From assembly GCF_001618955.1 (NCBI RefSeq), contig NZ_LVYV01000023.1, positions 310,001-374,000 on the forward strand: a DNA stretch of 64,000 nucleotides. Reading direction: 5' to 3'. The notes under the pieces were generated by a model that saw only the letters and a program-made list of their open reading frames with translations, did not search any database and was not told where the DNA came from. The DNA is from Tardiphaga robiniae (lineage in GTDB: Bacteria; Pseudomonadota; Alphaproteobacteria; Rhizobiales; Xanthobacteraceae). Position 1 is the stretch's first letter. Every line of letters starts with the position of its first letter. Positions 1-64,000 of this stretch are shown here, in pieces. The position numbers were made by a program, and so were the translations under genes.

Positions 1-1102
1 ACTGCACCGAGAACACCGGCTTGCCGTCGAGCTGGATGCCGCAATTGGATCCATCGAACAGCGAGATATGGGTTTGCGTCGCGCCCTTGGGCAGCGTCGC
101 CTCGTCCACCGCGAAGCCGTGGTTCATCGAGGTGATTTCCACCTTGCCGGTGGTCTCGTCCTTGACCGGATGATTGGCGCCGTGATGGCCCTGATGCATC
201 TTCTTGGTCTTGGCGCCCACTGCAAGGCCGAGCATCTGGTGACCGAGGCAGATGCCAAATGTGGGCACGCCGGAATCGATCACCTGCTTGATGACAGGCA
301 CGGCATATTTGCCGGTCTCGGCGGGATCGCCGGGACCATTCGACAGGAACACACCGTCCGGCTTCAGCGCCATGATCTCTTCAGCCGAGGTCGTGGCCGG
401 AACGACGGTGACCTTGCAGCCTTCGCCGGCCAGCAGGCGCAGGATGTTGCGCTTGATGCCGTAATCGATGGCGACGACGTTGAATTCAGGATTGATCTGG
501 CGGCCGAAGCCCTTTTCCCACTCCCAGGGAGTCTCGTCCCAGGTGAAGCGCTGGGCAGATGTTACCATCGGCACCAGGTCCATGCCTTCGAGCCCGGGCC
601 ATTCGCGTGCTTCTTCCTTCAGGCCGTGCAGGTCGAATTGGCCGTCCTTCGCGTGCACAAGCACCGCATTGGGCATGCCCTTGTTGCGGATCAGCGCGGT
701 CAAGGCGCGGGTGTCGATGCCGGAAATGCCGATGATGCCACGAGCCTTCAGCCAGGCGTCGAGATGCCGGGAAGAGCGGTAATTCGACGGGTCGGAGATC
801 GCCGAGCGCAGGATCACGCCGCGGGCGCCTGGCGTCGCCGCCATGTTCACCGTCTCGATATCCTCGTCGTTGGTGCCGACATTGCCGATATGCGGGAAGG
901 TGAAGGTGATGAGCTGTCCGGCATAGGATGGATCGGTGAGGATTTCCTCATAACCGGTCATCGCCGTGTTGAAGCAGACTTCGCCCACGGCCTGGCCTTC
1001 CGCACCGAGGCCGAAGCCTTCCAGCACGGTGCCGTCGGCGAGCACGAGGAGCGCGGTCGGTTTGTGGTCCGGCCAGGCTGAAGATGTTTCTGAGGGGGTC
1101 AT
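1..1102 (-). CDS. carA: Carbamoyl-phosphate synthase small subunit (5' part; C-terminus outside window)
   Basis: This is the glutaminase subunit of carbamoyl-phosphate synthetase. It hydrolyses glutamine and passes ammonia to CarB for arginine and pyrimidine synthesis. The translation from the ATG at 1102 opens with MTPSETSSAWPDHKPTALLV, followed by the N-terminal CarA domain (DGTVLEGFGLGAEG, CFNTAMTGYEEILTDPSYAGQ). The class I amidotransferase domain shows the nucleophile elbow GICLGHQ with Cys285 as the expected catalytic residue. The gene runs off the left edge just after NHGFAVD, so only the extreme C-terminus is missing. It is transcribed leftward and is divergent from the glycosyltransferase gene. 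CarA identity is clear from these motifs. Confidence 0.97.
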   Translation of the reverse strand, partial: MTPSETSSAWPDHKPTALLVLADGTVLEGFGLGAEGQAVGEVCFNTAMTGYEEILTDPSYAGQLITFTFPHIGNVGTNDEDIETVNMAATPGARGVILRSAISDPSNYRSSRHLDAWLKARGIIGISGIDTRALTALIRNKGMPNAVLVHAKDGQFDLHGLKEEAREWPGLEGMDLVPMVTSAQRFTWDETPWEWEKGFGRQINPEFNVVAIDYGIKRNILRLLAGEGCKVTVVPATTSAEEIMALKPDGVFLSNGPGDPAETGKYAVPVIKQVIDSGVPTFGICLGHQMLGLAVGAKTKKMHQGHHGANHPVKDETTGKVEITSMNHGFAVDEATLPKGATQTHISLFDGSNCGIQLDGKPVFSVQ

Positions 1103-1412
1103 GAGGGGACTACATAGTCCGCGCATCCGCTGCCGTCAAAGCCGGAACGGCCGGATTCGCACGTCAGCCATGGCCTGCAGGGTTAGCAATCGGCGCTTTG
1201 GCCGATGGACGGGCCCCGAACAGAGCTTCGTGAAGGAATAATATCTTGTCTGGCAAAATTGTGGTGTTCCGGTGTCCGGCGAAACCTGCACGCCGATAGC
1301 GCGTAATTTGCAGAATGAGATGTAAAATCAACTAATTATAATTACGGATGCTTGCCGGAACTCACTTTCGCCGGTAGCAAGCTACGACTTCGCCGTATTT
1401 CCGGATATTTCA
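1103..1412. other. Divergent intergenic region between carA and the GT39 gene
   Basis: About 310 bases without a supported gene. It must carry the promoters of both neighbours. The right half is AT-rich (around 1322-1345), and an imperfect hairpin pairs GCTTGC at 1350-1355 with GCAAGC at 1377-1382 just ahead of the glycosyltransferase start. No attenuator or riboswitch was recognised. Confidence 0.5.
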
Positions 1413-3038
1413 GTGCAATTGGACTATTTCGCCAAGATGGCCGCGCGCTCGGCCGTCGCGCCAGCGCGATGGCGCAGGCCTTTTCTGACCTTCCTCGATG
1501 GGATCGAGAAGGGCTGGACGATTCCTGTGCTGATCGTCGGCTTCGCGGGAATCTGGTTGCTGTTTCTGGTGATCGCCTATCAGAGCGGCGATCTGCATGC
1601 GGATGCGCTGGAAACCTGGACCCTTGGGCGCCAATTCGCATGGGGGAATCCCAAACATCCGCCCTTGATGGGCTGGGTTGCGCGGCTGTGGACGCTGGTT
1701 TTCCCGCTGACCGACTGGTCGTTCCAGTTGCTGTCGATGACCAATGCCGCGGTGTCGCTCTGGGCTGTCGATCTGATTGCACGCCGTTTCGTGCGCGGCG
1801 ATTCGCGAGCCGTCATATTGCTGCTGCTGATGCTGCTTCCGGCCTATCAGTTCCACGCCCAGCGCTTCAACGCGAACACGGTGCTGCTCGCGATCTGGCC
1901 GCTGGCGACCTACTGCTTCCTGCGCTCCTATGAAACGCGGGCCGTCGGCTGGGCCGCTGCCGCCGGTGTCCTGGCCGCGCTGGCAATGCTCGGCAAATAT
2001 TACTCGATCTTCCTGATCGGCAGCTTCGCGCTGGCAGCGATCGTGCATCCGCAGCGGGCGGTCTATTTCAGGTCCTGGGCACCGTGGGTCTCGACACTTG
2101 TCGGGCTCATTGCCCTTGGGCCGCACATCCATTGGCTCGTGAAGACCGGTGCTGCGCCGTTCACTTATGCCATGCAGGTTCACGGCGGCATCGACTTCGG
2201 TCAGTCACTCATCGAAGCCAGCATGTTTTTGCTCGGTCTCGCGGCGACGCTGGCGCTGCCGGCCATTGTCTGGGTTTTATCGGCCGAGCTGCGCCTGAAG
2301 TACTTTTCGGCCGATTTCCGTGCGATGGGTCCAGGGTTGCTGCTGCTGTTCTGGGTGTTCATCGGCACGGTGCTGCTGCCCGTCGTGACTACCGTCACGC
2401 TTGGCACCGACATGCCTTCGCTATGGGCGCTCCAGGGCTTGTTCCTGCCGGCTGTTTTGATCGTTTGCGGCGCCCGCTTCACGCTCGAACGTCTGTATGT
2501 GGTCAATATGGTGGTGTTCGTCGCCGGCATCGCCATCATCGCAGCCGTTGTGGCTGCTCCGATCCATGCGATTTATCGCAACAGCATCAATCCTAATGAG
2601 CGGACTTACTACCGGCTGGCCGCTCAAGAGCTGACCGATCGGTGGCGCCAGATGGCAGGCCGGCCGATGCCACGGATCAGTGGCGACGACGGGCTGGCAT
2701 TCGCGACGGCCTTTTACAGCCTTGACCATCCCGTCTACAGCCGCCCGTTCCGGTATCAATACAGTTGGGGCATGCCGCGCGCGACGACGCTGCAGAAGGG
2801 CTGGGCTGCGATGTGTTTTGCGACAGATAGCGATTGCCTGATGTGGATGGGCAAGGTCGCGATGCTCGAGCCACGGCACGTCAGGTTTGATTTCGAGGTT
2901 CAGCCCCGGCTATGGGGCCAGGCCGGTATTCCGGCCACCATATCGGCGTTGATGGTTCTGCCATACGCCGCTGGAGCCACCGCGCCCGGGCCGTTGTCCG
3001 CAAGCGTGGAGGATTTCAGCTCCAGCCATCGGCAGTAG
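1413..3038 (+). CDS. Polytopic membrane glycosyltransferase, GT39/PMT_2 (ArnT-like) family
   Basis: A 541-residue integral membrane protein with about ten or more hydrophobic segments spread over residues 35-400 and a soluble C-terminal part. The first luminal loop holds an acidic/His stretch (GDLHADALETWTLGRQ, from about residue 59) followed by KHPPL at 81-85, the layout seen in lipid-phosphate-sugar dependent transferases of the PMT_2 superfamily. Such enzymes move a sugar from a polyprenyl-phosphate donor to lipid A, protein or another periplasmic acceptor; the acceptor here is unknown. The start used is GTG at 1413, with an in-frame ATG at 1437 as alternative. It is monocistronic, with yqeY about 140 bases downstream. 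Confidence 0.8.
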   Translation: MQLDYFAKMAARSAVAPARWRRPFLTFLDGIEKGWTIPVLIVGFAGIWLLFLVIAYQSGDLHADALETWTLGRQFAWGNPKHPPLMGWVARLWTLVFPLTDWSFQLLSMTNAAVSLWAVDLIARRFVRGDSRAVILLLLMLLPAYQFHAQRFNANTVLLAIWPLATYCFLRSYETRAVGWAAAAGVLAALAMLGKYYSIFLIGSFALAAIVHPQRAVYFRSWAPWVSTLVGLIALGPHIHWLVKTGAAPFTYAMQVHGGIDFGQSLIEASMFLLGLAATLALPAIVWVLSAELRLKYFSADFRAMGPGLLLLFWVFIGTVLLPVVTTVTLGTDMPSLWALQGLFLPAVLIVCGARFTLERLYVVNMVVFVAGIAIIAAVVAAPIHAIYRNSINPNERTYYRLAAQELTDRWRQMAGRPMPRISGDDGLAFATAFYSLDHPVYSRPFRYQYSWGMPRATTLQKGWAAMCFATDSDCLMWMGKVAMLEPRHVRFDFEVQPRLWGQAGIPATISALMVLPYAAGATAPGPLSASVEDFSSSHRQ

Positions 3039-3180
3039 GTTTGGGCAGTAGGTTCGGGCAATAGCTCCGGGCGGCGTCCCCGAGAATTGGCGGGCGCAGT
3101 TGTGCATACCCCTTAAAACGCTTAGATCGGGGCCAACCGAGTTCCGGCGCTGCGATTGGCCGCCGCAAGAGGAGACGCAG

Positions 3181-3636
3181 ATGCTGCGCGATGACATCAA
3201 CAACGCCGTCAAGGACGCTATGCGAGCCAAGGACGAGCGCAAGCTTTCGACGCTTCGGATGGTCAATTCGACCATCAAGAATGCCGATATCGAAGCGCGT
3301 GGCCAGAGCAAGCCGCCGCTGTCGGATGCCGACCTGCTGAGCCTGCTGCAGAAGATGATCAAGCAGCGCCAGGAATCCGTCGAGCTCTATGACAAGGGCG
3401 GCCGCGCCGAACTCGCGACCCAGGAGCGCGAGGAGATCGCGATCATCTCCGCCTATCTGCCGCAGCAGATGTCGGAGGACGAAGCGAAATCTGCCGTCAC
3501 TGCCGAGATCGCCGAGCTTGGCGCGAGCGGCATGAAGGACATGGGCAAGGTGATTGCTGCGCTGAAAGCGAAATATGCCGGCCAGATGGACTTCGGCAAG
3601 GCCAGCGGTCTGGTCAAGGCCGCGCTCAACGGCTGA
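3181..3636 (+). CDS. GatB/YqeY domain-containing protein
   Basis: A 151-residue helical protein of the YqeY family, which resembles the tail domain of GatB amidotransferase. Its biochemical role is not settled. Family hallmarks are the opening LRDDINNAVKDAMRAKDERK and the sequence IISAYLPQQMSEDE in the middle. The ATG at 3181 is chosen because AAGAGGAGA lies just upstream; a longer reading from 3100 has no ribosome binding site. In many alphaproteobacteria this gene precedes dnaG and rpoD, but here a terminator and a convergent CoA ligase follow. Confidence 0.92.
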   Translation: MLRDDINNAVKDAMRAKDERKLSTLRMVNSTIKNADIEARGQSKPPLSDADLLSLLQKMIKQRQESVELYDKGGRAELATQEREEIAIISAYLPQQMSEDEAKSAVTAEIAELGASGMKDMGKVIAALKAKYAGQMDFGKASGLVKAALNG

Positions 3637-3660
3637 GGTTTTCGTAGTCCACAAATTCAA

Positions 3661-3700
3661 AACCTCTCCTCGCACTGCGAGGAGAGGTTTTTTCTTTTTA
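3661..3700 (+). terminator. Rho-independent terminator after yqeY
   Basis: A perfect 13-bp stem (3661-3673 pairing with 3677-3689) with a 3-base ACT loop is followed by a T-rich tract to 3699. The tract overlaps the TAA stop codon of the convergent CoA ligase. It serves the plus-strand gene; the minus strand has only a short T run after the stem. Confidence 0.92.
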
Positions 3701-5326
3701 AGCCGCTGCTGTCGGCAGGCTATACGTCTTGAACTGATCGCGCAGCGCGGTCTTCAGGATCTTGCCGGTGGCCGTGTGCGGGATCGCATCGACGAACACC
3801 ACATCATCCGGCATCCACCACTTGGCGATCTTGCCATCCATGTATTTCAGGATGTCCTCGCGCGTGGTGGTTTGATCCTGCTTGAGCTGCACGATGAGCA
3901 GCGGGCGCTCGTCCCACTTCGGATGATAGACGCCGATGACGGCGGCTTCCGCCACCTGCGGATGACCGACGGCAAGGTTCTCCAGATCGATCGACGAGAT
4001 CCATTCGCCGCCGGACTTGATGACGTCCTTGGAGCGGTCGGTGATCCGCATATAGCCATGCGCGTCGATGGTCGCGACGTCGCCGGTGTCGAAATAGCCT
4101 TCCTCGTCGAGGATCTCGTCCTCGACGCGGAAATAGGCGCGCGACACTGACGGACCGCGCACCTTGAGACGGCCGAAGGTCTTGCCGTCCCAGGGCAGGC
4201 TCTTGCCGCTGTCGTCGGTGATCTTCATCTCGACGCCGAATGGCGGATAGCCCTGGGTCTGCAGGATATCCAGCCGCTCGTCGCCTTCGAGCTGGTCGAA
4301 GGGCGGTTTCAACGCGGCCAGCGTGCCTATCGGGCTCATTTCGGTCATGCCCCAGGCATGACGTGCACCGATGCCCATGTCGACGAAGGCCTTGATCATC
4401 GAGCGCGGCATCGCCGAGCCGCCGCACACCACCATGCGCAGGTCAGGCAGTTTCAGATTGTTCTGCGACATGTAGTTGAGCAGCATCAGCCACACCGTCG
4501 GCACGCCCGCGGTATGCGTCACCTTTTCGGTCGAGAGCAATTCGTAGATCGAGGCGCCGTCCATCTTGGCGCCCGGCAGTACGAGCTTGGTGCCCATCGA
4601 CGGCGCGGAAAACGCGATGCCCCAGCTGTTGGCATGGAACAGCGGGACTACCGGCAGCATGGTGTCGGCGGCATTGGCACCGAGCGAGTCACCGGTATTG
4701 GCCATCAGCGCATGCATCACGTTGGAGCGGTGAGAATACAGCACGCCCTTCGGATCGCCCGTGGTTCCCGATGTGTAGCACATCGCCGCTGCGGTGTTCT
4801 CGTCGAACTCCTTCCATTTGAAGTTGCCGTCGACTTCCGCGATCCAGTCCTCATAGGCCACGGCGTTTTTCAGCGTGGTCTGCGGCATGTGCGCCTTGTC
4901 GGTGTAGACGATGTAGCGCTCGACTGATGGTAACTGGTCGGCAAGCTTTTCAAGGATCGGGATGAAGGTGAGGTCGGTCATCACGATACGATCTTGCGCA
5001 TGGTTGATGATCCACGCGATCTGATCCGGGAATAGACGTGGATTGACGGTGTGGCAGATGGCGCCGATGCCCATGATGCCGTACCACGTTTCGAGGTGCC
5101 GCCACGTGTTCCACGCGATGGTGGCGACGCGGTCGCCCATCTTGATGCCCTCGCGGTCGAGACGCTGTGCGACCTTCAGGGCACGGGTACGAATTTCGGC
5201 GTAATTGGTACGGTGGATGGGACCTTCGACTGATCTGGTCACGACCTCGCGCTCGCCGTGGACTTGGGCCGCATGATCGATGATCCGATGACACAGCAAA
5301 GGCCAGTCTTGCATCAAGCCACGCAT
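3698..5326 (-). CDS. AMP-forming fatty-acyl-CoA synthetase (medium/long-chain type)
   Basis: A 542-residue adenylate-forming ligase that activates a carboxylic acid to its CoA thioester using ATP. The phosphate-binding signature [11 protein letters not shown] is at 184-194. It is followed by the GMTEMSP motif, the hinge region [24 protein letters not shown] and the C-terminal catalytic lysine in TATGK (about Lys522). The start at 5326 is chosen because GGAGGA sits upstream; a longer reading to 5416 would overlap the divergent gene. The close resemblance is to the AlkK/3-methylthiopropionyl-CoA ligase branch (inference from motif wording); the substrate is not determined. It stands alone and converges on yqeY. 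Confidence 0.9.
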
Positions 5327-5414
5327 TTGATCGTTCCTCCGTCTTGTGATTGGCGTGCCGGCTCCCCGATCGTTGCCGGGGAACTTCGACCGTGTTCTTG
5401 CTTTAGGTCTTGGC

Positions 5415-6521
5415 ATGAAGTTTAGCGCGGGGAAAGCGGCCCGGAAATGGACTTTTGGCCTATCCGGCTGCGACCAAAGGACAATTGGCGCGGTTCTGGC
5501 GTTGCTGCTGGTTGCCGCGCCGGCGCAGGCCTATCTGACGACATCGCGTGTGCCGCTGCCAAAGCCCCGCCCGGCAGAAGCGCCCGCGATAGAAGCGCCC
5601 GCGATCGAGCCGGCGCAAAAGCCCGGCGAGGAGCCTGCGAAATCGGAGCAACCCGCTGAGCCCGAGAAGCCTGCCGCCGAAGCGCGTCCGCCGGAGCCGC
5701 CGCCGCCTTCAGCCTGCCGCCTGGCGCTCACCGATGCCATCGCCGTTGCGCCGAGTATTCCCGACATCAAGGGGCCGGGCGCCTGCGGCGGACCCGACAT
5801 GGTGCGGCTGGAAGCGGTCGTGCTGCCGGACAAGACGCGCGTGCCGCTGAAGCCTGCGGGAACGATGCGCTGCGCCATGGCAACGGCGGTGGCCGAATGG
5901 ATCCGCGCCGACATGGCACCGCTCGCGACCAACCTCGGCACCAAGCTCCTCGAACTTGATAATTTCGACTCCTTCGATTGCCGCGGTCGCAACCGTGTCG
6001 TCGGTGCAAAACTGTCAGAGCATGGCCGCGCCAATGCGCTGGATGTGCGCGGGCTGAAACTTGCCAATGGCCGCTCGATCGCGCTCACCGAGCGAAACAC
6101 GCCGCGCGAGCAGCGCGAGGCGGTGCTGCATTCGGTCTGTACGCGGTTTACTACTGTGCTGGGTCCGGGCTCCGACGGCTATCACGAGGATCATATCCAT
6201 CTCGATATCGCCGAGCGGCGCGGAAACTACCGCATCTGCCAATGGGACGTCTGGGACGAGTGGCCGCGCATCGCACCGCTGATGCCGGCCGTGCGCCCGG
6301 ACGAAGCACCGCCGCGCGAAGTGGCCGAAGGTAAGCCGGGAGAGAAAAAGACGGAGGAGGCGAAACCCGCTGAGCCTGCGGCGGCTCAACCCGCTGCGAC
6401 GGAGCCCGAACTGGAAGCTGCCGAAGCCGAGCCCGCGCCGGAACAGCCCAAGCCGAAACCGAAGCCCAAGCCGAAGAAACGCCGGACACAGCCGACATCG
6501 CCGTTCAGCTTTTTGCGGTGA
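5415..6521 (+). CDS. Extensin-like C-terminal domain protein, secreted
   Basis: A 368-residue protein with an N-terminal membrane/signal segment (LALLLVAAPAQA), a Pro/Glu/Ala-rich linker, then the extensin-like C-terminal domain. Diagnostic features are SEHGRANALDVRG (His203) and HEDHIHLDIAERR (His257), which form a peptidase-M15-like metal site, and several conserved Cys residues. The domain is common in Rhizobiales and is thought to act on the cell wall, but no activity is established. The tail is an unusual low-complexity Pro-Lys stretch (repeated KP units, then KKRR) that could bind polyanions. The ATG at 5415 is taken because it leads directly into the signal segment; its promoter must lie in the 88 bases shared with the divergent ligase. 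Confidence 0.85.
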   Translation: MKFSAGKAARKWTFGLSGCDQRTIGAVLALLLVAAPAQAYLTTSRVPLPKPRPAEAPAIEAPAIEPAQKPGEEPAKSEQPAEPEKPAAEARPPEPPPPSACRLALTDAIAVAPSIPDIKGPGACGGPDMVRLEAVVLPDKTRVPLKPAGTMRCAMATAVAEWIRADMAPLATNLGTKLLELDNFDSFDCRGRNRVVGAKLSEHGRANALDVRGLKLANGRSIALTERNTPREQREAVLHSVCTRFTTVLGPGSDGYHEDHIHLDIAERRGNYRICQWDVWDEWPRIAPLMPAVRPDEAPPREVAEGKPGEKKTEEAKPAEPAAAQPAATEPELEAAEAEPAPEQPKPKPKPKPKKRRTQPTSPFSFLR

Positions 6522-6568
6522 CGCCGAGGCCGTCTGTTCGCGGTCAAGCGCGAGCGGTGGCGCCTTCT

Positions 6569-6760
6569 TTTCCCTCCCCCTTGCGGGGAGGGTGGCCGGC
6601 CCAATTTTTTTCTTATTGGGCCGGTCGGGTGGGGGGCCACAGGCGACGGCGTTTGTGGAAGCACCCCACCCCGGCCTCCACTTCGTTGATGCTACGCATC
6701 GCCTCGTTCGGCCGACCCTCCCCGCTGCGCGGCTTCGCCGCTTGAGGGAGGGAGGCCACC
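6569..6760. repeat. Dispersed palindromic repeat of the CCCTCCCC type
   Basis: Non-coding stretch bounded by TCCCTCCCCCTTGCGGGGAGGGTGG on the left and a complementary GAGGGAGGGAGGCCACC on the right. Internally, CCGGCCCAAT and ATTGGGCCGG form a strong hairpin around a T-rich loop. It is a relative of the CTCTCCC repeats found later in the window and sits in the 3' region between two convergent genes. Confidence 0.7.
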
Positions 6761-6790
6761 CACGCTTGAGCTTTCGCTCAAAACAAAAAA

Positions 6791-6818
6791 AAAGCGCCGG
6801 ATCAACCGGCGCTTTTTC
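6791..6818. terminator. Bidirectional terminator between the extensin-like and L,D-transpeptidase genes
   Basis: The stem AGCGCCGG/CCGGCGCT (6793-6800 with 6806-6813), loop ATCAA, is flanked by an A-run on the left and a T-run on the right, so it can terminate transcription from both convergent genes. Confidence 0.9.
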
Positions 6819-6838
6819 TAATCTCATAAAATCTCGGC

Positions 6839-7525
6839 TCAGTATGGCGTTCCGCCGCCGCCCTGCAAAGCGAGCTTCGAATTATACGGCGAGTCGCCGG
6901 CCTTCGGCTCGAGCACGACGACCACAGCGCCGGGCTTGACGCGGCTATAGAGGTCGATGACGTCTTCGTTGGTCATGCGGATGCAGCCCGACGAGATCGA
7001 GGCGCCGATATATTCCGGCTGGTTGGTGCCGTGGATACGGAACAATGTGTCCTTGTTGCCCTGATAGAGATAGAGGGCGCGGGCACCGAGCGGATTGTCG
7101 ACGCCGCCGGGCACCTGGGCCGGCAGGCCTTCGATGCGGGCGTGAATGTCCTTGGTCGGGGTCCACTTCGGCCATTCGGCCATGTTGCCGACGCGCGCGA
7201 CGCCCGAGAAGGCCAGCGCTTCTTCGCCGACGGTCACGCCATAGCGGATAGCCTTGCCGCCGTCCTGGACGAAATAGAGATAGTGGTTGTCGGAATCGAC
7301 CACGATCGAGCCCGGCGCTTCCTTGCGGTGGAAGTCGACGATGGCGCGGCGGAACGGCTCGGCCACGGCCACCTTCGCGTAACGCGCCTTGGCGAGCTGC
7401 GCCTTGTCATTCGGCTTGAGGCTGGCTTCCGGGGCGGCCTGGAATTGCGTGGCGGTCTGCATGCAGCCCGACAGCATCAGGCCGGCGGCGACAATCAGTC
7501 CAAGCTTAATCTTGAGCGGCGACAT
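6839..7525 (-). CDS. L,D-transpeptidase (YkuD family) lipoprotein
   Basis: A 228-residue lipoprotein with lipobox LSGC (lipidated Cys21). The YkuD catalytic domain occupies roughly residues 72-207 and contains HGTNQPEYIGASISSGCIRM, with His165 and nucleophile Cys181. These enzymes form 3-3 crosslinks in peptidoglycan or attach proteins to it, working in the periplasm. The start is the ATG at 7525, directly before the signal peptide. A glycine-rich tail (QGGGGTPY) ends the protein. It is monocistronic and converges on the extensin-like gene, another probable wall protein, with a shared terminator. Confidence 0.95.
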   Translation of the reverse strand: MSPLKIKLGLIVAAGLMLSGCMQTATQFQAAPEASLKPNDKAQLAKARYAKVAVAEPFRRAIVDFHRKEAPGSIVVDSDNHYLYFVQDGGKAIRYGVTVGEEALAFSGVARVGNMAEWPKWTPTKDIHARIEGLPAQVPGGVDNPLGARALYLYQGNKDTLFRIHGTNQPEYIGASISSGCIRMTNEDVIDLYSRVKPGAVVVVLEPKAGDSPYNSKLALQGGGGTPY

Positions 7526-7969
7526 GTCATTGTTCCAATTGCGTGGGGTCCGAATTCAGACAGGCTGGTGCAAGGAAACACACCCAAAATAGCCTGCGAA
7601 CGCCACGATTCCGTTAAAGCCACTATCGCTGAAATCCGCTGCAATTCCAGCGGTTAGATGCGCTGCGCATCATGCAGCGCACAGCCTGTGTCATATTTGC
7701 CGCAGAATTTCCGATGCTCCGGGTAAATCCTGTGCAGAAGCGCAGCGCCTCGCGAATCCGTGATGCGCGCGTGACAATTTTGTCAGATCGAGACCCATAG
7801 AACGCGTGATCTCGCGGGAAAAATTCCAGACGTTCGCGTGGGGTTGGCGCGCCGCACAAAGGCTGTCATGACGGCTGCATCCGCGTCGGTCATGGTCAGT
7901 TGCCCCGGCCGATTCGGTCCGGATCGTCCCCATTGCTGTTCCCTGCCTTATTAATGTCCCGGAGTTGCC
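7526..7969. other. Divergent intergenic region between the L,D-transpeptidase and corA genes
   Basis: About 440 bases with no supported gene. It holds the two divergent promoters. A perfect 8-bp stem (7659-7666 with 7674-7681) has no T-run and is not a convincing terminator. No Mg-sensing leader was recognised upstream of corA. Confidence 0.5.
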
Positions 7970-8950
7970 ATGCTCGCTGTCTTCACCCCTGCCGACCACG
8001 CCTTGAGAAAATCCGAGCCGACCGATCTCGAGGCGTTGCCGGACAATGCGGTGTGGATCGACATGGTGAAGCCGTCGCCGGCCGAGGACAAGGCGGTGGA
8101 GAAACTGGCGGGGGTCGAGATCCCGACCCGCGAAGACATGCAGGAGATCGAGATCTCCAGCCGTCTCTATATCGAGAACGGCGCCCGCTACATGACCGCC
8201 AGCTTGATGTGTGGTTCCGACACCGAGTCGCCGCGGATCACGGCGGTAACTTTCATCCTCACCCGGCAACGGCTGGTGACGGTGCGCTACGACACACCGC
8301 GTCCGTTCGCGTCCGTCGAACTGAAGCTTGGCCGCAACGCGCCCGCCGGCGCCAATGGTGAAACCATTCTGCTCGAACTGCTCGACGCGGTGATCGATCG
8401 CTGCGCCGACATTCTCGAACGCGTCGGCGCCGACGTCGATCAGGTCAGCCACGACATCTTCGAGCCGGATGAGTCGCTGCGCACCGGCCATGCCAAGCGC
8501 TATTCGGAAATCCTGATCACCATTGGCCGCAAGGGCGACCTGACCTCGAAGGTCCGTGAAAGCCTCGTCTCGATCGGCCGTGTCGTCACTTTCGTCAGCG
8601 CCGAGGCGGAAGGCGTGAAATGGTCGAAGGACATGCGCGCGCAGCTCAAGACCATGCAGCGCGACGTGGTGTCCCTGACCGATCACGCGTCCTATCTGTC
8701 GAACAAGATCACCTTCACGCTCGATGCCATGCTCGGCGTCGTCAATCTCGAACAGAACAACATCATCAAGCTGTTCTCGGTCATGGCCGTCGTCCTGATG
8801 CCGCCGACCCTGATCGCCTCGGTCTATGGCATGAACTTCAAGCTCATGCCGGAGCTGGAATGGACCCACGGCTATTCGATGGCGCTCATCATGATGCTGT
8901 TCGCCGCGGTGCTGCCTTACATGTTCTTCAAGTGGAAGAAGTGGTTGTAG
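7970..8950 (+). CDS. corA: CorA-family magnesium/divalent cation transporter
   Basis: A 326-residue CorA protein with a long N-terminal cytoplasmic alpha/beta and helical domain, then two C-terminal membrane helices. The first helix ends in the signature YGMNF (Gly287-Met288-Asn289), which forms the pore mouth. The second helix ends with FFKWKKWL, a basic C-terminus typical of CorA. It forms pentameric channels that take up Mg2+ and sometimes Co2+ or Ni2+. It is a single-gene unit; a dispersed repeat follows it. Confidence 0.95.
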   Translation: MLAVFTPADHALRKSEPTDLEALPDNAVWIDMVKPSPAEDKAVEKLAGVEIPTREDMQEIEISSRLYIENGARYMTASLMCGSDTESPRITAVTFILTRQRLVTVRYDTPRPFASVELKLGRNAPAGANGETILLELLDAVIDRCADILERVGADVDQVSHDIFEPDESLRTGHAKRYSEILITIGRKGDLTSKVRESLVSIGRVVTFVSAEAEGVKWSKDMRAQLKTMQRDVVSLTDHASYLSNKITFTLDAMLGVVNLEQNNIIKLFSVMAVVLMPPTLIASVYGMNFKLMPELEWTHGYSMALIMMLFAAVLPYMFFKWKKWL

Positions 8951-8990
8951 GGGCGTAGGGCGTTATTCATTACCGCACATTCCCTCTCTC

Positions 8991-9133
8991 GTCATTCCGG
9001 GGCGCACGACAGCGGCGAAGCCGCTAAAGTGCGACCCCGGAATCCCGACATGGAGTCTCCGATCGTGCCAAACATTTCGGGATTCCGGGTTCGCGATATG
9101 CCGCCTGCGGCGTCTCCTCGCGCCCCGGAATGA
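8991..9133. repeat. REP-like palindromic element, family A, copy 1
   Basis: A long imperfect palindrome starting GTCATTCCGGGGCGC and ending GCGCCCCGGAATGA, with inner arms around GGAATCCCGACAT and CGGGATTCCGGGTTCGCG. Two more copies are at 46918-47028 and 61187-61307. All three are intergenic. The outer arms would fold into a very stable RNA or DNA hairpin. Confidence 0.85.
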
Positions 9134-9199
9134 TGACTGTGGGGCGGGCACGAAAGCTCTCAAACATTTTTTCCTGTCGCTCTTGATAATATCCCTATT

Positions 9200-9600
9200 A
9201 GGATTATGATCCGAATATCCGGTTCGCGAGGGGCGCTTCATGAGGCGTCTTGAAGTGGGACAGGATGCGGCGCCTGCGGGTGTGGGGTGACGTACCCTGC
9301 GCACTCGGGAGGCCTTGGGTAGCCGTCCGGGCCCACTACGGGGCTCTGCCGCTTGCGGCTGGACGGGTGCGGCGAAGGCGGGCGAAAGCCTGCTGCCGGA
9401 TGACGGGCGCGATGCCCGTGCCCAGTACCCGGAAGCACGGCCCCGGGGACAGAAAAGCCGCGGTGGCGCGCCTGATGGCGTTACGCGGTTGCGGCTTGCC
9501 GGCGTTCCGGCGGAGCGGATCGCGAAAATTACCACCATTTCGCGTCGTCAGGCGCGCCGCCACCCCTCATGTTTCAGGAGGGGACACCGCTTAGACAACC
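9200..9600 (+). other. Unexplained GC-rich, hairpin-rich stretch; possible RNA or integrase remnant
   Basis: After the AT-rich segment at 9183-9222 comes a very GC-rich stretch with several exact local helices. GCCCGT pairs around a GCGAT loop near 9400-9418, CCGTGC pairs with GCACGG, and GGCGCGCCTGA near 9467 pairs with TCAGGCGCGCC near 9548, enclosing CGCGAAA/TTTCGCG. No RNase P, tmRNA, SRP or 6S signature was found. In one plus frame (about 9470-9550) the translation GVTRLRLAGVPAERIAKIT resembles the region after the catalytic HxxR of tyrosine integrases, but no catalytic residues are visible. Both readings are weak. Confidence 0.3.
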
Positions 9601-9811
9601 CCGAGCATGCGCTCGCGGGATCACAAAGGCGCGGGTGTCTGAATCTTTTTCCAACTATCAAAACGCATTCATGATGCGTGTTCGAAAAGCCCAATGATCA
9701 TAGGCTTCGCGCGATTCCCGCCACAATTTATCCGGTAAAATTCGAGCGTTCCGCTGAACGGTTGCGCTAATGGTTGCTGTCATAACGCTGTCAGAAGCGA
9801 TGAGGACAGCA

Positions 9812-10021
9812 ATGGTTGACAAAACAGAAACATCGGGACGGAACGTCGTCGATCTCAGGTCCTATCAACAGGCGCGCATGGCCGGCAAAGCTCAGGCAAT
9901 CTCTGCGCGAACCTGCCGGCATTGCGGCGCCGGGTTGATGGATGGCGAATCCGAAGACGATTGTTCCAGCGCCGGGATCAGCGCGGCTGCGCCGATGCCG
10001 CGGAAGTTTTACGCGGACTAG
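9812..10021 (+). CDS. Small hypothetical protein with a Cys-His knuckle
   Basis: A 69-residue protein, family not recognised. The ATG at 9812 has GAGGAC upstream at good spacing and opens MVDKTETSGRNVVDLRSYQQ. The middle holds CRHCG and, twelve residues later, a further Cys, which could bind a metal, but a complete four-ligand zinc ribbon is not present. Coding status rests on the ribosome binding site, the compact composition and lack of a competing ORF. Confidence 0.6.
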   Translation: MVDKTETSGRNVVDLRSYQQARMAGKAQAISARTCRHCGAGLMDGESEDDCSSAGISAAAPMPRKFYAD

Positions 10022-10096
10022 GAAGACCCGCGTGTCTTGGGGAGCGCCAGAATGGCGCGGTCCTCAGCATGACCATGTCCCACCTGACATCGCTGA

Positions 10097-10885
10097 TCAG
10101 ACGTGCTGGCCGCCATTGATGTGGATCTCGGCGCCATTCACGTATGAACTCGTTTCCGTACACAGCACATAGATGATCTTGGCGACTTCGTCGGGCGTGC
10201 CGAGCCGATGCAGCGGGATCTGCTGATCGACGATGGTCTGCGTGCCCGGCGACAGGATCGAGGTGTCGATCTCACCCGGCGCAATGGCATTGACGCGGAT
10301 GCCGAGGCGGCCGAAATCCGACGCCATTTCGCGGGTCAGCGACGCCAGCGCCGCTTTCGATGTGGCATAGGCCGCGCCGGCAAACGGATGCACGCGCGAG
10401 CCGGCGATCGAGGTGACGTTCACCACCGAGCCTTTGGCTGCCTTCAACTGTTCGATCAGCCCACGGGCCATCATGATCGGCGCGAAGAAGTTGACGTTGA
10501 AGACGTGGCTCCAGGTCGCGACGTCGGTATCGATCGAGCCCATGCGCGCGCCGCCTTCGGCCTTCGGCGAGATGGCGGCATTGTTCACCAGCGCATGCAG
10601 CGCGCCGCCGTTCAGCCGTTCCTTGATGTCGTCGATGGCGCGGACGGTGTCGTCATGGTCGGAGAGGTCGACCTGGATGTGATCTTCGGGGCCTGCATCC
10701 CATGGGCAGACTTCCGGAAACGGATGCCGCGAACAGGTCAGCACACGCCAGCCGGCGCTTGAAAAGCGCATCACAGTGGCATGACCGATGCCGCGGCTTG
10801 CGCCGGTGAGCAGCATTGTGCGCTTGGGCGCATTCGATCCCGGGTGGTTCACGTGTTTGGCTCTCGTCTCGTTGTCGGCGCTCAC
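10097..10885 (-). CDS. Short-chain dehydrogenase/reductase (SDR)
   Basis: A 262-residue classical SDR. The NAD(P)-binding motif TGASRGIG lies near residue 28. The NNAA motif, a catalytic Ser in VTSIAGS and YATSK (Tyr-x3-Lys) are all present, and the C-terminus has the family's [13 protein letters not shown]. The start codon is GTG at 10885, which overlaps the TGA stop of pdxH in the sequence GTGA, so the two genes are probably translationally coupled. The substrate is not known; the link to pdxH is positional only. Confidence 0.92.
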
Positions 10886-11532
10886 GGATACAGTCTCACC
10901 TTGGTCCAGGACGTATCTGGTGCCGCGGTGTCGCGGCGGAATTCGATGCGGTCGTGCAGGCGGAACGGCCGGTCGTGCCAGAACTCAAAACGAACAGGCG
11001 TGATGCGCCATCCGCTCCAGCCTGGCGGCCGCGGAACGCTGCCGATCAAGTGCTTGGCGCCTTCCTTGGCGATGGCTTGTTCGAAGGCAAAGCGGCTTTC
11101 CAGCGGCTGCGACTGCTTGCTCGCCCAGGCGCCGATCTGGGCCTGTTTCGGGCGGGTCGCGAAATACTCGTCGGCCTCGGCTTCGGTCACGCGGGTGACG
11201 GGACCGCGAATGCGGACCTGGCGGCGCAGCGACTTCCAGTGAAACAGCAAGGCGGCCTTGGGATTGGCGGCGAGCTCCTGGCCCTTCTGGCTGGCAATGT
11301 GGCTGTAGAACACGAAACCGTCGGTGTCATAGCCCTTCATCAGCACCATGCGGACGTCGGGCAGGCCGTCGGCGTCGACGGTGGCCAGCGCCATCGCGTT
11401 CGGATCGTTGGGTTCTGAGGCCTTTGCCTCGGTAAACCACTCGGAAAACAGCGCAAATGGTTCCGCAGCGGCCGTAAAATCACCTGACGTTAACGGAGTT
11501 GAGTCTTTGATGGGGGAGGTCGTGTCGGTCAT
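10882..11532 (-). CDS. pdxH: Pyridoxamine/pyridoxine 5'-phosphate oxidase
   Basis: A 216-residue FMN-dependent oxidase that makes pyridoxal 5'-phosphate, the last step of vitamin B6 salvage and synthesis. Family sequence includes [37 protein letters not shown], the FMN/substrate region [14 protein letters not shown] and the C-terminal signature [14 protein letters not shown] ending in RLYP. The ATG at 11532 gives the usual family length; a longer reading to 11664 would cover the divergent gene. It is the first gene of a two-gene unit with the SDR downstream. Confidence 0.96.
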
Positions 11533-11546
11533 GTCCGGAGTTCCGC

Positions 11547-12068
11547 TTGCGTTGGCCTGCTGTCGAGAGCTTGCTGCTGCCCCTGCATAGGCAAGACCTA
11601 TATAGGGTACGGCTGCGCATTGGCCTATCGGCCATCTGCCCGCTCGGCGCGGCTTTGACAGCAATTCTTATCGGCAGCACCCTTGGTGGTTGCAGCATGG
11701 GCCGAAACGAGTCCGCGCTGGCCAAGATGGAGGGCGGTGACGTCACCGGCTCGATTTCGCCGGCATCGGTCCAGGCCACCAATTACGAGCCCACGGAAGC
11801 CGATCTTGTCCTGACGCGTACGGCGGCCTCCGATGTCCTTACCAAGGGCAGCAAGGATTCCAGCCAGCCGTGGGAAAACCCGTCGACCGGCGCGCGCGGA
11901 TCGGTGACGCCTCTGTCCAGTGCCTATGTCGCGGAAGGTCGCACCTGCAGGGATTTTCTGGCCAGCTATGTCAACGGCACCAACGAAAGCTGGATGCAAG
12001 GTGCAGCCTGTAAGGGTGACCGCGGCAGCTGGGACGTGCATACGCTGAAGCCGTGGAAACGGAGCTAG
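11547..12068 (+). CDS. RT0821/Lpp0805-type surface antigen lipoprotein
   Basis: Reads as a lipoprotein: basic and hydrophobic segment, then lipobox LGGC (Cys49 of the longest reading). The mature part carries a variable linker and a C-terminal domain with [29 protein letters not shown], a GAAC cysteine and [12 protein letters not shown], the pattern of rickettsial 17-kDa-like surface proteins. Function is unknown; an outer-membrane location is expected. The start is uncertain. The ATG at 11547 is only 14 bases from the divergent pdxH start, so a later non-ATG start (for example TTG at 11571) is possible. Confidence 0.75.
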
Positions 12069-12162
12069 TTTTCGCTGGCCGGCCGCTTGCGGCCCAGTTG
12101 CAAAAATGACACGAAGTCACCAGATGAAGAAGCAGGCGGGTTTCGGCCTGCAAATCCAACAT

Positions 12163-12184
12163 GCGGGCCGGTGGCCCGCCTTTT
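12163..12184 (+). terminator. Probable terminator after the surface-antigen gene
   Basis: GCGGGCC (12163-12169) pairs perfectly with GGCCCGC (12173-12179) around a GGT loop, followed by C and four Ts. It sits between the lipoprotein stop and the ribosome binding site of the DnaJ-type gene. Confidence 0.65.
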
Positions 12185-12208
12185 AGTTACCTGAAGGAGA
12201 GACGACGG

Positions 12209-13195
12209 ATGCGCGACCCCTATGAGGTCTTGGGGGTGCAGCGGGGCGCCAGCGCTGCGGCGATCAAGAGTGCCTATCGCAAGCTCGCCAAGAAGCATCA
12301 TCCCGACAACAACAAGGATGATCCGAAGGCCGCCGAGCGGTTTTCGGAAGTGAATTCGGCTAACGAAATCGTCGGCGACGAAGAAAAGCGCAAGCAATTC
12401 GACCGCGGCGAGATCGATGCCGAGGGCAAGGTGCGTTTCCAGGGTTTTCCCGGCGGCGGCGGCGGCGGCCGTGCCGGCGCGTCGCAGCGCGGCTTCGAGC
12501 ATGCCTTTCGCGGCGGTCCCGGCGCGCAGCAGGGCTTTCCCGGCGGTGCCGCCGGCGGCGGTTTCGAGGACATCCTCAACAGCATGTTCGGCGGCGCCAG
12601 CCCGCGCGGCGCGCGGCCGGGCGCGCAAGGTTTTGAATTCGAGAGCGGCGGCTATGCCGGCGGGATGCCCGATCTGGATCTGAACGTCGCCATGACGGTG
12701 ACGCTGGAAGAGTCTGTGAAGGGCGCGGAGAAGCGCGTACGCCTGCCATCCGGCAAGGAATTGAACGTCAAGGTGCCGGCCGGCGTCACCTCGGGCCAGC
12801 AGATCCGGCTCCGCGGGCAGGGCGAAAGCGCTGCCGGTCATCGTCCCGGCGATTTGATGATCACCGTCACCATCGCCCCCCATTCCTTCTTCAAGGTGGA
12901 TGGCAACGACCTGCGCGTCGATCTGCCGATCACGCTCTACGAAGCCGTGCTGGGGGCCAAGGTGCGCGCGCCGACACTCACCGGCGCCGTGGAGCTTTCA
13001 ATTCCGAAGAACACGTCGAGCGGACGGGTGTTTCGCCTGAAGGGCAAGGGCCTGCCGCTGGCCGGGGGCGCAGCGGGCGATCTCTACTTCACCACCAGGA
13101 TCATGTTGCCGGACGGCAACGACGCCGATCTGGAAAAGCTGATGGAGAAATGGCGCGACGGGCACCCGTATCATCCGCGGAATGAGTTGGGGTGA
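12209..13195 (+). CDS. DnaJ-class co-chaperone without zinc finger (CbpA type)
   Basis: A 328-residue class II J-protein. The N-terminal J domain (about 1-70) has HPD at residues 31-33, needed to stimulate DnaK ATPase. A long Gly/Phe-rich linker (about 76-150) follows, then the two C-terminal beta-barrel substrate-binding domains ([18 protein letters not shown] onward). The CxxCxGxG zinc repeats of true DnaJ are absent, so it is CbpA-like. The ATG at 12209 is preceded by GAAGGAGAG; the longer reading from 12161 would include the terminator hairpin and is rejected. Confidence 0.94.
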
Positions 13196-13204
13196 GGCTA
13201 GACG

Positions 13205-13232
13205 GAGCGGTGCGGCACTGGCCGCACCGCTC
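13205..13232. terminator. Strong hairpin after the DnaJ-type gene
   Basis: A perfect 12-bp stem (13205-13216 with 13221-13232) and a 4-base ACTG loop lie ten bases past the stop codon. There is no T-tract, so it may act as an mRNA 3' stabiliser rather than an intrinsic terminator. Confidence 0.45.
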
Positions 13233-13317
13233 TCGAATAATCTGCTGCTAACCTTGCGGGCAGATCAATTCGATCAACGTTTGATTGTGTCGATGCTGTC
13301 GCACTATAAAAACGTGC

Positions 13318-14094
13318 ATGGCCATCACCTATCCAACCGCCAGACAGGTTTTTCACTCCGTGTGGTACGGCGCGCGTCTAGTCTTTCGCCAAGCGCCGCA
13401 TTTGGTCCTGATCGCGTTTTCGATCTGCATGCTGATCGATCTCTGCAGGCTCGCAGTTGGATCCGACGACATCAGCAGTAAAGCGTTTCGCGTCCTGCTT
13501 GACGGCATATCCATGATCCTGCTGGTGCCCTTCTATGTCGGCGCATATCGTCTGATCATTCTTGACGAGCAGCCCGCGCACTATCTCGCGTATTTTTGCG
13601 ATCGATTCCGCCGCTATTTCAAATGGGCAGGCGTGTTCTGGGTACCGACGCTGGTCGGCGAGATTATGCCTGAGTCCGGTTTGATGAGTATTCTCTTGCC
13701 GATCGGTTTGGCGATTATCGTCATCATTGTGTCGGTCCGCCTGTTGTTGTTGTTTCCTGCTTTGGCCGCGGGCCTGGTCAACGTGACGGCTACAGATGCA
13801 TGGCACGACAGTCGAGGACGGATCTGGCTGATCGTTCGGACCATGCTGGCAATCGTCATTCCCTTTACGGCGGCGCTGGCGGTGTGGATTGCTTGCATCA
13901 TGATGTTGGGCCTGGTCGGAAGCACGGCCGATCTTCCATTCTGGAAAGCGATGTTGCGGGCCGTTACGGACAGCACGATAGGAATTATCGCAACCGTTGT
14001 GATGATCGCGAATACGGCACTGTTATTCGATGTGATCGGTGACCGCGTGAAACGCGAAAGTCCTGTCTCGCCTGAGGCAATGCCGAACGCCTGA
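13318..14094 (+). CDS. Polytopic membrane protein of unknown function
   Basis: A 258-residue protein with about six hydrophobic helices: LVLIAFSICMLIDLCRLAV, LLDGISMILLVPFYVGAY, ILLPIGLAIIVIIVSVRLLLLFPALAAG, and three more between residues 170 and 245. No catalytic motif or transporter signature was recognised. The short hydrophilic tail ends ESPVSPEAMPNA. The ATG at 13318 is chosen as the first Met before a plausible N-terminus (MAITYPTARQ); an earlier Met at 13285 would add a Cys-rich leader that looks non-coding. Monocistronic, convergent with the anti-sigma gene. Confidence 0.75.
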   Translation: MAITYPTARQVFHSVWYGARLVFRQAPHLVLIAFSICMLIDLCRLAVGSDDISSKAFRVLLDGISMILLVPFYVGAYRLIILDEQPAHYLAYFCDRFRRYFKWAGVFWVPTLVGEIMPESGLMSILLPIGLAIIVIIVSVRLLLLFPALAAGLVNVTATDAWHDSRGRIWLIVRTMLAIVIPFTAALAVWIACIMMLGLVGSTADLPFWKAMLRAVTDSTIGIIATVVMIANTALLFDVIGDRVKRESPVSPEAMPNA

Positions 14095-14095
14095 C

Positions 14096-14126
14096 AGCCC
14101 GGATTCTGCTTCGCTCCATCCGGGCT
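14096..14126. repeat. Short dispersed palindrome (AGCCCGGAT type)
   Basis: AGCCCGGAT at 14096-14104 pairs with ATCCGGGCT at 14118-14126 around TCTGCTTCGCTCC. This short repeat is widespread in proteobacterial genomes (general knowledge) and here sits between two convergent genes, where it may also help end transcription. Confidence 0.6.
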
Positions 14127-14137
14127 ACAGAGTGCAG

Positions 14138-14911
14138 CTATCCCCCCACCTTCTCCGTCTGGTCATAGATCTGGCGCGCGACCTGGTTGAGCCGGTCCTT
14201 GTCGGTCGGGCCTGACACGACATAGCCGACGCCCTTGTCGGCCCAGAACATGGCGCCGTCCTTGTCCTGCGCGGCATAGCGCATCTGGGTGGGGTCGGCT
14301 TTCGCGGCACGCGATGTGTAGAGCGTGTAGCGCTCGCCCGACGGACTCTCATACATGAAGAAGGCCGCAGGCGCTTCAGGGCCGGGCAGCAATCGTCCGC
14401 CGACCAGCTTCAATCCGGCCGCCTCGAGTTCCGGTGCCTTGATCTCGTAACCCACGCGCTTCGATAGCCACTGCTGCAGATGTGCACGTTCATTGCCTGC
14501 GACTTCGACGGGATGGCGCACTTCGACCACATAGAGCCGATGCGCACCGAGCGCATCCACCGTGAAATTCCGGAATGTCGACGGAGCGGCCGCTGCGCCG
14601 TGTGCGACCCAGCCCGCGCTACCACCTGCAACGAAGGCGACAAGCGTTGCTGCGACGGCGCCGTAGATCCAGCGCCGCGGCTGCTGAACCAATCGCTCGA
14701 TCTCCAGCCGCTTTGGCACTGTCTCGTCGGCGATCGCATCGTAGCGGGCATGCAGCAACTCGGCCATCGCGCGCCATGATGCGACGCGCTCGGCATCGTC
14801 AGGATGTGTCGCGAGCCATGCCTCGACATCGGCGCGGCGCTCGGCCGGCAATTCATTGTCGACGAAGGCGTGCAATTCGTCTTCGGTCACGGGAATGTTC
14901 GGTCCGGTCAT
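14138..14911 (-). CDS. Anti-sigma factor, single-pass membrane protein
   Basis: A 257-residue protein with a cytosolic N-terminal anti-sigma-like domain (VTEDELHAFVDNELPAERRADVEAWL), one membrane helix near residues 82-104 (AVAATLVAFVAGGSAGWVAHG) and a periplasmic C-terminal half. The usual HC2 zinc ligands (HxxxCxxC) are not seen, so it is a zinc-less variant. The start at 14911 has AAGGGAAG six bases upstream, whereas an ATG two codons earlier abuts that sequence. It lies directly downstream of the ECF sigma gene, which it presumably holds inactive at the membrane. Confidence 0.85.
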   Translation of the reverse strand: MTGPNIPVTEDELHAFVDNELPAERRADVEAWLATHPDDAERVASWRAMAELLHARYDAIADETVPKRLEIERLVQQPRRWIYGAVAATLVAFVAGGSAGWVAHGAAAAPSTFRNFTVDALGAHRLYVVEVRHPVEVAGNERAHLQQWLSKRVGYEIKAPELEAAGLKLVGGRLLPGPEAPAAFFMYESPSGERYTLYTSRAAKADPTQMRYAAQDKDGAMFWADKGVGYVVSGPTDKDRLNQVARQIYDQTEKVGG

Positions 14912-14929
14912 TATCATCTTCCCTTTAAA

Positions 14930-15487
14930 TCATTTGACCGCGCGCAGCGCCGGGCGCTCGCCGTCGAGATAGGCTTTGACATGGGCGCGGGCGCGGGCGA
15001 GGCGCGACATCACGGTGCCGATCGGCACGCCCTGGATGTCGGCGACTTCGCGGTAGCTCAGGCCTTCGAGCATCACGAGCAGCAGCACCGAGCGCTGTTC
15101 TTCGACGAGGGCGGCGAGGGCGCGCGAGATGTCGCGCCCTTCGGCTTCGGTGCCGCTGGCGTCCGGATTGTTGTCGAACAGTTCGGTAAAGATCGGTTTG
15201 CGCGCCAGCGAGCGACGGCGGTTGCGGTTCAGATTGGTCAGGATTGTGTAAAGCCAGCTTCTGAGGTCGCCGCCAATGAACAGTTTCTCGGAGCGCAGCG
15301 CGCGCACCAGCGTGTCCTGCACCAGATCGTCGGCAATGTCGGTGTCACGCGCCAGCGCCCGCGCATAGCGGCGCAGCGCCGGAATCATGCTCTCAACGCT
15401 TTCGCGAAAGGCGCTCATGGGGCTCGTGCCATCCGTTGCAATCCTGACGGTATCTTGGGCGGTCCGCAATTGCGCCGCATCTATCAT
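14930..15487 (-). CDS. ECF-type RNA polymerase sigma factor
   Basis: A 185-residue group IV sigma factor. Region 2 is visible as ALRRYARALARDTDIADDLVQDTLVRAL followed by RSWLYTILTNLNRNRRR. Region 4 is EEQRSVLLLVMLEGLSYREVADIQGVPIGTVMSRLARAR with its helix-turn-helix. PhyR and NepR genes are absent nearby, so it is not the EcfG general stress system. The partner anti-sigma follows after 18 bases. The start could instead be the ATG at 15418 (MSAFRESVE), because a GGAAT/GTT-like promoter candidate at 15485-15513 overlaps the upstream ATG. Confidence 0.92.
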   Translation of the reverse strand: MIDAAQLRTAQDTVRIATDGTSPMSAFRESVESMIPALRRYARALARDTDIADDLVQDTLVRALRSEKLFIGGDLRSWLYTILTNLNRNRRRSLARKPIFTELFDNNPDASGTEAEGRDISRALAALVEEQRSVLLLVMLEGLSYREVADIQGVPIGTVMSRLARARAHVKAYLDGERPALRAVK

Positions 15488-15645
15488 AACACCTTGGCGG
15501 ACCGTCTATTCCGGCGTTAAGCCCGGACGGTAAACAGCGGCATAACCGGGCTTTTGGGCTGTACCGAACGCAAGTGCTGGTGTACCCCCAAGGCCAGATC
15601 GGTATGGACTGCCAAGGCTGTCAGCCAAGCAAAACAGGATACGAC

Positions 15646-16467
15646 ATGAGCGAAGTTTCAGGCCTGATGAAGGGCAAGCGCGGCGTTATTCTCGGCGTCG
15701 CCAACAACCGTTCCATTGCCTGGGGCATCGCCAAGGCGTGTCAGGCGCAGGGCGCGGACATCGCGCTGACCTATCAGGGCGATGCGCTGAAGAAGCGTGT
15801 CGAGCCGCTGGCCGCCGAGCTCGGCGCCGAGCTGCTGGGCCATTGCGACGTCACCGACGCAGCCACCATCGATGCGGTGTTCGACCGGGTGAAGGAGAAA
15901 TGGGGCAAGATCGATTTTGTCGTCCACGCCATCGCCTTCTCGGACAAAGACGAGCTCGAAGGTCGCTATGTCGACACATCGGCCGAGAATTTCAGCAAGA
16001 GCATGCTGATCTCCTGCTACTCGCTGACGGCCATCGCACAGCGCGCCGAGAAGCTCATGACCGAGGGCGGCTCTATCGTTACGCTGACCTATTACGGCGC
16101 CGAGAAGTGGATGCCGAACTACAATGTGATGGGTGTCGCCAAGGCTGCGCTGGAAGCCAGCGTGCGCTATCTGGCGGCTGACCTGGGCGTGAAGGGTATC
16201 CGCGTCAATGCGATCTCTGCCGGCCCGATCAAGACGCTGGCCTTCGCAGGGATAGCCGACTCCCGCTATCTGTTGAAATACAACGAGGTCAACGCGCCGC
16301 TGCGCAAGAACGTCTCCATCGACGAAGTTGGCCAGAGCGCGGTGTATTTCCTGTCCGATATGTCCACCGGCGTCACCGGCGAAGTGCATCACGTCGATGC
16401 CGGCTATCACGTGCTCGGCACCAAGGTGCCGGATGCGCCGGACATCAGCATGGGCAGCAAGGACTGA
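15646..16467 (+). CDS. fabI: Enoyl-ACP reductase (NADH), FabI type
   Basis: A 273-residue enoyl-[acyl-carrier-protein] reductase of type II fatty acid synthesis. The atypical SDR nucleotide motif GVANNRSIAWGIAKA is FabI-specific. The catalytic pair is Tyr159 and Lys166 (YNVMGVAK, Tyr-x6-Lys) instead of the Tyr-x3-Lys of classical SDRs. The C-terminus has the substrate loop GPIKTLAFAGI. The ATG at 15646 has AGGA upstream; an earlier reading at 15574 is unsupported. The histidine phosphatase gene follows almost without a gap, so the two may be cotranscribed. Confidence 0.97.
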   Translation: MSEVSGLMKGKRGVILGVANNRSIAWGIAKACQAQGADIALTYQGDALKKRVEPLAAELGAELLGHCDVTDAATIDAVFDRVKEKWGKIDFVVHAIAFSDKDELEGRYVDTSAENFSKSMLISCYSLTAIAQRAEKLMTEGGSIVTLTYYGAEKWMPNYNVMGVAKAALEASVRYLAADLGVKGIRVNAISAGPIKTLAFAGIADSRYLLKYNEVNAPLRKNVSIDEVGQSAVYFLSDMSTGVTGEVHHVDAGYHVLGTKVPDAPDISMGSKD

Positions 16468-16479
16468 TTGCTGACGTCC

Positions 16480-17079
16480 ATGCCGAAGCCAACCATCTAT
16501 TATATTCGCCACGGCCAGACCGAATGGAACGCCGCCGGTCGCTTTCAGGGCTCGAAGGACATTCCGCTCAACGATCTCGGTCGGGAGCAGGCGGCACATG
16601 CCGGCACCGTGCTGAAGGATATTCTGGCACGGGACGGGCGCACCAGCGGCGATGTCGCGTTCGTCTCCAGTCCGCTCGGCCGCGCGCGCAACACCATGGA
16701 ACTGGTGCGCGGCAAGCTCGATCTTCCCCATGACGACTACGGCCTCGACGATCGTCTGCGTGAGATCGGCTTCGGCCACTGGGAAGGATTCACGCTGGCC
16801 GAGCAGGAAGCTGCGCATCCCGACATCTTTGCGGCGCGTCTTCTGGACAAATGGAGCCTGCCGGCGCCGGGCGGCGAAAGCTATGGTGAAGTGCAGCTCC
16901 GCATGCGCGCATGGGTTGACGGCCTCACGGGCGATACCGTCGCGGTGGCGCATGGCGGCACGGCGCGGGCGCTGATGGTGGCGCTGGGCCTTGAGACGCC
17001 GGACGGTGTCAGTGAGCTGCCGATCCAGCAGGGCGCGGTCTACGTGTTCAACGCTGACGGGATGGACAAGTTTAGTTAA
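16480..17079 (+). CDS. Histidine phosphatase (phosphoglycerate mutase-like) protein
   Basis: A 199-residue branch-1 histidine phosphatase. The phospho-His motif RHGQTEWN is at residues 10-17 (His11), the second catalytic His is in VAVAHGGTARAL, and the acidic residue in FGHWEG fits the family. Such enzymes range from cofactor-dependent mutases to broad phosphatases; at this size phosphatase activity is more likely. The ATG at 16480 gives the typical N-terminus MPKPTIYYIRHG, though a TTG right after the fabI stop (16468) has a better-placed AAGGA. Confidence 0.9.
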   Translation: MPKPTIYYIRHGQTEWNAAGRFQGSKDIPLNDLGREQAAHAGTVLKDILARDGRTSGDVAFVSSPLGRARNTMELVRGKLDLPHDDYGLDDRLREIGFGHWEGFTLAEQEAAHPDIFAARLLDKWSLPAPGGESYGEVQLRMRAWVDGLTGDTVAVAHGGTARALMVALGLETPDGVSELPIQQGAVYVFNADGMDKFS

Positions 17080-17154
17080 GCATTTCGGCCGGCCGGGCGA
17101 TTTGACCCCCCGGACGGCCCGCGTTACGACATCTGCTCAAGCAGCGAGCGCACC

Positions 17155-18240
17155 ATGTCTCATAACACCTTCGGTCACATGTTCCGCGTCACGACCTTCG
17201 GCGAGAGCCACGGGGTGGCGATCGGCTGCGTGGTCGATGGCTGTCCGCCGCTGATCCCGCTGGATGTCACCGAGATCCAGGCCGATCTCGATCGCCGTCG
17301 TCCCGGCCAGTCGCGCTTTACCACGCAGCGGCAGGAAGCTGACGCGGTCAAAATCCTGTCCGGGGTCATGGTGCATCCGGAAACGGGTGTGCAGGTCACG
17401 ACGGGGACGCCGATCGCGCTCCTGATCGAGAATACCGACCAGCGCTCGAAGGACTATTCGGACATCAAGGACAAGTTTCGGCCGGGCCATGCCGACTTCA
17501 CCTATGAGGCCAAATACGGGTTGCGCGATTATCGCGGCGGCGGTCGCTCGTCGGCCCGCGAGACCGCGACGCGCGTGGCCGCTGGCGCCATTGCGCGCAA
17601 GATCGTGCCTGGCATGACGGTGCGTGCAGCGCTGGTGCAGATGGGCCCGCACAAGATCGACCGCGGCAACTGGGACTGGGACGAGGTTGCGCGCAATCCA
17701 TTCTTCTGCCCGGACAAGGACAAGGCCGCCTTTTTCGAAAGCTATCTCGATGGTATCCGGAAATCCGGCTCGTCGATCGGTGCGGTGATCGAAGTGGTCG
17801 CCGACGGCGTGCCCGCAGGTTTGGGCGCGCCCATTTACGCCAAGCTCGATGGCGATCTGGCAGCGGCGCTGATGAGCATCAATGCGGTGAAGGGCGTTGA
17901 GATCGGTGACGGTTTTGGCGCGGCGGAGTTGTCCGGTGAGGACAATGCCGACGAGATGCGCATGACCAATCACGGCCCGTCATTTCTCTCAAACCATGCC
18001 GGGGGCATTCTCGGCGGCATTTCCACGGGCCAGCCGGTCGTGGCACGTTTTGCCGTGAAGCCGACCTCGTCGATCCTGTCGCCGCGCAAGACCGTCGATC
18101 GCAATGGCGCCGACACTGACATCCTGACCAAGGGTCGCCACGATCCCTGCGTCGGCATCCGTGCCGTGCCGGTGGCCGAAGCCATGGCCGCTTGTGTGCT
18201 CGCCGATCATTTCATTCGGCATCGCGGGCAGGTCGGCTAG
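17155..18240 (+). CDS. aroC: Chorismate synthase
   Basis: A 361-residue enzyme that converts 5-enolpyruvylshikimate 3-phosphate to chorismate, the last shared step of aromatic amino acid synthesis; it needs reduced FMN. Signatures are the N-terminus [19 protein letters not shown], the [29 protein letters not shown] stretch, and [15 protein letters not shown] near the end. Length and start match the family. It is probably read with the upstream genes, 75 bases away. No shikimate-pathway partner is adjacent. Confidence 0.98.
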
Positions 18241-18276
18241 AGTAAGTGACTGACCGAAGCCCGCGTTCGCGCGAGT

Positions 18277-19485
18277 TTGAAAGTGCCAGCCGTGTTACCC
18301 GACAAGCTCAGAGAGATCATCGACTGGCTCAGTGACGGTGCGCGATCCGCGCCGACGCCATCGCGCATGATGGCGGAATGTTGCGAGCGGCTTGTCGCTG
18401 CAGGGCTGCCGCTGTACCGCGTGGGCATCTTCATCCGCACCCTGCACCCGGAAATCTTCGGCCGCAATTTCATCTGGCGTCCGGAGACCGGGGTAGTCCT
18501 CAGCTCGGTTGATTTCGACATTCAGGAGGCGCCTGAATTCCTCAGCAGTCCGCTTGCGCTGGTCTTCCGGGAAGGTGTCGAGGTCCGCAGCCGACTTCAT
18601 GAGCCATCAACCACACCCTTTCCTTTTTTCGACGATATGCGCGCCGAAGGCGTTACCGACTACATCGCGATCCCGCTCACCTTCGTCGATAACATGCTCC
18701 ACGCATCAAGCTGGACCACGAAGCAGCCCGGCGGTTTCACCGAGGAGCAGCTTGCTGCCTTGAAAACGGTGCTGCCGACATTGGCGCGGTTGATCGAGGT
18801 CATCGGCATACGACGGGTCACGGTGACACTGCTCGATACCTATGTGGGCAATCGCGCCGGCGGACGTATTCTCGGTGGTCAGATCCGACGCGGCCATACC
18901 GAGACCATGCGCGCAGCGATCTGGTTGTCGGATCTGCGCGGCTTTACGGCGCTGTCGGACCGATTGCCGCCGGAAAGCGTAGTCGAGATTCTCAACCGCT
19001 ATTTCGATTGTCAGGTGCCTGCGATCCTCAAGCATGGCGGCGAAGTGCTCAAATTCATGGGCGATGGTCTGCTGGCCGTGTTTCCCATCGCCGAGGATGA
19101 TGCGGATCGTTCGACGGTTTGCGGCCATGCGCTGGAGGCTACGCGTGAAGCTAGCGCTGCCGTTGAAGCGCTGCGCTGGTCGGATGCGGCAGGTGCTGAA
19201 GAGCGCTTTCGCTTCGGTCTGGCACTGCATGTCGGCAAGGTACTTTACGGCAATATCGGCGGCGGCAACCGGCTCGATTTCACCTGTATCGGCCCGGCGG
19301 TGAATCTCGCTGCACGTCTGGAGAAGATCGCCGGCAAACTGCATCGAACTGTGGTCGCATCCGCGACCTTCGCCGACGCAACGACGACGGACTGGACCGA
19401 TCTCGGCGAATTTCCCATCGCGGGCTTCGCGAAGGCGGAGCGTGTCTATGGGCTGGCCGACGAAGGTGCCACACCCGAGAGCTGA
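18277..19485 (+). CDS. Class III adenylate/guanylate cyclase
   Basis: About 402 residues: an N-terminal sensory-type region (about 1-190, with a GAF-like pattern), then a class III catalytic domain. The two metal-binding Asp lie in WLSDLRGFT and FMGDGLLAVF, with Lys in EVLKFMGDG and DFTCIGPAVNLAARLE placing a substrate-specifying Asp and the ribose-binding Asn and transition-state Arg. The Lys/Asp pair suggests ATP, hence cAMP. A membrane cNMP-binding protein is encoded at 37329, though far away. The start is unclear: TTG at 18277, GTG at 18283 or GTG at 18292. Confidence 0.9.
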   Translation: MKVPAVLPDKLREIIDWLSDGARSAPTPSRMMAECCERLVAAGLPLYRVGIFIRTLHPEIFGRNFIWRPETGVVLSSVDFDIQEAPEFLSSPLALVFREGVEVRSRLHEPSTTPFPFFDDMRAEGVTDYIAIPLTFVDNMLHASSWTTKQPGGFTEEQLAALKTVLPTLARLIEVIGIRRVTVTLLDTYVGNRAGGRILGGQIRRGHTETMRAAIWLSDLRGFTALSDRLPPESVVEILNRYFDCQVPAILKHGGEVLKFMGDGLLAVFPIAEDDADRSTVCGHALEATREASAAVEALRWSDAAGAEERFRFGLALHVGKVLYGNIGGGNRLDFTCIGPAVNLAARLEKIAGKLHRTVVASATFADATTTDWTDLGEFPIAGFAKAERVYGLADEGATPES

Positions 19486-19488
19486 GCT

Positions 19489-19794
19489 CTATTCTTCCGG
19501 CTCGATCGTGAACAGCAGCGGATAACCCTTGGCACGGCCGGCATCGGTGGCGCGGGTTGCCTTGGTCTCGGCCACATCGTGGGTGAACACGGCGACAACG
19601 CAGACGCCGCGCTGATGCGCGGTCATCATCACCTTGGCGGCCTGATCTTCGGACATGCGGAATTCCGCCTTCAGCACCCGCACGACAAACTCGCGCGGCG
19701 TGAAGTCGTCATTGACGAGGATGACCTTGTACAGTTTAGGCCGCTCGACCTTCGGCTTGGTCTTGGCGCTCGGCTTGATGACGGTTTCGGGCAT
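19489..19794 (-). CDS. clpS: ATP-dependent Clp protease adaptor ClpS
   Basis: A 101-residue adaptor that delivers N-degron substrates to ClpA/ClpP. The core reads LYKVILVNDDFTPREFVVRVL, then MMTAHQRGVCVVAVFTHDVAETKA; the Asn-Asp pair and the His of TAHQRG line the N-degron pocket. The flexible N-terminal 20 residues needed for ClpA control are present. clpA is not in the adjacent sequence. The gene converges on the nucleotide cyclase with only three bases between stops and no obvious terminator. Confidence 0.97.
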   Translation of the reverse strand: MPETVIKPSAKTKPKVERPKLYKVILVNDDFTPREFVVRVLKAEFRMSEDQAAKVMMTAHQRGVCVVAVFTHDVAETKATRATDAGRAKGYPLLFTIEPEE

Positions 19795-19975
19795 GGCAAC
19801 TCACGCGGGCGGAGCACACGGCCTTCAATATAATGGCACCACCAGTGGCTGTCGATCAGCCAAGCCATCCGTTCAGGCGCTGCATCCCTGACTTGATTGT
19901 GAACATGCCTGCAGGTTCCTGCTTTGCGGCTCGTCATTTGCATGTCACCATTCGATTCTCAACGGGAGGGCCGCT

Positions 19976-20821
19976 ATGCGCTGGTGTGTCTCGATTGGAG
20001 CGGTACTCGTCGCGGGAGCGATGGCCGGCGGCGACGTCGTGAGCATGGCTGCGACAGGCCCGAAAGCGCAGTTTGCCCAGAGCAAGCAGGACCCCGTGGT
20101 CGATGTCGAACTGGTGCTGGCGGTCGACGTCTCCTATTCGATGGATATGGACGAGCTGGCGATCCAGCGCGAAGGCTATGCCCAGGCCATCGTCTCCAAG
20201 GAATTCCTTACCGCGCTCAAGAGTGGCCCGACAGGCAAGATTGCGGTCACCTATTTCGAATGGGCGGCATCGTCGGACCAGAAGCTGATCATTCCCTGGC
20301 GTGTCATCGATGGCCCTGAATCCGCCGACGCGGTGGCATCCGAAATCATGAAGACGCCGATCCGCCGGGCATCGCGGACCTCGATCTCGGGAGCGATCTA
20401 CTACGCCATGCCGCTGTTCGATGAAAATGCGCTGCACGGCCTGCGCCGCGTCATCGATATTTCGGGCGATGGGCCGAACAACAATGGAGGACCGGTGACG
20501 GTCGCGCGCGACGAGGCAGTCGCGAAAGGCATCGTCATCAACGGCCTGCCGATCATGGCCAAGGAACTGTCCTACTCGACCATGGATATCGAAAATCTCG
20601 ATCTCTATTACGAGGACTGCGTGATCGGCGGCCCGGGCGCGTTCGTGGTGCCGATCAAGGAGCGCGACAAGTTCAAGGAAGCAATCCGCACCAAGCTGGT
20701 GTTGGAAGTTGCAGGATTGATGCCCGAGCCGCGCGCGATTCCTGTCGCCAACACGACCAGGGAGCCGCGCGTCAACTGCCTGATCGGCGAAAAGATCTGG
20801 CAGGATCGCTGGGGGCGGTGA
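19976..20821 (+). CDS. DUF1194 protein: secreted von Willebrand A-type domain
   Basis: A 281-residue exported protein. The N-terminus has a hydrophobic signal segment (about 1-25). The mature protein begins a VWA-like fold with the MIDAS motif DVSYSMD and continues with YFEWAAS, SISGAIYYAMPL and VIDISGDGPNNNGG, which are the DUF1194 landmarks. Such domains bind metal and mediate protein interaction; no function is established. The start ATG at 19976 has CGGGAGGG upstream. It is a single gene between clpS and a short repeat. Confidence 0.9.
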   Translation: MRWCVSIGAVLVAGAMAGGDVVSMAATGPKAQFAQSKQDPVVDVELVLAVDVSYSMDMDELAIQREGYAQAIVSKEFLTALKSGPTGKIAVTYFEWAASSDQKLIIPWRVIDGPESADAVASEIMKTPIRRASRTSISGAIYYAMPLFDENALHGLRRVIDISGDGPNNNGGPVTVARDEAVAKGIVINGLPIMAKELSYSTMDIENLDLYYEDCVIGGPGAFVVPIKERDKFKEAIRTKLVLEVAGLMPEPRAIPVANTTREPRVNCLIGEKIWQDRWGR

Positions 20822-20854
20822 GATTGTTTCTTGAATGCAAAGCGCCGGCAGCGC

Positions 20855-20886
20855 ACTCCCTCGCCCCGCTCTTGCGGGGAGAGGTT
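20855..20886. repeat. Short CTCTCCC-type palindrome
   Basis: CTCCCTCGCCCCGCTCTTGCGGGGAGAGG is an abbreviated member of the CTCTCCC repeat family, located between convergent DUF1194 and cobB genes. It can fold into a hairpin (CCCCGC/GCGGGG) but has no T-run. Confidence 0.6.
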
Positions 20887-20892
20887 AAGACG

Positions 20893-22212
20893 CTATGAGC
20901 TGACTTGCGCAATGGCGTGAAAGAACGTGCCGGTGACATGGCCGCGCCGTCCGCCGCGTTCTGCCATGGGGTCGCCTTGCGCGTTGCGGAGATCGACCAG
21001 CGGGTCGTCGCTGCCCGGATCAATCAGTGACGCATAGTGAAATTCGTGGCCGCGGATGAGCGATCCCTTTGGTCCGATAGGACTGTCGGATAGCAATCGC
21101 GCCTCGCGATAGCCGAGATGCAGGCGGCGCCTGTGGAAACTCGTCGTGTGTCCTAGCAGCCCCGTCATCGGATGCCGGTTGCCGTCGGCATCCTCCAGGC
21201 CTTCACCGAGCACCATATAGCCGCCGCACTCGCCATGGACCGAACGTGTCTGTGCGAAGCGCACCAGCCCGTCGCGGAATTTTTGCGCCGAGGCAAGCGT
21301 CGCCTCGTGAAGTTCGGGATAGCCGCCGGGCAGCCAGCAGCTATCGCAATTATCCGGCGGTGTTTCATTGGCCAGCGGTGAGAAACAGACGATTTCTGCG
21401 CCGGCATTACGCCAGCCGTGGATCAGATGCGGATAGATGAAGGTGAATGCCGCGTCGGCAGCCAACGCAACGCGCTGGCCGGGCGGCGGCAAGGCCGGCG
21501 CGGCATTGCGTGTTGGCTGCCGCTCGACGGGCGCGGCCAGCGCGATGATGGCATCGAGATCGAGATGCTTTTCCGCCATGTCGGCGAGAACGCCCATCCG
21601 CGTGGCAAGGTCGCCGTGTTCGCCGGCCTGGATGAGGCCGAGATGGCGCTCCGGCAGCGCCAGCGCGGCATCCCGCGGAATGGCACCGACGACGGGGATG
21701 CCGAGTGGCGCGATGGCATCCGTGATGAGGCGGCGATGTCGGTCGCTGCCGACGCGGTTCAGGATCACACCGGCGACGCGGACGTCAGGATGATGACCGG
21801 CAAAGCCGCGCACCATAGCGGCGGCTGATTGCGATTGCGCGGTCACGTCGAGCACCAGCAGCACCGGCAACTTGAACCGCGCGGCGATGCTGGCACTGCT
21901 GCCGTCGCGGTCGGCGACGCCGGGCACGCCGTCGAACAGGCCCATGACGCCTTCGACCACCAGCAGATCGGCGGCAGTTGTGGCATCGGCCATGAGTGCA
22001 TGCAGCAGCGCCGGAGGCATCGTCCAGCTGTCGAGATTGATGCAAGGCGCGCCGGTGGCGACCGCGTGAAAGGCGGGATCGATGTAATCAGGCCCCGCCT
22101 TGGCCGCGCGCAGCGTGATGCCGCGCCGCGCCAGCGCGGCGAGCAGGCCGAGCGTGACGGTCGTCTTGCCCGCACCGGATCGGGCTGCGGAGACCAGCAG
22201 GCCGGCGGTCAT
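20893..22212 (-). CDS. cobB: Cobyrinate a,c-diamide synthase (CobB/CbiA)
   Basis: A 439-residue glutamine amidotransferase that amidates carboxylates a and c of the corrin ring in cobalamin synthesis. The N-terminal ATP-binding half shows SAARSGAGKTTV and KAGPDYIDPAFH; the C-terminal class I amidotransferase half has VHGECGGYM with Cys329 as nucleophile. No other cob gene or cobalamin riboswitch lies nearby. Its ATG overlaps the TGA of hipA (ATGA), so it is placed to be cotranslated with a HipBA module, an unusual partner. Confidence 0.95.
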   Translation of the reverse strand: MTAGLLVSAARSGAGKTTVTLGLLAALARRGITLRAAKAGPDYIDPAFHAVATGAPCINLDSWTMPPALLHALMADATTAADLLVVEGVMGLFDGVPGVADRDGSSASIAARFKLPVLLVLDVTAQSQSAAAMVRGFAGHHPDVRVAGVILNRVGSDRHRRLITDAIAPLGIPVVGAIPRDAALALPERHLGLIQAGEHGDLATRMGVLADMAEKHLDLDAIIALAAPVERQPTRNAAPALPPPGQRVALAADAAFTFIYPHLIHGWRNAGAEIVCFSPLANETPPDNCDSCWLPGGYPELHEATLASAQKFRDGLVRFAQTRSVHGECGGYMVLGEGLEDADGNRHPMTGLLGHTTSFHRRRLHLGYREARLLSDSPIGPKGSLIRGHEFHYASLIDPGSDDPLVDLRNAQGDPMAERGGRRGHVTGTFFHAIAQVSS

Positions 22213-23534
22213 GAGGAAACCTGGCTGAGGCTTTTCTCGATCATCGTGATGCGATGTGTCATCGCTTCCGAGATCGATGCAACCAACTGTTCGGGGAAAT
22301 CTCGAGGCAAGTCATTAATCGCTTGCTCTGCCTTCGTCATCGTGTTTGCGACGATATCCTCGAAAGTGGAGCGCACGAGACTGGCACCGATGCCCGCCAT
22401 CGCAGCGGATTGGACGAAGTGCCGCGGCATGACCTCCTCGACCCTGTAGTGACGGCTCTTGCCGATCGACATCGCCAGCTTGAAGTTTTTCCTCTGGACC
22501 TGCCCATTGTCGAGGCTCGGCTGTGCGCTCAGCACGTCATAGAGCGGGGTCATGCGGAAGCGTCCACCTGGATTGAGGAAGATGCTGAAATTCTTGGCAT
22601 GGCCGTCGGTGGCGCCGATCAGCCAGAACACGATGATGGTGCGCAGGAAATGCGAAAGGTCTGCTTCGACGGTGTCGCTGCCCTTGAGCAGGCCGAAGAT
22701 CTCCGTCGTACCGGGGCCGCCGTCGGACTGATATTTTCGCGTCGAGGGTATGGACAGCGATTGCAGGCAGTCCTCCTGAGGCAGGCGCAGCAGGCGCTTG
22801 TCGCGCGTCCAGAGCCGGTCGAAGCGTTCGACCACCAGCGTTCGCCGCCCGCCGAAATCGGCGATTTCCGTATGGGCTGACGGGATGCCGAGCGCTGACA
22901 AAAGTCTAAGGCAGAAATACTCGTTCTCGACACTGTCCGAGAGATTGACGCCGTTCGGGAGCCGGCCGATCTGCGGTTTCAGGATATGGGTGGTCGCCGT
23001 CGTGCCAATCGGTTTGTACCATCGGCCGTCTCGCTTCAGCAGCGCCGTCTTCTCCTGGGCTCCGGCGATAGAAATACGGAAGTCCTTATCCTCGCCGAGC
23101 CCGAGCGGGGCAGAAACGAGGTTGTTCAGGATGTCTGCGATATCGCCAGCATCGACAGGATGGCCGTCCACTTTGCCGGCCGGGTCGGGTGTGTGTTCGT
23201 CCGGAAGAAATTGCAACGCGCCGACGCAGTCGTGGCCGAGGGCGGCGAGCATGCTGTAGGTGTCGGTGCCTTCGGCGCCGACACGTTCGGCGACGCGCTT
23301 GCGGATTGCGTCGCCGTCCGGCAGCAGATTGTCGAAGACATTGAGGACCGCCGCGCCGACATACTGATCTTCGCGCAGTGGAAGGGATAGCGAGATGGGA
23401 AAGGTCGAATCCCAATCCAACCAGTCGCGCGCATAGCGGAAGTTGACGGCACCACTTGCCTCGCGCCGGAGCGCACCGACGAGCCTGCCGTTGACGAACA
23501 CGTTCAGCGGAACGTGCTTCGGCGAACGCGCCAT
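22209..23534 (-). CDS. hipA: HipA-type Ser/Thr kinase toxin
   Basis: A 441-residue HipA kinase. The N-terminal couple_hipA region (LNVFVNGRLVGALRRE, NLLPDGDAIRKRVAER) precedes the HipA-like kinase fold. The catalytic loop ATDGHAKNFSI has Asp310, and the metal-binding Asp333 is in PLYDVLSA, at almost the same numbers as E. coli HipA (309 and 332). The Gly-rich loop region ISIAGAQEKTALL is intact, so the kinase looks active. E. coli HipA phosphorylates glutamyl-tRNA synthetase and causes persistence; the target here is not known. Its ATG overlaps the hipB stop by one base (TGATG). Confidence 0.95.
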   Translation of the reverse strand: MARSPKHVPLNVFVNGRLVGALRREASGAVNFRYARDWLDWDSTFPISLSLPLREDQYVGAAVLNVFDNLLPDGDAIRKRVAERVGAEGTDTYSMLAALGHDCVGALQFLPDEHTPDPAGKVDGHPVDAGDIADILNNLVSAPLGLGEDKDFRISIAGAQEKTALLKRDGRWYKPIGTTATTHILKPQIGRLPNGVNLSDSVENEYFCLRLLSALGIPSAHTEIADFGGRRTLVVERFDRLWTRDKRLLRLPQEDCLQSLSIPSTRKYQSDGGPGTTEIFGLLKGSDTVEADLSHFLRTIIVFWLIGATDGHAKNFSIFLNPGGRFRMTPLYDVLSAQPSLDNGQVQRKNFKLAMSIGKSRHYRVEEVMPRHFVQSAAMAGIGASLVRSTFEDIVANTMTKAEQAINDLPRDFPEQLVASISEAMTHRITMIEKSLSQVSS

Positions 23535-23785
23535 CAGAAAATGCTTTCGATGTCGGCGGCCTCGGTGGTCGTACGAGATCGCACAACCAGTTCGAGATTG
23601 AGCGCGGCGAGAGCCGCCATCAGCGTATTGAGTTGGACGGCGGGTTCGCCGGCTTCCAGACGGGAAACCGTTCCCTGCCGCAGATGCAGCTTCTGGCCGA
23701 GTTCCGTTTGTGTAAGGTCAGCTTGCTTTCTCGCCCGCCGCAAAATGGCGCCGAGCTGTTTTTCGTTGCGTGCGATCTGGTCCAT
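23534..23785 (-). CDS. hipB: HipB-type XRE antitoxin and repressor
   Basis: An 83-residue DNA-binding protein with a Cro/C1-type helix-turn-helix (KQADLTQTELGQKLHLRQGTVSRLEAGEPAVQLNTLMAAL). The C-terminal tail ends in ADIESIF, a likely degradation or HipA-contact tail. HipB proteins neutralise HipA and repress the operon together with it. GGGAG sits seven bases before the ATG. The promoter region upstream holds four palindromic operators. Codon use looks like its neighbours, so recent transfer is not evident. Confidence 0.94.
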   Translation of the reverse strand: MDQIARNEKQLGAILRRARKQADLTQTELGQKLHLRQGTVSRLEAGEPAVQLNTLMAALAALNLELVVRSRTTTEAADIESIF

Positions 23786-23804
23786 GGAAAATCTCCCATG
23801 AAGT

Positions 23805-23905
23805 TTATACGCGGTCGCGTATAAAAATACAATATACGCGATCGCGTATATTTCAATTTTATACGTAAATGCGTATAAAAAAGCTATATACGCGATCGCG
23901 TATAA
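23805..23905. promoter_or_regulatory. Four palindromic operators of the hipBA promoter, spaced exactly 27 bp
   Basis: Four copies of an 18-bp palindrome: 23806-23823 (TATACGCGGTCGCGTATA), 23833-23850 (TATACGCGATCGCGTATA), 23860-23877 (TATACGTAAATGCGTATA) and 23887-23904 (TATACGCGATCGCGTATA). Their centres are exactly 27 bp apart. The second is a perfect 22-bp palindrome with flanks; the third has a degenerate centre. The array fills the 126-bp gap upstream of hipB and must overlap its promoter, so it is the likely HipB/HipBA binding region. Confidence 0.9.
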
Positions 23906-23911
23906 GCCGCC

Positions 23912-25456
23912 TCACACTGTCGCTCTTTCTTTCTTCGGCCAGTACTTGTCCCGCAGATGTCGCTTCACCAGCTTGCCGGTGGGCGTGCGTGGCAGTTCAG
24001 CTTCGAAGTCAATGCTCTTGGGGCATTTGATCGGCGACAAATGCTTGCGGCAGAACACCATCAATTCGGCCTCCAGCGCCTTGCCGGCGCGGCTCATGTC
24101 GTGCGGCTGCACCACGGCCTTGACCTCTTCGCCCATTTCTTCATTCGGTACGCCGAACACCGCAACGTCGGCGATGTCCGGATGGGTGATCAGGACGTCC
24201 TCGGTCTCCTGCGGGTAGATGTTCACGCCGCCGGAAATGATCATGTAGGACTTGCGGTCGGTGAGGTAGAGGAAGCCCTCGTCGTCGAGGTAGCCGACAT
24301 CGCCGAGGGTGGACCAGCCGCGCGCGTTATAGGCGCGCTTCGTCTTCTCGGGGTCGTTGTGGTAGCTGAACTGCGGCGTATCGGCGAAATACACCGTGCC
24401 GATTTCGCCGGTCGGCGCTTCCTGGTCCTCTTCATTGACGATCTTGACGCTGCCGACCACGGCCTTGCCGACGGTGCCGCGATGCGACAGCCACTGCTGC
24501 GAGTTCGACACGGTGACGCCGTTGCCTTCGGAGCCGGCGTAATATTCGATCAGGATCGGTCCCCACCAGTCGATCATGCGCGCCTTGACGTCGACGGGGC
24601 AGGGGGCTGCGGCATGGATCGCGCCGTTCAATGAAGAGACGTCGTATTTCAAACGGACTTCATCAGGCAGCTTCAGCATGCGGACAAACATGGTTGGCAC
24701 AAGCTGCGACTGGGTGATCTTGTGCTTTTCGACAAGCTTGAGGAATTCCTCGGCGTCGAAATGCTCCATGATCACCGACGTGCCGCCGAGCGTGATCGCC
24801 ATCATGTTAAAACGTAACGGAGCCGCGTGATACAGCGGCGCCGGCGACAGATAGATCGAGTCCGATGTCATGCCGCACATGTTCGCGCAGAGCAGCTTCA
24901 GGAACGGATTCGGCACGTCGATAGGATTGTGCTCCGAGGCGCGCTTGATGCCCTTGGGGCGGCCCGTCGTGCCCGACGAATACAGCATGTCATAGCCGGC
25001 GATCTCGTCGGCAATCGGCGTAGCGGGCTGCGCGGCGAGGGCGGTATTCCAGTCGCGGAAACCGGTGCGCGAACCGTCGACGATATAGAACATCGGCTCG
25101 GCCGCGTTGGTGATCAGCGGCGCGACCACGTCGGCGCATTTCTCGGAGGTGATGACGACGCGGGCGCCGCAGTCTTTCACGATATAGGCGATCTCGTCCT
25201 GTGTGAGGTAGCGGCTGATCGCTGTGTAATACAGCCCGGCGCGCTGGGCAGCCCAGCAGATCTCCATGAAATCGAGCCGGTTCTCCATCAACAGCGCGAC
25301 GTGATCACCGGCCTTCATGCCCAGCGATCGAAACAGCTGTGCGCCGCGGTTGGAACGTTCGTCGAGTTCGCGATAGGTGAGCGCCTGGCCGGAGCCGGCC
25401 ATGCGGTAGGCAATCTTGTCGGGATTGGTCTTCGCGTGAATCGACGGATGCGTCAT
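23912..25456 (-). CDS. AMP-forming acyl-CoA synthetase
   Basis: A 514-residue adenylate-forming ligase. YSSGTTGRPKG is at 159-169. It is followed by YYAGSEGNG (in place of the more usual GxTE), the hinge block TLGDVGYLDDEGFLYLTDRKSYMIISGG, and catalytic Lys495 in RTPTGK. It resembles the FadD-like ligases of aromatic and bile acid clusters; the substrate is unresolved. It is the last gene of the leftward set thiolase then ligase, separated from the thiolase by a 160-bp repeat. Its stop lies seven bases from the hip operators. Confidence 0.9.
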   Translation of the reverse strand: MTHPSIHAKTNPDKIAYRMAGSGQALTYRELDERSNRGAQLFRSLGMKAGDHVALLMENRLDFMEICWAAQRAGLYYTAISRYLTQDEIAYIVKDCGARVVITSEKCADVVAPLITNAAEPMFYIVDGSRTGFRDWNTALAAQPATPIADEIAGYDMLYSSGTTGRPKGIKRASEHNPIDVPNPFLKLLCANMCGMTSDSIYLSPAPLYHAAPLRFNMMAITLGGTSVIMEHFDAEEFLKLVEKHKITQSQLVPTMFVRMLKLPDEVRLKYDVSSLNGAIHAAAPCPVDVKARMIDWWGPILIEYYAGSEGNGVTVSNSQQWLSHRGTVGKAVVGSVKIVNEEDQEAPTGEIGTVYFADTPQFSYHNDPEKTKRAYNARGWSTLGDVGYLDDEGFLYLTDRKSYMIISGGVNIYPQETEDVLITHPDIADVAVFGVPNEEMGEEVKAVVQPHDMSRAGKALEAELMVFCRKHLSPIKCPKSIDFEAELPRTPTGKLVKRHLRDKYWPKKERATV

Positions 25457-25526
25457 GGAGAATTCCTTGGTGTTTCCTCGAAGATCGGCGGATTTTTCCG
25501 CTCGTGGTGTGGTTTAGTTTTCTTAC

Positions 25527-25685
25527 TTCCCCTCTCCCCTTGTGGGAGAGGGTGCCTGAGCGAAGCGAAGGCGGGAGAGGGGTATGGCCAGTCGCGGGCC
25601 CTCTCCCGTCTCGAGCCCGCTTCGCGTGTTCGATCCACCCTCTCCCACGTCGCGCTGCTACGCAGCGCTAGGGGAGAGGGGAAGA
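25527..25685. repeat. CTCTCCC palindromic repeat, about 160 bp, copy L
   Basis: Begins CTTCCCCTCTCCCCTTGTGGG and ends GGGGAGAGGGGAAG, with internal CGGGAGAGGGG / CCCTCTCCCG arms. It matches the reverse complement of the element at 36061-36220 over most of its length, including the shared internal text GGTGCCTGAGCGAAGCGAAG. Confidence 0.85.
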
Positions 25686-25688
25686 AAA

Positions 25689-26861
25689 TTACAACCGCTC
25701 CACGATCGTCACATTGGCCATGCCGCCGCCTTCGCACATGGTCTGCAGTCCGTAGCGCTTCTTGTTCTGCTGCAGCGCGTGCACCAGCGTAGTCATCAGC
25801 TTGGTGCCAGAGCCGCCGAGCGGATGGCCCAGCGCGATGGCGCCGCCATTGACGTTGAGGCGCTTCGGATCGGCGCCGGTGGCTTTCAGCCAGGCCGTTG
25901 GAATCGAGGCAAAAGCTTCGTTGACTTCGAACAGGTCGATGTCGTCGATCTTCATCCCGGCCTTTTCGAGCGCGCGCTTGGTGGCGGGCAGGGGCGCTTC
26001 CAGCATGATCACGGGATCGCCGCCCATCATGGTCATGTGGTGGATGCGCGCCAGCGGCTTGATGCCGAGTTGCTTGAGGCCCTTCTCGTTGACAACCATC
26101 ACGCCCGACGCGCCGTCGCAAATCTGGCTGGCGGACGCGGCGGTGAGCTTGCCGTTCTCGGCGATCAGCTTGACGCCGCGGATGCCGTCGAGCGTCGCAT
26201 CGAAACGGATGCCTTCGTCGATGTGATGCGTGTCCGTGGTGCCATCGGCGCGGGTGATCTGCAGCGGGATGATTTCGTCCTTGAACCGGCCGGCCTCGGT
26301 CGCCGCAATAGCGCGCTGGTGGCTCTCGAAGGCGTATGTGTCGAGGTCATCCTTCGACAGTCCGTATTTCTCGGCGACCATTTCGGCGCCGGTGAACTGG
26401 CTGAACTGGATGTTGGGATAGCGCGCTTCCATGCCGGGGCTCTTGTAATGGCCCATGCCGGCCTTGGAGGCGAGGATGCTCGGCGAGCCCATCGGCACGC
26501 GGGTCATGCTCTCGACGCCGGCGGCGATCACGATGTCCATGGAGCCGGCCATCACAGCCTGGGCGGCAAAATGCAGCGCCTGCTGGGAGGAACCGCACTG
26601 GCGGTCGATCGAGGTACCCGGCACGCTTTCCGGCAACTTGGAGGCCAGCACTGCGTTGCGCGCGACGTTCACAGCCTGCTCGCCGCCCTGGCCGACGCAG
26701 CCCATGATGACATCCTCAACCGACGCGGGATCGGCGCCGGTGCGTTCAACCAGGGTGTTCAAAACCGAGGCTGCGAGATCGGCGGGATGCCAGCCGGCGA
26801 GTCGTCCGCCCTTGCGGCCACCTGCGGTCCGTGCGGCGGCGACGATATAGGCCTCGGCCAT
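25689..26861 (-). CDS. Acetyl-CoA acyltransferase (thiolase)
   Basis: A 390-residue thiolase that cleaves 3-ketoacyl-CoA or condenses acyl-CoAs. Catalytic residues are all visible: nucleophile Cys89 in IDRQCGSSQQ, His346 in NGGAIALGHPLGGSG, and Cys376 in TMCEGGGMAN. It begins at the ATG at 26861 and is divergent from the TetR gene, whose product is the likely local regulator. With the ligase downstream and the acyl-CoA dehydrogenases and crotonases to the right, it supplies the last step of a beta-oxidation type route. Confidence 0.95.
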   Translation of the reverse strand: MAEAYIVAAARTAGGRKGGRLAGWHPADLAASVLNTLVERTGADPASVEDVIMGCVGQGGEQAVNVARNAVLASKLPESVPGTSIDRQCGSSQQALHFAAQAVMAGSMDIVIAAGVESMTRVPMGSPSILASKAGMGHYKSPGMEARYPNIQFSQFTGAEMVAEKYGLSKDDLDTYAFESHQRAIAATEAGRFKDEIIPLQITRADGTTDTHHIDEGIRFDATLDGIRGVKLIAENGKLTAASASQICDGASGVMVVNEKGLKQLGIKPLARIHHMTMMGGDPVIMLEAPLPATKRALEKAGMKIDDIDLFEVNEAFASIPTAWLKATGADPKRLNVNGGAIALGHPLGGSGTKLMTTLVHALQQNKKRYGLQTMCEGGGMANVTIVERL

Positions 26862-27002
26862 GCGTGATCTCCCTTTTTTGCCTTGTTTGGCGGCGTTTTT
26901 CGTGGCGTTGAACGCACGGGATTTAAGTGTCCGCGGAGAGTTTAGTCAATCGGTCAATTAACTCTTGAGTGCGGCCGATTGTTCGTATTATCTGCGCTCC
27001 GA

Positions 27003-27668
27003 ATGGCACCGACTTTGAACCCCAGCACCTCCCTGAAAACCGCCGCTGCTCGTAATCCGACGGCCGACAAGCTGTTGCTCGCGGCGAGCGAACTGATGAT
27101 TGCCAGCAACTCCATCGAGGTGTCGCTGAGCGAGATTGCGCAGCAGTCGGGGGTCAATGCGGCGCTGGTGAAATATCATTTCGGCAACAAGGACGGGCTG
27201 CTGCTGGCGCTGCTTGCGCGCGACGCCGCCACCGAGATGACCAATCTGGAATATCTGCTGGCGCAGCCGATCTCGGCCACCGCAAAACTGCGGCTGCACA
27301 TCGCCGGTATCATCAAGGCCTATTACCAGTTCCCCTACATGAACCGGCTGATCCACTACTTGCTGCATGAAAGCAGCAACGAGGCGGCCGACGAAGTGTC
27401 GAAGTTCTTTGTGGGGCCGCTGCTCGGCTTCCATCGCCGACTGCTGGCAGAAGGGCTCGACTCCGGCGAATTTCGCAAGGTCGATCCGGTGCTGTTCTAC
27501 ACCAGCCTGATCGGCGCCTGCGACAACCTGTTCTTCAGCCGTCATGCGATGTCGCGCGCCATCGGCGTCGGCCCGGTGACCGATGAAGTCTGCCGCGACT
27601 ACGTCGCCCATATGGAAGCGATGCTGCTCGGCGGGATCCTCACAAACAAGAAGGCCGCAAAGGCCTGA
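27003..27668 (+). CDS. TetR-family transcriptional regulator
   Basis: A 221-residue regulator. The N-terminal helix-turn-helix is SLSEIAQQSGVNAALVKYHFGNKDGLLLALL, with KYHFGNKDGL as the TetR recognition helix pattern. The C-terminal ligand domain is helical and unassigned. The ATG at 27003 gives the usual N-terminal extension; a TTG at 26979 is less likely. It is divergent from the thiolase with 141 bases between starts, and lies upstream of the SDR-crotonase-ligase-dehydrogenase run, so it is a good candidate repressor of both sets. Its ligand may be an acyl-CoA (inference). Confidence 0.92.
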   Translation: MAPTLNPSTSLKTAAARNPTADKLLLAASELMIASNSIEVSLSEIAQQSGVNAALVKYHFGNKDGLLLALLARDAATEMTNLEYLLAQPISATAKLRLHIAGIIKAYYQFPYMNRLIHYLLHESSNEAADEVSKFFVGPLLGFHRRLLAEGLDSGEFRKVDPVLFYTSLIGACDNLFFSRHAMSRAIGVGPVTDEVCRDYVAHMEAMLLGGILTNKKAAKA

Positions 27669-27685
27669 CATCACGAGCTCAGAAG

Positions 27686-27885
27686 AAACGGCCCAAGGAA
27701 AACTGTCAAGAAAATTTAAAAACGTCGGGAAACGCCCAAGGAACTAAATTCAAGAATCAAAAAACAAGAAACGCCCAAGGATCAGTTTCAAGAACAACAA
27801 CCAAGAAAACGCCCAAGGACCACTTCTTCTTTTTCTTCTTCGTCGCGACTCAAAAATTCAAGAAACGATCAGAAACGCCCAAGGA
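27686..27885 (+). repeat. Five interspersed copies of AAACGCCCAAGGA in a 5' leader
   Basis: The 13-mer AAACGCCCAAGGA occurs at 27730-27742, 27769-27781, 27807-27819 and 27873-27885, with a one-base-longer version AAACGGCCCAAGGA at 27686-27699. Between copies the DNA is A-rich with repeated TTCAAGAA-like words. The last copy forms the Shine-Dalgarno region of the SDR gene at 27898. The spacing is irregular (38-66 bases), which argues against CRISPR. Confidence 0.85.
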
Positions 27886-27897
27886 AAGGCTCTATCC

Positions 27898-28656
27898 ATG
27901 CAGTTGAAAGACGTAGCCGTATTCATCACTGGCGGTGGTTCGGGCCTCGGTGCCGCGACCGCACGCGCGATGGCTGCCAAGGGCGCCAAGGTCGCCGTGT
28001 TCGATCGCGCGGCGGAGAATGCCGAGAAGGTCGCTGCCGAAGTGAAGGGCGTGGCCACCGTCGGCGACGTCACCAGCGAAAATGACGTCAAGGCGGCGCT
28101 CGCCAAGGCAGCCGCTGCGCATGGCACCGCGCGCGTGCTGATGAACTGCGCCGGTATCGGCGGTTCGCAGCGCATCGTCGGCAAGCAGGGCGTTTATCCG
28201 CTCGAGAAGTTCACCAATGTCATCATGGTGAACCTGATCGGCACCTTCAATTGCCTGCGTTTGTTCGCCGAGCAGCTCGCCGCCGCCGAACCGATCGGCG
28301 AGGAGCGCGGCGTCATCATCAACACCGCCAGCGTTGCGGCCTATGAAGGCCAGATCGGCCAGATCGCCTACTCCGCCTCGAAGGGGGGCGTTGTCGGCCT
28401 CACGCTGCCGGCCGCCCGCGATCTCGCCTCCAGCAAGATCCGCGTCAACACCATCGCCCCGGGCCTGTTCCTGACGCCGCTGCTGATGGGCCTCAATGAG
28501 GAAGCCCGCGCCAGCCTCGGCGCCCAGGTCCCGCATCCGGCCCGCCTCGGCGACGCCTCGGAATACGGCAACCTCGCGGTCCACATAGTCGAGAACCCGA
28601 TGCTGAACGGCGAGACCATCCGTCTCGACGGCGCCATCCGCATGGCTCCGCGGTAG
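27898..28656 (+). CDS. 3-hydroxyacyl-CoA dehydrogenase-type SDR
   Basis: A 252-residue SDR of the 3-hydroxyacyl-CoA dehydrogenase type-2 (HSD10-like) branch. NAD-binding TGGGSGLG is near residue 11, NCAGIG follows, and the active site has Ser in NTASVAAYEGQ and YSASK. The stretch GEERGVIINTASVA is characteristic of this branch. It would oxidise 3-hydroxyacyl-CoA to 3-ketoacyl-CoA. It is clearly paralogous to the SDR at 53498. The 229-base leader carries five copies of a 13-mer, the last one serving as ribosome binding site. Confidence 0.9.
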   Translation: MQLKDVAVFITGGGSGLGAATARAMAAKGAKVAVFDRAAENAEKVAAEVKGVATVGDVTSENDVKAALAKAAAAHGTARVLMNCAGIGGSQRIVGKQGVYPLEKFTNVIMVNLIGTFNCLRLFAEQLAAAEPIGEERGVIINTASVAAYEGQIGQIAYSASKGGVVGLTLPAARDLASSKIRVNTIAPGLFLTPLLMGLNEEARASLGAQVPHPARLGDASEYGNLAVHIVENPMLNGETIRLDGAIRMAPR

Positions 28657-28664
28657 TAGTTTTC

Positions 28665-28860
28665 CTTCTCCTCTCCCCCAGCGCGGCGTAGCCGCGCGCC
28701 GCGGGAGAGGGTGGATGCGCGCGCAGGCGCGCAGACGGGAGAGGGGTAGCCACAGACTCCTTAGTCTGCGGCTACCCCTCTCCCGAGCGAGTTTGTTTCT
28801 ACTGCCAGTGCTGCCCTCTCCCGCCTAGCGAAGCTTCGCTTCGCACTGGAGAGAGGGCGC
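28665..28860. repeat. CTCTCCC palindromic repeat, copy M
   Basis: A run of CTCTCCCCCAGCGC... GGGAGAGGGTGGATG... GACGGGAGAGGGGTAGCC and the complementary GGCTACCCCTCTCCCG, ending in GAGAGAGGGCGC. The inner GTAGCCACAGACT / AGTCTGCGGCTAC arms form a long hairpin. It fills the gap between the SDR and crotonase genes. Confidence 0.8.
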
Positions 28861-28898
28861 AATAACGAGCGCTAAAGGTGCCGTAACGGGAGTAACAC

Positions 28899-29705
28899 GT
28901 GACCTCACCGCTGCTGATCGAACACGACGATGGCGTGGACCGGGTGACGCTGAATCGTCCGGACAGTCTCAACGCGCTCGATCCTGCTCTGATCGACGCA
29001 CTGAACGACTATTTCGAAAGCCTGCAGCGCAATCGCAAGACGCGCGTCGTTGTCCTCAGAGGCGCCGGTGCCAATTTCTGCGCCGGGCTGGACCTCAAAC
29101 ATGCGATGGCTGCGCGCTCCGGCCAGAACGCGCCGCGCACCGTCACCGAGTCGCTGGATTCCCAGCGCCGCATCGCCGATATCGTGATGCTGATGCGCCG
29201 CTGCCCGCAGCCGATCATTGCGCTGGTGCAGGGCGCGGCTGCCGGCGGCGGTTTCGCGCTGGCGCTGGCCGCTGACATCCGTATTGCCGCAAAGTCGGCG
29301 CGGATGAACTGCGCCTTCATCAAGCTCGGCCTCGGCGGCTGCGATATCGGCTCAAGCTATTTCCTGCCGCGTCTCGTCGGCGTGTCCGTTGCGTCAGAAT
29401 TGATCCTCACCGGCCGCTTCATTCACGCCGATCGTGCGCTTGCCGTTGGGCTGGTGTCCGAAGTGGTCGATGACGGCCAGCTCGAGGCCGCCGCCGCGCC
29501 CTATGTCGAGGCGATGATGACGGCGTCGCCGGTTGGGCTTCGGCTGTCCAAGGAATGTATCAATATGTCCGTCGATGCCGGCTCCATCGAAGCCGTCATC
29601 GCCATGGAGGATCGCAATCAGGTGCTGTGCAGCCGCTCGGAGGACTTCGAGGAAGGCATCCGCGCATTCATCGAGAAACGAAAGCCGTTTTACATCACAC
29701 GTTAA
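28899..29705 (+). CDS. Enoyl-CoA hydratase/isomerase (crotonase) family protein
   Basis: A 268-residue crotonase. The oxyanion-hole segments are GAGANFCAGLDLKH and QGAAAGGGFALALAADIRIA, followed by LGLGGCDIGSSYFLPRLVG. The position usually held by a catalytic Glu reads Cys-Asp in this last segment, so hydratase activity is not assured. The start is GTG at 28899 with GGGAG upstream. It lies between the SDR and the feruloyl-CoA-synthase-like ligase, which together form a trio repeated in a different order at 50.7-54.3 kb. Confidence 0.88.
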   Translation: MTSPLLIEHDDGVDRVTLNRPDSLNALDPALIDALNDYFESLQRNRKTRVVVLRGAGANFCAGLDLKHAMAARSGQNAPRTVTESLDSQRRIADIVMLMRRCPQPIIALVQGAAAGGGFALALAADIRIAAKSARMNCAFIKLGLGGCDIGSSYFLPRLVGVSVASELILTGRFIHADRALAVGLVSEVVDDGQLEAAAAPYVEAMMTASPVGLRLSKECINMSVDAGSIEAVIAMEDRNQVLCSRSEDFEEGIRAFIEKRKPFYITR

Positions 29706-29783
29706 AGCGTGATCTCACGCAACGAATACAAGGTCCGACAAACGAGACCATGGTTCGACAAGAACGGTTTTGGGAGAAACCAC

Positions 29784-31658
29784 ATGAACGCCCAGGCTGC
29801 CGCGGTGCTGACAAAGCCCGCCTTCCGCAAGATCCACTGGATGGAGCGCGACATCGATGTCGAGCGCCGCACGGATGGCGTGATTGTCATGAAGTCGCGC
29901 GTGCCGTTGATGGCTTATGAGACCCATCTTCCGGCCTCGCTGGCGAAATGGGCGAAGGAACGTCCTGATCACACCTGGCTGGCGCAGCGCGCCGGTGCGG
30001 ACCGTCAGTGGCGCAATCTCAGCTACGCCGAGGCCAAGCGCACGGTGGATTCGCTGACCCAGGCGTTGCTCGACATGGAGCTGGAGGTGGATCGCCCTAT
30101 CGCAATTCTCTCGGGCAATTCCATCGAACACGCGCTGATGACCCAGGCTGCGATGCAGGCGCGCCATCCGGCAGCACCCGTGTCGCCGGCCTATTCGCTG
30201 ATGAGCCAGGACCACGCCAAGCTGAAATATCTGTTCGACCTCATCAAGCCCGCCGTGGTGATGGTGCAGGACGGCCCGAGCTTCCAGAAGGCGCTCGATG
30301 CGCTGGATCTCAACGGCATCAAGATCGTGCATGTGGCGCGCGCGCCGGCAGGCATTGCAAGCATCGCTTATGCGGACATGGCCGCCACCAAGGTGACGCC
30401 TGCGGTCGATGCATCCATTGCGCAGATCACGCCCGACACCGTCGGCAAGCTGCTGTTCACATCCGGCTCGACGGGCATGCCGAAAGCCGTGATCAACACC
30501 CAGCGCATGATGACCGCCAATGCCGCCCAGATGATGCAGACGCGCCCGCGCGATGCGCATGCGCAGCCGCCGGTCTATCTCGACTGGATGCCGTGGAACC
30601 ACACAATGGGTGGCAACGCGCTGTTTCACCCGCTGCTGATCGAGGGCGGCACGCTCTATATCGATGACGGCCGACCGATGCCCGGGATGATCGACGAGAC
30701 GCTGCGCAATCTGCGCGAGATTTCGCCGACCTATTACGCCAATGTCCCCGCAGGCTATGCCGCCATCGCCAGCGCGATGGAGAAGGACGATGCGCTGGCG
30801 CGCTCGTTCTTCAAGAACCTGAACCTGATGGCCTATGGCGGTGCACGTCTCCCCGACGATCTCTATGACCGTATGCAGGCATTGGCTGTGCGCGCCACCG
30901 GCGAGCGCATCGTGTTCTATACCGGCTGGGGCTGCACCGAGACGTCGCCGACCTCGACCGGCACCTATTGGGACACAGAGCGCGTCGGCCTGATCGGCCT
31001 GCCGTTTCCCGGCGTCGAATTGAAGATGGTGCCGGTGGATTCGAAATACGAATTGCGGCTGCGCGGCGTCAATGTAATGCCGGGCTACTATCGCCAGCCG
31101 GACCTCACCAAAGCGGCCTTCGACGAGGAAGGCTTCTACAAGATCGGCGACGCTGGCATTTTCGTCGACGACAACGACCCTGTGCAGGGCCTGATTTTTT
31201 CCGGTCGCGTGGTCGAAGACTTCAAGCTGACCACCGGCACCTTCGTGCATGTCGGCTCGTTGCGCACCGATGTGATCGCCGAGGCGACGCCGGTGGTGCA
31301 GGATGCGCTGATCACGGGACAGGATCGTCCTTACATCGGCGTGCTGGCCTGGCCCAATCTGCCGGCCTGCCGCATCATGATCGGCGAGCCCGAAGCTGAT
31401 TTCGCCGATGTGGTGAAACATCCTGCTGTGCTCGCCAGCCTCAAGAACGGCCTGCAGGCCCACAACGCCTCCTGCGAAGGCGCCAGCAGCCGGCGCATTG
31501 CGCGCGCGATGTTCATGGTCGAGCCGGCGTCGATCGACGGCAACGAACTCACCGACAAGGGCTACATCAACCAGCGCGCTGGCCTCGAACGCCGCGCGGC
31601 ATTGGTCAGCCAGCTTTACGCCGAGCACCCTGGCGAAGACGTCATCATCCTCAACTAG
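29784..31658 (+). CDS. Feruloyl-CoA synthetase-like AMP-dependent ligase
   Basis: A 624-residue ligase, paralog of the CouB-like enzyme at 51565. The adenylation signature FTSGSTGMPKAV begins at residue 225. PVYLDWMPWNHTMGGN, GWGCTETSPT and the C-terminal GNELTDKGYINQRA (in place of the standard PxTxGK lysine motif) are typical of the feruloyl-CoA synthase branch. Start ATG at 29784 has GGGAGA upstream; a longer reading to 29709 lacks support. The immediate neighbours (crotonase, acyl-CoA dehydrogenases) suggest use on an aryl- or cyclo-alkanoic acid. Confidence 0.88.
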   Translation: MNAQAAAVLTKPAFRKIHWMERDIDVERRTDGVIVMKSRVPLMAYETHLPASLAKWAKERPDHTWLAQRAGADRQWRNLSYAEAKRTVDSLTQALLDMELEVDRPIAILSGNSIEHALMTQAAMQARHPAAPVSPAYSLMSQDHAKLKYLFDLIKPAVVMVQDGPSFQKALDALDLNGIKIVHVARAPAGIASIAYADMAATKVTPAVDASIAQITPDTVGKLLFTSGSTGMPKAVINTQRMMTANAAQMMQTRPRDAHAQPPVYLDWMPWNHTMGGNALFHPLLIEGGTLYIDDGRPMPGMIDETLRNLREISPTYYANVPAGYAAIASAMEKDDALARSFFKNLNLMAYGGARLPDDLYDRMQALAVRATGERIVFYTGWGCTETSPTSTGTYWDTERVGLIGLPFPGVELKMVPVDSKYELRLRGVNVMPGYYRQPDLTKAAFDEEGFYKIGDAGIFVDDNDPVQGLIFSGRVVEDFKLTTGTFVHVGSLRTDVIAEATPVVQDALITGQDRPYIGVLAWPNLPACRIMIGEPEADFADVVKHPAVLASLKNGLQAHNASCEGASSRRIARAMFMVEPASIDGNELTDKGYINQRAGLERRAALVSQLYAEHPGEDVIILN

Positions 31659-31689
31659 ACTTTCATCGATCAGAACAGAGTACACCGCC

Positions 31690-32817
31690 ATGAACTTCGA
31701 TTTCTCCGACGACCAGAAGCAGCTCCGCGATGAAGCCCGGCGTTTTCTCACCGAGAAGTGCCCGCCGAAAGCCGTGCGCGCCGTGATCGACGGCAAGGCG
31801 CCCTATGATCGCGAGCTCTGGAAGGGCCTCGCGGATATGGGCTTCCTTGGCGTCGCCATTCCGGAAGCGTTCGGCGGTTCGGGCGCCGGCCATCTCGAAC
31901 TCTGCGTAATCGCCGAGGAAATGGGCCGCGCGCTGGCGCCGGTGCCGTTCTCCTCGACGGTTTATCTCGCCGCCGAAGCGCTGCTGCTGGCCGGCTCCGA
32001 TGCGCAGAAGCAGAAGTGGTTGCCGGCGATCGCACAAGGCAATGCCATTGGCACGTTGGCGCTGTTCGAAGGCTCCGGCAATCCGTCGCCGAAGGCGATC
32101 AAGCTCGCCGCCGCGAATGGTGTGCTCAATGGCACCAAGAAGCCGGTCGCCGACGGTGCGATTGCTGACTTCGCCATCGTCGCCGCGCGCACGGGCTCGA
32201 CCGGTCGCGACAGCGATATCGCGCTGTTTCTGGTTGATCTCACCAGCGAGGGCGTCGAGGCCAAGGCGCTGACCTCCATCGATCCGTCGCGCAATCAGGC
32301 CGAAATCTCGTTCAAGAACGTCAAGGCCGAGCCGCTCGGCGCAGCCAATGAAGGCTGGAGCATCCTCTCCCAGGTGCTCGACCGCGCCGCGGTGCTGATC
32401 GGCTTCGAGCAGGTCGGCGGTTCCGACCGTGCGCTGGAAATGGGCCGCGACTACGCGCTCGACCGCATCGCCTTCGGTCGTCAGATCGGTTCGTTCCAGG
32501 CGGTCAAGCACATGCTCGCCGACATGTATGTCTCGGCGACGCTGGCACGCTCCAATTGTTACTACGGCGCTTGGGCGCTCTCGACCAACGCGTCGGAACT
32601 GCCGGAAGCCGCCGCTGCAGCACGCATCAGTGCGACGCAGGCATTCCAGCATTGTTCGAAGAACAACATCCAGGTTCATGGCGGCATGGGCTTCACCTGG
32701 GAGTTCGACTGCCACCTCTACTACCGCCGCTCCAACGCGGTGGCTGTCGGGCTCGGCTCACTGTCTTATTGGGAAGATCAGTTGATCGAGCGCATGCGCC
32801 AGAAGAATGCGGCGTAA
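31690..32817 (+). CDS. Acyl-CoA dehydrogenase (shorter subunit type)
   Basis: A 375-residue flavoprotein that introduces a 2,3-double bond in acyl-CoA. It opens MNFDFSDDQKQLRDEARRFL and ends with ALGRQIGSFQAVKHMLAD-like and HGGMGFTWEFDCHLYYRR blocks. The canonical catalytic Glu position is not obvious. In related clusters such a shorter protein pairs with a longer paralog as a hetero-oligomer; the next gene starts 12 bases downstream. Start at 31690 follows a short intergenic gap after the ligase, so it is in the same operon. Confidence 0.93.
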   Translation: MNFDFSDDQKQLRDEARRFLTEKCPPKAVRAVIDGKAPYDRELWKGLADMGFLGVAIPEAFGGSGAGHLELCVIAEEMGRALAPVPFSSTVYLAAEALLLAGSDAQKQKWLPAIAQGNAIGTLALFEGSGNPSPKAIKLAAANGVLNGTKKPVADGAIADFAIVAARTGSTGRDSDIALFLVDLTSEGVEAKALTSIDPSRNQAEISFKNVKAEPLGAANEGWSILSQVLDRAAVLIGFEQVGGSDRALEMGRDYALDRIAFGRQIGSFQAVKHMLADMYVSATLARSNCYYGAWALSTNASELPEAAAAARISATQAFQHCSKNNIQVHGGMGFTWEFDCHLYYRRSNAVAVGLGSLSYWEDQLIERMRQKNAA

Positions 32818-32829
32818 GGATCAATCGAG

Positions 32830-34074
32830 ATGAATTTCGATGACACCCCGCAGGAGGCCGCGTTTCGCGCCGAGGCGAAAGCCTGGATCGCGGCCCATGC
32901 GCCCAAGCAATACGAAGACGAGCTGAAGAAGGCCGCGCTCGGCCGCATCCAGCTCAAGAGCGCGAATATCCTTGAAGTCGCAAAAGCCTGGCAGAAGAAG
33001 AAGGCCGATGCCGGCTGGGCCGTACCGCATTGGCCGAAGGACTATGGCGGTCGAGGCGCCTCGCCCATCGAGCGCGTGATCTGGCAGCAGGAAGAGGGCG
33101 TGTTTGGCAAGCTCGGCACGCTGTTCATCATCGGCCACGGCATGTGCGGCCCGACCATGATGGCCTATGCCGCCGAGGAGCATAAACGGCAGTATCTGCC
33201 GCCGCTGGCCTCCGGCGAGAAGATCTGGTGCCAGTTGTTTTCCGAACCTGCAGGGGGATCCGACGTTGCCGGTCTGCGCACCCGTGCGGAGAAGGACGGC
33301 GATGACTGGTTGATCAACGGCCAGAAGATCTGGACCTCAGGTGCGCATTACTCGGATTACGGCATCCTGATCACCCGCACCGACCCGACTGTGCCCAAAC
33401 ACAAGGGTCTCACCATGTTCTTCCTGGACATGAAGAGCCCAGGCGTCGAGGTGAAGCCGATCAAGCAGGCCAACGGTCAGGCCGAATTCAACGAAGTCTA
33501 TTTCACCGACGTCCGCATCCCGGACTCGCAGCGGCTAGGCGCCGTCGGCGATGGCTGGAACGTGTCGCTGACCACGCTGATGAACGAGCGCATGGCGATC
33601 GGCGCCAATGTTGCCACGGGATTCCCGGAACTGTTCGAATTCTGCAGCAGTCTGATGCTGGACGATGGTCCCGCCATCGACGACCCCGCCGTGCGCTCCA
33701 AGCTTGCCAACTGGGCGGTGCGTGCCTCGGGCCTGCGTTACACGGCATTCCGTTCGATCTCCGCACTGTCGCGCGGCGAACGGCCGGGCCCGGAAAACTC
33801 CATCGGCAAACTCGTCGCCGGCGCCATGTTGCAAGATGTCGCGACCTATGCGCTCGATCTGCAGGGGGCGGCCGGCGTGCTGAACGGGCCGGAGGATGCG
33901 GAGGTCGCCGGCAAATTCCAGGCGATGCTGCTGCGGTCGCCCGCGACGCGCGTCGAGGGCGGCACCGACGAGATTCTGCGCAACATCATCGCGGAACGTG
34001 TGCTCGGCCTGCCGGGCGACATCCGCGTCGACAAGGACGTGCCATTCAACAAGATCCCGACCAAGGGACGATAA
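32830..34074 (+). CDS. Acyl-CoA dehydrogenase, tandem copy 1
   Basis: A 414-residue acyl-CoA dehydrogenase of the long type. Motifs include WCQLFSEPAGGSDVAGLRTRA (FAD/substrate contact), KIWTSGAHYSDYGILITRTD, and the C-terminal block TRVEGGTDEILRNIIAERVLGLPGD, where Arg/Glu-Gly-Gly-Thr supports FAD binding. It is a near-duplicate of the next gene. It starts twelve bases after the previous dehydrogenase. A strong terminator follows directly after its stop codon. Confidence 0.94.
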   Translation: MNFDDTPQEAAFRAEAKAWIAAHAPKQYEDELKKAALGRIQLKSANILEVAKAWQKKKADAGWAVPHWPKDYGGRGASPIERVIWQQEEGVFGKLGTLFIIGHGMCGPTMMAYAAEEHKRQYLPPLASGEKIWCQLFSEPAGGSDVAGLRTRAEKDGDDWLINGQKIWTSGAHYSDYGILITRTDPTVPKHKGLTMFFLDMKSPGVEVKPIKQANGQAEFNEVYFTDVRIPDSQRLGAVGDGWNVSLTTLMNERMAIGANVATGFPELFEFCSSLMLDDGPAIDDPAVRSKLANWAVRASGLRYTAFRSISALSRGERPGPENSIGKLVAGAMLQDVATYALDLQGAAGVLNGPEDAEVAGKFQAMLLRSPATRVEGGTDEILRNIIAERVLGLPGDIRVDKDVPFNKIPTKGR

Positions 34075-34077
34075 CTG

Positions 34078-34120
34078 GCGACCAGGGTGACTTGCTGCCC
34101 TGGTCGCAGTTTTTCTTTTT
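34078..34120 (+). terminator. Intrinsic terminator between the tandem dehydrogenase genes
   Basis: GCGACCAGGG (34078-34087) pairs perfectly with CCCTGGTCGC (34098-34107) around TGACTTGCTG, then a T-rich tract TTTTTTCTTTTT to about 34121. It lies within what otherwise looks like one operon. Confidence 0.9.
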
Positions 34121-34137
34121 CGTAGAGGACGACTGCC

Positions 34138-35367
34138 ATGAATTTCGATGACACGCCGCAGGAAGCCGAATTCCGCGCGATTGCGCGCAAGTGGATCGAT
34201 GCGAACGCGCCGAAGGAGCTGGAGGCCGAGCTGACCAAGCGCGCCAGCGAGAAGCGCGATGCGATGCTCGATGTCGCCAAGGCGTGGCAGAAGAAGAAGG
34301 CCGATGCCGGCTGGGCCTGTCTGCATTGGCCGAAGGAATATGGCGGCCGTGGGTCGTCGCCGATCGAGCGCGTGATCTGGCAGCAGGAAGAGGGTGTCTA
34401 TGACAAGCTCGCGCGGCCCTTCGCCATCGGGCAGGGCATGTGCGGTCCCACCGTGATGGCCTATGCGTCCGAAGACCAGAAGCGCAAATACCTGCCGCCG
34501 CTGGCGTCGGGCGAGAAGGTCTGGTGTCAGCTGTTCTCTGAACCCGCCGGTGGTTCCGACGTCGCCGGCTTGCGTACCCGCGCGGAGAAGGATGGTGACG
34601 ACTGGATCGTCAACGGCCAGAAGATCTGGACCTCCGGCGCGCATTATTCCGACTACGGCATTCTCATTACCCGCACCGACCCGAATGTGCCCAAGCACAA
34701 GGGGCTCACCATGTTCTTCCTGGACATGAAGAGCGAAGGCGTCGAGGTGAAGCCGATCAAGCAGGCCAATGGCATGCAGGAATTCAACGAGGTGTTCTTC
34801 ACCAATGTCCGGATTCCCGACGCGCAGCGGCTCGGTGCCGTCGGTGACGGCTGGAACGTGTCGCTGACCACGCTGATGAACGAGCGCATGTCGATCGGCT
34901 CACGCGTCGCCACGGGTTTCCCGGAACTGTTCGAATTCTGCAGCAACCTGATGCTCGAAGACGGTCTCGCCATCGACGATCCCAATGTGCGCTCAAAGCT
35001 GGCAAGCTGGGCCGTGAAGAACTCCGGCCTGAAATACACTAGCTATCGCTCGATCTCGGCGCTGTCGAAGGGCGAGCGTCCGGGTCCGGAAAACTCCATC
35101 GGCAAGCTGGTCTCCGGCATGATGATGCAGGACATCGCGATGTTCGCTGCCGACCTGCAGGGCGCTTCCGGCGCGCTGGTCGGTGCCGATGCGGAAGCAG
35201 CCGGCGAATTTCAGGCGACGATTCTCGGCTCGCCCTCCATGCGTATCGCCGGCGGCACCGACGAGATCCTGCACAACATCATCGCCGAGCGTGTGCTCGG
35301 TCTGCCCGGTGATATCCGCGTCGACAAGGACGTGCCGTTCAACAAGGTCCCGACCAAGGGACGGTAA
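34138..35367 (+). CDS. Acyl-CoA dehydrogenase, tandem copy 2
   Basis: A 409-residue paralog of the preceding gene; the two share the opening MNFDDTPQEA, long identical blocks (for instance WCQLFSEPAGGSDVAGLRT) and the same ending DVPFNK(I/V)PTKGR. Differences concentrate in residues 12-45 and near residues 345-365. The FAD-binding block RIAGGTDEILHNIIAERVLG is intact. AGAGGA lies upstream of the ATG. It is separated from copy 1 by a terminator, so the two may be expressed at different levels. Confidence 0.94.
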   Translation: MNFDDTPQEAEFRAIARKWIDANAPKELEAELTKRASEKRDAMLDVAKAWQKKKADAGWACLHWPKEYGGRGSSPIERVIWQQEEGVYDKLARPFAIGQGMCGPTVMAYASEDQKRKYLPPLASGEKVWCQLFSEPAGGSDVAGLRTRAEKDGDDWIVNGQKIWTSGAHYSDYGILITRTDPNVPKHKGLTMFFLDMKSEGVEVKPIKQANGMQEFNEVFFTNVRIPDAQRLGAVGDGWNVSLTTLMNERMSIGSRVATGFPELFEFCSNLMLEDGLAIDDPNVRSKLASWAVKNSGLKYTSYRSISALSKGERPGPENSIGKLVSGMMMQDIAMFAADLQGASGALVGADAEAAGEFQATILGSPSMRIAGGTDEILHNIIAERVLGLPGDIRVDKDVPFNKVPTKGR

Positions 35368-35375
35368 GGTTAACT

Positions 35376-36053
35376 ATGACTGCTCCCATCGACACGCTCG
35401 AAGATCTTCTGGCGTCACGCTACTCCTGCCGCGCCTACAAAACCAAGCAGGTGCCGCGCGATATCATCGATCGCATTCTCAATGCTGCGCAAAAGACCGC
35501 TTCATGGTGCAACAGCCAGCCGTGGCAGGTGACCATCACCTCGGGCAACGCGACCATGAAATTCCGCGACGTTCTGTATCCGGTTGCGGCCGCGAGCACG
35601 CCGAGCACCGGAGACTTTGAGTTTCCGCGCGAATATCGCGGCGTCTATCTGGATCGCCGCCGCGAAAGCGGCTTCCAGCTCTACAACACGCTAGGCATCG
35701 CGCGCGGCGATAAGGCGGCCTATGCCGAACAGGCGTTGCAGAACTTCAATTTCTTCGGCGCGCCGCATGTGGCGATCATCACCTCGGACGAGGCACTCGG
35801 CGTCTATGGCGCGGTGGACTGTGGTGGCTATGTGAACAATTTTATGCTGGCTGCGCAGGCGCTCGGCCTCGCGACCGTGCCGCAGGCGGCGCTGGCGTTT
35901 CACTCGGCCGTGGTGCGCCAGCATTTCGGCATGAGCGACGATCGCCGCGTCGTTTGCGGTATCTCGTTCGGCTATCCGGACCGCGAGCACAAGGTCAACA
36001 GCTACCGAACCAACCGCGCGCAGTTGGACGACGTGGCGACGTTTGTGGAGTGA
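35376..36053 (+). CDS. Nitroreductase family flavoprotein
   Basis: A 225-residue FMN-dependent NAD(P)H oxidoreductase. The N-terminal SRYSCRAY motif binds FMN phosphate, WCNSQPWQV follows, and the C-terminal VVCGISFGYPDREHKVNSYRTNR is typical. The family reduces nitro groups, quinones or enones. It begins eight bases after the last dehydrogenase, so it is probably cotranscribed and might act on an enoyl- or quinone-like intermediate; this role is inferred from position only. Confidence 0.92.
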   Translation: MTAPIDTLEDLLASRYSCRAYKTKQVPRDIIDRILNAAQKTASWCNSQPWQVTITSGNATMKFRDVLYPVAAASTPSTGDFEFPREYRGVYLDRRRESGFQLYNTLGIARGDKAAYAEQALQNFNFFGAPHVAIITSDEALGVYGAVDCGGYVNNFMLAAQALGLATVPQAALAFHSAVVRQHFGMSDDRRVVCGISFGYPDREHKVNSYRTNRAQLDDVATFVE

Positions 36054-36060
36054 CTCTGCT

Positions 36061-36220
36061 CACTTCCCCTCTCCCCCAGCGCAGCGAAGCTGCGCGTCGT
36101 GGGAGAGGGTGGATCGAACGCGAAGCGTTCGAGACGGGAGAGGGGGCAGCGGAGATTGCGGCTCCCCCTCTCCCGCCTTCGCTTCGCTCAGGCACCCTCT
36201 CCCGCAAGGGGAGAGAGGAA
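36061..36220. repeat. CTCTCCC palindromic repeat, about 160 bp, copy R (inverted relative to copy L)
   Basis: Begins CTTCCCCTCTCCCCCAGCGC and ends CAAGGGGAGAGAGGAAG. Its reverse complement aligns with 25527-25685, sharing the words GAGAGGGTGCCTGAGCGAAG and GGTGGATCGAA. It separates two convergent genes. Confidence 0.85.
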
Positions 36221-36243
36221 GAAAAGTGCCACAGGCTTAGCGT

Positions 36244-37050
36244 TTAAAACCGCGGTGCCCGTTTCTCCGCGAACGCCTTCGTCCCTTCCTTGATCTCATC
36301 GCCCCGCATGCTGTCCCGCGCGCGCTGATCGGCGGCAGCCTCGTCCAGTTCACCGCGGGCGAATTCGTTGATCGCCTGCTTCATGCCGCGCATGGCGATC
36401 GGGGCGTTACCGGCCAGAACCATGGCGAGCTTGTCGACTTCCTCGTCCAGCGCCTCGGCCGGCACCATGGCGGTGAGGTAGCCGATCCGCAGCAGTTCGC
36501 TGGCTTCCAGCTTCTGTGCGGTGAGAAACAATCGCTTGGCGTTGTCGACGCCGAGCCGGCTCACATAGCGTTTGATACCGCCCTTGTAATAATGAAGGCC
36601 GAGCCGGGCGGCCGGCATGAACATCTCGCAGGTGTCGACGCCGACCCGGAAGTCACAGGCCAGTGCCAGGTCGGTCGAACCGCCATAGACGCCACCATTC
36701 AGCCGGCAGATGGTCGGCAGCGCCAGGTCCTCCAGCCGGTTTGCCACGGCCTCAAAGGCCGACCCGGACGAACCTTCGGCCACGGGCTTGGGCGCGCTGG
36801 CAGCCCGTTCGGAGATCGCATTGAGATCGAAGCCGGCGCTGAAAGCGCGGCCGGTGCCGGTGAGCACCAGCACCCGGATGGCGCGATTGGCCTCTACGCG
36901 ATCGAACAGTTGTACCAAGGTGTCCAGGTCGAGCTGGGACAGCCGGTTCAGCTTCTGGGGGCGGTTCAGGCGGATGGTGGCGCGGGGGCCGTCGATGCTC
37001 AGAATGGGGGGCGAGGCCTGGTCAGATGCGGTTTCCGTCGTTTCCGACAT
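36244..37050 (-). CDS. Enoyl-CoA hydratase/isomerase family protein
   Basis: A 268-residue crotonase. Oxyanion-hole segments are GTGRAFSAGFDLNAI and NGGVYGGSTDLALACDFRVG, followed by ARLGLHYYKGGIKRYVSRLG. As in several divergent crotonases, the canonical hydratase Glu pair is not evident, so the reaction is open. The start at 37050 is chosen because GGAGAAG lies six to nine bases upstream; the reading to 37254 would extend into the next gene's leader. It is transcribed toward the dehydrogenase operon and not with it. Confidence 0.88.
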   Translation of the reverse strand: MSETTETASDQASPPILSIDGPRATIRLNRPQKLNRLSQLDLDTLVQLFDRVEANRAIRVLVLTGTGRAFSAGFDLNAISERAASAPKPVAEGSSGSAFEAVANRLEDLALPTICRLNGGVYGGSTDLALACDFRVGVDTCEMFMPAARLGLHYYKGGIKRYVSRLGVDNAKRLFLTAQKLEASELLRIGYLTAMVPAEALDEEVDKLAMVLAGNAPIAMRGMKQAINEFARGELDEAAADQRARDSMRGDEIKEGTKAFAEKRAPRF

Positions 37051-37328
37051 GTTGTTCTTCTCCATAGCGTTTTCGAGCGAAGTGGATGCCCGGTTCGCGT
37101 TCAGAAAACGCGTCAAATCTAAAGGCGCGCGCCTTGGGTGCGGGCACAGCGTGACCGTGCCCGCACCCGGATGGGACGTCAATCTGAGCACCAGACCGTG
37201 ATTTCGAGCGGTTACAAGACGGGCTATTTTAACCGGATGGGCTATATTGCACACGCAAAGGCCCGGTCATCCGTCCTTCATGTTGACGGGTGACGTTGCG
37301 GCCGTTCCTGGAAACCCGGTTTGCTCCC

Positions 37329-37988
37329 ATGGATATGTCCTATCTTCATCACGCCGGCAGTGCCTTTGCCACCATCTTCGTGGTGGCGACCTGCACGATG
37401 CGCACGATGATCCCGCTGCGGGTGTTCGGCATCATGGCCAATGTCCTGCTGATCGCGATCTCGATCCCGACCCACAACTATCCGACCATGGCACTGCATG
37501 CGGTACTGCTGCCACTCAACATCTACCGCCTGCGCCAGATGCTGCAATTGGTCCAAGATGTGAAAAAGTCGGTGAATTCGGACCTGTCGATGGAATGGCT
37601 GAAGCCGTTCATGACCAAGCGTCCCTGCAAGGCAGGCGAGATCCTGTTCTACAAGGACGAGAAGGCCGAGGACATGTTCTACATCGTGTCCGGCCGCTAT
37701 CGTCTTGTTGAGTCGGGCATCGAGCTGCCGGTCGGCGCCATCGTTGGCGAGCTTGGCATGCTGTCGCCGACGAATGAACGCACCCAGACGCTGGAATGTA
37801 TCGAGCCCGGCATGGTGCTCAGCGTCAGCTACAGCCAGGTCGAAGAGCTGTACGTGCAGAATCCGGAATTCGGTTTCTTTTTCCTGCGTCTCGCCAGCGC
37901 GCGATTGTTCGAGAATATCGACAAGCTGGAAGCGCGTCTGATGAAGCAGGACGCGCCCGCATTGCCCATGGCGCCGCAGCACGCATAA
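37329..37988 (+). CDS. Membrane-anchored cyclic nucleotide-binding domain protein
   Basis: About 219 residues: two or three hydrophobic helices in the first 70 residues (FATIFVVATCTMRTMIPL, VFGIMANVLLIAISIP), then a cNMP-binding beta-roll (KPFMTKRPCKAGEILFYKDEKAEDMFYIVSGRYRLVESGIELPVGAIVGELGMLS). The phosphate cassette GAIVGELGM lacks the usual Arg after GE, so nucleotide affinity is uncertain. No effector or DNA-binding domain follows, giving a Popeye-like layout. The start could be GTG at 37290 or ATG at 37329 or 37335. The following gene begins 15 bases later, so they form an operon. Confidence 0.8.
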   Translation: MDMSYLHHAGSAFATIFVVATCTMRTMIPLRVFGIMANVLLIAISIPTHNYPTMALHAVLLPLNIYRLRQMLQLVQDVKKSVNSDLSMEWLKPFMTKRPCKAGEILFYKDEKAEDMFYIVSGRYRLVESGIELPVGAIVGELGMLSPTNERTQTLECIEPGMVLSVSYSQVEELYVQNPEFGFFFLRLASARLFENIDKLEARLMKQDAPALPMAPQHA

Positions 37989-38003
37989 GCATCAGGACGT
38001 CCC

Positions 38004-38849
38004 GTGGCAGGTTTCATCAACGTCATCCGCTCCACGCTCGCCGAGCTGGCGAACAGGAGCGAACCTGCAGCGCCGGTTTTGCCGGTGGGGCTGCCGGCTG
38101 CGGTGCGTCCTGTGGCGGAAGATGGCGTGGCCCTGTTGATCAACTATCAGAGCGCAGTCTACGCGCAGCTCTACAGCGACCGGCTGCGTCGCTTCGTCGG
38201 ACGGCGCAACGTCAGCGACGAGTTGTTCAGCGAGATTGCGCGGCTGCTCGCGATGCGTATGAGTTATCACGACCCGATCCGCATTGCGCAGCTTAAACTG
38301 CAGGAGCCCGTGATATCCGGCCGGCCGCCGGTGGTCGACAAGCGGCGTTTTCGCCTCGACGAGTTGGTGTCGGCATTGCCGGAGATCGTCGGCGATCCCC
38401 TGATGTGGGCGCTCGAGCGCATCTATTGTGCGCATCGCACGGTGCCGATCCGTTTCAGCAAGGCGAGCATCTGGGGCATCAAGCGCCTTGAGTTCGAATC
38501 CTGGCTGCGACGTTGGCGCCTGTTGTCGACGCGTTATGAAACCGAGCGCGTCTGGGTCGAACGCTGGCTGCACATGATTGATCGGGCACTGACCAAGCAG
38601 CCGGACGCGGCAATGGCCATCGTGCAGACGGCGACCATGATCGAAGGTTACGGCACGGGCTATCGGCAGGGCATGGCCGCCTGGCATCAGATCATCGATG
38701 GGCTGGCCAAGCCGGCTTTCGATGGGACGCTGGTTATCACCGATCTGGCGGACGCGATCACGCGTGCCCGTGCGGTGCCGCGCGACCCGAAGGGTGACCA
38801 ATTACGCAAGGCGATCGGCGAACTCCGGGCGCATGCCGTCCTGAACTAG
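38004..38849 (+). CDS. Free-standing DUF6537-like protein
   Basis: A 281-residue cytosolic protein. Residues 40-100 (ALLINYQSAVYAQLYSDRLRR, SEIARLLAMRMSYHDPIRIAQLKL) and 185-235 (LRRWRLLSTRYETERVWVERWL, ATMIEGYGTGYRQGMAAW) resemble the DUF6537 tail of indolepyruvate ferredoxin oxidoreductase subunits, as I recall that family. The catalytic 2-oxoacid oxidoreductase domain normally in front is absent, and the region upstream encodes the cNMP-binding protein. Start is GTG at 38004 with AGGA upstream. The assignment is by recalled sequence pattern and not certain. Confidence 0.6.
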   Translation: MAGFINVIRSTLAELANRSEPAAPVLPVGLPAAVRPVAEDGVALLINYQSAVYAQLYSDRLRRFVGRRNVSDELFSEIARLLAMRMSYHDPIRIAQLKLQEPVISGRPPVVDKRRFRLDELVSALPEIVGDPLMWALERIYCAHRTVPIRFSKASIWGIKRLEFESWLRRWRLLSTRYETERVWVERWLHMIDRALTKQPDAAMAIVQTATMIEGYGTGYRQGMAAWHQIIDGLAKPAFDGTLVITDLADAITRARAVPRDPKGDQLRKAIGELRAHAVLN

Positions 38850-38995
38850 CGAGAAAGTGGAGCGTGCGCAGTGTTTTCCCGTCCAGGCTGGCTCTGCAGG
38901 AAGCGGTGGGTTTTCGGTTCCGCGGCGTGCATTCCCGGTTTCGGAGTGTCATAAATAGGGCGAGTGATCGGGCCGGCTAAGCGGGCCAGCCTGTC

Positions 38996-39424
38996 GTGAC
39001 CGGTGAGAGGGACGTCAGCTTGTTGTTTCCTGCAATGTCGTCGTCGATTGCTCTGGGCGGGCTCGTCGGGTGGATGCTCGTCCTCACCGTCAAGCACGTG
39101 ATCGCTGATTTCCTGCTGCAAAACGCCTGGATGGCGATAGGCAAGGATCAACGGACCGGATGGGCGCTGCCGCTGCTGGCGCATTGCGCGATCCATGGCG
39201 TCCTGACGACGCTGTTCATTGCGGTCGTGCAGCCGAAGCTCTGGTTCCTGGGACTGGTCGACTTCGCGATCCACATCACCATCGATCGGCTCAAGGGCAT
39301 CTGCGTATCGCATTTCGGTGTGACGCAGGGCCATCGCTGGTTCTGGTGGCTGATCGGCATCGATCAGGCGCTGCATCACCTGACCGACTTCTTCCTGGCC
39401 ATCTTCATCGTCGCCAACAGCTGA
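38996..39424 (+). CDS. DUF3307 membrane protein
   Basis: About 130-142 residues with four hydrophobic helices. The pattern LTVKHVIADFLLQNAWMAIGKD, then LLAHCAIHGVLTTLFIAV and IDQALHHLTDF matches DUF3307, a family of small membrane proteins of unknown function with conserved His/Asp pairs in the helices. The start is uncertain: GTG at 38996 has no clear ribosome binding site, while TTG at 39020 has GAGAGGG upstream and ATG at 39035 is also possible. Confidence 0.8.
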   Translation: MTGERDVSLLFPAMSSSIALGGLVGWMLVLTVKHVIADFLLQNAWMAIGKDQRTGWALPLLAHCAIHGVLTTLFIAVVQPKLWFLGLVDFAIHITIDRLKGICVSHFGVTQGHRWFWWLIGIDQALHHLTDFFLAIFIVANS

Positions 39425-39527
39425 TGCGCGTTTGAACGCATCGAGTTCCAATGTGGCGGTAGCAGGGCACGGCTGCCACATTTCAGACTGTTACTCAAGA
39501 GTCGCACGCGGCCATTAAGGCTGTTGG

Positions 39528-39542
39528 TTAACCCTGCGTTAG
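39528..39542 (+). promoter_or_regulatory. CtrA-like site TTAA-N7-TTAG
   Basis: TTAA CCCTGCG TTAG differs by one base from the alphaproteobacterial CtrA consensus TTAA-N7-TTAA. It lies about 40 bases upstream of the ATG of the next gene. A single near-match is weak support. Confidence 0.3.
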
Positions 39543-39580
39543 GAAATTCAACCGCATCCTCATTAACGAGGAGAAACCCC

Positions 39581-39997
39581 ATGCGGTCCAGCCGTCAAGC
39601 TTTTGAGAACGATTTTTGCCCCGTCGAGGAAGATCTGCTCGGTGCAATGTATCGTGCAAATGAAAATGGCCTGCCCCATCTCGTGGCCAGCGTTTCATCC
39701 GATGTCCGCGCGATGCTGGCTCTGTTCTGCTATCGCCGCAGTCATCTTCACGCTTTGGCAATCTCGATCGCATCGAGCTGCAGCGAGCGTGAGCTGATCG
39801 AATTCGGTGGCCGCGTGGGTTCCACGCTCTACGCGCTGTCACACGACACCGCCGTGGCGCGTCCTTCGGTGTCGGCCTATCACAACCGCAAGGCGATCAC
39901 GCTGTCGACCAAGCCGCTCTCGACGCTGGCGCCGATGGATGATGATCTCGACGACGAGCTGGATGACAAGGAATTCGCTCACGCCGTCACGGCGTAA
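39581..39997 (+). CDS. Hypothetical protein, 138 residues
   Basis: Not recognised. The ATG at 39581 has a strong GAGGAGA upstream. The protein is soluble; residues 10-100 look globular (NDFCPVEEDLLGAMYRANEN, MLALFCYRRSHLHALAISIA), and the C-terminal 25 residues are strongly acidic (DDDLDDELDDKE). It sits alone between DUF3307 and the convergent YkgJ gene. The upstream near-CtrA site suggests possible cell-cycle control, which is inference. Confidence 0.7.
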   Translation: MRSSRQAFENDFCPVEEDLLGAMYRANENGLPHLVASVSSDVRAMLALFCYRRSHLHALAISIASSCSERELIEFGGRVGSTLYALSHDTAVARPSVSAYHNRKAITLSTKPLSTLAPMDDDLDDELDDKEFAHAVTA

Positions 39998-40008
39998 GCT
40001 GACATCAA

Positions 40009-40338
40009 CTACTCTGCGGCTGCCAGAATTGGCAGCCCGTGCCGGCGCCGCGCCATGGCGCATTCGGGATCGCCGGGCATGCAGGTCCGGCACACGTCCG
40101 GTCTGACGGCGTAAATCCCGCAGGCAGTGGCCTCTCCAACCTTTCCGTTCAACGCGCTGCAACGGTCTCCGTCGCAACGCATTCCCGATTCACGATCGTT
40201 GACATATTTGGCCGGGATCAGATCGAGATCGGCATCGTCCTCGATGGTGAAGCGCGGCCAGTTGCTGGAATACGAACAGCACGCACCACAGGCCTGGCAC
40301 GGGCTGGCTTCGCTGATCGTGGCTGCGTTGCTTGTCAT
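40009..40338 (-). CDS. YkgJ-family cysteine cluster protein
   Basis: A 109-residue protein with the YkgJ Cys pattern: CQACGACCS near residue 14, CDGDRCSAL, CGIYAVRPDVCRTCMPGDPEC. The eight or more Cys are expected to bind zinc or an iron-sulfur cluster; function of the family is unsettled. The start ATG at 40338 gives a normal N-terminus. It is transcribed leftward after the YafY regulator gene, separated by 60 bases. Confidence 0.92.
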   Translation of the reverse strand: MTSNAATISEASPCQACGACCSYSSNWPRFTIEDDADLDLIPAKYVNDRESGMRCDGDRCSALNGKVGEATACGIYAVRPDVCRTCMPGDPECAMARRRHGLPILAAAE

Positions 40339-40398
40339 GCCGCGGTTTATCGCGATCGGGCGGGTTTCGCCAGCCGTGCAGATGCGTGCTTGGTTGTT

Positions 40399-41097
40399 TC
40401 AGGTATCCTGTGGCCGCTCCCAGCTCAGCGTCTTGCGCCATTTGCTGCGCAGCGTTTCGCGTCGCTCCGGATACTTCTCATCGAGAAAATGCGCCTCGAT
40501 CGCGCGGTCGGTTCGGAAACTGCGGAAATCCTTGCGAAGCTCGCACCACGCCGCCAGCAGCCGCACGGCTTCCAGATAACCCACCGCGATAGGCCAGACG
40601 ATGCGCTCGCTGTTGCGGCCGGCTTCGTCCCGGTAAAGCAGCCGGACCTTCTTGCCCGCATGAATATGCGCCCGCATCTGCACCATATCCATACTGTCGG
40701 CGGCACCGTGGAAATCCGGCCGCGCGCGGCTCGCGGGTTCCAGCACGAAGGGGCGCAAGCGCTCGGGCACGGTGTCCGCGATCTTCGCGATGAGATCCTG
40801 CGCCGCCTTGGCCAATGCCGGATCGGCGTGGCCCATCACCCATTGCGCGCCAAGCACGGCGGCTTCGATCTCGTCGGGTGTCAGCATCAGCGGCGGCATG
40901 TCGAAACCGCGTTCGAGGATATAGCCCATGCCGGCTTCGCCGCGGATCGGGACGCGTTGTGCCATCAGCGTCGCGATGTCGCGATAGATCGTGCGCTTGG
41001 ACGTTTCCAGTTCGGCGGCAATGGCATCCGCCGTCAGCGGCTTCCGCGTGCGCCGGAGTACCTGAATGATCTGAAACAGGCGGTCTGCGCGTCTCAT
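40399..41097 (-). CDS. YafY-type regulator (HTH_11 and WYL domains)
   Basis: A 232-residue DNA-binding regulator. The N-terminal winged helix reads RLFQIIQVLRRTRKPLTADAIAAELETSKRTIYRDIATLMAQ. The C-terminal WYL domain (about 140-210, KKVRLLYRDEAGRNSERIVWPIAVGYLEAVRLLAAWCELRKDFRSF) is a ligand-sensing module. Divergent orientation to the small gene at 41202 and the GST gene makes these likely targets. Confidence 0.93.
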   Translation of the reverse strand: MRRADRLFQIIQVLRRTRKPLTADAIAAELETSKRTIYRDIATLMAQRVPIRGEAGMGYILERGFDMPPLMLTPDEIEAAVLGAQWVMGHADPALAKAAQDLIAKIADTVPERLRPFVLEPASRARPDFHGAADSMDMVQMRAHIHAGKKVRLLYRDEAGRNSERIVWPIAVGYLEAVRLLAAWCELRKDFRSFRTDRAIEAHFLDEKYPERRETLRSKWRKTLSWERPQDT

Positions 41098-41201
41098 CGT
41101 CGTCTCTCTGTCCGTGTTGGTCCGCTGTCGATGCTGACAGCATGTTGGCAGCAGGGGGCAGTCATACAGGACCCAGGTTCAAACGAACGAAGGATTCTGC
41201 A

Positions 41202-41405
41202 ATGACCGCTTTCGATAGCCTCGAGGCATTTTCGCATGGTGACCGGCTCTGGCGCATCCGGGCATGGCTCCTGGAACGCGCCATTCTCGTCCTGTCAGGC
41301 GACCTCCGCTGGGCGCTGATCGGGCTCGGCTGGCGCATGGTTTCCACCGCGGCGGTCCAGACGCGTGTCTGGGTCGCCGGCGCGACCCGGCGTGACCACT
41401 GCTGA
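41202..41405 (+). CDS. Small hypothetical protein
   Basis: A 67-residue protein of unknown family (MTAFDSLEAFSHGDRLWRIR...). The ATG has GAAGGA eight bases upstream. A moderately hydrophobic, Trp- and Arg-rich helix occupies residues 15-55. It lies between the divergent YafY regulator and the GST gene 58 bases downstream, so it may form an operon with the GST. Confidence 0.6.
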   Translation: MTAFDSLEAFSHGDRLWRIRAWLLERAILVLSGDLRWALIGLGWRMVSTAAVQTRVWVAGATRRDHC

Positions 41406-41463
41406 CACCACGGTGGCAGCAGCGACTGCCTAGTCTCTTGTCCTTATCACTTGGAGAAACCAC

Positions 41464-42189
41464 ATGATCGTCCTTCACGGCGCAGGCGCGGGCTTCGGCC
41501 TGCCGGAAATCAGCCCTTTCGTTACCAAGACGGAAGTCCAGCTCAAGATGGCCGGCTTGCCCTATCAGAAGCAACCGGCACGGCCGCAGGATTCGCCGAA
41601 GGGGCAGATGCCCTATATCGACGACGGGGCTGAGTGCATTGCCGACTCCACCTTTATCCGCGCCTATATCGAACGCAAATATGACGTGGATTTCGATAAG
41701 GGTCTCGATCTCGCCCAGCGCGCTCAGGCCTGGGCGATCGAGCGGATGATCGAGCATCATCTCTACTGGTCGCTGGTCGGCGTTCGCTGGGTCGATGCCG
41801 ATAATTTCGCCAAGGGACCGTCGCATTTCTTCGACGGCATTCCCGAAGCGCAGCGCGACGAGATTCGTGCATTCGCGCGCAAATCCGTCATTCAGAACCA
41901 TCTGGCGAACGGCCTTGGCCGGCATCCTGCCGATGAGGCGCTGCAACTAGCGGATCGTTCGCTGATGGCGCTATCGGTGCTGCTGGCCGGAAAGTCTCAC
42001 CTGATGAGCAACCACCCGGCCGGTGTCGATGCAACCGCATTCGGCGTTCTGGCCGGGATCATGTCGCCATTGTTTCCGTCACCCCTGCAGCGTCAGTTGC
42101 ACCGCTACGGCAACCTCGTCACCTACGTGGATCGCATGATGGCAGAGTATTATCCCGAACACGTCTGGCAGTGCAGCGTCGCTGCCTGA
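41464..42189 (+). CDS. Glutathione S-transferase family protein
   Basis: A 241-residue GST-like protein of the metaxin/failed-axon-connections branch. The thioredoxin-like N-terminal domain includes SPFVTKTEVQLKMAGLPYQK and GQMPYIDDGAECIADSTFI (cis-Pro before Tyr). The helical C-terminal domain ends NLVTYVDRMMAEYYPE. The ATG at 41464 has TTGGAGAAA upstream. The substrate is unknown; it may be part of the YafY-controlled unit. Confidence 0.9.
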   Translation: MIVLHGAGAGFGLPEISPFVTKTEVQLKMAGLPYQKQPARPQDSPKGQMPYIDDGAECIADSTFIRAYIERKYDVDFDKGLDLAQRAQAWAIERMIEHHLYWSLVGVRWVDADNFAKGPSHFFDGIPEAQRDEIRAFARKSVIQNHLANGLGRHPADEALQLADRSLMALSVLLAGKSHLMSNHPAGVDATAFGVLAGIMSPLFPSPLQRQLHRYGNLVTYVDRMMAEYYPEHVWQCSVAA

Positions 42190-42202
42190 CGCTGCGTCGC
42201 CT

Positions 42203-42829
42203 TCAATGCGGCGACGCTGCACCCTTCAGCGTCGCCAGTTCTGCTTCCAGCTCGACGATCCGTGCTTCGCGGACTGCCAGTGCTGCGGCGACATCGGCCG
42301 CATCGAACTTCTGCGGGATATGCTGCGGACAATTGGTGTCCCATGCGGCAATCGTGAATAGGATGACCTGTTCGGGCTTCGCCCGATAACCTTGCGGCAT
42401 CAGCGATCGCATTAAGGCAGGGTCGTCCTCAACCACCCGTGCGGTGCCCCAGAGCTTGACCCGGCGACGATGCGCGAAATCCATGATGAAGATGTTCGCC
42501 TTGGGATTCTCGGCGAGATTGCCCTGGGTGATGTATTGCCGATTACCGCTATAGTCGGCGAAGGCCAGCGTGTGCTTGTCGAGCACCTTTACAAAGCCGG
42601 CCGGCCCGCCGCGATGCTGGATGTAAGGCTGCCCGTCCGCGCTGGCGGTGGCAAAGAAAATGCTATTGGTGTCGGCCAGACGCGCCGCAAGATCGTCATC
42701 GACCTCGGTGCGCCAGCCGCCACTCTCCTCGACGCGCGCATAAGCGGAGCGCGATCCCTTCCGCGCCTGGATCGCCTTGACCGTGGGCGTGAAGGCGATG
42801 TCGCTGGAAGAGGTGTGGAGGTCTGACAT
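42203..42829 (-). CDS. Pyridoxamine 5'-phosphate oxidase-like (PPOX) FMN-binding protein
   Basis: A 208-residue split-barrel flavoprotein with FFATASADGQPYIQHRGGPAGFVKVLD, FADYSGNRQYITQGNLAENPKANIFIMDFAHRRRVKLWGTARVV. These sequences resemble FMN-binding PPOX domains but lack the PdxH C-terminal signature, so vitamin B6 oxidation is unlikely. The C-terminal 35 residues form a predicted coiled coil (AALAVREARIVELEAELATLK). It is divergent from a LysR gene, which probably controls it. Confidence 0.9.
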   Translation of the reverse strand: MSDLHTSSSDIAFTPTVKAIQARKGSRSAYARVEESGGWRTEVDDDLAARLADTNSIFFATASADGQPYIQHRGGPAGFVKVLDKHTLAFADYSGNRQYITQGNLAENPKANIFIMDFAHRRRVKLWGTARVVEDDPALMRSLMPQGYRAKPEQVILFTIAAWDTNCPQHIPQKFDAADVAAALAVREARIVELEAELATLKGAASPH

Positions 42830-42955
42830 GGCTTACTCCCTGATTGGAGCCGCGAACCGGAATGCGCTCTCCGTAACCAATAAAGTGGCTCCTTCCCCTC
42901 GCAAGAACAATCATTGGAATTGACACTTCATTATTGCGAGATATGAAATTATCCG

Positions 42956-43855
42956 ATGGATCGTATCGAAGCCATGACCGTCTTCGTCGCCGTGGCGGAT
43001 CTGCAGGGGTTTGCGCCTGCGGCCCGCAAGCTCGGACTCTCCGCCTCGGCGGTCACCCGAATGGTGGCCGCCCTGGAAGAGCGACTCGGCGCGCGCCTGC
43101 TGCAGCGGACCACGCGCTCGGTGATGCTGACCGATGTCGGCGCGCGCTATCTGCAACGAGCGCGCCAGATTCTCGCGGATATCGAGGAAGCCGAGGGCTC
43201 CGCACAGGCCGAACGCGCGCGGCCGAGCGGGCGTCTGGTCGTCTCCGCACCGGTTGGCTTCGGACGCCTGCATGTTACGCCGCTGATCTCGGCCTATCTG
43301 CAGCGCTATCCCGATGTCTCGGGTGAATTGCGGCTGACCGATCGCATGGTCAGTCTGGTCGAGGACGGAATCGATGTTGCCGTCCGGATCGGCCATCTCC
43401 CCGATTCCAGCCTGGTGGCGCGTCACGTTGGCAGCATGCCGCGCATCGTTGTGGCGTCGCCGGATTATCTGACGCGGCGCGGCCAGCCGAGGACGCCGGA
43501 GGACATCGCGAAGCACGATACGATCCAGTTCGGTGTCATTGCGTCAGCGCCGGAATGGCGCTTCGTGCAGGATGGCGACGACATTCGCGTCACACATACG
43601 CCGCGCTTCACCACCGACGTCGCCGATGCCGCCATCTGGCATGCCGAACATGGTGGTGGCCTGACCCGCGTGCTGGCCTATCAGGCGGCCGATGGACTGG
43701 CAGCCGGACGGCTGAAGCGTGTGCTCACCAAGTTCGAACCGCCGGCGGTGCCGATCCACATCGTCTATCCGACGTCGCGGCTGCTGTCGGCTAAAGTGCG
43801 CGTCTTCATCGACCTCGCCGCCGAAACCTGCCAGTGGGATTTCAGCAAGCGATAG
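42956..43855 (+). CDS. LysR-family transcriptional regulator
   Basis: A 299-residue LysR regulator. The N-terminal winged helix is MDRIEAMTVFVAVADLQGFAPAARKLGLSASAVTRMVAALEERLG, and the effector domain (about 90-295) has GRLVVSAPVGFGRLHVTPLI. The divergent PPOX gene 126 bases away is the natural target; the gap holds the AT-rich stretch at 42920-42955. Its inducer is unknown. Confidence 0.95.
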   Translation: MDRIEAMTVFVAVADLQGFAPAARKLGLSASAVTRMVAALEERLGARLLQRTTRSVMLTDVGARYLQRARQILADIEEAEGSAQAERARPSGRLVVSAPVGFGRLHVTPLISAYLQRYPDVSGELRLTDRMVSLVEDGIDVAVRIGHLPDSSLVARHVGSMPRIVVASPDYLTRRGQPRTPEDIAKHDTIQFGVIASAPEWRFVQDGDDIRVTHTPRFTTDVADAAIWHAEHGGGLTRVLAYQAADGLAAGRLKRVLTKFEPPAVPIHIVYPTSRLLSAKVRVFIDLAAETCQWDFSKR

Positions 43856-43861
43856 CTTTCG

Positions 43862-44281
43862 CTACACTTTTGGTGGGGCCACGCTGAACGTGCCATTCGC
43901 TCGGGCGCAAGGCTCGCCATCCGCTGATATCAGCGCCTGCGCAAAGCAGAGACGTTTGCCGGTCTTGATCACCTCGGTGTCGATCTGCAGCCATTGCCCG
44001 ATCTGTGCCGAGCCGAGAAAATCGGCGGAGAGATTGACGGTGAGCAGCCGTGCGCCGCCGCCGAGCACATGGCCGCAGCTCAGGCCCATCGCATTATCGG
44101 CGAGCGCCGTGATCAGCCCGCCATGCGCCATGCCGCGCGAATTGGTATGCGCTTCGGCAATGCGGAGGCCGAGGATGACATTAGTCTCCGTCACCTTTGA
44201 ATAGATCGGTTCCCACGGTGCGGTGAGGGGGCTCTTGCGATAGTGCGGCGCGAAGCCGTCGGGGATCGTGGTGTCGGTCAT
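43862..44281 (-). CDS. PaaI-type hotdog thioesterase
   Basis: A 139-residue hotdog-fold protein. The core HGGLITALADNAMGLSCG matches the PaaI/4-hydroxybenzoyl-CoA thioesterase family, in which Asp of the ALADxA block is catalytic. It hydrolyses acyl- or aryl-CoA thioesters. It converges on the LysR gene with six bases between stops. Lying beside pobA, it could release aromatic acids from CoA, which is inference. Confidence 0.88.
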   Translation of the reverse strand: MTDTTIPDGFAPHYRKSPLTAPWEPIYSKVTETNVILGLRIAEAHTNSRGMAHGGLITALADNAMGLSCGHVLGGGARLLTVNLSADFLGSAQIGQWLQIDTEVIKTGKRLCFAQALISADGEPCARANGTFSVAPPKV

Positions 44282-44387
44282 GGCGCACTCAAACCCGAAA
44301 TGCGGGGTGAAGGACAGACCAACAAAGTTTGAAACGAGGGTGATACGACGTTTAAAACAGGCGTGATCGCGGCAATAGCTATAACGC

Positions 44388-44475
44388 TGTCATTGCCGGG
44401 CTTGACCCGGCAATCCATCTTTGAGCCACCGCGCTTGCGGCAAAGATGGATACGCGGGTCAAGCCCGCGTATGAC
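44388..44475. repeat. Dispersed repeat, GTCATTGCCGGG type
   Basis: TGTCATTGCCGGGCTTGACCCGGCAATCCATC, a short spacer, then GATGGATACGCGGGTCAAGCCCGCGTATGAC forms a long stem with internal hairpins. It is a distinct family from the other two repeat types in this window and lies between the thioesterase and pobA genes. Confidence 0.75.
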
Positions 44476-44508
44476 GCCTGAGTGTAGGGCGGGTGACGAG
44501 GCGTCGTC

Positions 44509-45732
<1,224 letters not shown>

Positions 45733-45792
45733 TCAAGCGGGGTCGCGACACTGGCTCCGCAACGCGTGCGGTCGCACCGCTTGCAAGGATGA

Positions 45793-45805
45793 TTATAACA
45801 TATAA
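45793..45805. promoter_or_regulatory. Candidate CouR-type operator A (TTAT-N5-ATAA)
   Basis: TTATAACATATAA, an AT-only palindrome in the pobA/tarP divergent promoter. The same 13-bp pattern occurs at 50667-50679 and 60599-60611, in the other two control regions of the cluster. Confidence 0.6.
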
Positions 45806-45884
45806 CAATATCCGCAAAGGGCCATTCAAGGTCCGGTGAACACGTTCGAGAGAACACGTCCAAACGGACGTAGAGGGAGAGACG

Positions 45885-46907
45885 ATGAGGAAAGCAATTC
45901 TCGCATTGCTGGCGGCTGGCTGCATCATGCCAGTGCTCACGCCCGCGCAGGCGCAAGACAAAACCGTCAATATGAAAGTGTCACTGTGGGTGCCACCGGC
46001 GCATCCGCTGGTGCCGGCCACGCAGGCCTGGGCCGCCGATATCGAGAAGGCCTCGGGCGGCAGCATCAAGATGTCGGTATTCCCCTCCGAGCAGCTCGGC
46101 AAGGCATTCGACCATTACGACATGGCGCGCGACGGCATCGCCGACATCACTTACGTGAATCCCGGCTATCAGCCCGGCCGTTTCCCGATCGCTGCCGCGG
46201 GGCAAATTCCGTTCGTGTTCTCGGAAGGCAAGAAGGGGACGCAGGCATTTAACGAGTGGTACCAGAAATACGCCAAGACCGAGATGAAGGATACGAAACT
46301 CTGCTTCGCCTTCATCCACGCGCCCGGCACGCTGCATGGCAAGAAGAAGATCGTGCTGCCGTCGGACCTCAATGGCGTGAAGGTCCGCCCGGCGCAAAGT
46401 ACCATCGGTGAAATGGTCAAGCTGTTCGGCGGCACCAATGTGCAGGCCTCGGCGCCGGAATCGCGCGATGCGATCGAACGCGGCGTGGCCGACGAGATCG
46501 CGTTCCCGTGGGGATCGATCTTCCTGTTCGGCATCGATAAGGTGGTGAAGTATCACATCGATGCGCCGCTCTATTCGACGGTGTTCACCTACAATATCAA
46601 CCTCGCCAAATACAACTCCATGTCGGACGGGCAGAAGAAGATCATCGACGATCACTGCACCCCGGAATGGGCCGCCAAGGTCACCGACCCTTGGGTGGAC
46701 TACGAGGCTGCCGGCGTTGCCAAGATGAAAGCGCTGCCGGATCACGAGGTCTATCCGCTGACCCCGGAGCAACTTGCTGCCTGGAAGAAGGGAGTCGAGC
46801 CGTTGCACACCGCCTGGTCCGCCGCGGTCAAGAAGGCTGGCGGCGATGCGGATGCGATCGATGCAGAACTCAAGGCGTCGCTGAAGAAGCACAGCGCGGG
46901 GTTGTGA
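45885..46907 (+). CDS. tarP: TRAP transporter substrate-binding protein, TarP-like
   Basis: A 340-residue periplasmic DctP-type binding protein with a signal peptide ending near residue 23 (PAQAQ). Landmarks are VSLWVPPAHPLVPATQAWAADIEKASGG, PGTLHGKKKIVLPSDLNGVKVR (with the Arg that grips the carboxylate of the ligand) and AFPWGSIFLFGIDK. In Rhodopseudomonas palustris the TarPQM system imports p-coumarate and related acids. Assignment to that system rests on neighbours (pobA, cou genes). A REP-like element separates it from tarQ. Confidence 0.88.
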   Translation: MRKAILALLAAGCIMPVLTPAQAQDKTVNMKVSLWVPPAHPLVPATQAWAADIEKASGGSIKMSVFPSEQLGKAFDHYDMARDGIADITYVNPGYQPGRFPIAAAGQIPFVFSEGKKGTQAFNEWYQKYAKTEMKDTKLCFAFIHAPGTLHGKKKIVLPSDLNGVKVRPAQSTIGEMVKLFGGTNVQASAPESRDAIERGVADEIAFPWGSIFLFGIDKVVKYHIDAPLYSTVFTYNINLAKYNSMSDGQKKIIDDHCTPEWAAKVTDPWVDYEAAGVAKMKALPDHEVYPLTPEQLAAWKKGVEPLHTAWSAAVKKAGGDADAIDAELKASLKKHSAGL

Positions 46908-46917
46908 GAGTAGCACC

Positions 46918-47028
46918 GTCGTTCCGGGGCGCGCGCGTGCAACGCGCGTGAACCCGGAACCTCGAGGTGTTCAACCATACCGGGATTCCGGGTTCGCGCG
47001 GGCGTCGCCCGCACGCCCCGGAATGACG
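46918..47028. repeat. REP-like palindromic element, family A, copy 2 (inside the TRAP operon)
   Basis: GTCGTTCCGGGGCGCGCG at the left and CGCACGCCCCGGAATGAC at the right form long complementary arms, with GGGATTCCGGGTTCGCG inside. It lies 11 bases after the tarP stop and about 48 bases before tarQ, so it should be transcribed with both. Confidence 0.85.
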
Positions 47029-47075
47029 AGTTTGTTGCAAGACGAGTTCCGTTCTCCCATGAAATCATATCCCCC

Positions 47076-47642
47076 ATGACCACCACGCCAGAAATCTCCC
47101 AATCCGGCGCCCTCGGTATTTCCCCGGAGCCTCCGCGCAGGAACGTGATGGATCGCTTCATCGATTCCATCGAGTGGATCGCCGCGTTCTTCGTCGGTAT
47201 CGTCGCGTTGAACACCTTCATCGCGGTGTTCATGCGCAAGTTCTTCGCGGTGACGATCCCGGATTACTACAATGTCGGTCAGTTCATGCTCGGCGTGCTG
47301 ATCTTCTGGGGCATCGCCGCGACCAGCTATCGCGGCTCGCACATTACCGTGGATCTGGTATGGGCCAATGCCACGCCGAAATACCAGCGCTGGATCGACG
47401 TGTTCGCAACACTGGTGCTTCTGTTCGTCGTAACGGTGCAGACCTACACGCTGTTCGACAAGGTCACGGATACCTATCGCAGCAATCTTGTCACCATGGA
47501 TCTCCAGCTGCCGGTCTGGCCGTTCTTCCTGTTGTCCTGGATCGGCGACGGCGCCGCCGTGCTGCTGATCGCCATCCGTACCTACCGGCTGATCTTCCAT
47601 CCCGAAGAGATGCACGAACCCGAAATCAAGACGGCAGAGTAA
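47076..47642 (+). CDS. tarQ: TRAP transporter small permease (DctQ/TarQ-like)
   Basis: A 188-residue membrane protein with four helices (AAFFVGIVALNTFIAVFMRKF, MLGVLIFWGIAATSYRGSHI, VFATLVLLFVVTVQTYTLF, WPFFLLSWIGDGAAVLLIAIR). The sequence YRGSHITVDLV is the conserved DctQ loop. It forms a complex with the large permease and uses the sodium gradient, by family knowledge. The large permease gene starts six bases after its stop. Confidence 0.92.
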   Translation: MTTTPEISQSGALGISPEPPRRNVMDRFIDSIEWIAAFFVGIVALNTFIAVFMRKFFAVTIPDYYNVGQFMLGVLIFWGIAATSYRGSHITVDLVWANATPKYQRWIDVFATLVLLFVVTVQTYTLFDKVTDTYRSNLVTMDLQLPVWPFFLLSWIGDGAAVLLIAIRTYRLIFHPEEMHEPEIKTAE

Positions 47643-47647
47643 GTCGC

Positions 47648-48958
47648 ATGGATCTCAGTAACGAAGCGGTTGCCGTCATCGGCTTTGTCAGCCTGTTCGT
47701 GCTGATGTTGCTGCGAGTGCCGGTTGGCATGGCGATGGGCCTGGTGGGCATCACGGGATTTGGCTATCTCACGGGCTTCGCGCCGGCGCTGAAACTGGTC
47801 GGCCAGACTACCATGCGGACGGTGACGGACTATTCCTTTGGCGTGATCCCGATGTTCCTCCTGATGGGCGCCTTCGTCTCGGTGTCCGGCATCAGCCGCG
47901 AGCTGTTTCGCGCGGCCAACACCTTTGTCGGCCACTGGAAGGGTGGCCTCGGCATCGCCACTATTGCGGCCTGCGGCGGCTTTGCCGCGATCTCCGGCTC
48001 GTCGGTAGCGACGGCCGCGACATTCTCCGCCGTTGCCTATCCGGAAATGCGGCGTTTCAATTATCCGCAGAGCTTCGCCACCGGCGTCATCGCCGTGGGC
48101 GGTACGCTCGGTGCGATGCTGCCGCCGTCCACAGTGTTGGCGGTTTACGGCATCATTACCCAGCAGGACATCGGCAAATTGTTCATCGCCGGCATCGTGC
48201 CGGGCCTGCTCGCCATCGTGATGCACATGATAACCATTGCGATCATCGGCGTGGTCAAGCCGGGCTTCTTACCGGCTGGCCCGAAAGCCTCGTGGCGCGA
48301 GCGCGCCGCGGCGATCCGCGATGTTTGGTCGCCATTGTTGCTGTTCGTCTTCGTGATTGGCGGCCTTTATGGTGGCTTCTTCATCCCGACCGAAGCCGGT
48401 GCGGTCGGCGCGGTCGGTGCGTTCATCATCGGCGTACTGCGCGGCAAGCTGAACAAGGACGGCATCCTGCAGTCACTACTACAAGCGACGCGGACCGCGG
48501 CTGCCGTGTTCACCGTGCTCATCGGTGCGCTGTGCTTTGGCTATTTTCTCACCATTACCCAGACCCCGCAGCACGTCACCGAGTTCCTCACCGGTCTCGG
48601 CATCGGCCCCTACGGCGTGCTGGCGCTGATCCTCCTGATGTATCTGGTGCTGGGCTGCCTGATGGATGCCATGGCCATGGTGATCCTCACGGTGCCGATC
48701 GTGTTTCCGGTGATCATGGCGCTTGGTTTCGATCCGATCTGGTTCGGCATCGTCATCGTCATGACCGTCGAGCTCGGCCTGATTCACCCGCCGGTCGGCA
48801 TGAACGTCTTCGTCATCAAGAGTGTGATCAAGGACGTCAGCATGTCGACGATATTCAAAGGCGTGCTGCCATTCGTGTTTACGGACCTGATCCGGCTTGT
48901 GCTGCTGATCCTGTTCCCGCTGATTGCCACCTGGCTGCCGATGCGGATGATTGGGTGA
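47648..48958 (+). CDS. tarM: TRAP transporter large permease (DctM/TarM-like)
   Basis: A 436-residue polytopic permease with about 12 helices. DctM features are LLRVPVGMAMGLVGI, the GSSVATAATFSAVAYPEMRRFNYPQSFATGVIAVGGTLGAMLPPSTVLAVYGI block and HPPVGMNVFVI near the end. ATG at 47648 starts the protein; the longer upstream reading runs through tarQ in another frame and is rejected. It forms the translocation channel with tarQ and receives ligand from tarP. Confidence 0.95.
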   Translation: MDLSNEAVAVIGFVSLFVLMLLRVPVGMAMGLVGITGFGYLTGFAPALKLVGQTTMRTVTDYSFGVIPMFLLMGAFVSVSGISRELFRAANTFVGHWKGGLGIATIAACGGFAAISGSSVATAATFSAVAYPEMRRFNYPQSFATGVIAVGGTLGAMLPPSTVLAVYGIITQQDIGKLFIAGIVPGLLAIVMHMITIAIIGVVKPGFLPAGPKASWRERAAAIRDVWSPLLLFVFVIGGLYGGFFIPTEAGAVGAVGAFIIGVLRGKLNKDGILQSLLQATRTAAAVFTVLIGALCFGYFLTITQTPQHVTEFLTGLGIGPYGVLALILLMYLVLGCLMDAMAMVILTVPIVFPVIMALGFDPIWFGIVIVMTVELGLIHPPVGMNVFVIKSVIKDVSMSTIFKGVLPFVFTDLIRLVLLILFPLIATWLPMRMIG

Positions 48959-48962
48959 TGTC

Positions 48963-49427
48963 ATGATCACACCGCCGCTTGCGACGAAATATGTCTTCAG
49001 CCTGTCGATCAAGGTCGGGGCACCGATCGTGGCCGGCGATCTCGGATATGGCATCCGTCGCGTCATCCCGGTCCTTGGCGGCACCGTGCAGGGTGAGGGC
49101 ATCAAGGGTACGATCCATCCGGGCGGCGCCGATTTCCAGGTCATCCGTCCGGACGGCTTTACCGAGCTTGAAGCAAAATACACGTTCGAACTCGATGACG
49201 GCGCTGTTGTCTATATCGAGAATATCGGCGTCCGCTTCGGGCCGAAGGAACCGCTCGACTGCATTGCGCGCGGCGAGGCCGTCGATCCCGCTTTGATCTA
49301 TTTCCGCTCGGTGCCGAAATTCGAGACCGGGCATCCGAAGTATCGCTGGCTGATGCAGAACCTGTTCATCGGCGTCGGCGCGCGGCATCCGGATCGGGTC
49401 GAATTGGCCGTGCACCAGATATTGTAG
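48963..49427 (+). CDS. DUF3237 family protein
   Basis: A 154-residue cytosolic protein, beta-rich, with GTVQGEGIKGTIHPGGADFQVIRPDGFTELEAKYTFELDDGAVVYIENIG, the DUF3237 core. No activity is known. The ATG at 48963 lies four bases after the tarM stop, so it is part of the same operon. Its constant place with aromatic-acid genes here suggests a role in handling their substrates, but this is inference. Confidence 0.88.
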   Translation: MITPPLATKYVFSLSIKVGAPIVAGDLGYGIRRVIPVLGGTVQGEGIKGTIHPGGADFQVIRPDGFTELEAKYTFELDDGAVVYIENIGVRFGPKEPLDCIARGEAVDPALIYFRSVPKFETGHPKYRWLMQNLFIGVGARHPDRVELAVHQIL

Positions 49428-49594
49428 CGTCGCAGCGCAGCAAGATCCCGGACTACTCGTCGCATTTTAAACGATGTGACAAGGCGATAACTGCCGGCGA
49501 CTTCCTGACGCGTTCGTTTCGCTTACTTTGGCCAGCTTCGTATTGTTAACTCGACTCGACCGGAAAAATCCGGCGATCATCGGGAGGATACAAT

Positions 49595-50530
49595 ATGCTG
49601 AAAGCTTGCGTGCTTGGGTGTTCGATGTCTCTGTTGGCCGTCATGTCGTCTGCATCAGCGCAGGACTGGACCAAATCGAAATGGGGCCCGAATGACGAAA
49701 TCGGCGCCGCCAACTATATGAAGCCGGAACTGGTGAAGTCTGCTGCGCAACTGGTGAAGACCGGCAAGACCTATGCACTCGGCATTCCGGTGGGCGCGGA
49801 TACGCCGGCCTATCCGCCCCGCGGTTTCAAGATCACCGTTGTACAGCCCGGTCAGGCCGGCAATCCCGGGCTCGGTCCCAATCATGCGACCTACAACGAC
49901 GACATGCTCAACGGCTGGGTCGGCGTCGGCAGCCAGATGGATGGGCTCGGCCATCTCGGCGTCAATCACGTCTACTATAACGGCAACAAAATTGCTGACT
50001 TCGGTGATCCCACTGGCCTTAAGAAGCTCGGCATCGACAAGGTGCCACCGCTGGTCACCCGTGGCGTGCTGCTGGACATGGCGGCCTACTACAAGACCGA
50101 CGTGGTCAAGGAAGGCACGGCTTTCAACGTCAAGGAAATCGAGGAGGTCGCCAAGGCGCAGGGCATCGAGATCAGGCAAGGCGACGTCGTGCTGTTCCAC
50201 ACCGGATGGCTCAGCCTGCTCGGCAAGGACGATAAACGCTACAATGCCGGCGAGCCCGGCCTTGGCGCCGAGGGCGCCAAATATCTGACCAGCAAAGGTG
50301 TCGTCGCGGTCGGCGCCGATACCTGGGGCGTCGAGGTGTTGCCGTTCGAAACCGGCAATGTGTTTGAAATCCACCAGATACTGTTGGCGATGAACGGGAC
50401 CTACATCCTCGAAAACATGGACACATCCGAACTGGCCAAGGACAAAGGCTACGAGTTCCTGTTCGTGCTCGGTCAGCCCCGCTTCAAGGGCGGTGTGCAG
50501 AGCATGATCAACCCGGTGGCGATCCGCTAG
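49595..50530 (+). CDS. Cyclase-family (KynB-like) protein with signal peptide
   Basis: A 311-residue protein. The signal peptide ends near residue 22 (SSASAQ), so the protein is periplasmic. The cyclase/formamidase domain carries SQMDGLGHLGVN (metal-binding pattern SQxDGxxH in place of the usual HxGTHxDxxxH), GVLLDMAAY and VVLFHTGWLS, and GADTWGVE. Family members hydrolyse N-formylkynurenine or other amides and esters. Here it could act on an aromatic ester or amide before uptake (inference). A 167-base gap separates it from DUF3237, so it may have its own promoter. Confidence 0.85.
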   Translation: MLKACVLGCSMSLLAVMSSASAQDWTKSKWGPNDEIGAANYMKPELVKSAAQLVKTGKTYALGIPVGADTPAYPPRGFKITVVQPGQAGNPGLGPNHATYNDDMLNGWVGVGSQMDGLGHLGVNHVYYNGNKIADFGDPTGLKKLGIDKVPPLVTRGVLLDMAAYYKTDVVKEGTAFNVKEIEEVAKAQGIEIRQGDVVLFHTGWLSLLGKDDKRYNAGEPGLGAEGAKYLTSKGVVAVGADTWGVEVLPFETGNVFEIHQILLAMNGTYILENMDTSELAKDKGYEFLFVLGQPRFKGGVQSMINPVAIR

Positions 50531-50666
50531 CCATCGTGGGAGAGGCGATCCGGTCTGTTCTGCGGGGCAGGCGAGACCGGATCGCTGTTGTGCACCGGAA
50601 TACCCGACTTTTTGTAGGACGAAATCAGCCCCTATTGCACCGCAAGATTGACTCATTCGGAGTTCG

Positions 50667-50679
50667 TTATAAGATATAA
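50667..50679. promoter_or_regulatory. Candidate CouR-type operator B (TTAT-N5-ATAA)
   Basis: TTATAAGATATAA, 28 bases upstream of the couA-like start. It differs from site A by one base in the non-symmetric centre. Confidence 0.6.
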
Positions 50680-50707
50680 TTATTCTAGCCAGGACCTAAT
50701 CGCGCTC

Positions 50708-51499
50708 ATGAACCAAACCGTCGCCGCTGCCGCCGCCATGCTCCAGATTGAAACCCAGGGTCGCGTGCTGATCGTGGGCCTGAACCGTCCCGCCAAGCGC
50801 AACGCGCTGAACGATGGACTGATCCTGGACATCGAGCGTTGCTTCGCGTCGCTGCCGGAAGACATCGGCGCGGTGGTGGTGCATGGCATCGGCGGGCATT
50901 TTTCCGCGGGTCTCGATCTGTCCGAACTCACCGAGCGCGACGCGACGGCCGGCCTCATGCATTCGCGGATGTGGCACCGGGTGTTCGATATCATCCAGCA
51001 TTGCCGCGTCCCGGTGATCGCCGCACTGCAGGGTGCCGTGATCGGCGGCGGGCTTGAACTGGCTTGCTCCACACATATCCGCGTTGCCGATCCCTCGGTC
51101 TATTACGCGCTGCCGGAAGGCAGCCGCGGCATCTTCGTCGGTGGCGGCGGGTCGATGCGTCTGCCGCGCCTGATCGGTGTGCATCGGATGGCCGATATGA
51201 TGCTCACCGGCCGCGTCTACAAGGCGGAGGAGGGCATGTCGCTCGGCTTCGCGCAGTATCTGACGGAAGCCGGCGGGGCCTTGCCCAAGGCCATCGAGCT
51301 TGCCGAGCGTGTCGCGCAGAACGCACCGTTGACAAATTTTGCCGTGCTGCAGGCCTTGCCGCTGATCGCCGAAGCCAGTCCGCAGACGGGCCTGATGCTC
51401 GAAGCGCTGATGGCCTCGGTGGCGCAGAGCGATCAGGAGGCGAAAAATCGCATCAGGGATTTTCTGGAGCGCAAGGCCGGCAAGGTGAAGCCCGGCTAA
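50708..51499 (+). CDS. couA: Enoyl-CoA hydratase/aldolase, CouA-like
   Basis: A 263-residue crotonase. Oxyanion-hole segments are GIGGHFSAGLDLSEL and QGAVIGGGLELACSTHIRVA; a Glu appears in YALPEGSRGIFVGGGGSMRLPRL, the catalytic position. In R. palustris CouA hydrates p-coumaroyl-CoA, and related enzymes cleave it to 4-hydroxybenzaldehyde and acetyl-CoA. The ATG at 50708 is chosen since an earlier one (50648) would place the operator inside the gene. The CouB-like ligase follows after 65 bases. Symbol assigned by cluster context. Confidence 0.85.
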   Translation: MNQTVAAAAAMLQIETQGRVLIVGLNRPAKRNALNDGLILDIERCFASLPEDIGAVVVHGIGGHFSAGLDLSELTERDATAGLMHSRMWHRVFDIIQHCRVPVIAALQGAVIGGGLELACSTHIRVADPSVYYALPEGSRGIFVGGGGSMRLPRLIGVHRMADMMLTGRVYKAEEGMSLGFAQYLTEAGGALPKAIELAERVAQNAPLTNFAVLQALPLIAEASPQTGLMLEALMASVAQSDQEAKNRIRDFLERKAGKVKPG

Positions 51500-51564
51500 T
51501 CCAGCAAGACGACAACGAACAAAAATAAAAGCAACAATCGGGACGAATACACAGGGCGGAAACA

Positions 51565-53448
51565 ATGTCTGCAAGTGCCGACAAAATCGATCAGACAAAG
51601 CGAACGATAACCGCGCATCCGCTGCGGCCGATTTCCTATGGCGATCCCGCGGTCACCATCGAACGCCACGACGACGGCACCATCTATCTGCGCCCGACCA
51701 ATACGATCGGTGACTATCCGGAACGCGTCACCGATTATCTGCATCACTGGGCCAGGGAGACGCCGGATCGCGTCTTCATGGCCGAGCGCGCGGAAGGCGG
51801 CGGCTGGCGCGAGGTCACTTACGCGCAGATGCTGGATGCCGCGCGCCACATCGCCTCGGCGCTGTTATCGCGTGGGCTGTCCGCCGACAGGCCCATCGTC
51901 ATTCTCTCGGGCAATTCCATCGATCACGCGCTGATCGCTTTCGGTGCGCTCTATGCCGGCATTCCCTATGCGCCGGTGTCGCCGGCTTATTCGCTGGTGT
52001 CGAAGGACTACGGCAAGCTCGGCTATCTCATGAAACTACTGACTCCGGGGCTGGTCTTCGTCGATGACGCCAATGCGTTCACGAACGCCATTCACTTCAA
52101 TGTACTGGCCGACACCGAAGTCGTCGTTTCCACTGGCGCTCTGCCGGACCGGTCGGTGACCAAACTCTCCGATCTGCTCGTGACGCCGGAGGCCGCCAAT
52201 CTCGACGCTGCGAACGCTGCCATCGGTCCTGACACCATCGCGAAGTTTTTGCTGACCTCAGGCTCCACCGGCAATCCGAAGGCTGTGATCAACACCCAGC
52301 GCATGATGTGCGCCAACCAGATCATGCTGCGCGATACGCTGGCCTTCCTCAAGGACGAGCCGCCGGTGATCATCGATTGGTTGCCATGGAATCACACCTT
52401 CGGCGGCAATCACAATATCGGGCTGACGCTGTTCAATGGCGGCTCGATGTATCTCGACGACGGCAAGCCGACGCCCGCGGGCATCGAACAGACAATTCGT
52501 AATCTCCGCGAGATCTCGCCGACGGTCTATTTCAACGTCCCCAAGGGCTATGAATCGCTGCTGCCCTATCTGCGCAAAGATGCAGAGCTGCGTGAAAAAT
52601 TCTTCGCCCGCTTGCATGCGATGTTCTTCAGCGGCGCGGCGCTGTCCGCCTATGTTTGGGACAGCCTCGATGAGCTCTCGGTTCAGACCACCGGCGTGCG
52701 CGTGCCGATGCTGACGGGTCTCGGCGCGACCGAGACCTCACCCTTCTTCATGTGCGTCAATCCCGTGACCAGCCGTTCCGGCCATGTCGGCCTTCCGGTG
52801 CCGGGCAACGAGGCCAAGCTGGTGCCGAACAACGGCAAGATGGAAGTACGCGCCAAGGGGCCGAACATCACGCCCGGCTATTGGCGCGAGCCGGAGTTGA
52901 CGGCGAAAGCGTTCGACGAGGAAGGCTATTACATCTTCGGCGATGCGCTGAAGGCCGTCGATCCCAATGATCTTTCCGCTGGTTTCGATTTCGACGGCCG
53001 CATCTCCGAGGATTTCAAGCTTGGCAGCGGCACCTGGGTCAGCGTCGGCCCGCTGCGTGCACGCTTCGTCGGCACCTGTGCGCCGCTCGTGCGCGACGTG
53101 GTGATCGCGGGTATCAACCGCGATGAACTTGCAGCGCTCGTGATCCTCGATCTCGATGGCTGTCGCATGATCAATCCCGACCTGCCGGCTGGCGATCTTG
53201 CCGCGGCGGCTAATGATCCGATCATCCGCGACGCGTTCTGTGAGCGCCTCACGCGCTTCATGGCCGGCGCCACCGGCTCCTCGACGCGCATCGCCAAGGC
53301 GGTGCTGCTCGACATGCCGCTGTCCATCGATCGCGGCGAGGTCACGGACAAGGGCTCAGTCAATCAACGCGCGGTGCTGGAGCATCGCGCCAAGTTGATC
53401 GACGATATTTATGGAAATCCGGAAGCCGTGAAGGTGATTGCGATTTGA
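51565..53448 (+). CDS. couB: p-Coumaroyl/feruloyl-CoA ligase, CouB-like
   Basis: A 627-residue AMP-forming ligase that would activate hydroxycinnamates. LLTSGSTGNPKAVINTQRMM is the phosphate-binding loop (about residues 229-248), PVIIDWLPWNHTFGGNHNIG and GLGATETSPFFM follow, and the C-terminus carries RGEVTDKGSVNQRAV as in its paralog at 29784. These features set the feruloyl-CoA synthase branch apart from ordinary FadD. It follows the crotonase and precedes the SDR, all in one direction. Confidence 0.88.
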   Translation: MSASADKIDQTKRTITAHPLRPISYGDPAVTIERHDDGTIYLRPTNTIGDYPERVTDYLHHWARETPDRVFMAERAEGGGWREVTYAQMLDAARHIASALLSRGLSADRPIVILSGNSIDHALIAFGALYAGIPYAPVSPAYSLVSKDYGKLGYLMKLLTPGLVFVDDANAFTNAIHFNVLADTEVVVSTGALPDRSVTKLSDLLVTPEAANLDAANAAIGPDTIAKFLLTSGSTGNPKAVINTQRMMCANQIMLRDTLAFLKDEPPVIIDWLPWNHTFGGNHNIGLTLFNGGSMYLDDGKPTPAGIEQTIRNLREISPTVYFNVPKGYESLLPYLRKDAELREKFFARLHAMFFSGAALSAYVWDSLDELSVQTTGVRVPMLTGLGATETSPFFMCVNPVTSRSGHVGLPVPGNEAKLVPNNGKMEVRAKGPNITPGYWREPELTAKAFDEEGYYIFGDALKAVDPNDLSAGFDFDGRISEDFKLGSGTWVSVGPLRARFVGTCAPLVRDVVIAGINRDELAALVILDLDGCRMINPDLPAGDLAAAANDPIIRDAFCERLTRFMAGATGSSTRIAKAVLLDMPLSIDRGEVTDKGSVNQRAVLEHRAKLIDDIYGNPEAVKVIAI

Positions 53449-53497
53449 TTGAAAGCCACCAACGAGCGGCAGAGAAATCGAAACACGGGAGGATATC

Positions 53498-54259
53498 ATG
53501 CAACTGAAGAACCAGGCCGCCATCGTCACCGGCGGCGCATCCGGCCTCGGCGCGGCAACGGCCCGCAGGCTCGCTGCGCAAGGCGCAAAGGTCGCGCTGC
53601 TCGATCTCAACACAACGCTTGCCGACACCGTTGCAAAGGAGATCGGCGGCATCGCCATTTCCTGCGACGTGTCCGACGCCGCCTCTGCTGAAGCCGCGGT
53701 CGTCGCCGCCGCCAAGGCGCACGGCCCGGCGCGTGTGCTGGTGAACTGCGCCGGCATCGGCGTCGCCAAGCGCGTGATTGGCCGCGATGGTCCGATGGCG
53801 CTCGGCGATTTCGACAAGGTGATCCGCGTCAACCTTATTGGCTCCTTCAACATGATCCGCCTGGCAACGGACCCGATGTCCAAGCTGGAGCCGCTGGAAA
53901 CCGGCGAGCGCGGCGTTGTGATCTCGACGGCCTCGGTGGCGGCCTATGACGGCCAGATCGGCCAGTCCGCCTATTCGGCGTCCAAGGGCGGGATTGTCGG
54001 CATGACGCTGCCCATCGCCCGCGAAATGGCGCAGTTCGGCATTCGCGTGCTGACCATCGCGCCGGGCCTGTTCATGACGCCGCTTTTGGCCGGCCTGCCG
54101 CAGGAGGCGCAGGACAGTCTCGCCGCGGCGATCCCGTTCCCGCGCCGGCTCGGCCATGCCGACGAATTCGCGTCTCTCGCACTGCACATGATCGATAATC
54201 CGTATCTGAACGGCGAGGTGGTCCGGCTCGACGCCTCGCTGCGCATGGCGCCACGTTAA
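53498..54259 (+). CDS. SDR oxidoreductase, 3-hydroxyacyl-CoA dehydrogenase type
   Basis: A 253-residue SDR, paralog of the gene at 27898. It shows TGGASGLG, NCAGIG, STASVAAYDGQIGQSAYSASKGG (catalytic Ser and YSASK) and the same C-terminus LNGEVVRLDASLRMAPR. It would oxidise a 3-hydroxyacyl-CoA formed from the hydrated cinnamoyl-CoA, which would allow a beta-oxidation branch. GGGAGG precedes the ATG. It lies 50 bases after the ligase. Confidence 0.9.
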   Translation: MQLKNQAAIVTGGASGLGAATARRLAAQGAKVALLDLNTTLADTVAKEIGGIAISCDVSDAASAEAAVVAAAKAHGPARVLVNCAGIGVAKRVIGRDGPMALGDFDKVIRVNLIGSFNMIRLATDPMSKLEPLETGERGVVISTASVAAYDGQIGQSAYSASKGGIVGMTLPIAREMAQFGIRVLTIAPGLFMTPLLAGLPQEAQDSLAAAIPFPRRLGHADEFASLALHMIDNPYLNGEVVRLDASLRMAPR

Positions 54260-54275
54260 GCCTGCGGCAAAGCAT

Positions 54276-54310
54276 CAGTGCGCCGGCCCTTTACCGGTAA
54301 GGGCGCACTG
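54276..54310 (+). other. Intercistronic hairpin upstream of the first binding-protein gene
   Basis: CAGTGCGCC (54276-54284) pairs perfectly with GGCGCACTG (54302-54310); the interior TTTACC/GGTAA adds a bulged stem. No T-run follows. It lies between the SDR stop and the couP-like gene and could be an RNA processing or stability element. Confidence 0.55.
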
Positions 54311-54388
54311 ACCTAAAGAAGGGGCTGATCAACCAGCCGAACTTTGATTTAGCTGAGAACATAAAAAATAACCTGGAGGGAGAGACCC

Positions 54389-55537
54389 ATGACCAAGCAT
54401 CACTTGGCGATCGCGGCCGTTGCCGCCTCGCTGGCACTGGCCGGCCCGGCCATTGCCCAGACCCCCGACATCACCATCGGCATCACAACGTCAACCACCG
54501 GCCCCGCCGCGGCGCTGGGCATTCCCGAGCGCAACGCACTCGAATTCGTGCCCAAGGAAATCGGCGGCGTTCCGCTGAAGGTTATCGTGCTCGACGACGG
54601 CGGCGATCCGACCGTCGCGACCACGAACGCTCGCCGCTTCGTCACTGAATCCAAGGCCGACATCATCATGGGATCGGCCACGACGCCGCCGACCATCGCG
54701 GTCTCGACCGTCGCCAACGAAGCCGGCATTCCGCATTTCGGTCTCGCGCCGTTCCCGATCACGCCGGAGCGCGCCAAGTGGTCGGTCGGCATGCCACAGC
54801 CGGTGCCGATCGTCGGCAAGGTGATGTATGATCACATGAAGTCGAAAGGCATCAAGACCATCGGCTATATCGGTTACTCCGACTCCTACGGCGATCTCTG
54901 GTTCAACGATGTGAAGAACCAGACCGGTCCGATGGACATGAAGGTCGTCGCCGAGGAGCGTTTCGCGCGCCCGGACACTTCCGTCACCGGTCAGGTGCTG
55001 AAGCTGATCGCCGCCAATCCTGACGCGATCCTGATCGGCGCCTCCGGCACTGCCGCGGCGCTGCCGCAGACCGAGCTGCGCGACAAGGGCTACAAGGGCC
55101 TGATCTACCAGACCCATGGTGCTGCCAGCATGGACTTCATCCGCATTGCCGGCAAAGCCGCCGAGGGCGTGCTGATGGCGTCGGGCCCGGTGATGTATCC
55201 GGAAGGTCAGGCCGATACGGCCCTGACCAAGAAGCCCGGTCTGGCGCTGAACGCAGCCTATGAGGCCAAATACGGCCCCAACAGCCGCAGCCAGTTCGCC
55301 GGCCACTCCTATGACGCCTTCGAAGTGCTGAAGCGGGTGATCCCGGTGGCGCTCAAGACTGCTAAGCCGGGTACCCCCGAGTTCCGCGAAGCTATCCGCC
55401 AGGCGCTGATGACCGAGAAGGAAATCGCGGCCTCCCAGGGCGTCTACAACTTCACGGAAAAGGATCGGTATGGCCTCGATGAGCGTTCGCGCATCCTGCT
55501 GACGGTGAAAGACGGCAAATACGTTCTCGCCCAGTAA
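54389..55537 (+). CDS. couP: ABC transporter periplasmic binding protein, CouP-like, copy 1
   Basis: A 382-residue LIV-type (type I) binding protein. The signal peptide ends at about residue 23 (GPAIAQ). Landmarks are ITTSTTGPAAALGIPERNALEF, VLDDGGDPTVATTNARRFV and RSQFAGHSYDAFEVLKR. In R. palustris CouP binds p-coumarate, ferulate and related acids with high affinity. The next gene is a tandem paralog. A leader of 129 bases with a hairpin and GGAGGGAGA before the ATG separates it from the SDR gene. Confidence 0.9.
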   Translation: MTKHHLAIAAVAASLALAGPAIAQTPDITIGITTSTTGPAAALGIPERNALEFVPKEIGGVPLKVIVLDDGGDPTVATTNARRFVTESKADIIMGSATTPPTIAVSTVANEAGIPHFGLAPFPITPERAKWSVGMPQPVPIVGKVMYDHMKSKGIKTIGYIGYSDSYGDLWFNDVKNQTGPMDMKVVAEERFARPDTSVTGQVLKLIAANPDAILIGASGTAAALPQTELRDKGYKGLIYQTHGAASMDFIRIAGKAAEGVLMASGPVMYPEGQADTALTKKPGLALNAAYEAKYGPNSRSQFAGHSYDAFEVLKRVIPVALKTAKPGTPEFREAIRQALMTEKEIAASQGVYNFTEKDRYGLDERSRILLTVKDGKYVLAQ

Positions 55538-55602
55538 TGCAGATCTGACGGAGGGCAGGGGCGCCAAGCGCCTTTGCTTCGCCGGCATTTTTCGATAACA
55601 AG

Positions 55603-55631
55603 GCCGGCCCTCGCCAGAGGGTCGGCTTTTT
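55603..55631 (+). terminator. Terminator after binding-protein copy 1
   Basis: GCCGGCCCTC (55603-55612) pairs with GAGGGTCGGC (55617-55626), with one G-U pair, loop GCCA, then five Ts. It separates the two tandem binding-protein genes. Confidence 0.85.
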
Positions 55632-55729
55632 GCTGTGCGCGAGCCTTCGCGCGGCCACAACCAGCGCCACGTCTGCCGGCATCGCTGCCGCTTTCGGCGC
55701 TCTCCGCTTCCACACGAGAAAGATTCGAT

Positions 55730-56878
55730 ATGTCCAAGCTTCATCTGGCGATTGCGGCCATTGCCGTCTCGCTGGCCATTGCGACCCCCGCTGAAACCCA
55801 GACTGCCGACATCGCCATCGGCATCAGCCTGTCGACCACCGGCCCTGCCGCGGCGCTGGGCGTGCCCGAGCGCAATGCACTTGAATTCGTGCCCAAAGAC
55901 ATCGGCGGCGTGCCGCTGAAGCTGATCGTGCTCGATGACGGCGGCGATCCCTCCGTCGCGACCACCAATGCGCGCCGCTTCGTGTCGGAATCCAAGGCCG
56001 ACATCATGGTTGGCTCGTCGATCGTACCGTCCTCGGTCGCCATGTCGGCGGTCGCCAACGAAGCCGGCGTGCCGCATTTCAGCCTGTCGCCGATGCCGTT
56101 CACGCCGGCGCGTGTGAAGTGGTCGGTGGATATGCCGCAACCGGTCGAGATTGTCGGCAAGGTCATGTACGACCACATGAAGGCCCATGGCGTGAAGACC
56201 ATCGGCTATGTCGGTTACTCAGACAGCTATGGCGACCTGTGGTTCAACGACCTCAAGGCCCAGACCAGTGCGATGGGCATGTCCATCGTCGATGATGAGC
56301 GCTTCGCGCGTCCTGATACGTCGATCACCGGCCAGGCGCTGAAGCTGATTGCAGCCAATCCCGATGCGATCCTTATTGGCGCGGCCGGCACCGGTGCCGG
56401 CATGCCGCAGTCCGAATTGCGCGACCGCGGCTACAAGGGCCTGATCTACCAGACCCACGGCGCCGCCTCGAACGACTTCATCCGCATCGCCGGCAAGTCT
56501 GCCGAAGGCGTGCTGATGGCTGCGGGCCCGGTGATGTATCCGGAAGGCCAGCCCGATACGGCGCTGACCAAGAAGCCCGGTCTCGAACTCAACGCAGTCT
56601 ATGAAGCTAAATACGGCGCCCACAGCCGCAGCCAGTTCGCCGGTCACGCCTATGACGTGTTCGAAGTGCTCAAGCGCGTCGTGCCCGTCGCGCTGAAGAC
56701 CGCCAAGCCTGGCACCCCGGAATTCCGCGAAGCCATCCGCCAAGCGCTGATGAGCGAGAAGGAAATCGCCGCGACACAGGGCGTTTACAACTACACCGAA
56801 CAGGACCGCAACGGCGTCGACGATCGCTCGCGGATTTTGCTGACTGTGAAGGACGGGAAGTACGTTCCGGCGAAGTAA
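55730..56878 (+). CDS. ABC transporter periplasmic binding protein, CouP-like, copy 2
   Basis: A 382-residue paralog of the previous gene, equal in length and alike along its whole length (PAAALG(I/V)PERNALEFVPK, LRD(K/R)GYKGLIYQTHGAAS). The signal peptide differs (ends near AETQ). Substitutions such as GSATTPPT versus GSSIVPSS and HFGLAPFPIT versus HFSLSPMPFT fall in regions that line the pocket in such folds, so ligand preference may differ. The ATG at 55730 is preceded by GAGAAAG. It ends before a strong bidirectional terminator. Confidence 0.9.
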   Translation: MSKLHLAIAAIAVSLAIATPAETQTADIAIGISLSTTGPAAALGVPERNALEFVPKDIGGVPLKLIVLDDGGDPSVATTNARRFVSESKADIMVGSSIVPSSVAMSAVANEAGVPHFSLSPMPFTPARVKWSVDMPQPVEIVGKVMYDHMKAHGVKTIGYVGYSDSYGDLWFNDLKAQTSAMGMSIVDDERFARPDTSITGQALKLIAANPDAILIGAAGTGAGMPQSELRDRGYKGLIYQTHGAASNDFIRIAGKSAEGVLMAAGPVMYPEGQPDTALTKKPGLELNAVYEAKYGAHSRSQFAGHAYDVFEVLKRVVPVALKTAKPGTPEFREAIRQALMSEKEIAATQGVYNYTEQDRNGVDDRSRILLTVKDGKYVPAK

Positions 56879-56895
56879 GGCGGAACACAGCTCAA

Positions 56896-56930
56896 ACAAA
56901 AGCCGGCTGTCGCGAGACAGCCGGCTTTTT
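56896..56930. terminator. Bidirectional terminator between copy 2 and the ABC ATPase gene
   Basis: AGCCGGCTGTC (56901-56911) pairs perfectly with GACAGCCGGCT (56916-56926), loop GCGA, with A-run on the left and T-run on the right, so it can serve both convergent genes. Confidence 0.93.
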
Positions 56931-56943
56931 CATATGATCGAGA

Positions 56944-57675
56944 TCAGATTGCGCTCGCGCCTTCGTGCTGAAAGCCAAGATAGCTGGCCACGACGCGCTG
57001 GTTGCTGGCGATATCGCTGGCGACGCCATCGAGGATGAATTCGCCGAGCTCCATCACATAGGCACGATCCGCGATCTTCAGCGCGGCCTGCGCATTCTGC
57101 TCGACCAGCAGCACCGAGACGCCGGCCGCCCTGAGCTCACTGACGATGCGGAAGATGTCGGCGACGATGATCGGGGCGAGGCCGAGGCTCGGCTCGTCGA
57201 GCATCAAGAGCTTTGGCGCGCCCATCAGAGCACGGCCCATGGCCAGCATCTGCTGTTCGCCGCCCGACAATGTGCCGGCCAGTTGCTTGCGGCGTTCCTT
57301 GAGGCGCGGGAACAGGGTGTAGACGTGCTCGAAAGATCGCGCGGCAGTCGCCTTGTCGATACGGAAGGCGCCGAGCAGCAGGTTGTCTTCCACATTCATC
57401 GTGGCGAACAATTCGCGATGTTCGGGCACGAGGCTGAGGCCGGCAGCGACGCGGTCTTCGATGTCGATCTTGGAGACGTCCTGTCCGGCGAATGTCACGC
57501 CACCCTTCAGCGGCAGGATGCCCATCACCGCATTGAGCAGAGTGGTCTTGCCGGCGCCGTTGGCGCCAATGATCGTGACGATCTCGTCGGCGCGAACCTC
57601 GAGATTGACCGCACGGACCGCCTCGACCTTGCCATAGGCGACATGCGCATCGGTGACTTGCAGCAACGCGCTCAT
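56944..57675 (-). CDS. ABC transporter ATP-binding protein, LivF type
   Basis: A 243-residue ABC ATPase. Walker A is GANGAGKTT, the signature is LSGGEQQMLAMGRAL, and Walker B is LLMLDEPSLGL, with the LivF-type ending. It pairs with the LivG-type half of the upstream fusion protein. Its ATG overlaps the stop codon of the fusion gene (ATGA), so the subunits are made in step. With the two CouP-like proteins it forms the likely hydroxycinnamate ABC importer (CouPSTW-like). Confidence 0.93.
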   Translation of the reverse strand: MSALLQVTDAHVAYGKVEAVRAVNLEVRADEIVTIIGANGAGKTTLLNAVMGILPLKGGVTFAGQDVSKIDIEDRVAAGLSLVPEHRELFATMNVEDNLLLGAFRIDKATAARSFEHVYTLFPRLKERRKQLAGTLSGGEQQMLAMGRALMGAPKLLMLDEPSLGLAPIIVADIFRIVSELRAAGVSVLLVEQNAQAALKIADRAYVMELGEFILDGVASDIASNQRVVASYLGFQHEGASAI

Positions 57676-59447
57676 GCGACCGCTCCCAGATAGGCCTTGA
57701 TGACGTCGGGATTGGTCTTGATGTCAGCCGGTGTGCCCTCGGCGATTTTGGTGCCGAAATCGAGCACCACGATGCGGTTGGCGAGATTCATGACGAAGCC
57801 CATGTCGTGTTCGACCAGCAGCACCGACATGCCGCCATCGCGCAGCTGCCGCAGCAGCGATGCCAGTTGCTGCTTCTCCATGTGGCGGAGGCCGGCCGCG
57901 GGCTCGTCGAGCAGCAGTAGCATCGGATCGACGCAGAGTGCGCGGGCGATCTCGACGATGCGTTGCTGGCCGAGCGACAAGGATCCTGCGAGCTGGTTCA
58001 TCTGGTCGCCGAGACCGACACGTTCGATCTGCTTGGCAGCTTCCGCGAGCAGCTTCGCTTCGTCGGCGCGGTCAAGCCTCAGCATGCTGGCGATGGCGCC
58101 CGAACGTCCGCGCAGATGCGCGCCGAGGGCGACGTTTTCCAGCACGGTCATATCGGGCACCAGCTTCACATGCTGGAAGGTACGGGCAATGCCGAGCTTG
58201 ACGATCTCCTGCGGCGGCGCGCCGGACACACTCTTGCCGAGTACCGCGACCTTGCCGGCGGTCGCGGCCAGTACGCCGGTGATGAGGTTGAAGGTCGTAC
58301 TCTTGCCGGCGCCGTTGGGGCCGATCAAAGCGACGATCTCGCGCGCCTGCACGTTGAACGACACGTCGTTGACGGCGACGACGCCGCCAAACTGCTTGCG
58401 TGCCTTGTCGACCTGCAGCAATACGCCGGTATCCGGACGATGGTCGTTGCGGGCGGGCAGTGCATCGGCCGGTGCGGGGCGCTTGCGGCTGTCGCCAGAC
58501 GGCAGCCACGCGGTCAGCCACGGCCACATGCCAGTCGGCGCGAGTTGCAGCAGCGTGACGAGCAGGATGCCGAACACGATGGTTTCGAGCTGGCCACCGC
58601 CGCCGCCGAAGATCAGCGGCAGATAGCTCTGCAGGACTTCCTTGAGGATCACAACCACGGCTGCACCGAGCACGCCGCCCCAGACATAGCCTGCGCCGCC
58701 GACCACCGCGATGAACAGATATTCGATACCGAGATGCGGTCCGAACGGCGTCGGATTCGCAGCGCGCTGGAAATGCGCATAGAGCCAGCCGGACAGGCCG
58801 GCGAGAACTGCTGCGTAGATGAAGACCAGGAGCTTTGCGCGTGCCGTCTGCACGCCGAAGGCTTCGGCGGCAATATGGCCGCGGCGTAGCGCGCGGATGG
58901 CGCGGCCGGTCCGCGAGTCCAAAAGATTCATGGACAGCAGCGCGCAGATGATGACCGCGATCCAGATCGGGAAGTAGATCGAGCCGGGATCCAGCATCTT
59001 CCAGTTGCCGATCGACAGCGGCGGGATGCCCGAGATGCCGTCGTTACGGCCGAGGAATTCCAGCTTGCTGAACAGATAGAACAGGCTGATGCCCCAAGCA
59101 ATGGTGCCGAGCGGCAGGTAATGCCCGGACAGGCGCATGGTGATGATGCCGAGCAACACCGCGGCGAGGCCTGAGACGATCAGCGACATTGGCAGCGTCA
59201 GCCACGGCGACATCCCGTAAGCCGTGGTGAGATAGGCCGTGGTGTAGGCGCCGAAACCGCAGAACGCCGCTTGGCCGAATGAGGTCAGGCCGCCGACGCC
59301 GGTGAGCAGCACGAGGCCCATGGCGACAAGCGCGGCGAGGCCGATATTGTCGAGCAGCACGATCCAGAATGGCGGCACGCCCGGCACGAACGGGATTGTG
59401 GCCATCACCAGCGCGAAGACGAGAATGGGAAGGATACGCGACGTCAT
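57672..59447 (-). CDS. Fused LivM-type permease and LivG-type ATPase
   Basis: A 591-residue fusion. Residues 1-310 form a LivM-type permease with about ten helices ([58 protein letters not shown]). After a linker of 35 residues the LivG-type ATPase follows: GPNGAGKST (Walker A), [15 protein letters not shown] (signature), [11 protein letters not shown] (Walker B). The start at 59447 places it six bases after the upstream permease stop; a longer reading to 59858 would overlap that gene. Permease-ATPase fusions of this kind are known in the LIV family. Confidence 0.92.
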
Positions 59448-59452
59448 GGTGC

Positions 59453-60493
59453 TCAATCCTTCTCTTCTTCGACTGCAGGTGCGGCGAGCGAACGCAGCAC
59501 CAGAACCGGAAGGATCAGCGTGAAGACGATGACTTCCTTGTAGTTGCTTGCATAGAACGATGAGAACGCCTCGACGCAGCCGACCAGAATCGCGGCGGCG
59601 GCCGTGAGCGGATAGCTGACGAGGCCGCCGATGATGGCGGCGATGAAGCCCTTCAGGCCGATCAGGAAGCCGGTGTCGTAATAGAGGGTGGTGATCGGCA
59701 CGATCAGGATGCCCGAGATGGCGCCGATGACCGAGGCCAGCAGGAACGCGATCTGGCCGGAGAGCGACGTGCGGATGCCGACGAGACGGGCACCGAGGCG
59801 GTTGACGGCGGTGGCGCGCAGCGCCTTGCCATAGAGCGTGTAGCCGAAGAACAGCCACAACCCGACGATTAGTGCGATGGTGATGCCATAGACGGCGATG
59901 CTCTGGCCGGTGAAGCGCAGCGCGCCGATGGTGATGGCGTCAGACGAGATCGCAGGTCCCCGCTGGCCCTCGGCACCGAAGAAGACGAGGCCAAAACCCT
60001 GTAGCGCGAGATGGCAGCCCACCGAGGCGATCAGCAGCACCAGAACCGAGGTGTGGGCGATCGGCTGGAACGCGATGCGGTAGAGATAGAGTCCGATCGC
60101 GGCGACGATCAGCAGAGACAGCGCGATGTTGAGGGCGATATTCCCCGGTCGTCCACCCAGCGCCCACATCACGCCCCAGATCGCCAGCGGGAACACGATA
60201 TTGACCGCAATCGAGCGCAGTACGCGCCTGGCATCGAGCGCCTTGCGGAAGGTGAAGAGATCGAAGGCAAAGGCCACGACGCCCATGGCGACGGCGAGCT
60301 TGATGGTGCCCGGCATCTGGCCGGCCGAGAGGCTGGCATAGGTCAGCGCACCAAAGGTGATGAATTCGCCCTGGGGGATCAGGATGATGCGCGTCACCGC
60401 AAAGACCAGCACCAGGGCCAGCCCGAGCAGCGCATAGATCGCGCCATTGGTGATGCCGTCCTGCAAAAGGAACAGCAAAATCGTCGTATTCAA
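59453..60493 (-). CDS. ABC transporter permease, LivH type
   Basis: A 346-residue permease with eight or so helices. LivH features are ITNGAIYALLGLALVLVFAVTRIILIPQGEFITFGAL and the motif AVNRLGARLVGIRTSLSGQIAFLLASVIGAISGILI. The suggested start is TTG at 60493 (MNTTILLFLLQDG) because GGGGGAG lies eight bases upstream; a reading to 60535 would include that site. It is the first gene of the leftward three-gene ABC unit and is divergent from the MarR gene. Confidence 0.92.
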   Translation of the reverse strand: MNTTILLFLLQDGITNGAIYALLGLALVLVFAVTRIILIPQGEFITFGALTYASLSAGQMPGTIKLAVAMGVVAFAFDLFTFRKALDARRVLRSIAVNIVFPLAIWGVMWALGGRPGNIALNIALSLLIVAAIGLYLYRIAFQPIAHTSVLVLLIASVGCHLALQGFGLVFFGAEGQRGPAISSDAITIGALRFTGQSIAVYGITIALIVGLWLFFGYTLYGKALRATAVNRLGARLVGIRTSLSGQIAFLLASVIGAISGILIVPITTLYYDTGFLIGLKGFIAAIIGGLVSYPLTAAAAILVGCVEAFSSFYASNYKEVIVFTLILPVLVLRSLAAPAVEEEKD

Positions 60494-60582
60494 AGCCGCG
60501 CGCTCCCCCACACTGTCTGGCGCGCCGGATACCACAGGCGCGGGACGATCAACAATGGCGGTTGAAACCCGCCGTCTATTTG

Positions 60583-60613
60583 ATATACTTCATAACGATT
60601 ATTGAACATAATC
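60583..60613. promoter_or_regulatory. Candidate CouR-type operators in the couR/ABC divergent promoter
   Basis: A 17-bp perfect palindrome GATTAT-TGAAC-ATAATC (60597-60613) includes TTAT-N5-ATAA at 60599-60611. An imperfect second site, ATATACTTCATAA at 60583-60595, lies beside it. Placement between the LivH-type gene and the MarR gene would allow control of both. Confidence 0.6.
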
Positions 60614-60677
60614 TCAAGGCCTGTCGCACGTCGACCGGGTGTTTCATTCAAGCCGCCGGTATCGCGGAAAGCGAGCG

Positions 60678-61184
60678 ATGACTGTTTCAAAGATGACGTC
60701 TCAGGATCAAGCCAAGCAGGTCGCGCCCGTCGGGTTCGACGAGGAGGGCGGTGCGCTGCAGCTCGGCGAACTGTCAGAGCTGCTGGGCTATTCGCTGAAA
60801 CGCGCGCAGTTGAAGGTGTTCGAGGACTTTCTGCGCTGCATGGCGCCGCTGCAGCTGACGCCGGCGCAGTTCTCGGTCCTGCTACTGCTGGACAAGAACC
60901 CCGGCCGCAACCAGACTGAAATCGCCAATACGCTCGGCATTCTCCGTCCAAATTTCGTTTCGCTGCTTGACGCGCTGGAGAGCCGCGACTTGCTGACGCG
61001 GATGCGCTCGCCGAGCGATCGCCGCTCCCATGTGCTGATGCTCACCGACAAAGGCCGGGCCACGCTGGCGCGCGCGAAGAAGCTGGTGGCCACGCGGCAC
61101 GAGGCCCGGCTGATCGAGGTGCTGGGGCCGGCTGAGCACAAAGCGCTGCTCGGGATGATGGCGAAGATCGCTCGGGAGTTCTAA
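60678..61184 (+). CDS. couR: MarR-family regulator, CouR-like
   Basis: A 168-residue MarR repressor. The winged helix reads LTPAQFSVLLLLDKNPGRNQTEIANTLGILRPNFVSLLDALESRDLLTRMRSPSDRRSHVLMLTDKG. In R. palustris CouR represses couAB and is released by p-coumaroyl-CoA; the cluster context suggests the same here. The ATG at 60678 has GGAAAGCGAG upstream. It is divergent from the ABC permease gene, with palindromic AT-rich sites between. Confidence 0.88.
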   Translation: MTVSKMTSQDQAKQVAPVGFDEEGGALQLGELSELLGYSLKRAQLKVFEDFLRCMAPLQLTPAQFSVLLLLDKNPGRNQTEIANTLGILRPNFVSLLDALESRDLLTRMRSPSDRRSHVLMLTDKGRATLARAKKLVATRHEARLIEVLGPAEHKALLGMMAKIAREF

Positions 61185-61186
61185 TT

Positions 61187-61307
61187 GTCATTCCGGGGCG
61201 CGATCTCGGCGCAGCCAAGAGCGCGAGCCCGGAATCCCAATATGTGAATCTCATTTCGAGATTCCGGGTTCGCGACCGCCAAGTCGCGCTCGCGCCCCGG
61301 AATGACG
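61187..61307. repeat. REP-like palindromic element, family A, copy 3
   Basis: GTCATTCCGGGGCGCGAT at the left and GCGCCCCGGAATGAC at the right, with GGAATCCCAATATG and GAGATTCCGGGTTCGCG inside. It starts two bases after the couR stop and ends nine bases before the convergent glycerate kinase stop, filling the gap. Confidence 0.87.
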
Positions 61308-61315
61308 AGATAGTC

Positions 61316-62596
61316 TCAATCCACCAAAATCACCCTGATATCATTCACATTGGTCAGCGTCGGCCCGGTCTGCAGCAGATCGCCTGTCGCGGTGAAGAAC
61401 GTCGTCGCGTCGTTATTCGCCAGCGTTGCCTTCGCATCGAGCTTCTGCGTACGCATGGCCTCGAACGTACGTGCATCGATGATCGCACCGGCGGGATCGC
61501 TGGCGCTGCCGGCGCCGCCATCGGCGCCGTCGGTGTCACCGGCCAATGCGACGATGCCTGTCGTGTCCTTGAACGCCTCGACCAGCGCCAGCGCGTATTC
61601 CTGGTTCGGGCCGCCGCGGCCGTTGCCCGTGACGGTCACCGTGAGTTCGCCGCCGGAGAGGATCGCGAGTTTCTTGCCGTCGGCCTGCGCTTTCAATGCG
61701 AGCTTCGCATGAGCGGCGGCAACCTCGCGGGCTTCGCCTTCGAGATCGGCGCTGAGATCGATGATCTCATAGCCAGCATCTTTCGCCACCTTGATCGCGG
61801 CATCGAGTGACTCGCGCGGACGTGCGATCAGCTCAAAATTCGCACGTGCGAATGCGACGTCGTTCGGCTTCACGCTTTCGTTCACCCTGTCACTGAGCGC
61901 CGCGCGCACGGCTTCGTCGATGGTGAGGTTGAACTTCGCGATGATCGCACGGGCATCGGCCAATGTGGTCGTATCCGGCACCGTCGGTCCCGATGCGATC
62001 ACGGCGGGATCGTCATGCGGCACGTCGGAAATCGCCAGCGTCACGATCTCGGCCTTCTGCCCGGCGCGGGCAAGGCGGCCGCCCTTGATGCGGGAAAGAT
62101 GCTTGCGCACGGTGTTGATCTCGCCGATTACCGCACCGGAGCGCAGCAGCGCGCGGTTGAGTTGCTGTTTCTGCTGGAAGGTGATGCCCGCCACCGGCGC
62201 GGTCCAGTTGGCTGAGCCGCCGCCGGAAATCAGCACCAGCAGCAGGTCGTCGGCAGTGGCTTCCGCTGCAAGCCTGAGGCTGTCGTCGGCACCCTTGAGG
62301 CCCGCTTCATCGGGCACGGGATGGCCGGCCTCGACCACACGGATGCGCCGTGTCGGCACGCCATGGCCATGGCGCGTGGTGGCGATGCCGGTGAGGCGCG
62401 CGGGATCTAGTTTCAGCGTGTCGAGATAGTGCTTTTCCGCGGCGGCAGCCATGGCGGCGGCGCCCTTGCCGGCGGCGAGGCAGATGATGCGGCCCTTCGG
62501 CGGCGCCGGCAGGTGGACGCTGAGGATGACATCGGGATGGGCCGCAGCAACTGCGGCATCGAAAATTGCGCGGAGCAGGGGGCGTTTATCGGTCAT
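61316..62596 (-). CDS. Glycerate 2-kinase (MOFRL family)
   Basis: A 426-residue kinase that phosphorylates D-glycerate to 2-phosphoglycerate; older annotations call it hydroxypyruvate reductase (TtuD/GckA). GAGHPVPDEAGLKGA-like sequence near residue 90, LISGGGSANW, the ISDVPHDDPAVIASGPTVPD loop, and the C-terminal MOFRL block GGELTVTVTGNGRGGPNQEYALALVEA and GDTDGADGG are visible. Start ATG at 62596. No other glycerate gene is adjacent. Confidence 0.95.
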   Translation of the reverse strand: MTDKRPLLRAIFDAAVAAAHPDVILSVHLPAPPKGRIICLAAGKGAAAMAAAAEKHYLDTLKLDPARLTGIATTRHGHGVPTRRIRVVEAGHPVPDEAGLKGADDSLRLAAEATADDLLLVLISGGGSANWTAPVAGITFQQKQQLNRALLRSGAVIGEINTVRKHLSRIKGGRLARAGQKAEIVTLAISDVPHDDPAVIASGPTVPDTTTLADARAIIAKFNLTIDEAVRAALSDRVNESVKPNDVAFARANFELIARPRESLDAAIKVAKDAGYEIIDLSADLEGEAREVAAAHAKLALKAQADGKKLAILSGGELTVTVTGNGRGGPNQEYALALVEAFKDTTGIVALAGDTDGADGGAGSASDPAGAIIDARTFEAMRTQKLDAKATLANNDATTFFTATGDLLQTGPTLTNVNDIRVILVD

Positions 62597-62672
62597 GCCC
62601 GGGGTTATGCCGCTCTACGACCTGAACGGCAAGATGCCTTGCCTGCGCTCTGAAATGTGGCGGGCAAAGAAA

Positions 62673-62701
62673 AAAGCCCTTCGCAACGTGCGAAGGGCTT
62701 T
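62673..62701 (-). terminator. Terminator after the LIV-type binding-protein gene
   Basis: AAAGCCCTTCGCA (62673-62685) pairs with TGCGAAGGGCTTT (62689-62701), loop ACG. On the minus strand the stem is followed by a T-run (complement of 62665-62676), so it terminates the gene at 62724. Confidence 0.92.
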
Positions 62702-62723
62702 ACCGTTTCATAGTGGGCAGAGA

Positions 62724-63965
62724 TTAGCCCCCGCTGCCGCCTGTGCCGAGCTCGCCGGTGAGTACGTCGCCGAACAGTTTCCAGTTCTCGCCTTCGAAGC
62801 GCATCAGCTGCATCTGCTCGATCGGCGAGAAGTCGGTGGGCGAGGTGTTGACCTTGACGCCAGGCAGCAGCGTCGACTGCTGGACATCCTTGAGGTTCGC
62901 CGCCTGCTTCATCACATTGGCGCGGGTGAGGTCGTCACCGCACTGCTTGAGCAGGATCGCCATGGTCTCGGCGATATTGTAGCCGGACATCAGCGACGAA
63001 TCCGAGGGGTTGCCGTCCGGCACGTATTTGGCGAGGAATTCGCGATAGGCCTTGATGCCCGGATCATCCTTCCACTGCGGGTCGGTGGCGTCCTTGGAGT
63101 AATGCGCGGAGAGCAAGCCCTGCGCATTCTCGAAGCCTGCGGGACGCAGTACCTGGCCGATGGAGACGCTGACGCCCGGCACGATCATGGTCGGCTTCCA
63201 GCCGAGTTCGGCGATCTTCTTGATGGTCTGTGCGGCAAACTTCGGCGTCGCGAAGATGATGACAACGTCGGGATTGACCGACTTCATCTTGACGATGTGG
63301 GAATCCACGGTCGGCTCGGTGAGCTCATAGCTCTCCTCGATGACGATGGACGAGGCCTTGTCGCCGAGGCCGTCCTTGACGCCCTTCAGGTAGTCCTTGC
63401 CGAAGTCGTCATTCTGGTAGAGCACGCCGATCTTGGCGCCGGCCTTTTCCTTCAGCAGGTACTTGGCGTAGATGCGGCCTTCGCTCTGGTAGCTGGGCAG
63501 CCAGCCCATGGTCCAGGGGAAGTTCTTCGGGTCGGCCCATTTGGTTGCGCCGGTGGCGAGGAACAGCTGCGGCACCTTCTTGGCGTTGAGATATTTCTGG
63601 ATCGCCGTATTGGACGGTGTGCCGAGCGCCGAAAACATCAAGAGCACTTCGTCAGACTCGACCAGTTTGCGGGTCTGCTCAACAGCCTTCGGCGGCGAAT
63701 AGGCGTCGTCATAGCTGATGTAGTTGATCTTGCGGCCGTTGATGCCGCCCTGATCGTTGATCATCTTGAAATAGCCTGCCTGCGCCTTGCCGACGGCGCC
63801 ATAGGCCGAAGCCGGTCCGCTATAGGGCACGATATTGCCGAGCTTGATTTCGGTGTCGCTGGCGCCGGTGTCGTATTTCTTCTGGGCAAGGACGTGGGTC
63901 GAGGAAATGGCGAGCAACATGGTGGCGGCCGAGAGCGACAATAGCCGCGCGGACGTGGCAGACAT
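62724..63965 (-). CDS. ABC transporter substrate-binding protein, LIV type
   Basis: A 413-residue exported binding protein. Signal peptide ends near THVLAQ (residues 22-27 of the mature start region). The fold's landmarks are IKLGNIVPYSGPASAYGAVGKAQAGYFKMIN, GRKINYISYDDAYSPPKAVEQTRKLVE and GVLYQNDDFGKDYLKG. The ligand is unknown; this branch is common in clusters for aromatic or branched-chain acids. The ATG at 63965 has AAGGGAAGGA upstream; a longer reading to 63989 is less likely. Its permease genes would lie outside the window. Confidence 0.92.
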   Translation of the reverse strand: MSATSARLLSLSAATMLLAISSTHVLAQKKYDTGASDTEIKLGNIVPYSGPASAYGAVGKAQAGYFKMINDQGGINGRKINYISYDDAYSPPKAVEQTRKLVESDEVLLMFSALGTPSNTAIQKYLNAKKVPQLFLATGATKWADPKNFPWTMGWLPSYQSEGRIYAKYLLKEKAGAKIGVLYQNDDFGKDYLKGVKDGLGDKASSIVIEESYELTEPTVDSHIVKMKSVNPDVVIIFATPKFAAQTIKKIAELGWKPTMIVPGVSVSIGQVLRPAGFENAQGLLSAHYSKDATDPQWKDDPGIKAYREFLAKYVPDGNPSDSSLMSGYNIAETMAILLKQCGDDLTRANVMKQAANLKDVQQSTLLPGVKVNTSPTDFSPIEQMQLMRFEGENWKLFGDVLTGELGTGGSGG

Positions 63966-64000
63966 TTGAGTTCCTTCCCTTGCTTGCAAGGCGAGATTTT

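What the first reader, a model, noticed from the sequence alone, without database searches (positions are those of the whole stretch)
45793..60613. A shared TTAT-N5-ATAA palindrome marks the three control regions of the hydroxycinnamate cluster
TTATAACATATAA (pobA/tarP gap), TTATAAGATATAA (28 bases before the couA-like start) and TTATTGAACATAA (inside a perfect 17-bp palindrome between the ABC permease and the MarR gene) fit one 13-bp pattern with eight fixed A/T bases. In such GC-rich DNA chance matches should be rare. They sit where a CouR-type repressor would need to act, and would tie pobA and the TRAP system into one regulon with the CoA ligase pathway. This is a joint control not shown by the gene list alone.
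Basis: partly seen in the sequence, partly recalled or inferred. Interest (0 to 1): 0.7.

Follow-up and report, generated by a model that had tools for sequence, protein, structure and literature searches.

The report
Shared CouR operator across hydroxycinnamate cluster
Three matching 13-base DNA signs very likely let one repressor switch a plant-phenol breakdown cluster as a unit, as already known in the relative Rhodopseudomonas palustris; the same sign also shows a doubled site beside the repressor gene and, in relatives, marks a far-away enzyme gene.

Summary
Confirmed; the core is known, with two extensions. TTAT-N5-ATAA occurs exactly three times in the window (0.07 expected) and at eight places in the 6.36-Mb genome, a Tardiphaga. 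The MarR gene encodes a CouR orthologue (PDB 6c28). In 34 loci (window plus 33 relatives, 678 kb) all 96 exact matches lie before tarP, couA, couR or pobA, none elsewhere; the backwards pattern gives 3. Joint control of couAB, ABC and TRAP genes by CouR was already reported for R. palustris (PMC3610893); pobA remains an inference. Extensions: (1) the permease/couR gap carries a tandem operator, a one-mismatch copy exactly 16 bp upstream of the exact site in 80 of 80 named loci (window 60583-60595). (2) An exact site precedes a distant amidohydrolase gene in 33 of 49 CouR-bearing genomes that have the gene but in 0 of 11 Tardiphaga genomes; close orthologues of the gene are in 49 of 54 CouR genomes and 0 of 80 tested genomes without CouR. 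CouR binding was not tested, and the key CouR papers are not held, so whether these extensions are already in print is open.

The parts
45793..45805 (.). Operator 1, TTATAACATATAA, in the divergent pobA/tarP gap (79 bases before tarP ATG, 111 before pobA start)
   Evidence: exact site in 28 of 30 loci that have tarP
50667..50679 (.). Operator 2, TTATAAGATATAA, 28 bases before couA ATG, behind TTGACT (50648-50653), a possible -35 box
   Evidence: exact site in 31 of 31 loci with couA; TTGAC kept in 27 of 31
60599..60611 (.). Operator 3a, TTATTGAACATAA, in the divergent permease/couR gap
   Evidence: exact site in 34 of 34 loci and 80 of 80 named loci
60583..60595 (.). Operator 3b, one-mismatch copy ATATACTTCATAA exactly 16 bp left of 3a (tandem operator)
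   Evidence: same offset, one mismatch, in 80 of 80 named loci
60678..61184 (+). couR, MarR-family repressor (168 aa)
   Evidence: Pfam MarR; PDB 6c28 CouR E=3.5e-70
44509..45681 (-). pobA, 4-hydroxybenzoate 3-monooxygenase
   Evidence: NCBIfam TIGR02360, 699 bits
45885..46907 (+). tarP, TRAP substrate-binding protein
   Evidence: Pfam DctP
47076..48958 (+). tarQ (47076-47642) and tarM (47648-48958), TRAP membrane subunits
   Evidence: Pfam DctQ and DctM
50708..51499 (+). couA, enoyl-CoA hydratase family
   Evidence: Pfam ECH_1
51565..53448 (+). couB, acyl-CoA ligase
   Evidence: Pfam AMP-binding
54389..56878 (+). Two couP-like ABC binding-protein genes, 54389-55537 and 55730-56878
   Evidence: Pfam Peripla_BP_6 for both
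56944..60535 (-). ABC ATPase (56944-57675), permease-ATPase fusion (57672-59447) and permease (59453-60535 as longest frame; true start uncertain), divergent from couR
   Evidence: Pfam ABC_tran, BPD_transp_2

Best explanation
The three sites, plus the degenerate fourth copy beside couR, are operators of the CouR repressor encoded at 60678-61184. Without inducer a CouR dimer sits on each TTAT-N5-ATAA site, one half-site per winged helix, over or just behind the -10 region of the tarP, couA and permease/couR promoters. When hydroxycinnamate enters, the CouB ligase makes p-coumaroyl-CoA (or feruloyl-CoA), which releases CouR, so uptake (TRAP, ABC), activation and cleavage genes and probably pobA are switched on together. 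The tandem pair beside couR likely holds two dimers and serves both divergent promoters, including self-control of couR. Shown here: position, conservation and specificity of the sites, and orthology of the regulator. Inferred: binding by CouR, the ligand, repression as the sign of control, promoter positions, the two-dimer reading of the tandem, and control of pobA.
For: Three sites against 0.07 expected. In 34 loci all 96 exact matches lie within 330 bases upstream of tarP (28), couA (31), couR (34) or, where couP replaces tarP, pobA (3); none elsewhere, backwards control 3. Exact arms are found in 31 of 31, 34 of 34 and 28 of 30 loci although the centre has 15, 16 and 14 different sequences. 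80 of 80 named couR loci have the exact site. Four more distant MarR homologues (39-47% identity) have no exact site within their 3.4-kb loci. couR: PDB 6c28/6c2s/6c9t CouR, E=3.5e-70. In R. palustris CouR controls couAB, TRAP and ABC genes and answers to p-coumaroyl-CoA (PMC3610893, passages). A TTGAC box sits just upstream of the couA site in 27 of 31 loci.
Against: No binding or expression data were available here, and the R. palustris CouR papers are not held, so the motif could not be compared with the measured operator. The 33 relatives were chosen for having CouR, so co-occurrence of site and CouR in them is not an independent test. The exact tarP site is missing in 2 of 30 loci with tarP (L177 none; L189 only one-mismatch copies). 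One couR orthologue locus (L023) has only a one-mismatch site. The couA TTGAC box is absent in 4 of 31. Consensus promoter hits in the region are no more than chance (4 against 4.2). Genome-wide the backwards pattern is commoner than the real one (15 against 8).
Confidence: 0.92

Rival explanations
1. The strings are only A/T-rich -10 promoter elements that look palindromic; no regulator reads them.
For: They lie near likely -10 positions, and TATAAT-like hexamers lie inside two of them.
Against: Both arms recur exactly while the centre, which would include -10 bases, varies. The palindrome occurs at these promoters and nowhere else in 678 kb. The couR region keeps two copies at a fixed 16-bp offset.
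Confidence: 0.03
2. A different regulator, not CouR, binds these sites and CouR acts elsewhere.
For: Binding was not tested; the relatives were chosen for having CouR and no other regulator was sought across them. A LysR-type gene lies at 42956-43855.
Against: CouR's own gap carries the site, and twice. MarR regulators bind inverted repeats (PMC4737184, passages). R. palustris CouR is reported to control the same genes (PMC3610893, passages). More distant MarR homologues lack the site.
Confidence: 0.05
3. The matches are chance in A/T-rich intergenic DNA.
For: The pattern was drawn after the sites were seen.
Against: Exact recurrence at orthologous positions in 34 loci and none elsewhere.
Confidence: 0.005

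Closest known systems
CouR regulon of Rhodopseudomonas palustris (RPA1794; couAB, CouPSTU ABC, TarPQM TRAP)
   Different: The window and all 12 same-genus loci examined have two couP-like genes, the other 21 loci one; an SDR gene is in 8 of those 13 and in none of 7 g44 loci (window). No operator precedes the distant amidohydrolase gene in Tardiphaga.
CouR of Rhodococcus jostii RHA1
   Same: MarR repressor released by p-coumaroyl-CoA; inverted repeat with 5-bp spacer (PMC4737184, passages).
   Different: Box is cATTGA-N5-TCAATg; papers give about 25% or 36% identity to R. palustris CouR.
FerC (Sphingobium) and HcaR (Agrobacterium, Acinetobacter)
   Same: MarR repressors of hydroxycinnamate genes; FerC and Agrobacterium HcaR released by CoA thioesters (passages).
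   Different: Acinetobacter HcaR is said to bind the unesterified ligand. Not compared by sequence here.

Membership tests
R. palustris-type CouR regulon | Repressor orthologous to RPA1794 CouR | tested here: met
   PDB 6c28 E=3.5e-70; 77% identity over 149 residues of a 160-residue query
R. palustris-type CouR regulon | Linked couAB, ABC and TRAP genes with couR divergent from the ABC genes | tested here: met
   a shared couR/ABC promoter was suggested in PMC3223731 (passage)
R. palustris-type CouR regulon | Shared operator at tarP, couA and couR promoters, also in Rhodopseudomonas | tested here: met
   1 of 7 g44 loci (L177) lacks the tarP site
R. palustris-type CouR regulon | Operator equals the experimentally determined CouR site | not testable with these tools
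   Hirakawa 2012 and Cogan 2018 not held; in the passages seen PMC9594313 gives only lengths (29 and 31 bp) and GC content (31 and 32%) of the two CouR sites used
R. palustris-type CouR regulon | Binding abolished by p-coumaroyl-CoA | not testable with these tools
   needs purified protein
Rhodococcus-type CouR box | cATTGA-N5-TCAATg repeat | tested here: not met
   the three sites read TTAT-N5-ATAA

The most novel reading that the evidence does not exclude
CouR's regulon reaches beyond the cluster to a conserved, uncharacterised amidohydrolase with the fold of aromatic-acid decarboxylases, a missing enzyme of hydroxycinnamate use that escaped this control in Tardiphaga. Control at couR itself uses two dimers on a fixed 16-bp tandem operator.
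Probability: 0.6. Interest if true: 0.5.

Novelty: new member of a known kind. Interest (0 to 1): 0.4.

Why it matters
The finding gives a base-level candidate operator for CouR. In three of four Rhodopseudomonas genomes searched, the extended form RTTATN5ATAAY occurs just three times each, at tarP, couA and the amidohydrolase gene; couR's own site there ends in G and does not fit that form, and other genera have more unexplained matches. The work extends a known regulon to Tardiphaga and relatives, points to an enzyme of unknown role that follows CouR's distribution, and offers a natural case where an operator is absent. It could also help in building p-coumaroyl-CoA sensors.

Tried and rejected
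Other genome sites. Of the five other TTATN5ATAA places in G000, four lie inside mechanical reading frames and were not followed. C23:181872 lies between a LysR-type gene and a Peripla_BP_6 gene; neither gene occurs in the 10-11-kb stretches fetched around similar or other sites of G012, G009 and G001. A string found in five Tardiphaga genomes (GTTATGCGCCATAAT) seems to overlap the start of a short frame, ATGGCGCATAAC (my reading), so I took it as coding conservation.

Other regulators for the amidohydrolase operator. The neighbours scanned differ between genera (TPR, HAD hydrolase, FAS1 dehydratase region, fatty acid desaturase, IclR regulator, aldo/keto reductase). Only one of them, in G212, is a regulator (IclR, next to the gene). 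Only selected neighbours were scanned, so a local regulator is not excluded everywhere.

Promoter and terminator consensus scans gave about what chance gives. Function of the amidohydrolase: NCBIfam had no match; the nearest solved structure is uncharacterised (3irs).

They replace evidence from a tarM query that was out of frame, and settle the couP copy number, which could not because it printed one hit per query.
Full report
What is there. The window holds a hydroxycinnamate cluster: pobA (44509-45681, minus), TRAP genes tarPQM (45885-48958), a DUF3237 gene, a cyclase-like gene, couA (50708-51499), couB (51565-53448), an SDR gene, two couP-like genes, three ABC genes on the minus strand, and couR (60678-61184). 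I therefore call the genus (g1) Tardiphaga.

The observation. TTAT-N5-ATAA occurs three times in 64 kb against 0.07 expected and at eight places in 6.36 Mb; the backwards pattern has 15 there. The third site is not a perfect 17-bp palindrome: its arms are 6 bp with a free centre of 5.

Conservation. I took 20-kb stretches upstream of couR from 13 close genomes (12 g1, one g6) and from 20 of the 54 family genomes with a strong CouR match, chosen by me. With 18.4 kb of the window that is 34 loci and 678,400 bases. All 96 exact matches lie within 330 bases upstream of a gene start: tarP 28 (of 30 loci with tarP), couA 31 of 31, couR 34 of 34, and pobA in the three g42 loci where couP replaces tarP. 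None lies elsewhere; the backwards pattern gives 3. Misses: L177 has no tarP site, L189 only one-mismatch copies. The sites were picked by exact match, so their arms are constant by construction; the evidence is that an exact match is there in nearly every locus while the centre has 14-16 variants in each main class. Of six further CouR orthologues (L011, L014, L017, L020, L023, L024) five have the exact site and one (L023) a one-mismatch site; four distant MarR homologues (L025-L028) have no exact site. All 80 named loci (the best 80 of 228) have the exact couR site.

Tandem operator. In the same 80 loci a copy with one mismatch starts exactly 16 bp upstream of the exact site; the next best offset tested averages 2.5 mismatches. 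In the window it is ATATACTTCATAA at 60583-60595. The stricter joined pattern RTATN5ATAACRATTATN5ATAA is found in 163 of 280 fetched loci, once each (many of these loci overlap, and many of the rest do not cover couR). A 16-bp offset would put two dimers on different faces of the helix; this is inference.

A far target. One g44 genome, G195, has a contig of 5,269,926 bases, a length given for the R. palustris PS3/YSC3 pair in the abstract of PMC6109142 as listed (PS3 by order); I call g44 Rhodopseudomonas. In four g44 genomes searched RTTATN5ATAAY occurs 3, 3, 3 and 4 times. In three these are tarP, couA and one distant site; the fourth (G195) has one more (L209, not explained). couR's own g44 site ends in G and is not counted by this form. 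In other genera the form is less specific: 15 genomes gave 1-10 matches with 0-9 for the backwards pattern, and G166, G123, G082 and G220 gave 10, 7, 5 and 4. The distant g44 site begins 54-68 bases before the match to an amidohydrolase gene (PF04909) in 8 of 8 g44 genomes. A close orthologue (86% or more) is in 49 of 54 CouR genomes (26 of 27; 23 of 27); missing in G220, G118, G194, G171 and G073. It is in 0 of 80 genomes without a strong CouR match; 7 of those 80 have a 58-66% homologue, and their upstream regions have no exact site, though one (G047) has a one-mismatch site at -71; a second weak match in G021 was not scanned. I tested 80 of the 144 genomes without CouR; most were recognised by absence from the match list. 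Kinship confounds this, but within g44 and g36 the gene and CouR are absent together (G119; G052, G093, G114), while in g42 three CouR genomes lack the gene. The exact operator lies upstream in 33 of 49 (17 of 26; 16 of 23). It is missing in all 11 Tardiphaga, both g6, one of three g42 and two of three g59 genomes. Its usual flank ATAATCAATTC recurs at two g56 tarP sites, and four g56 amidohydrolase sites carry the couA flank ATAAYTATTCT, which suggests one shared regulator. The model (pLDDT 86) best matches the uncharacterised 3irs (23% identity), then ACMSD-type folds including dihydroxybenzoate and 5-carboxyvanillate decarboxylases at 14-17%; the substrate is unknown.

Mechanism. See best explanation. 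The couA site lies just behind a TTGAC box in 27 of 31 loci and the tarP site behind TTGC in 22 of 28, consistent with a repressor blocking the -10 region. pobA: the site is kept in the pobA gap where couP replaces tarP (three g42 loci), which favours pobA control; but it is also kept before tarP in g56 loci where no pobA was found (L187, L188), so it does not prove it.

Known or new. PMC3610893 (passages) states that TRAP, ABC and pathway genes form one CouR regulon in R. palustris. PMC3223731 (passage) already proposed a bidirectional couR/ABC promoter and listed pobA and TRAP in the cluster. The paper searches brought up nothing on a CouR-controlled amidohydrolase or a tandem CouR site in the listings and passages seen, but the library lacks the two key CouR papers, so I make no claim of absence from print. 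The core is a new member of a known kind.

Noticed in passing
42956-43855 and 43862-44281: A LysR-type regulator gene and a 4HBT thioesterase gene lie beyond pobA; the thioesterase may correspond to RPA1780 of R. palustris, called phenylacetic acid degradation related in PMC3223731.
   Followed up: partly
54389-55537 and 55730-56878: Two couP-like binding-protein genes in tandem. All 12 same-genus loci examined have two, the other 21 loci (g6 and other genera) one, so the doubling looks specific to Tardiphaga.
   Followed up: yes
46922-47027 and 61187-61306: Two intergenic stretches each pair a TTCCGGGG arm with a CCCCGGAATGAC arm, perhaps copies of a dispersed repeat.
   Followed up: partly
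L239 4941-8115: G009 contig C92 has TTATTTGTTATAACACAT-like elements at three places, perhaps sites of another regulator.
   Followed up: no
L209 4002: G195 (R. palustris) has one further RTTATN5ATAAY site (GTTATCATCAATAAT) of unknown context.
   Followed up: no
L145 (G205): The CouR match in G205 is reported with one TAG inside its frame.
   Followed up: no
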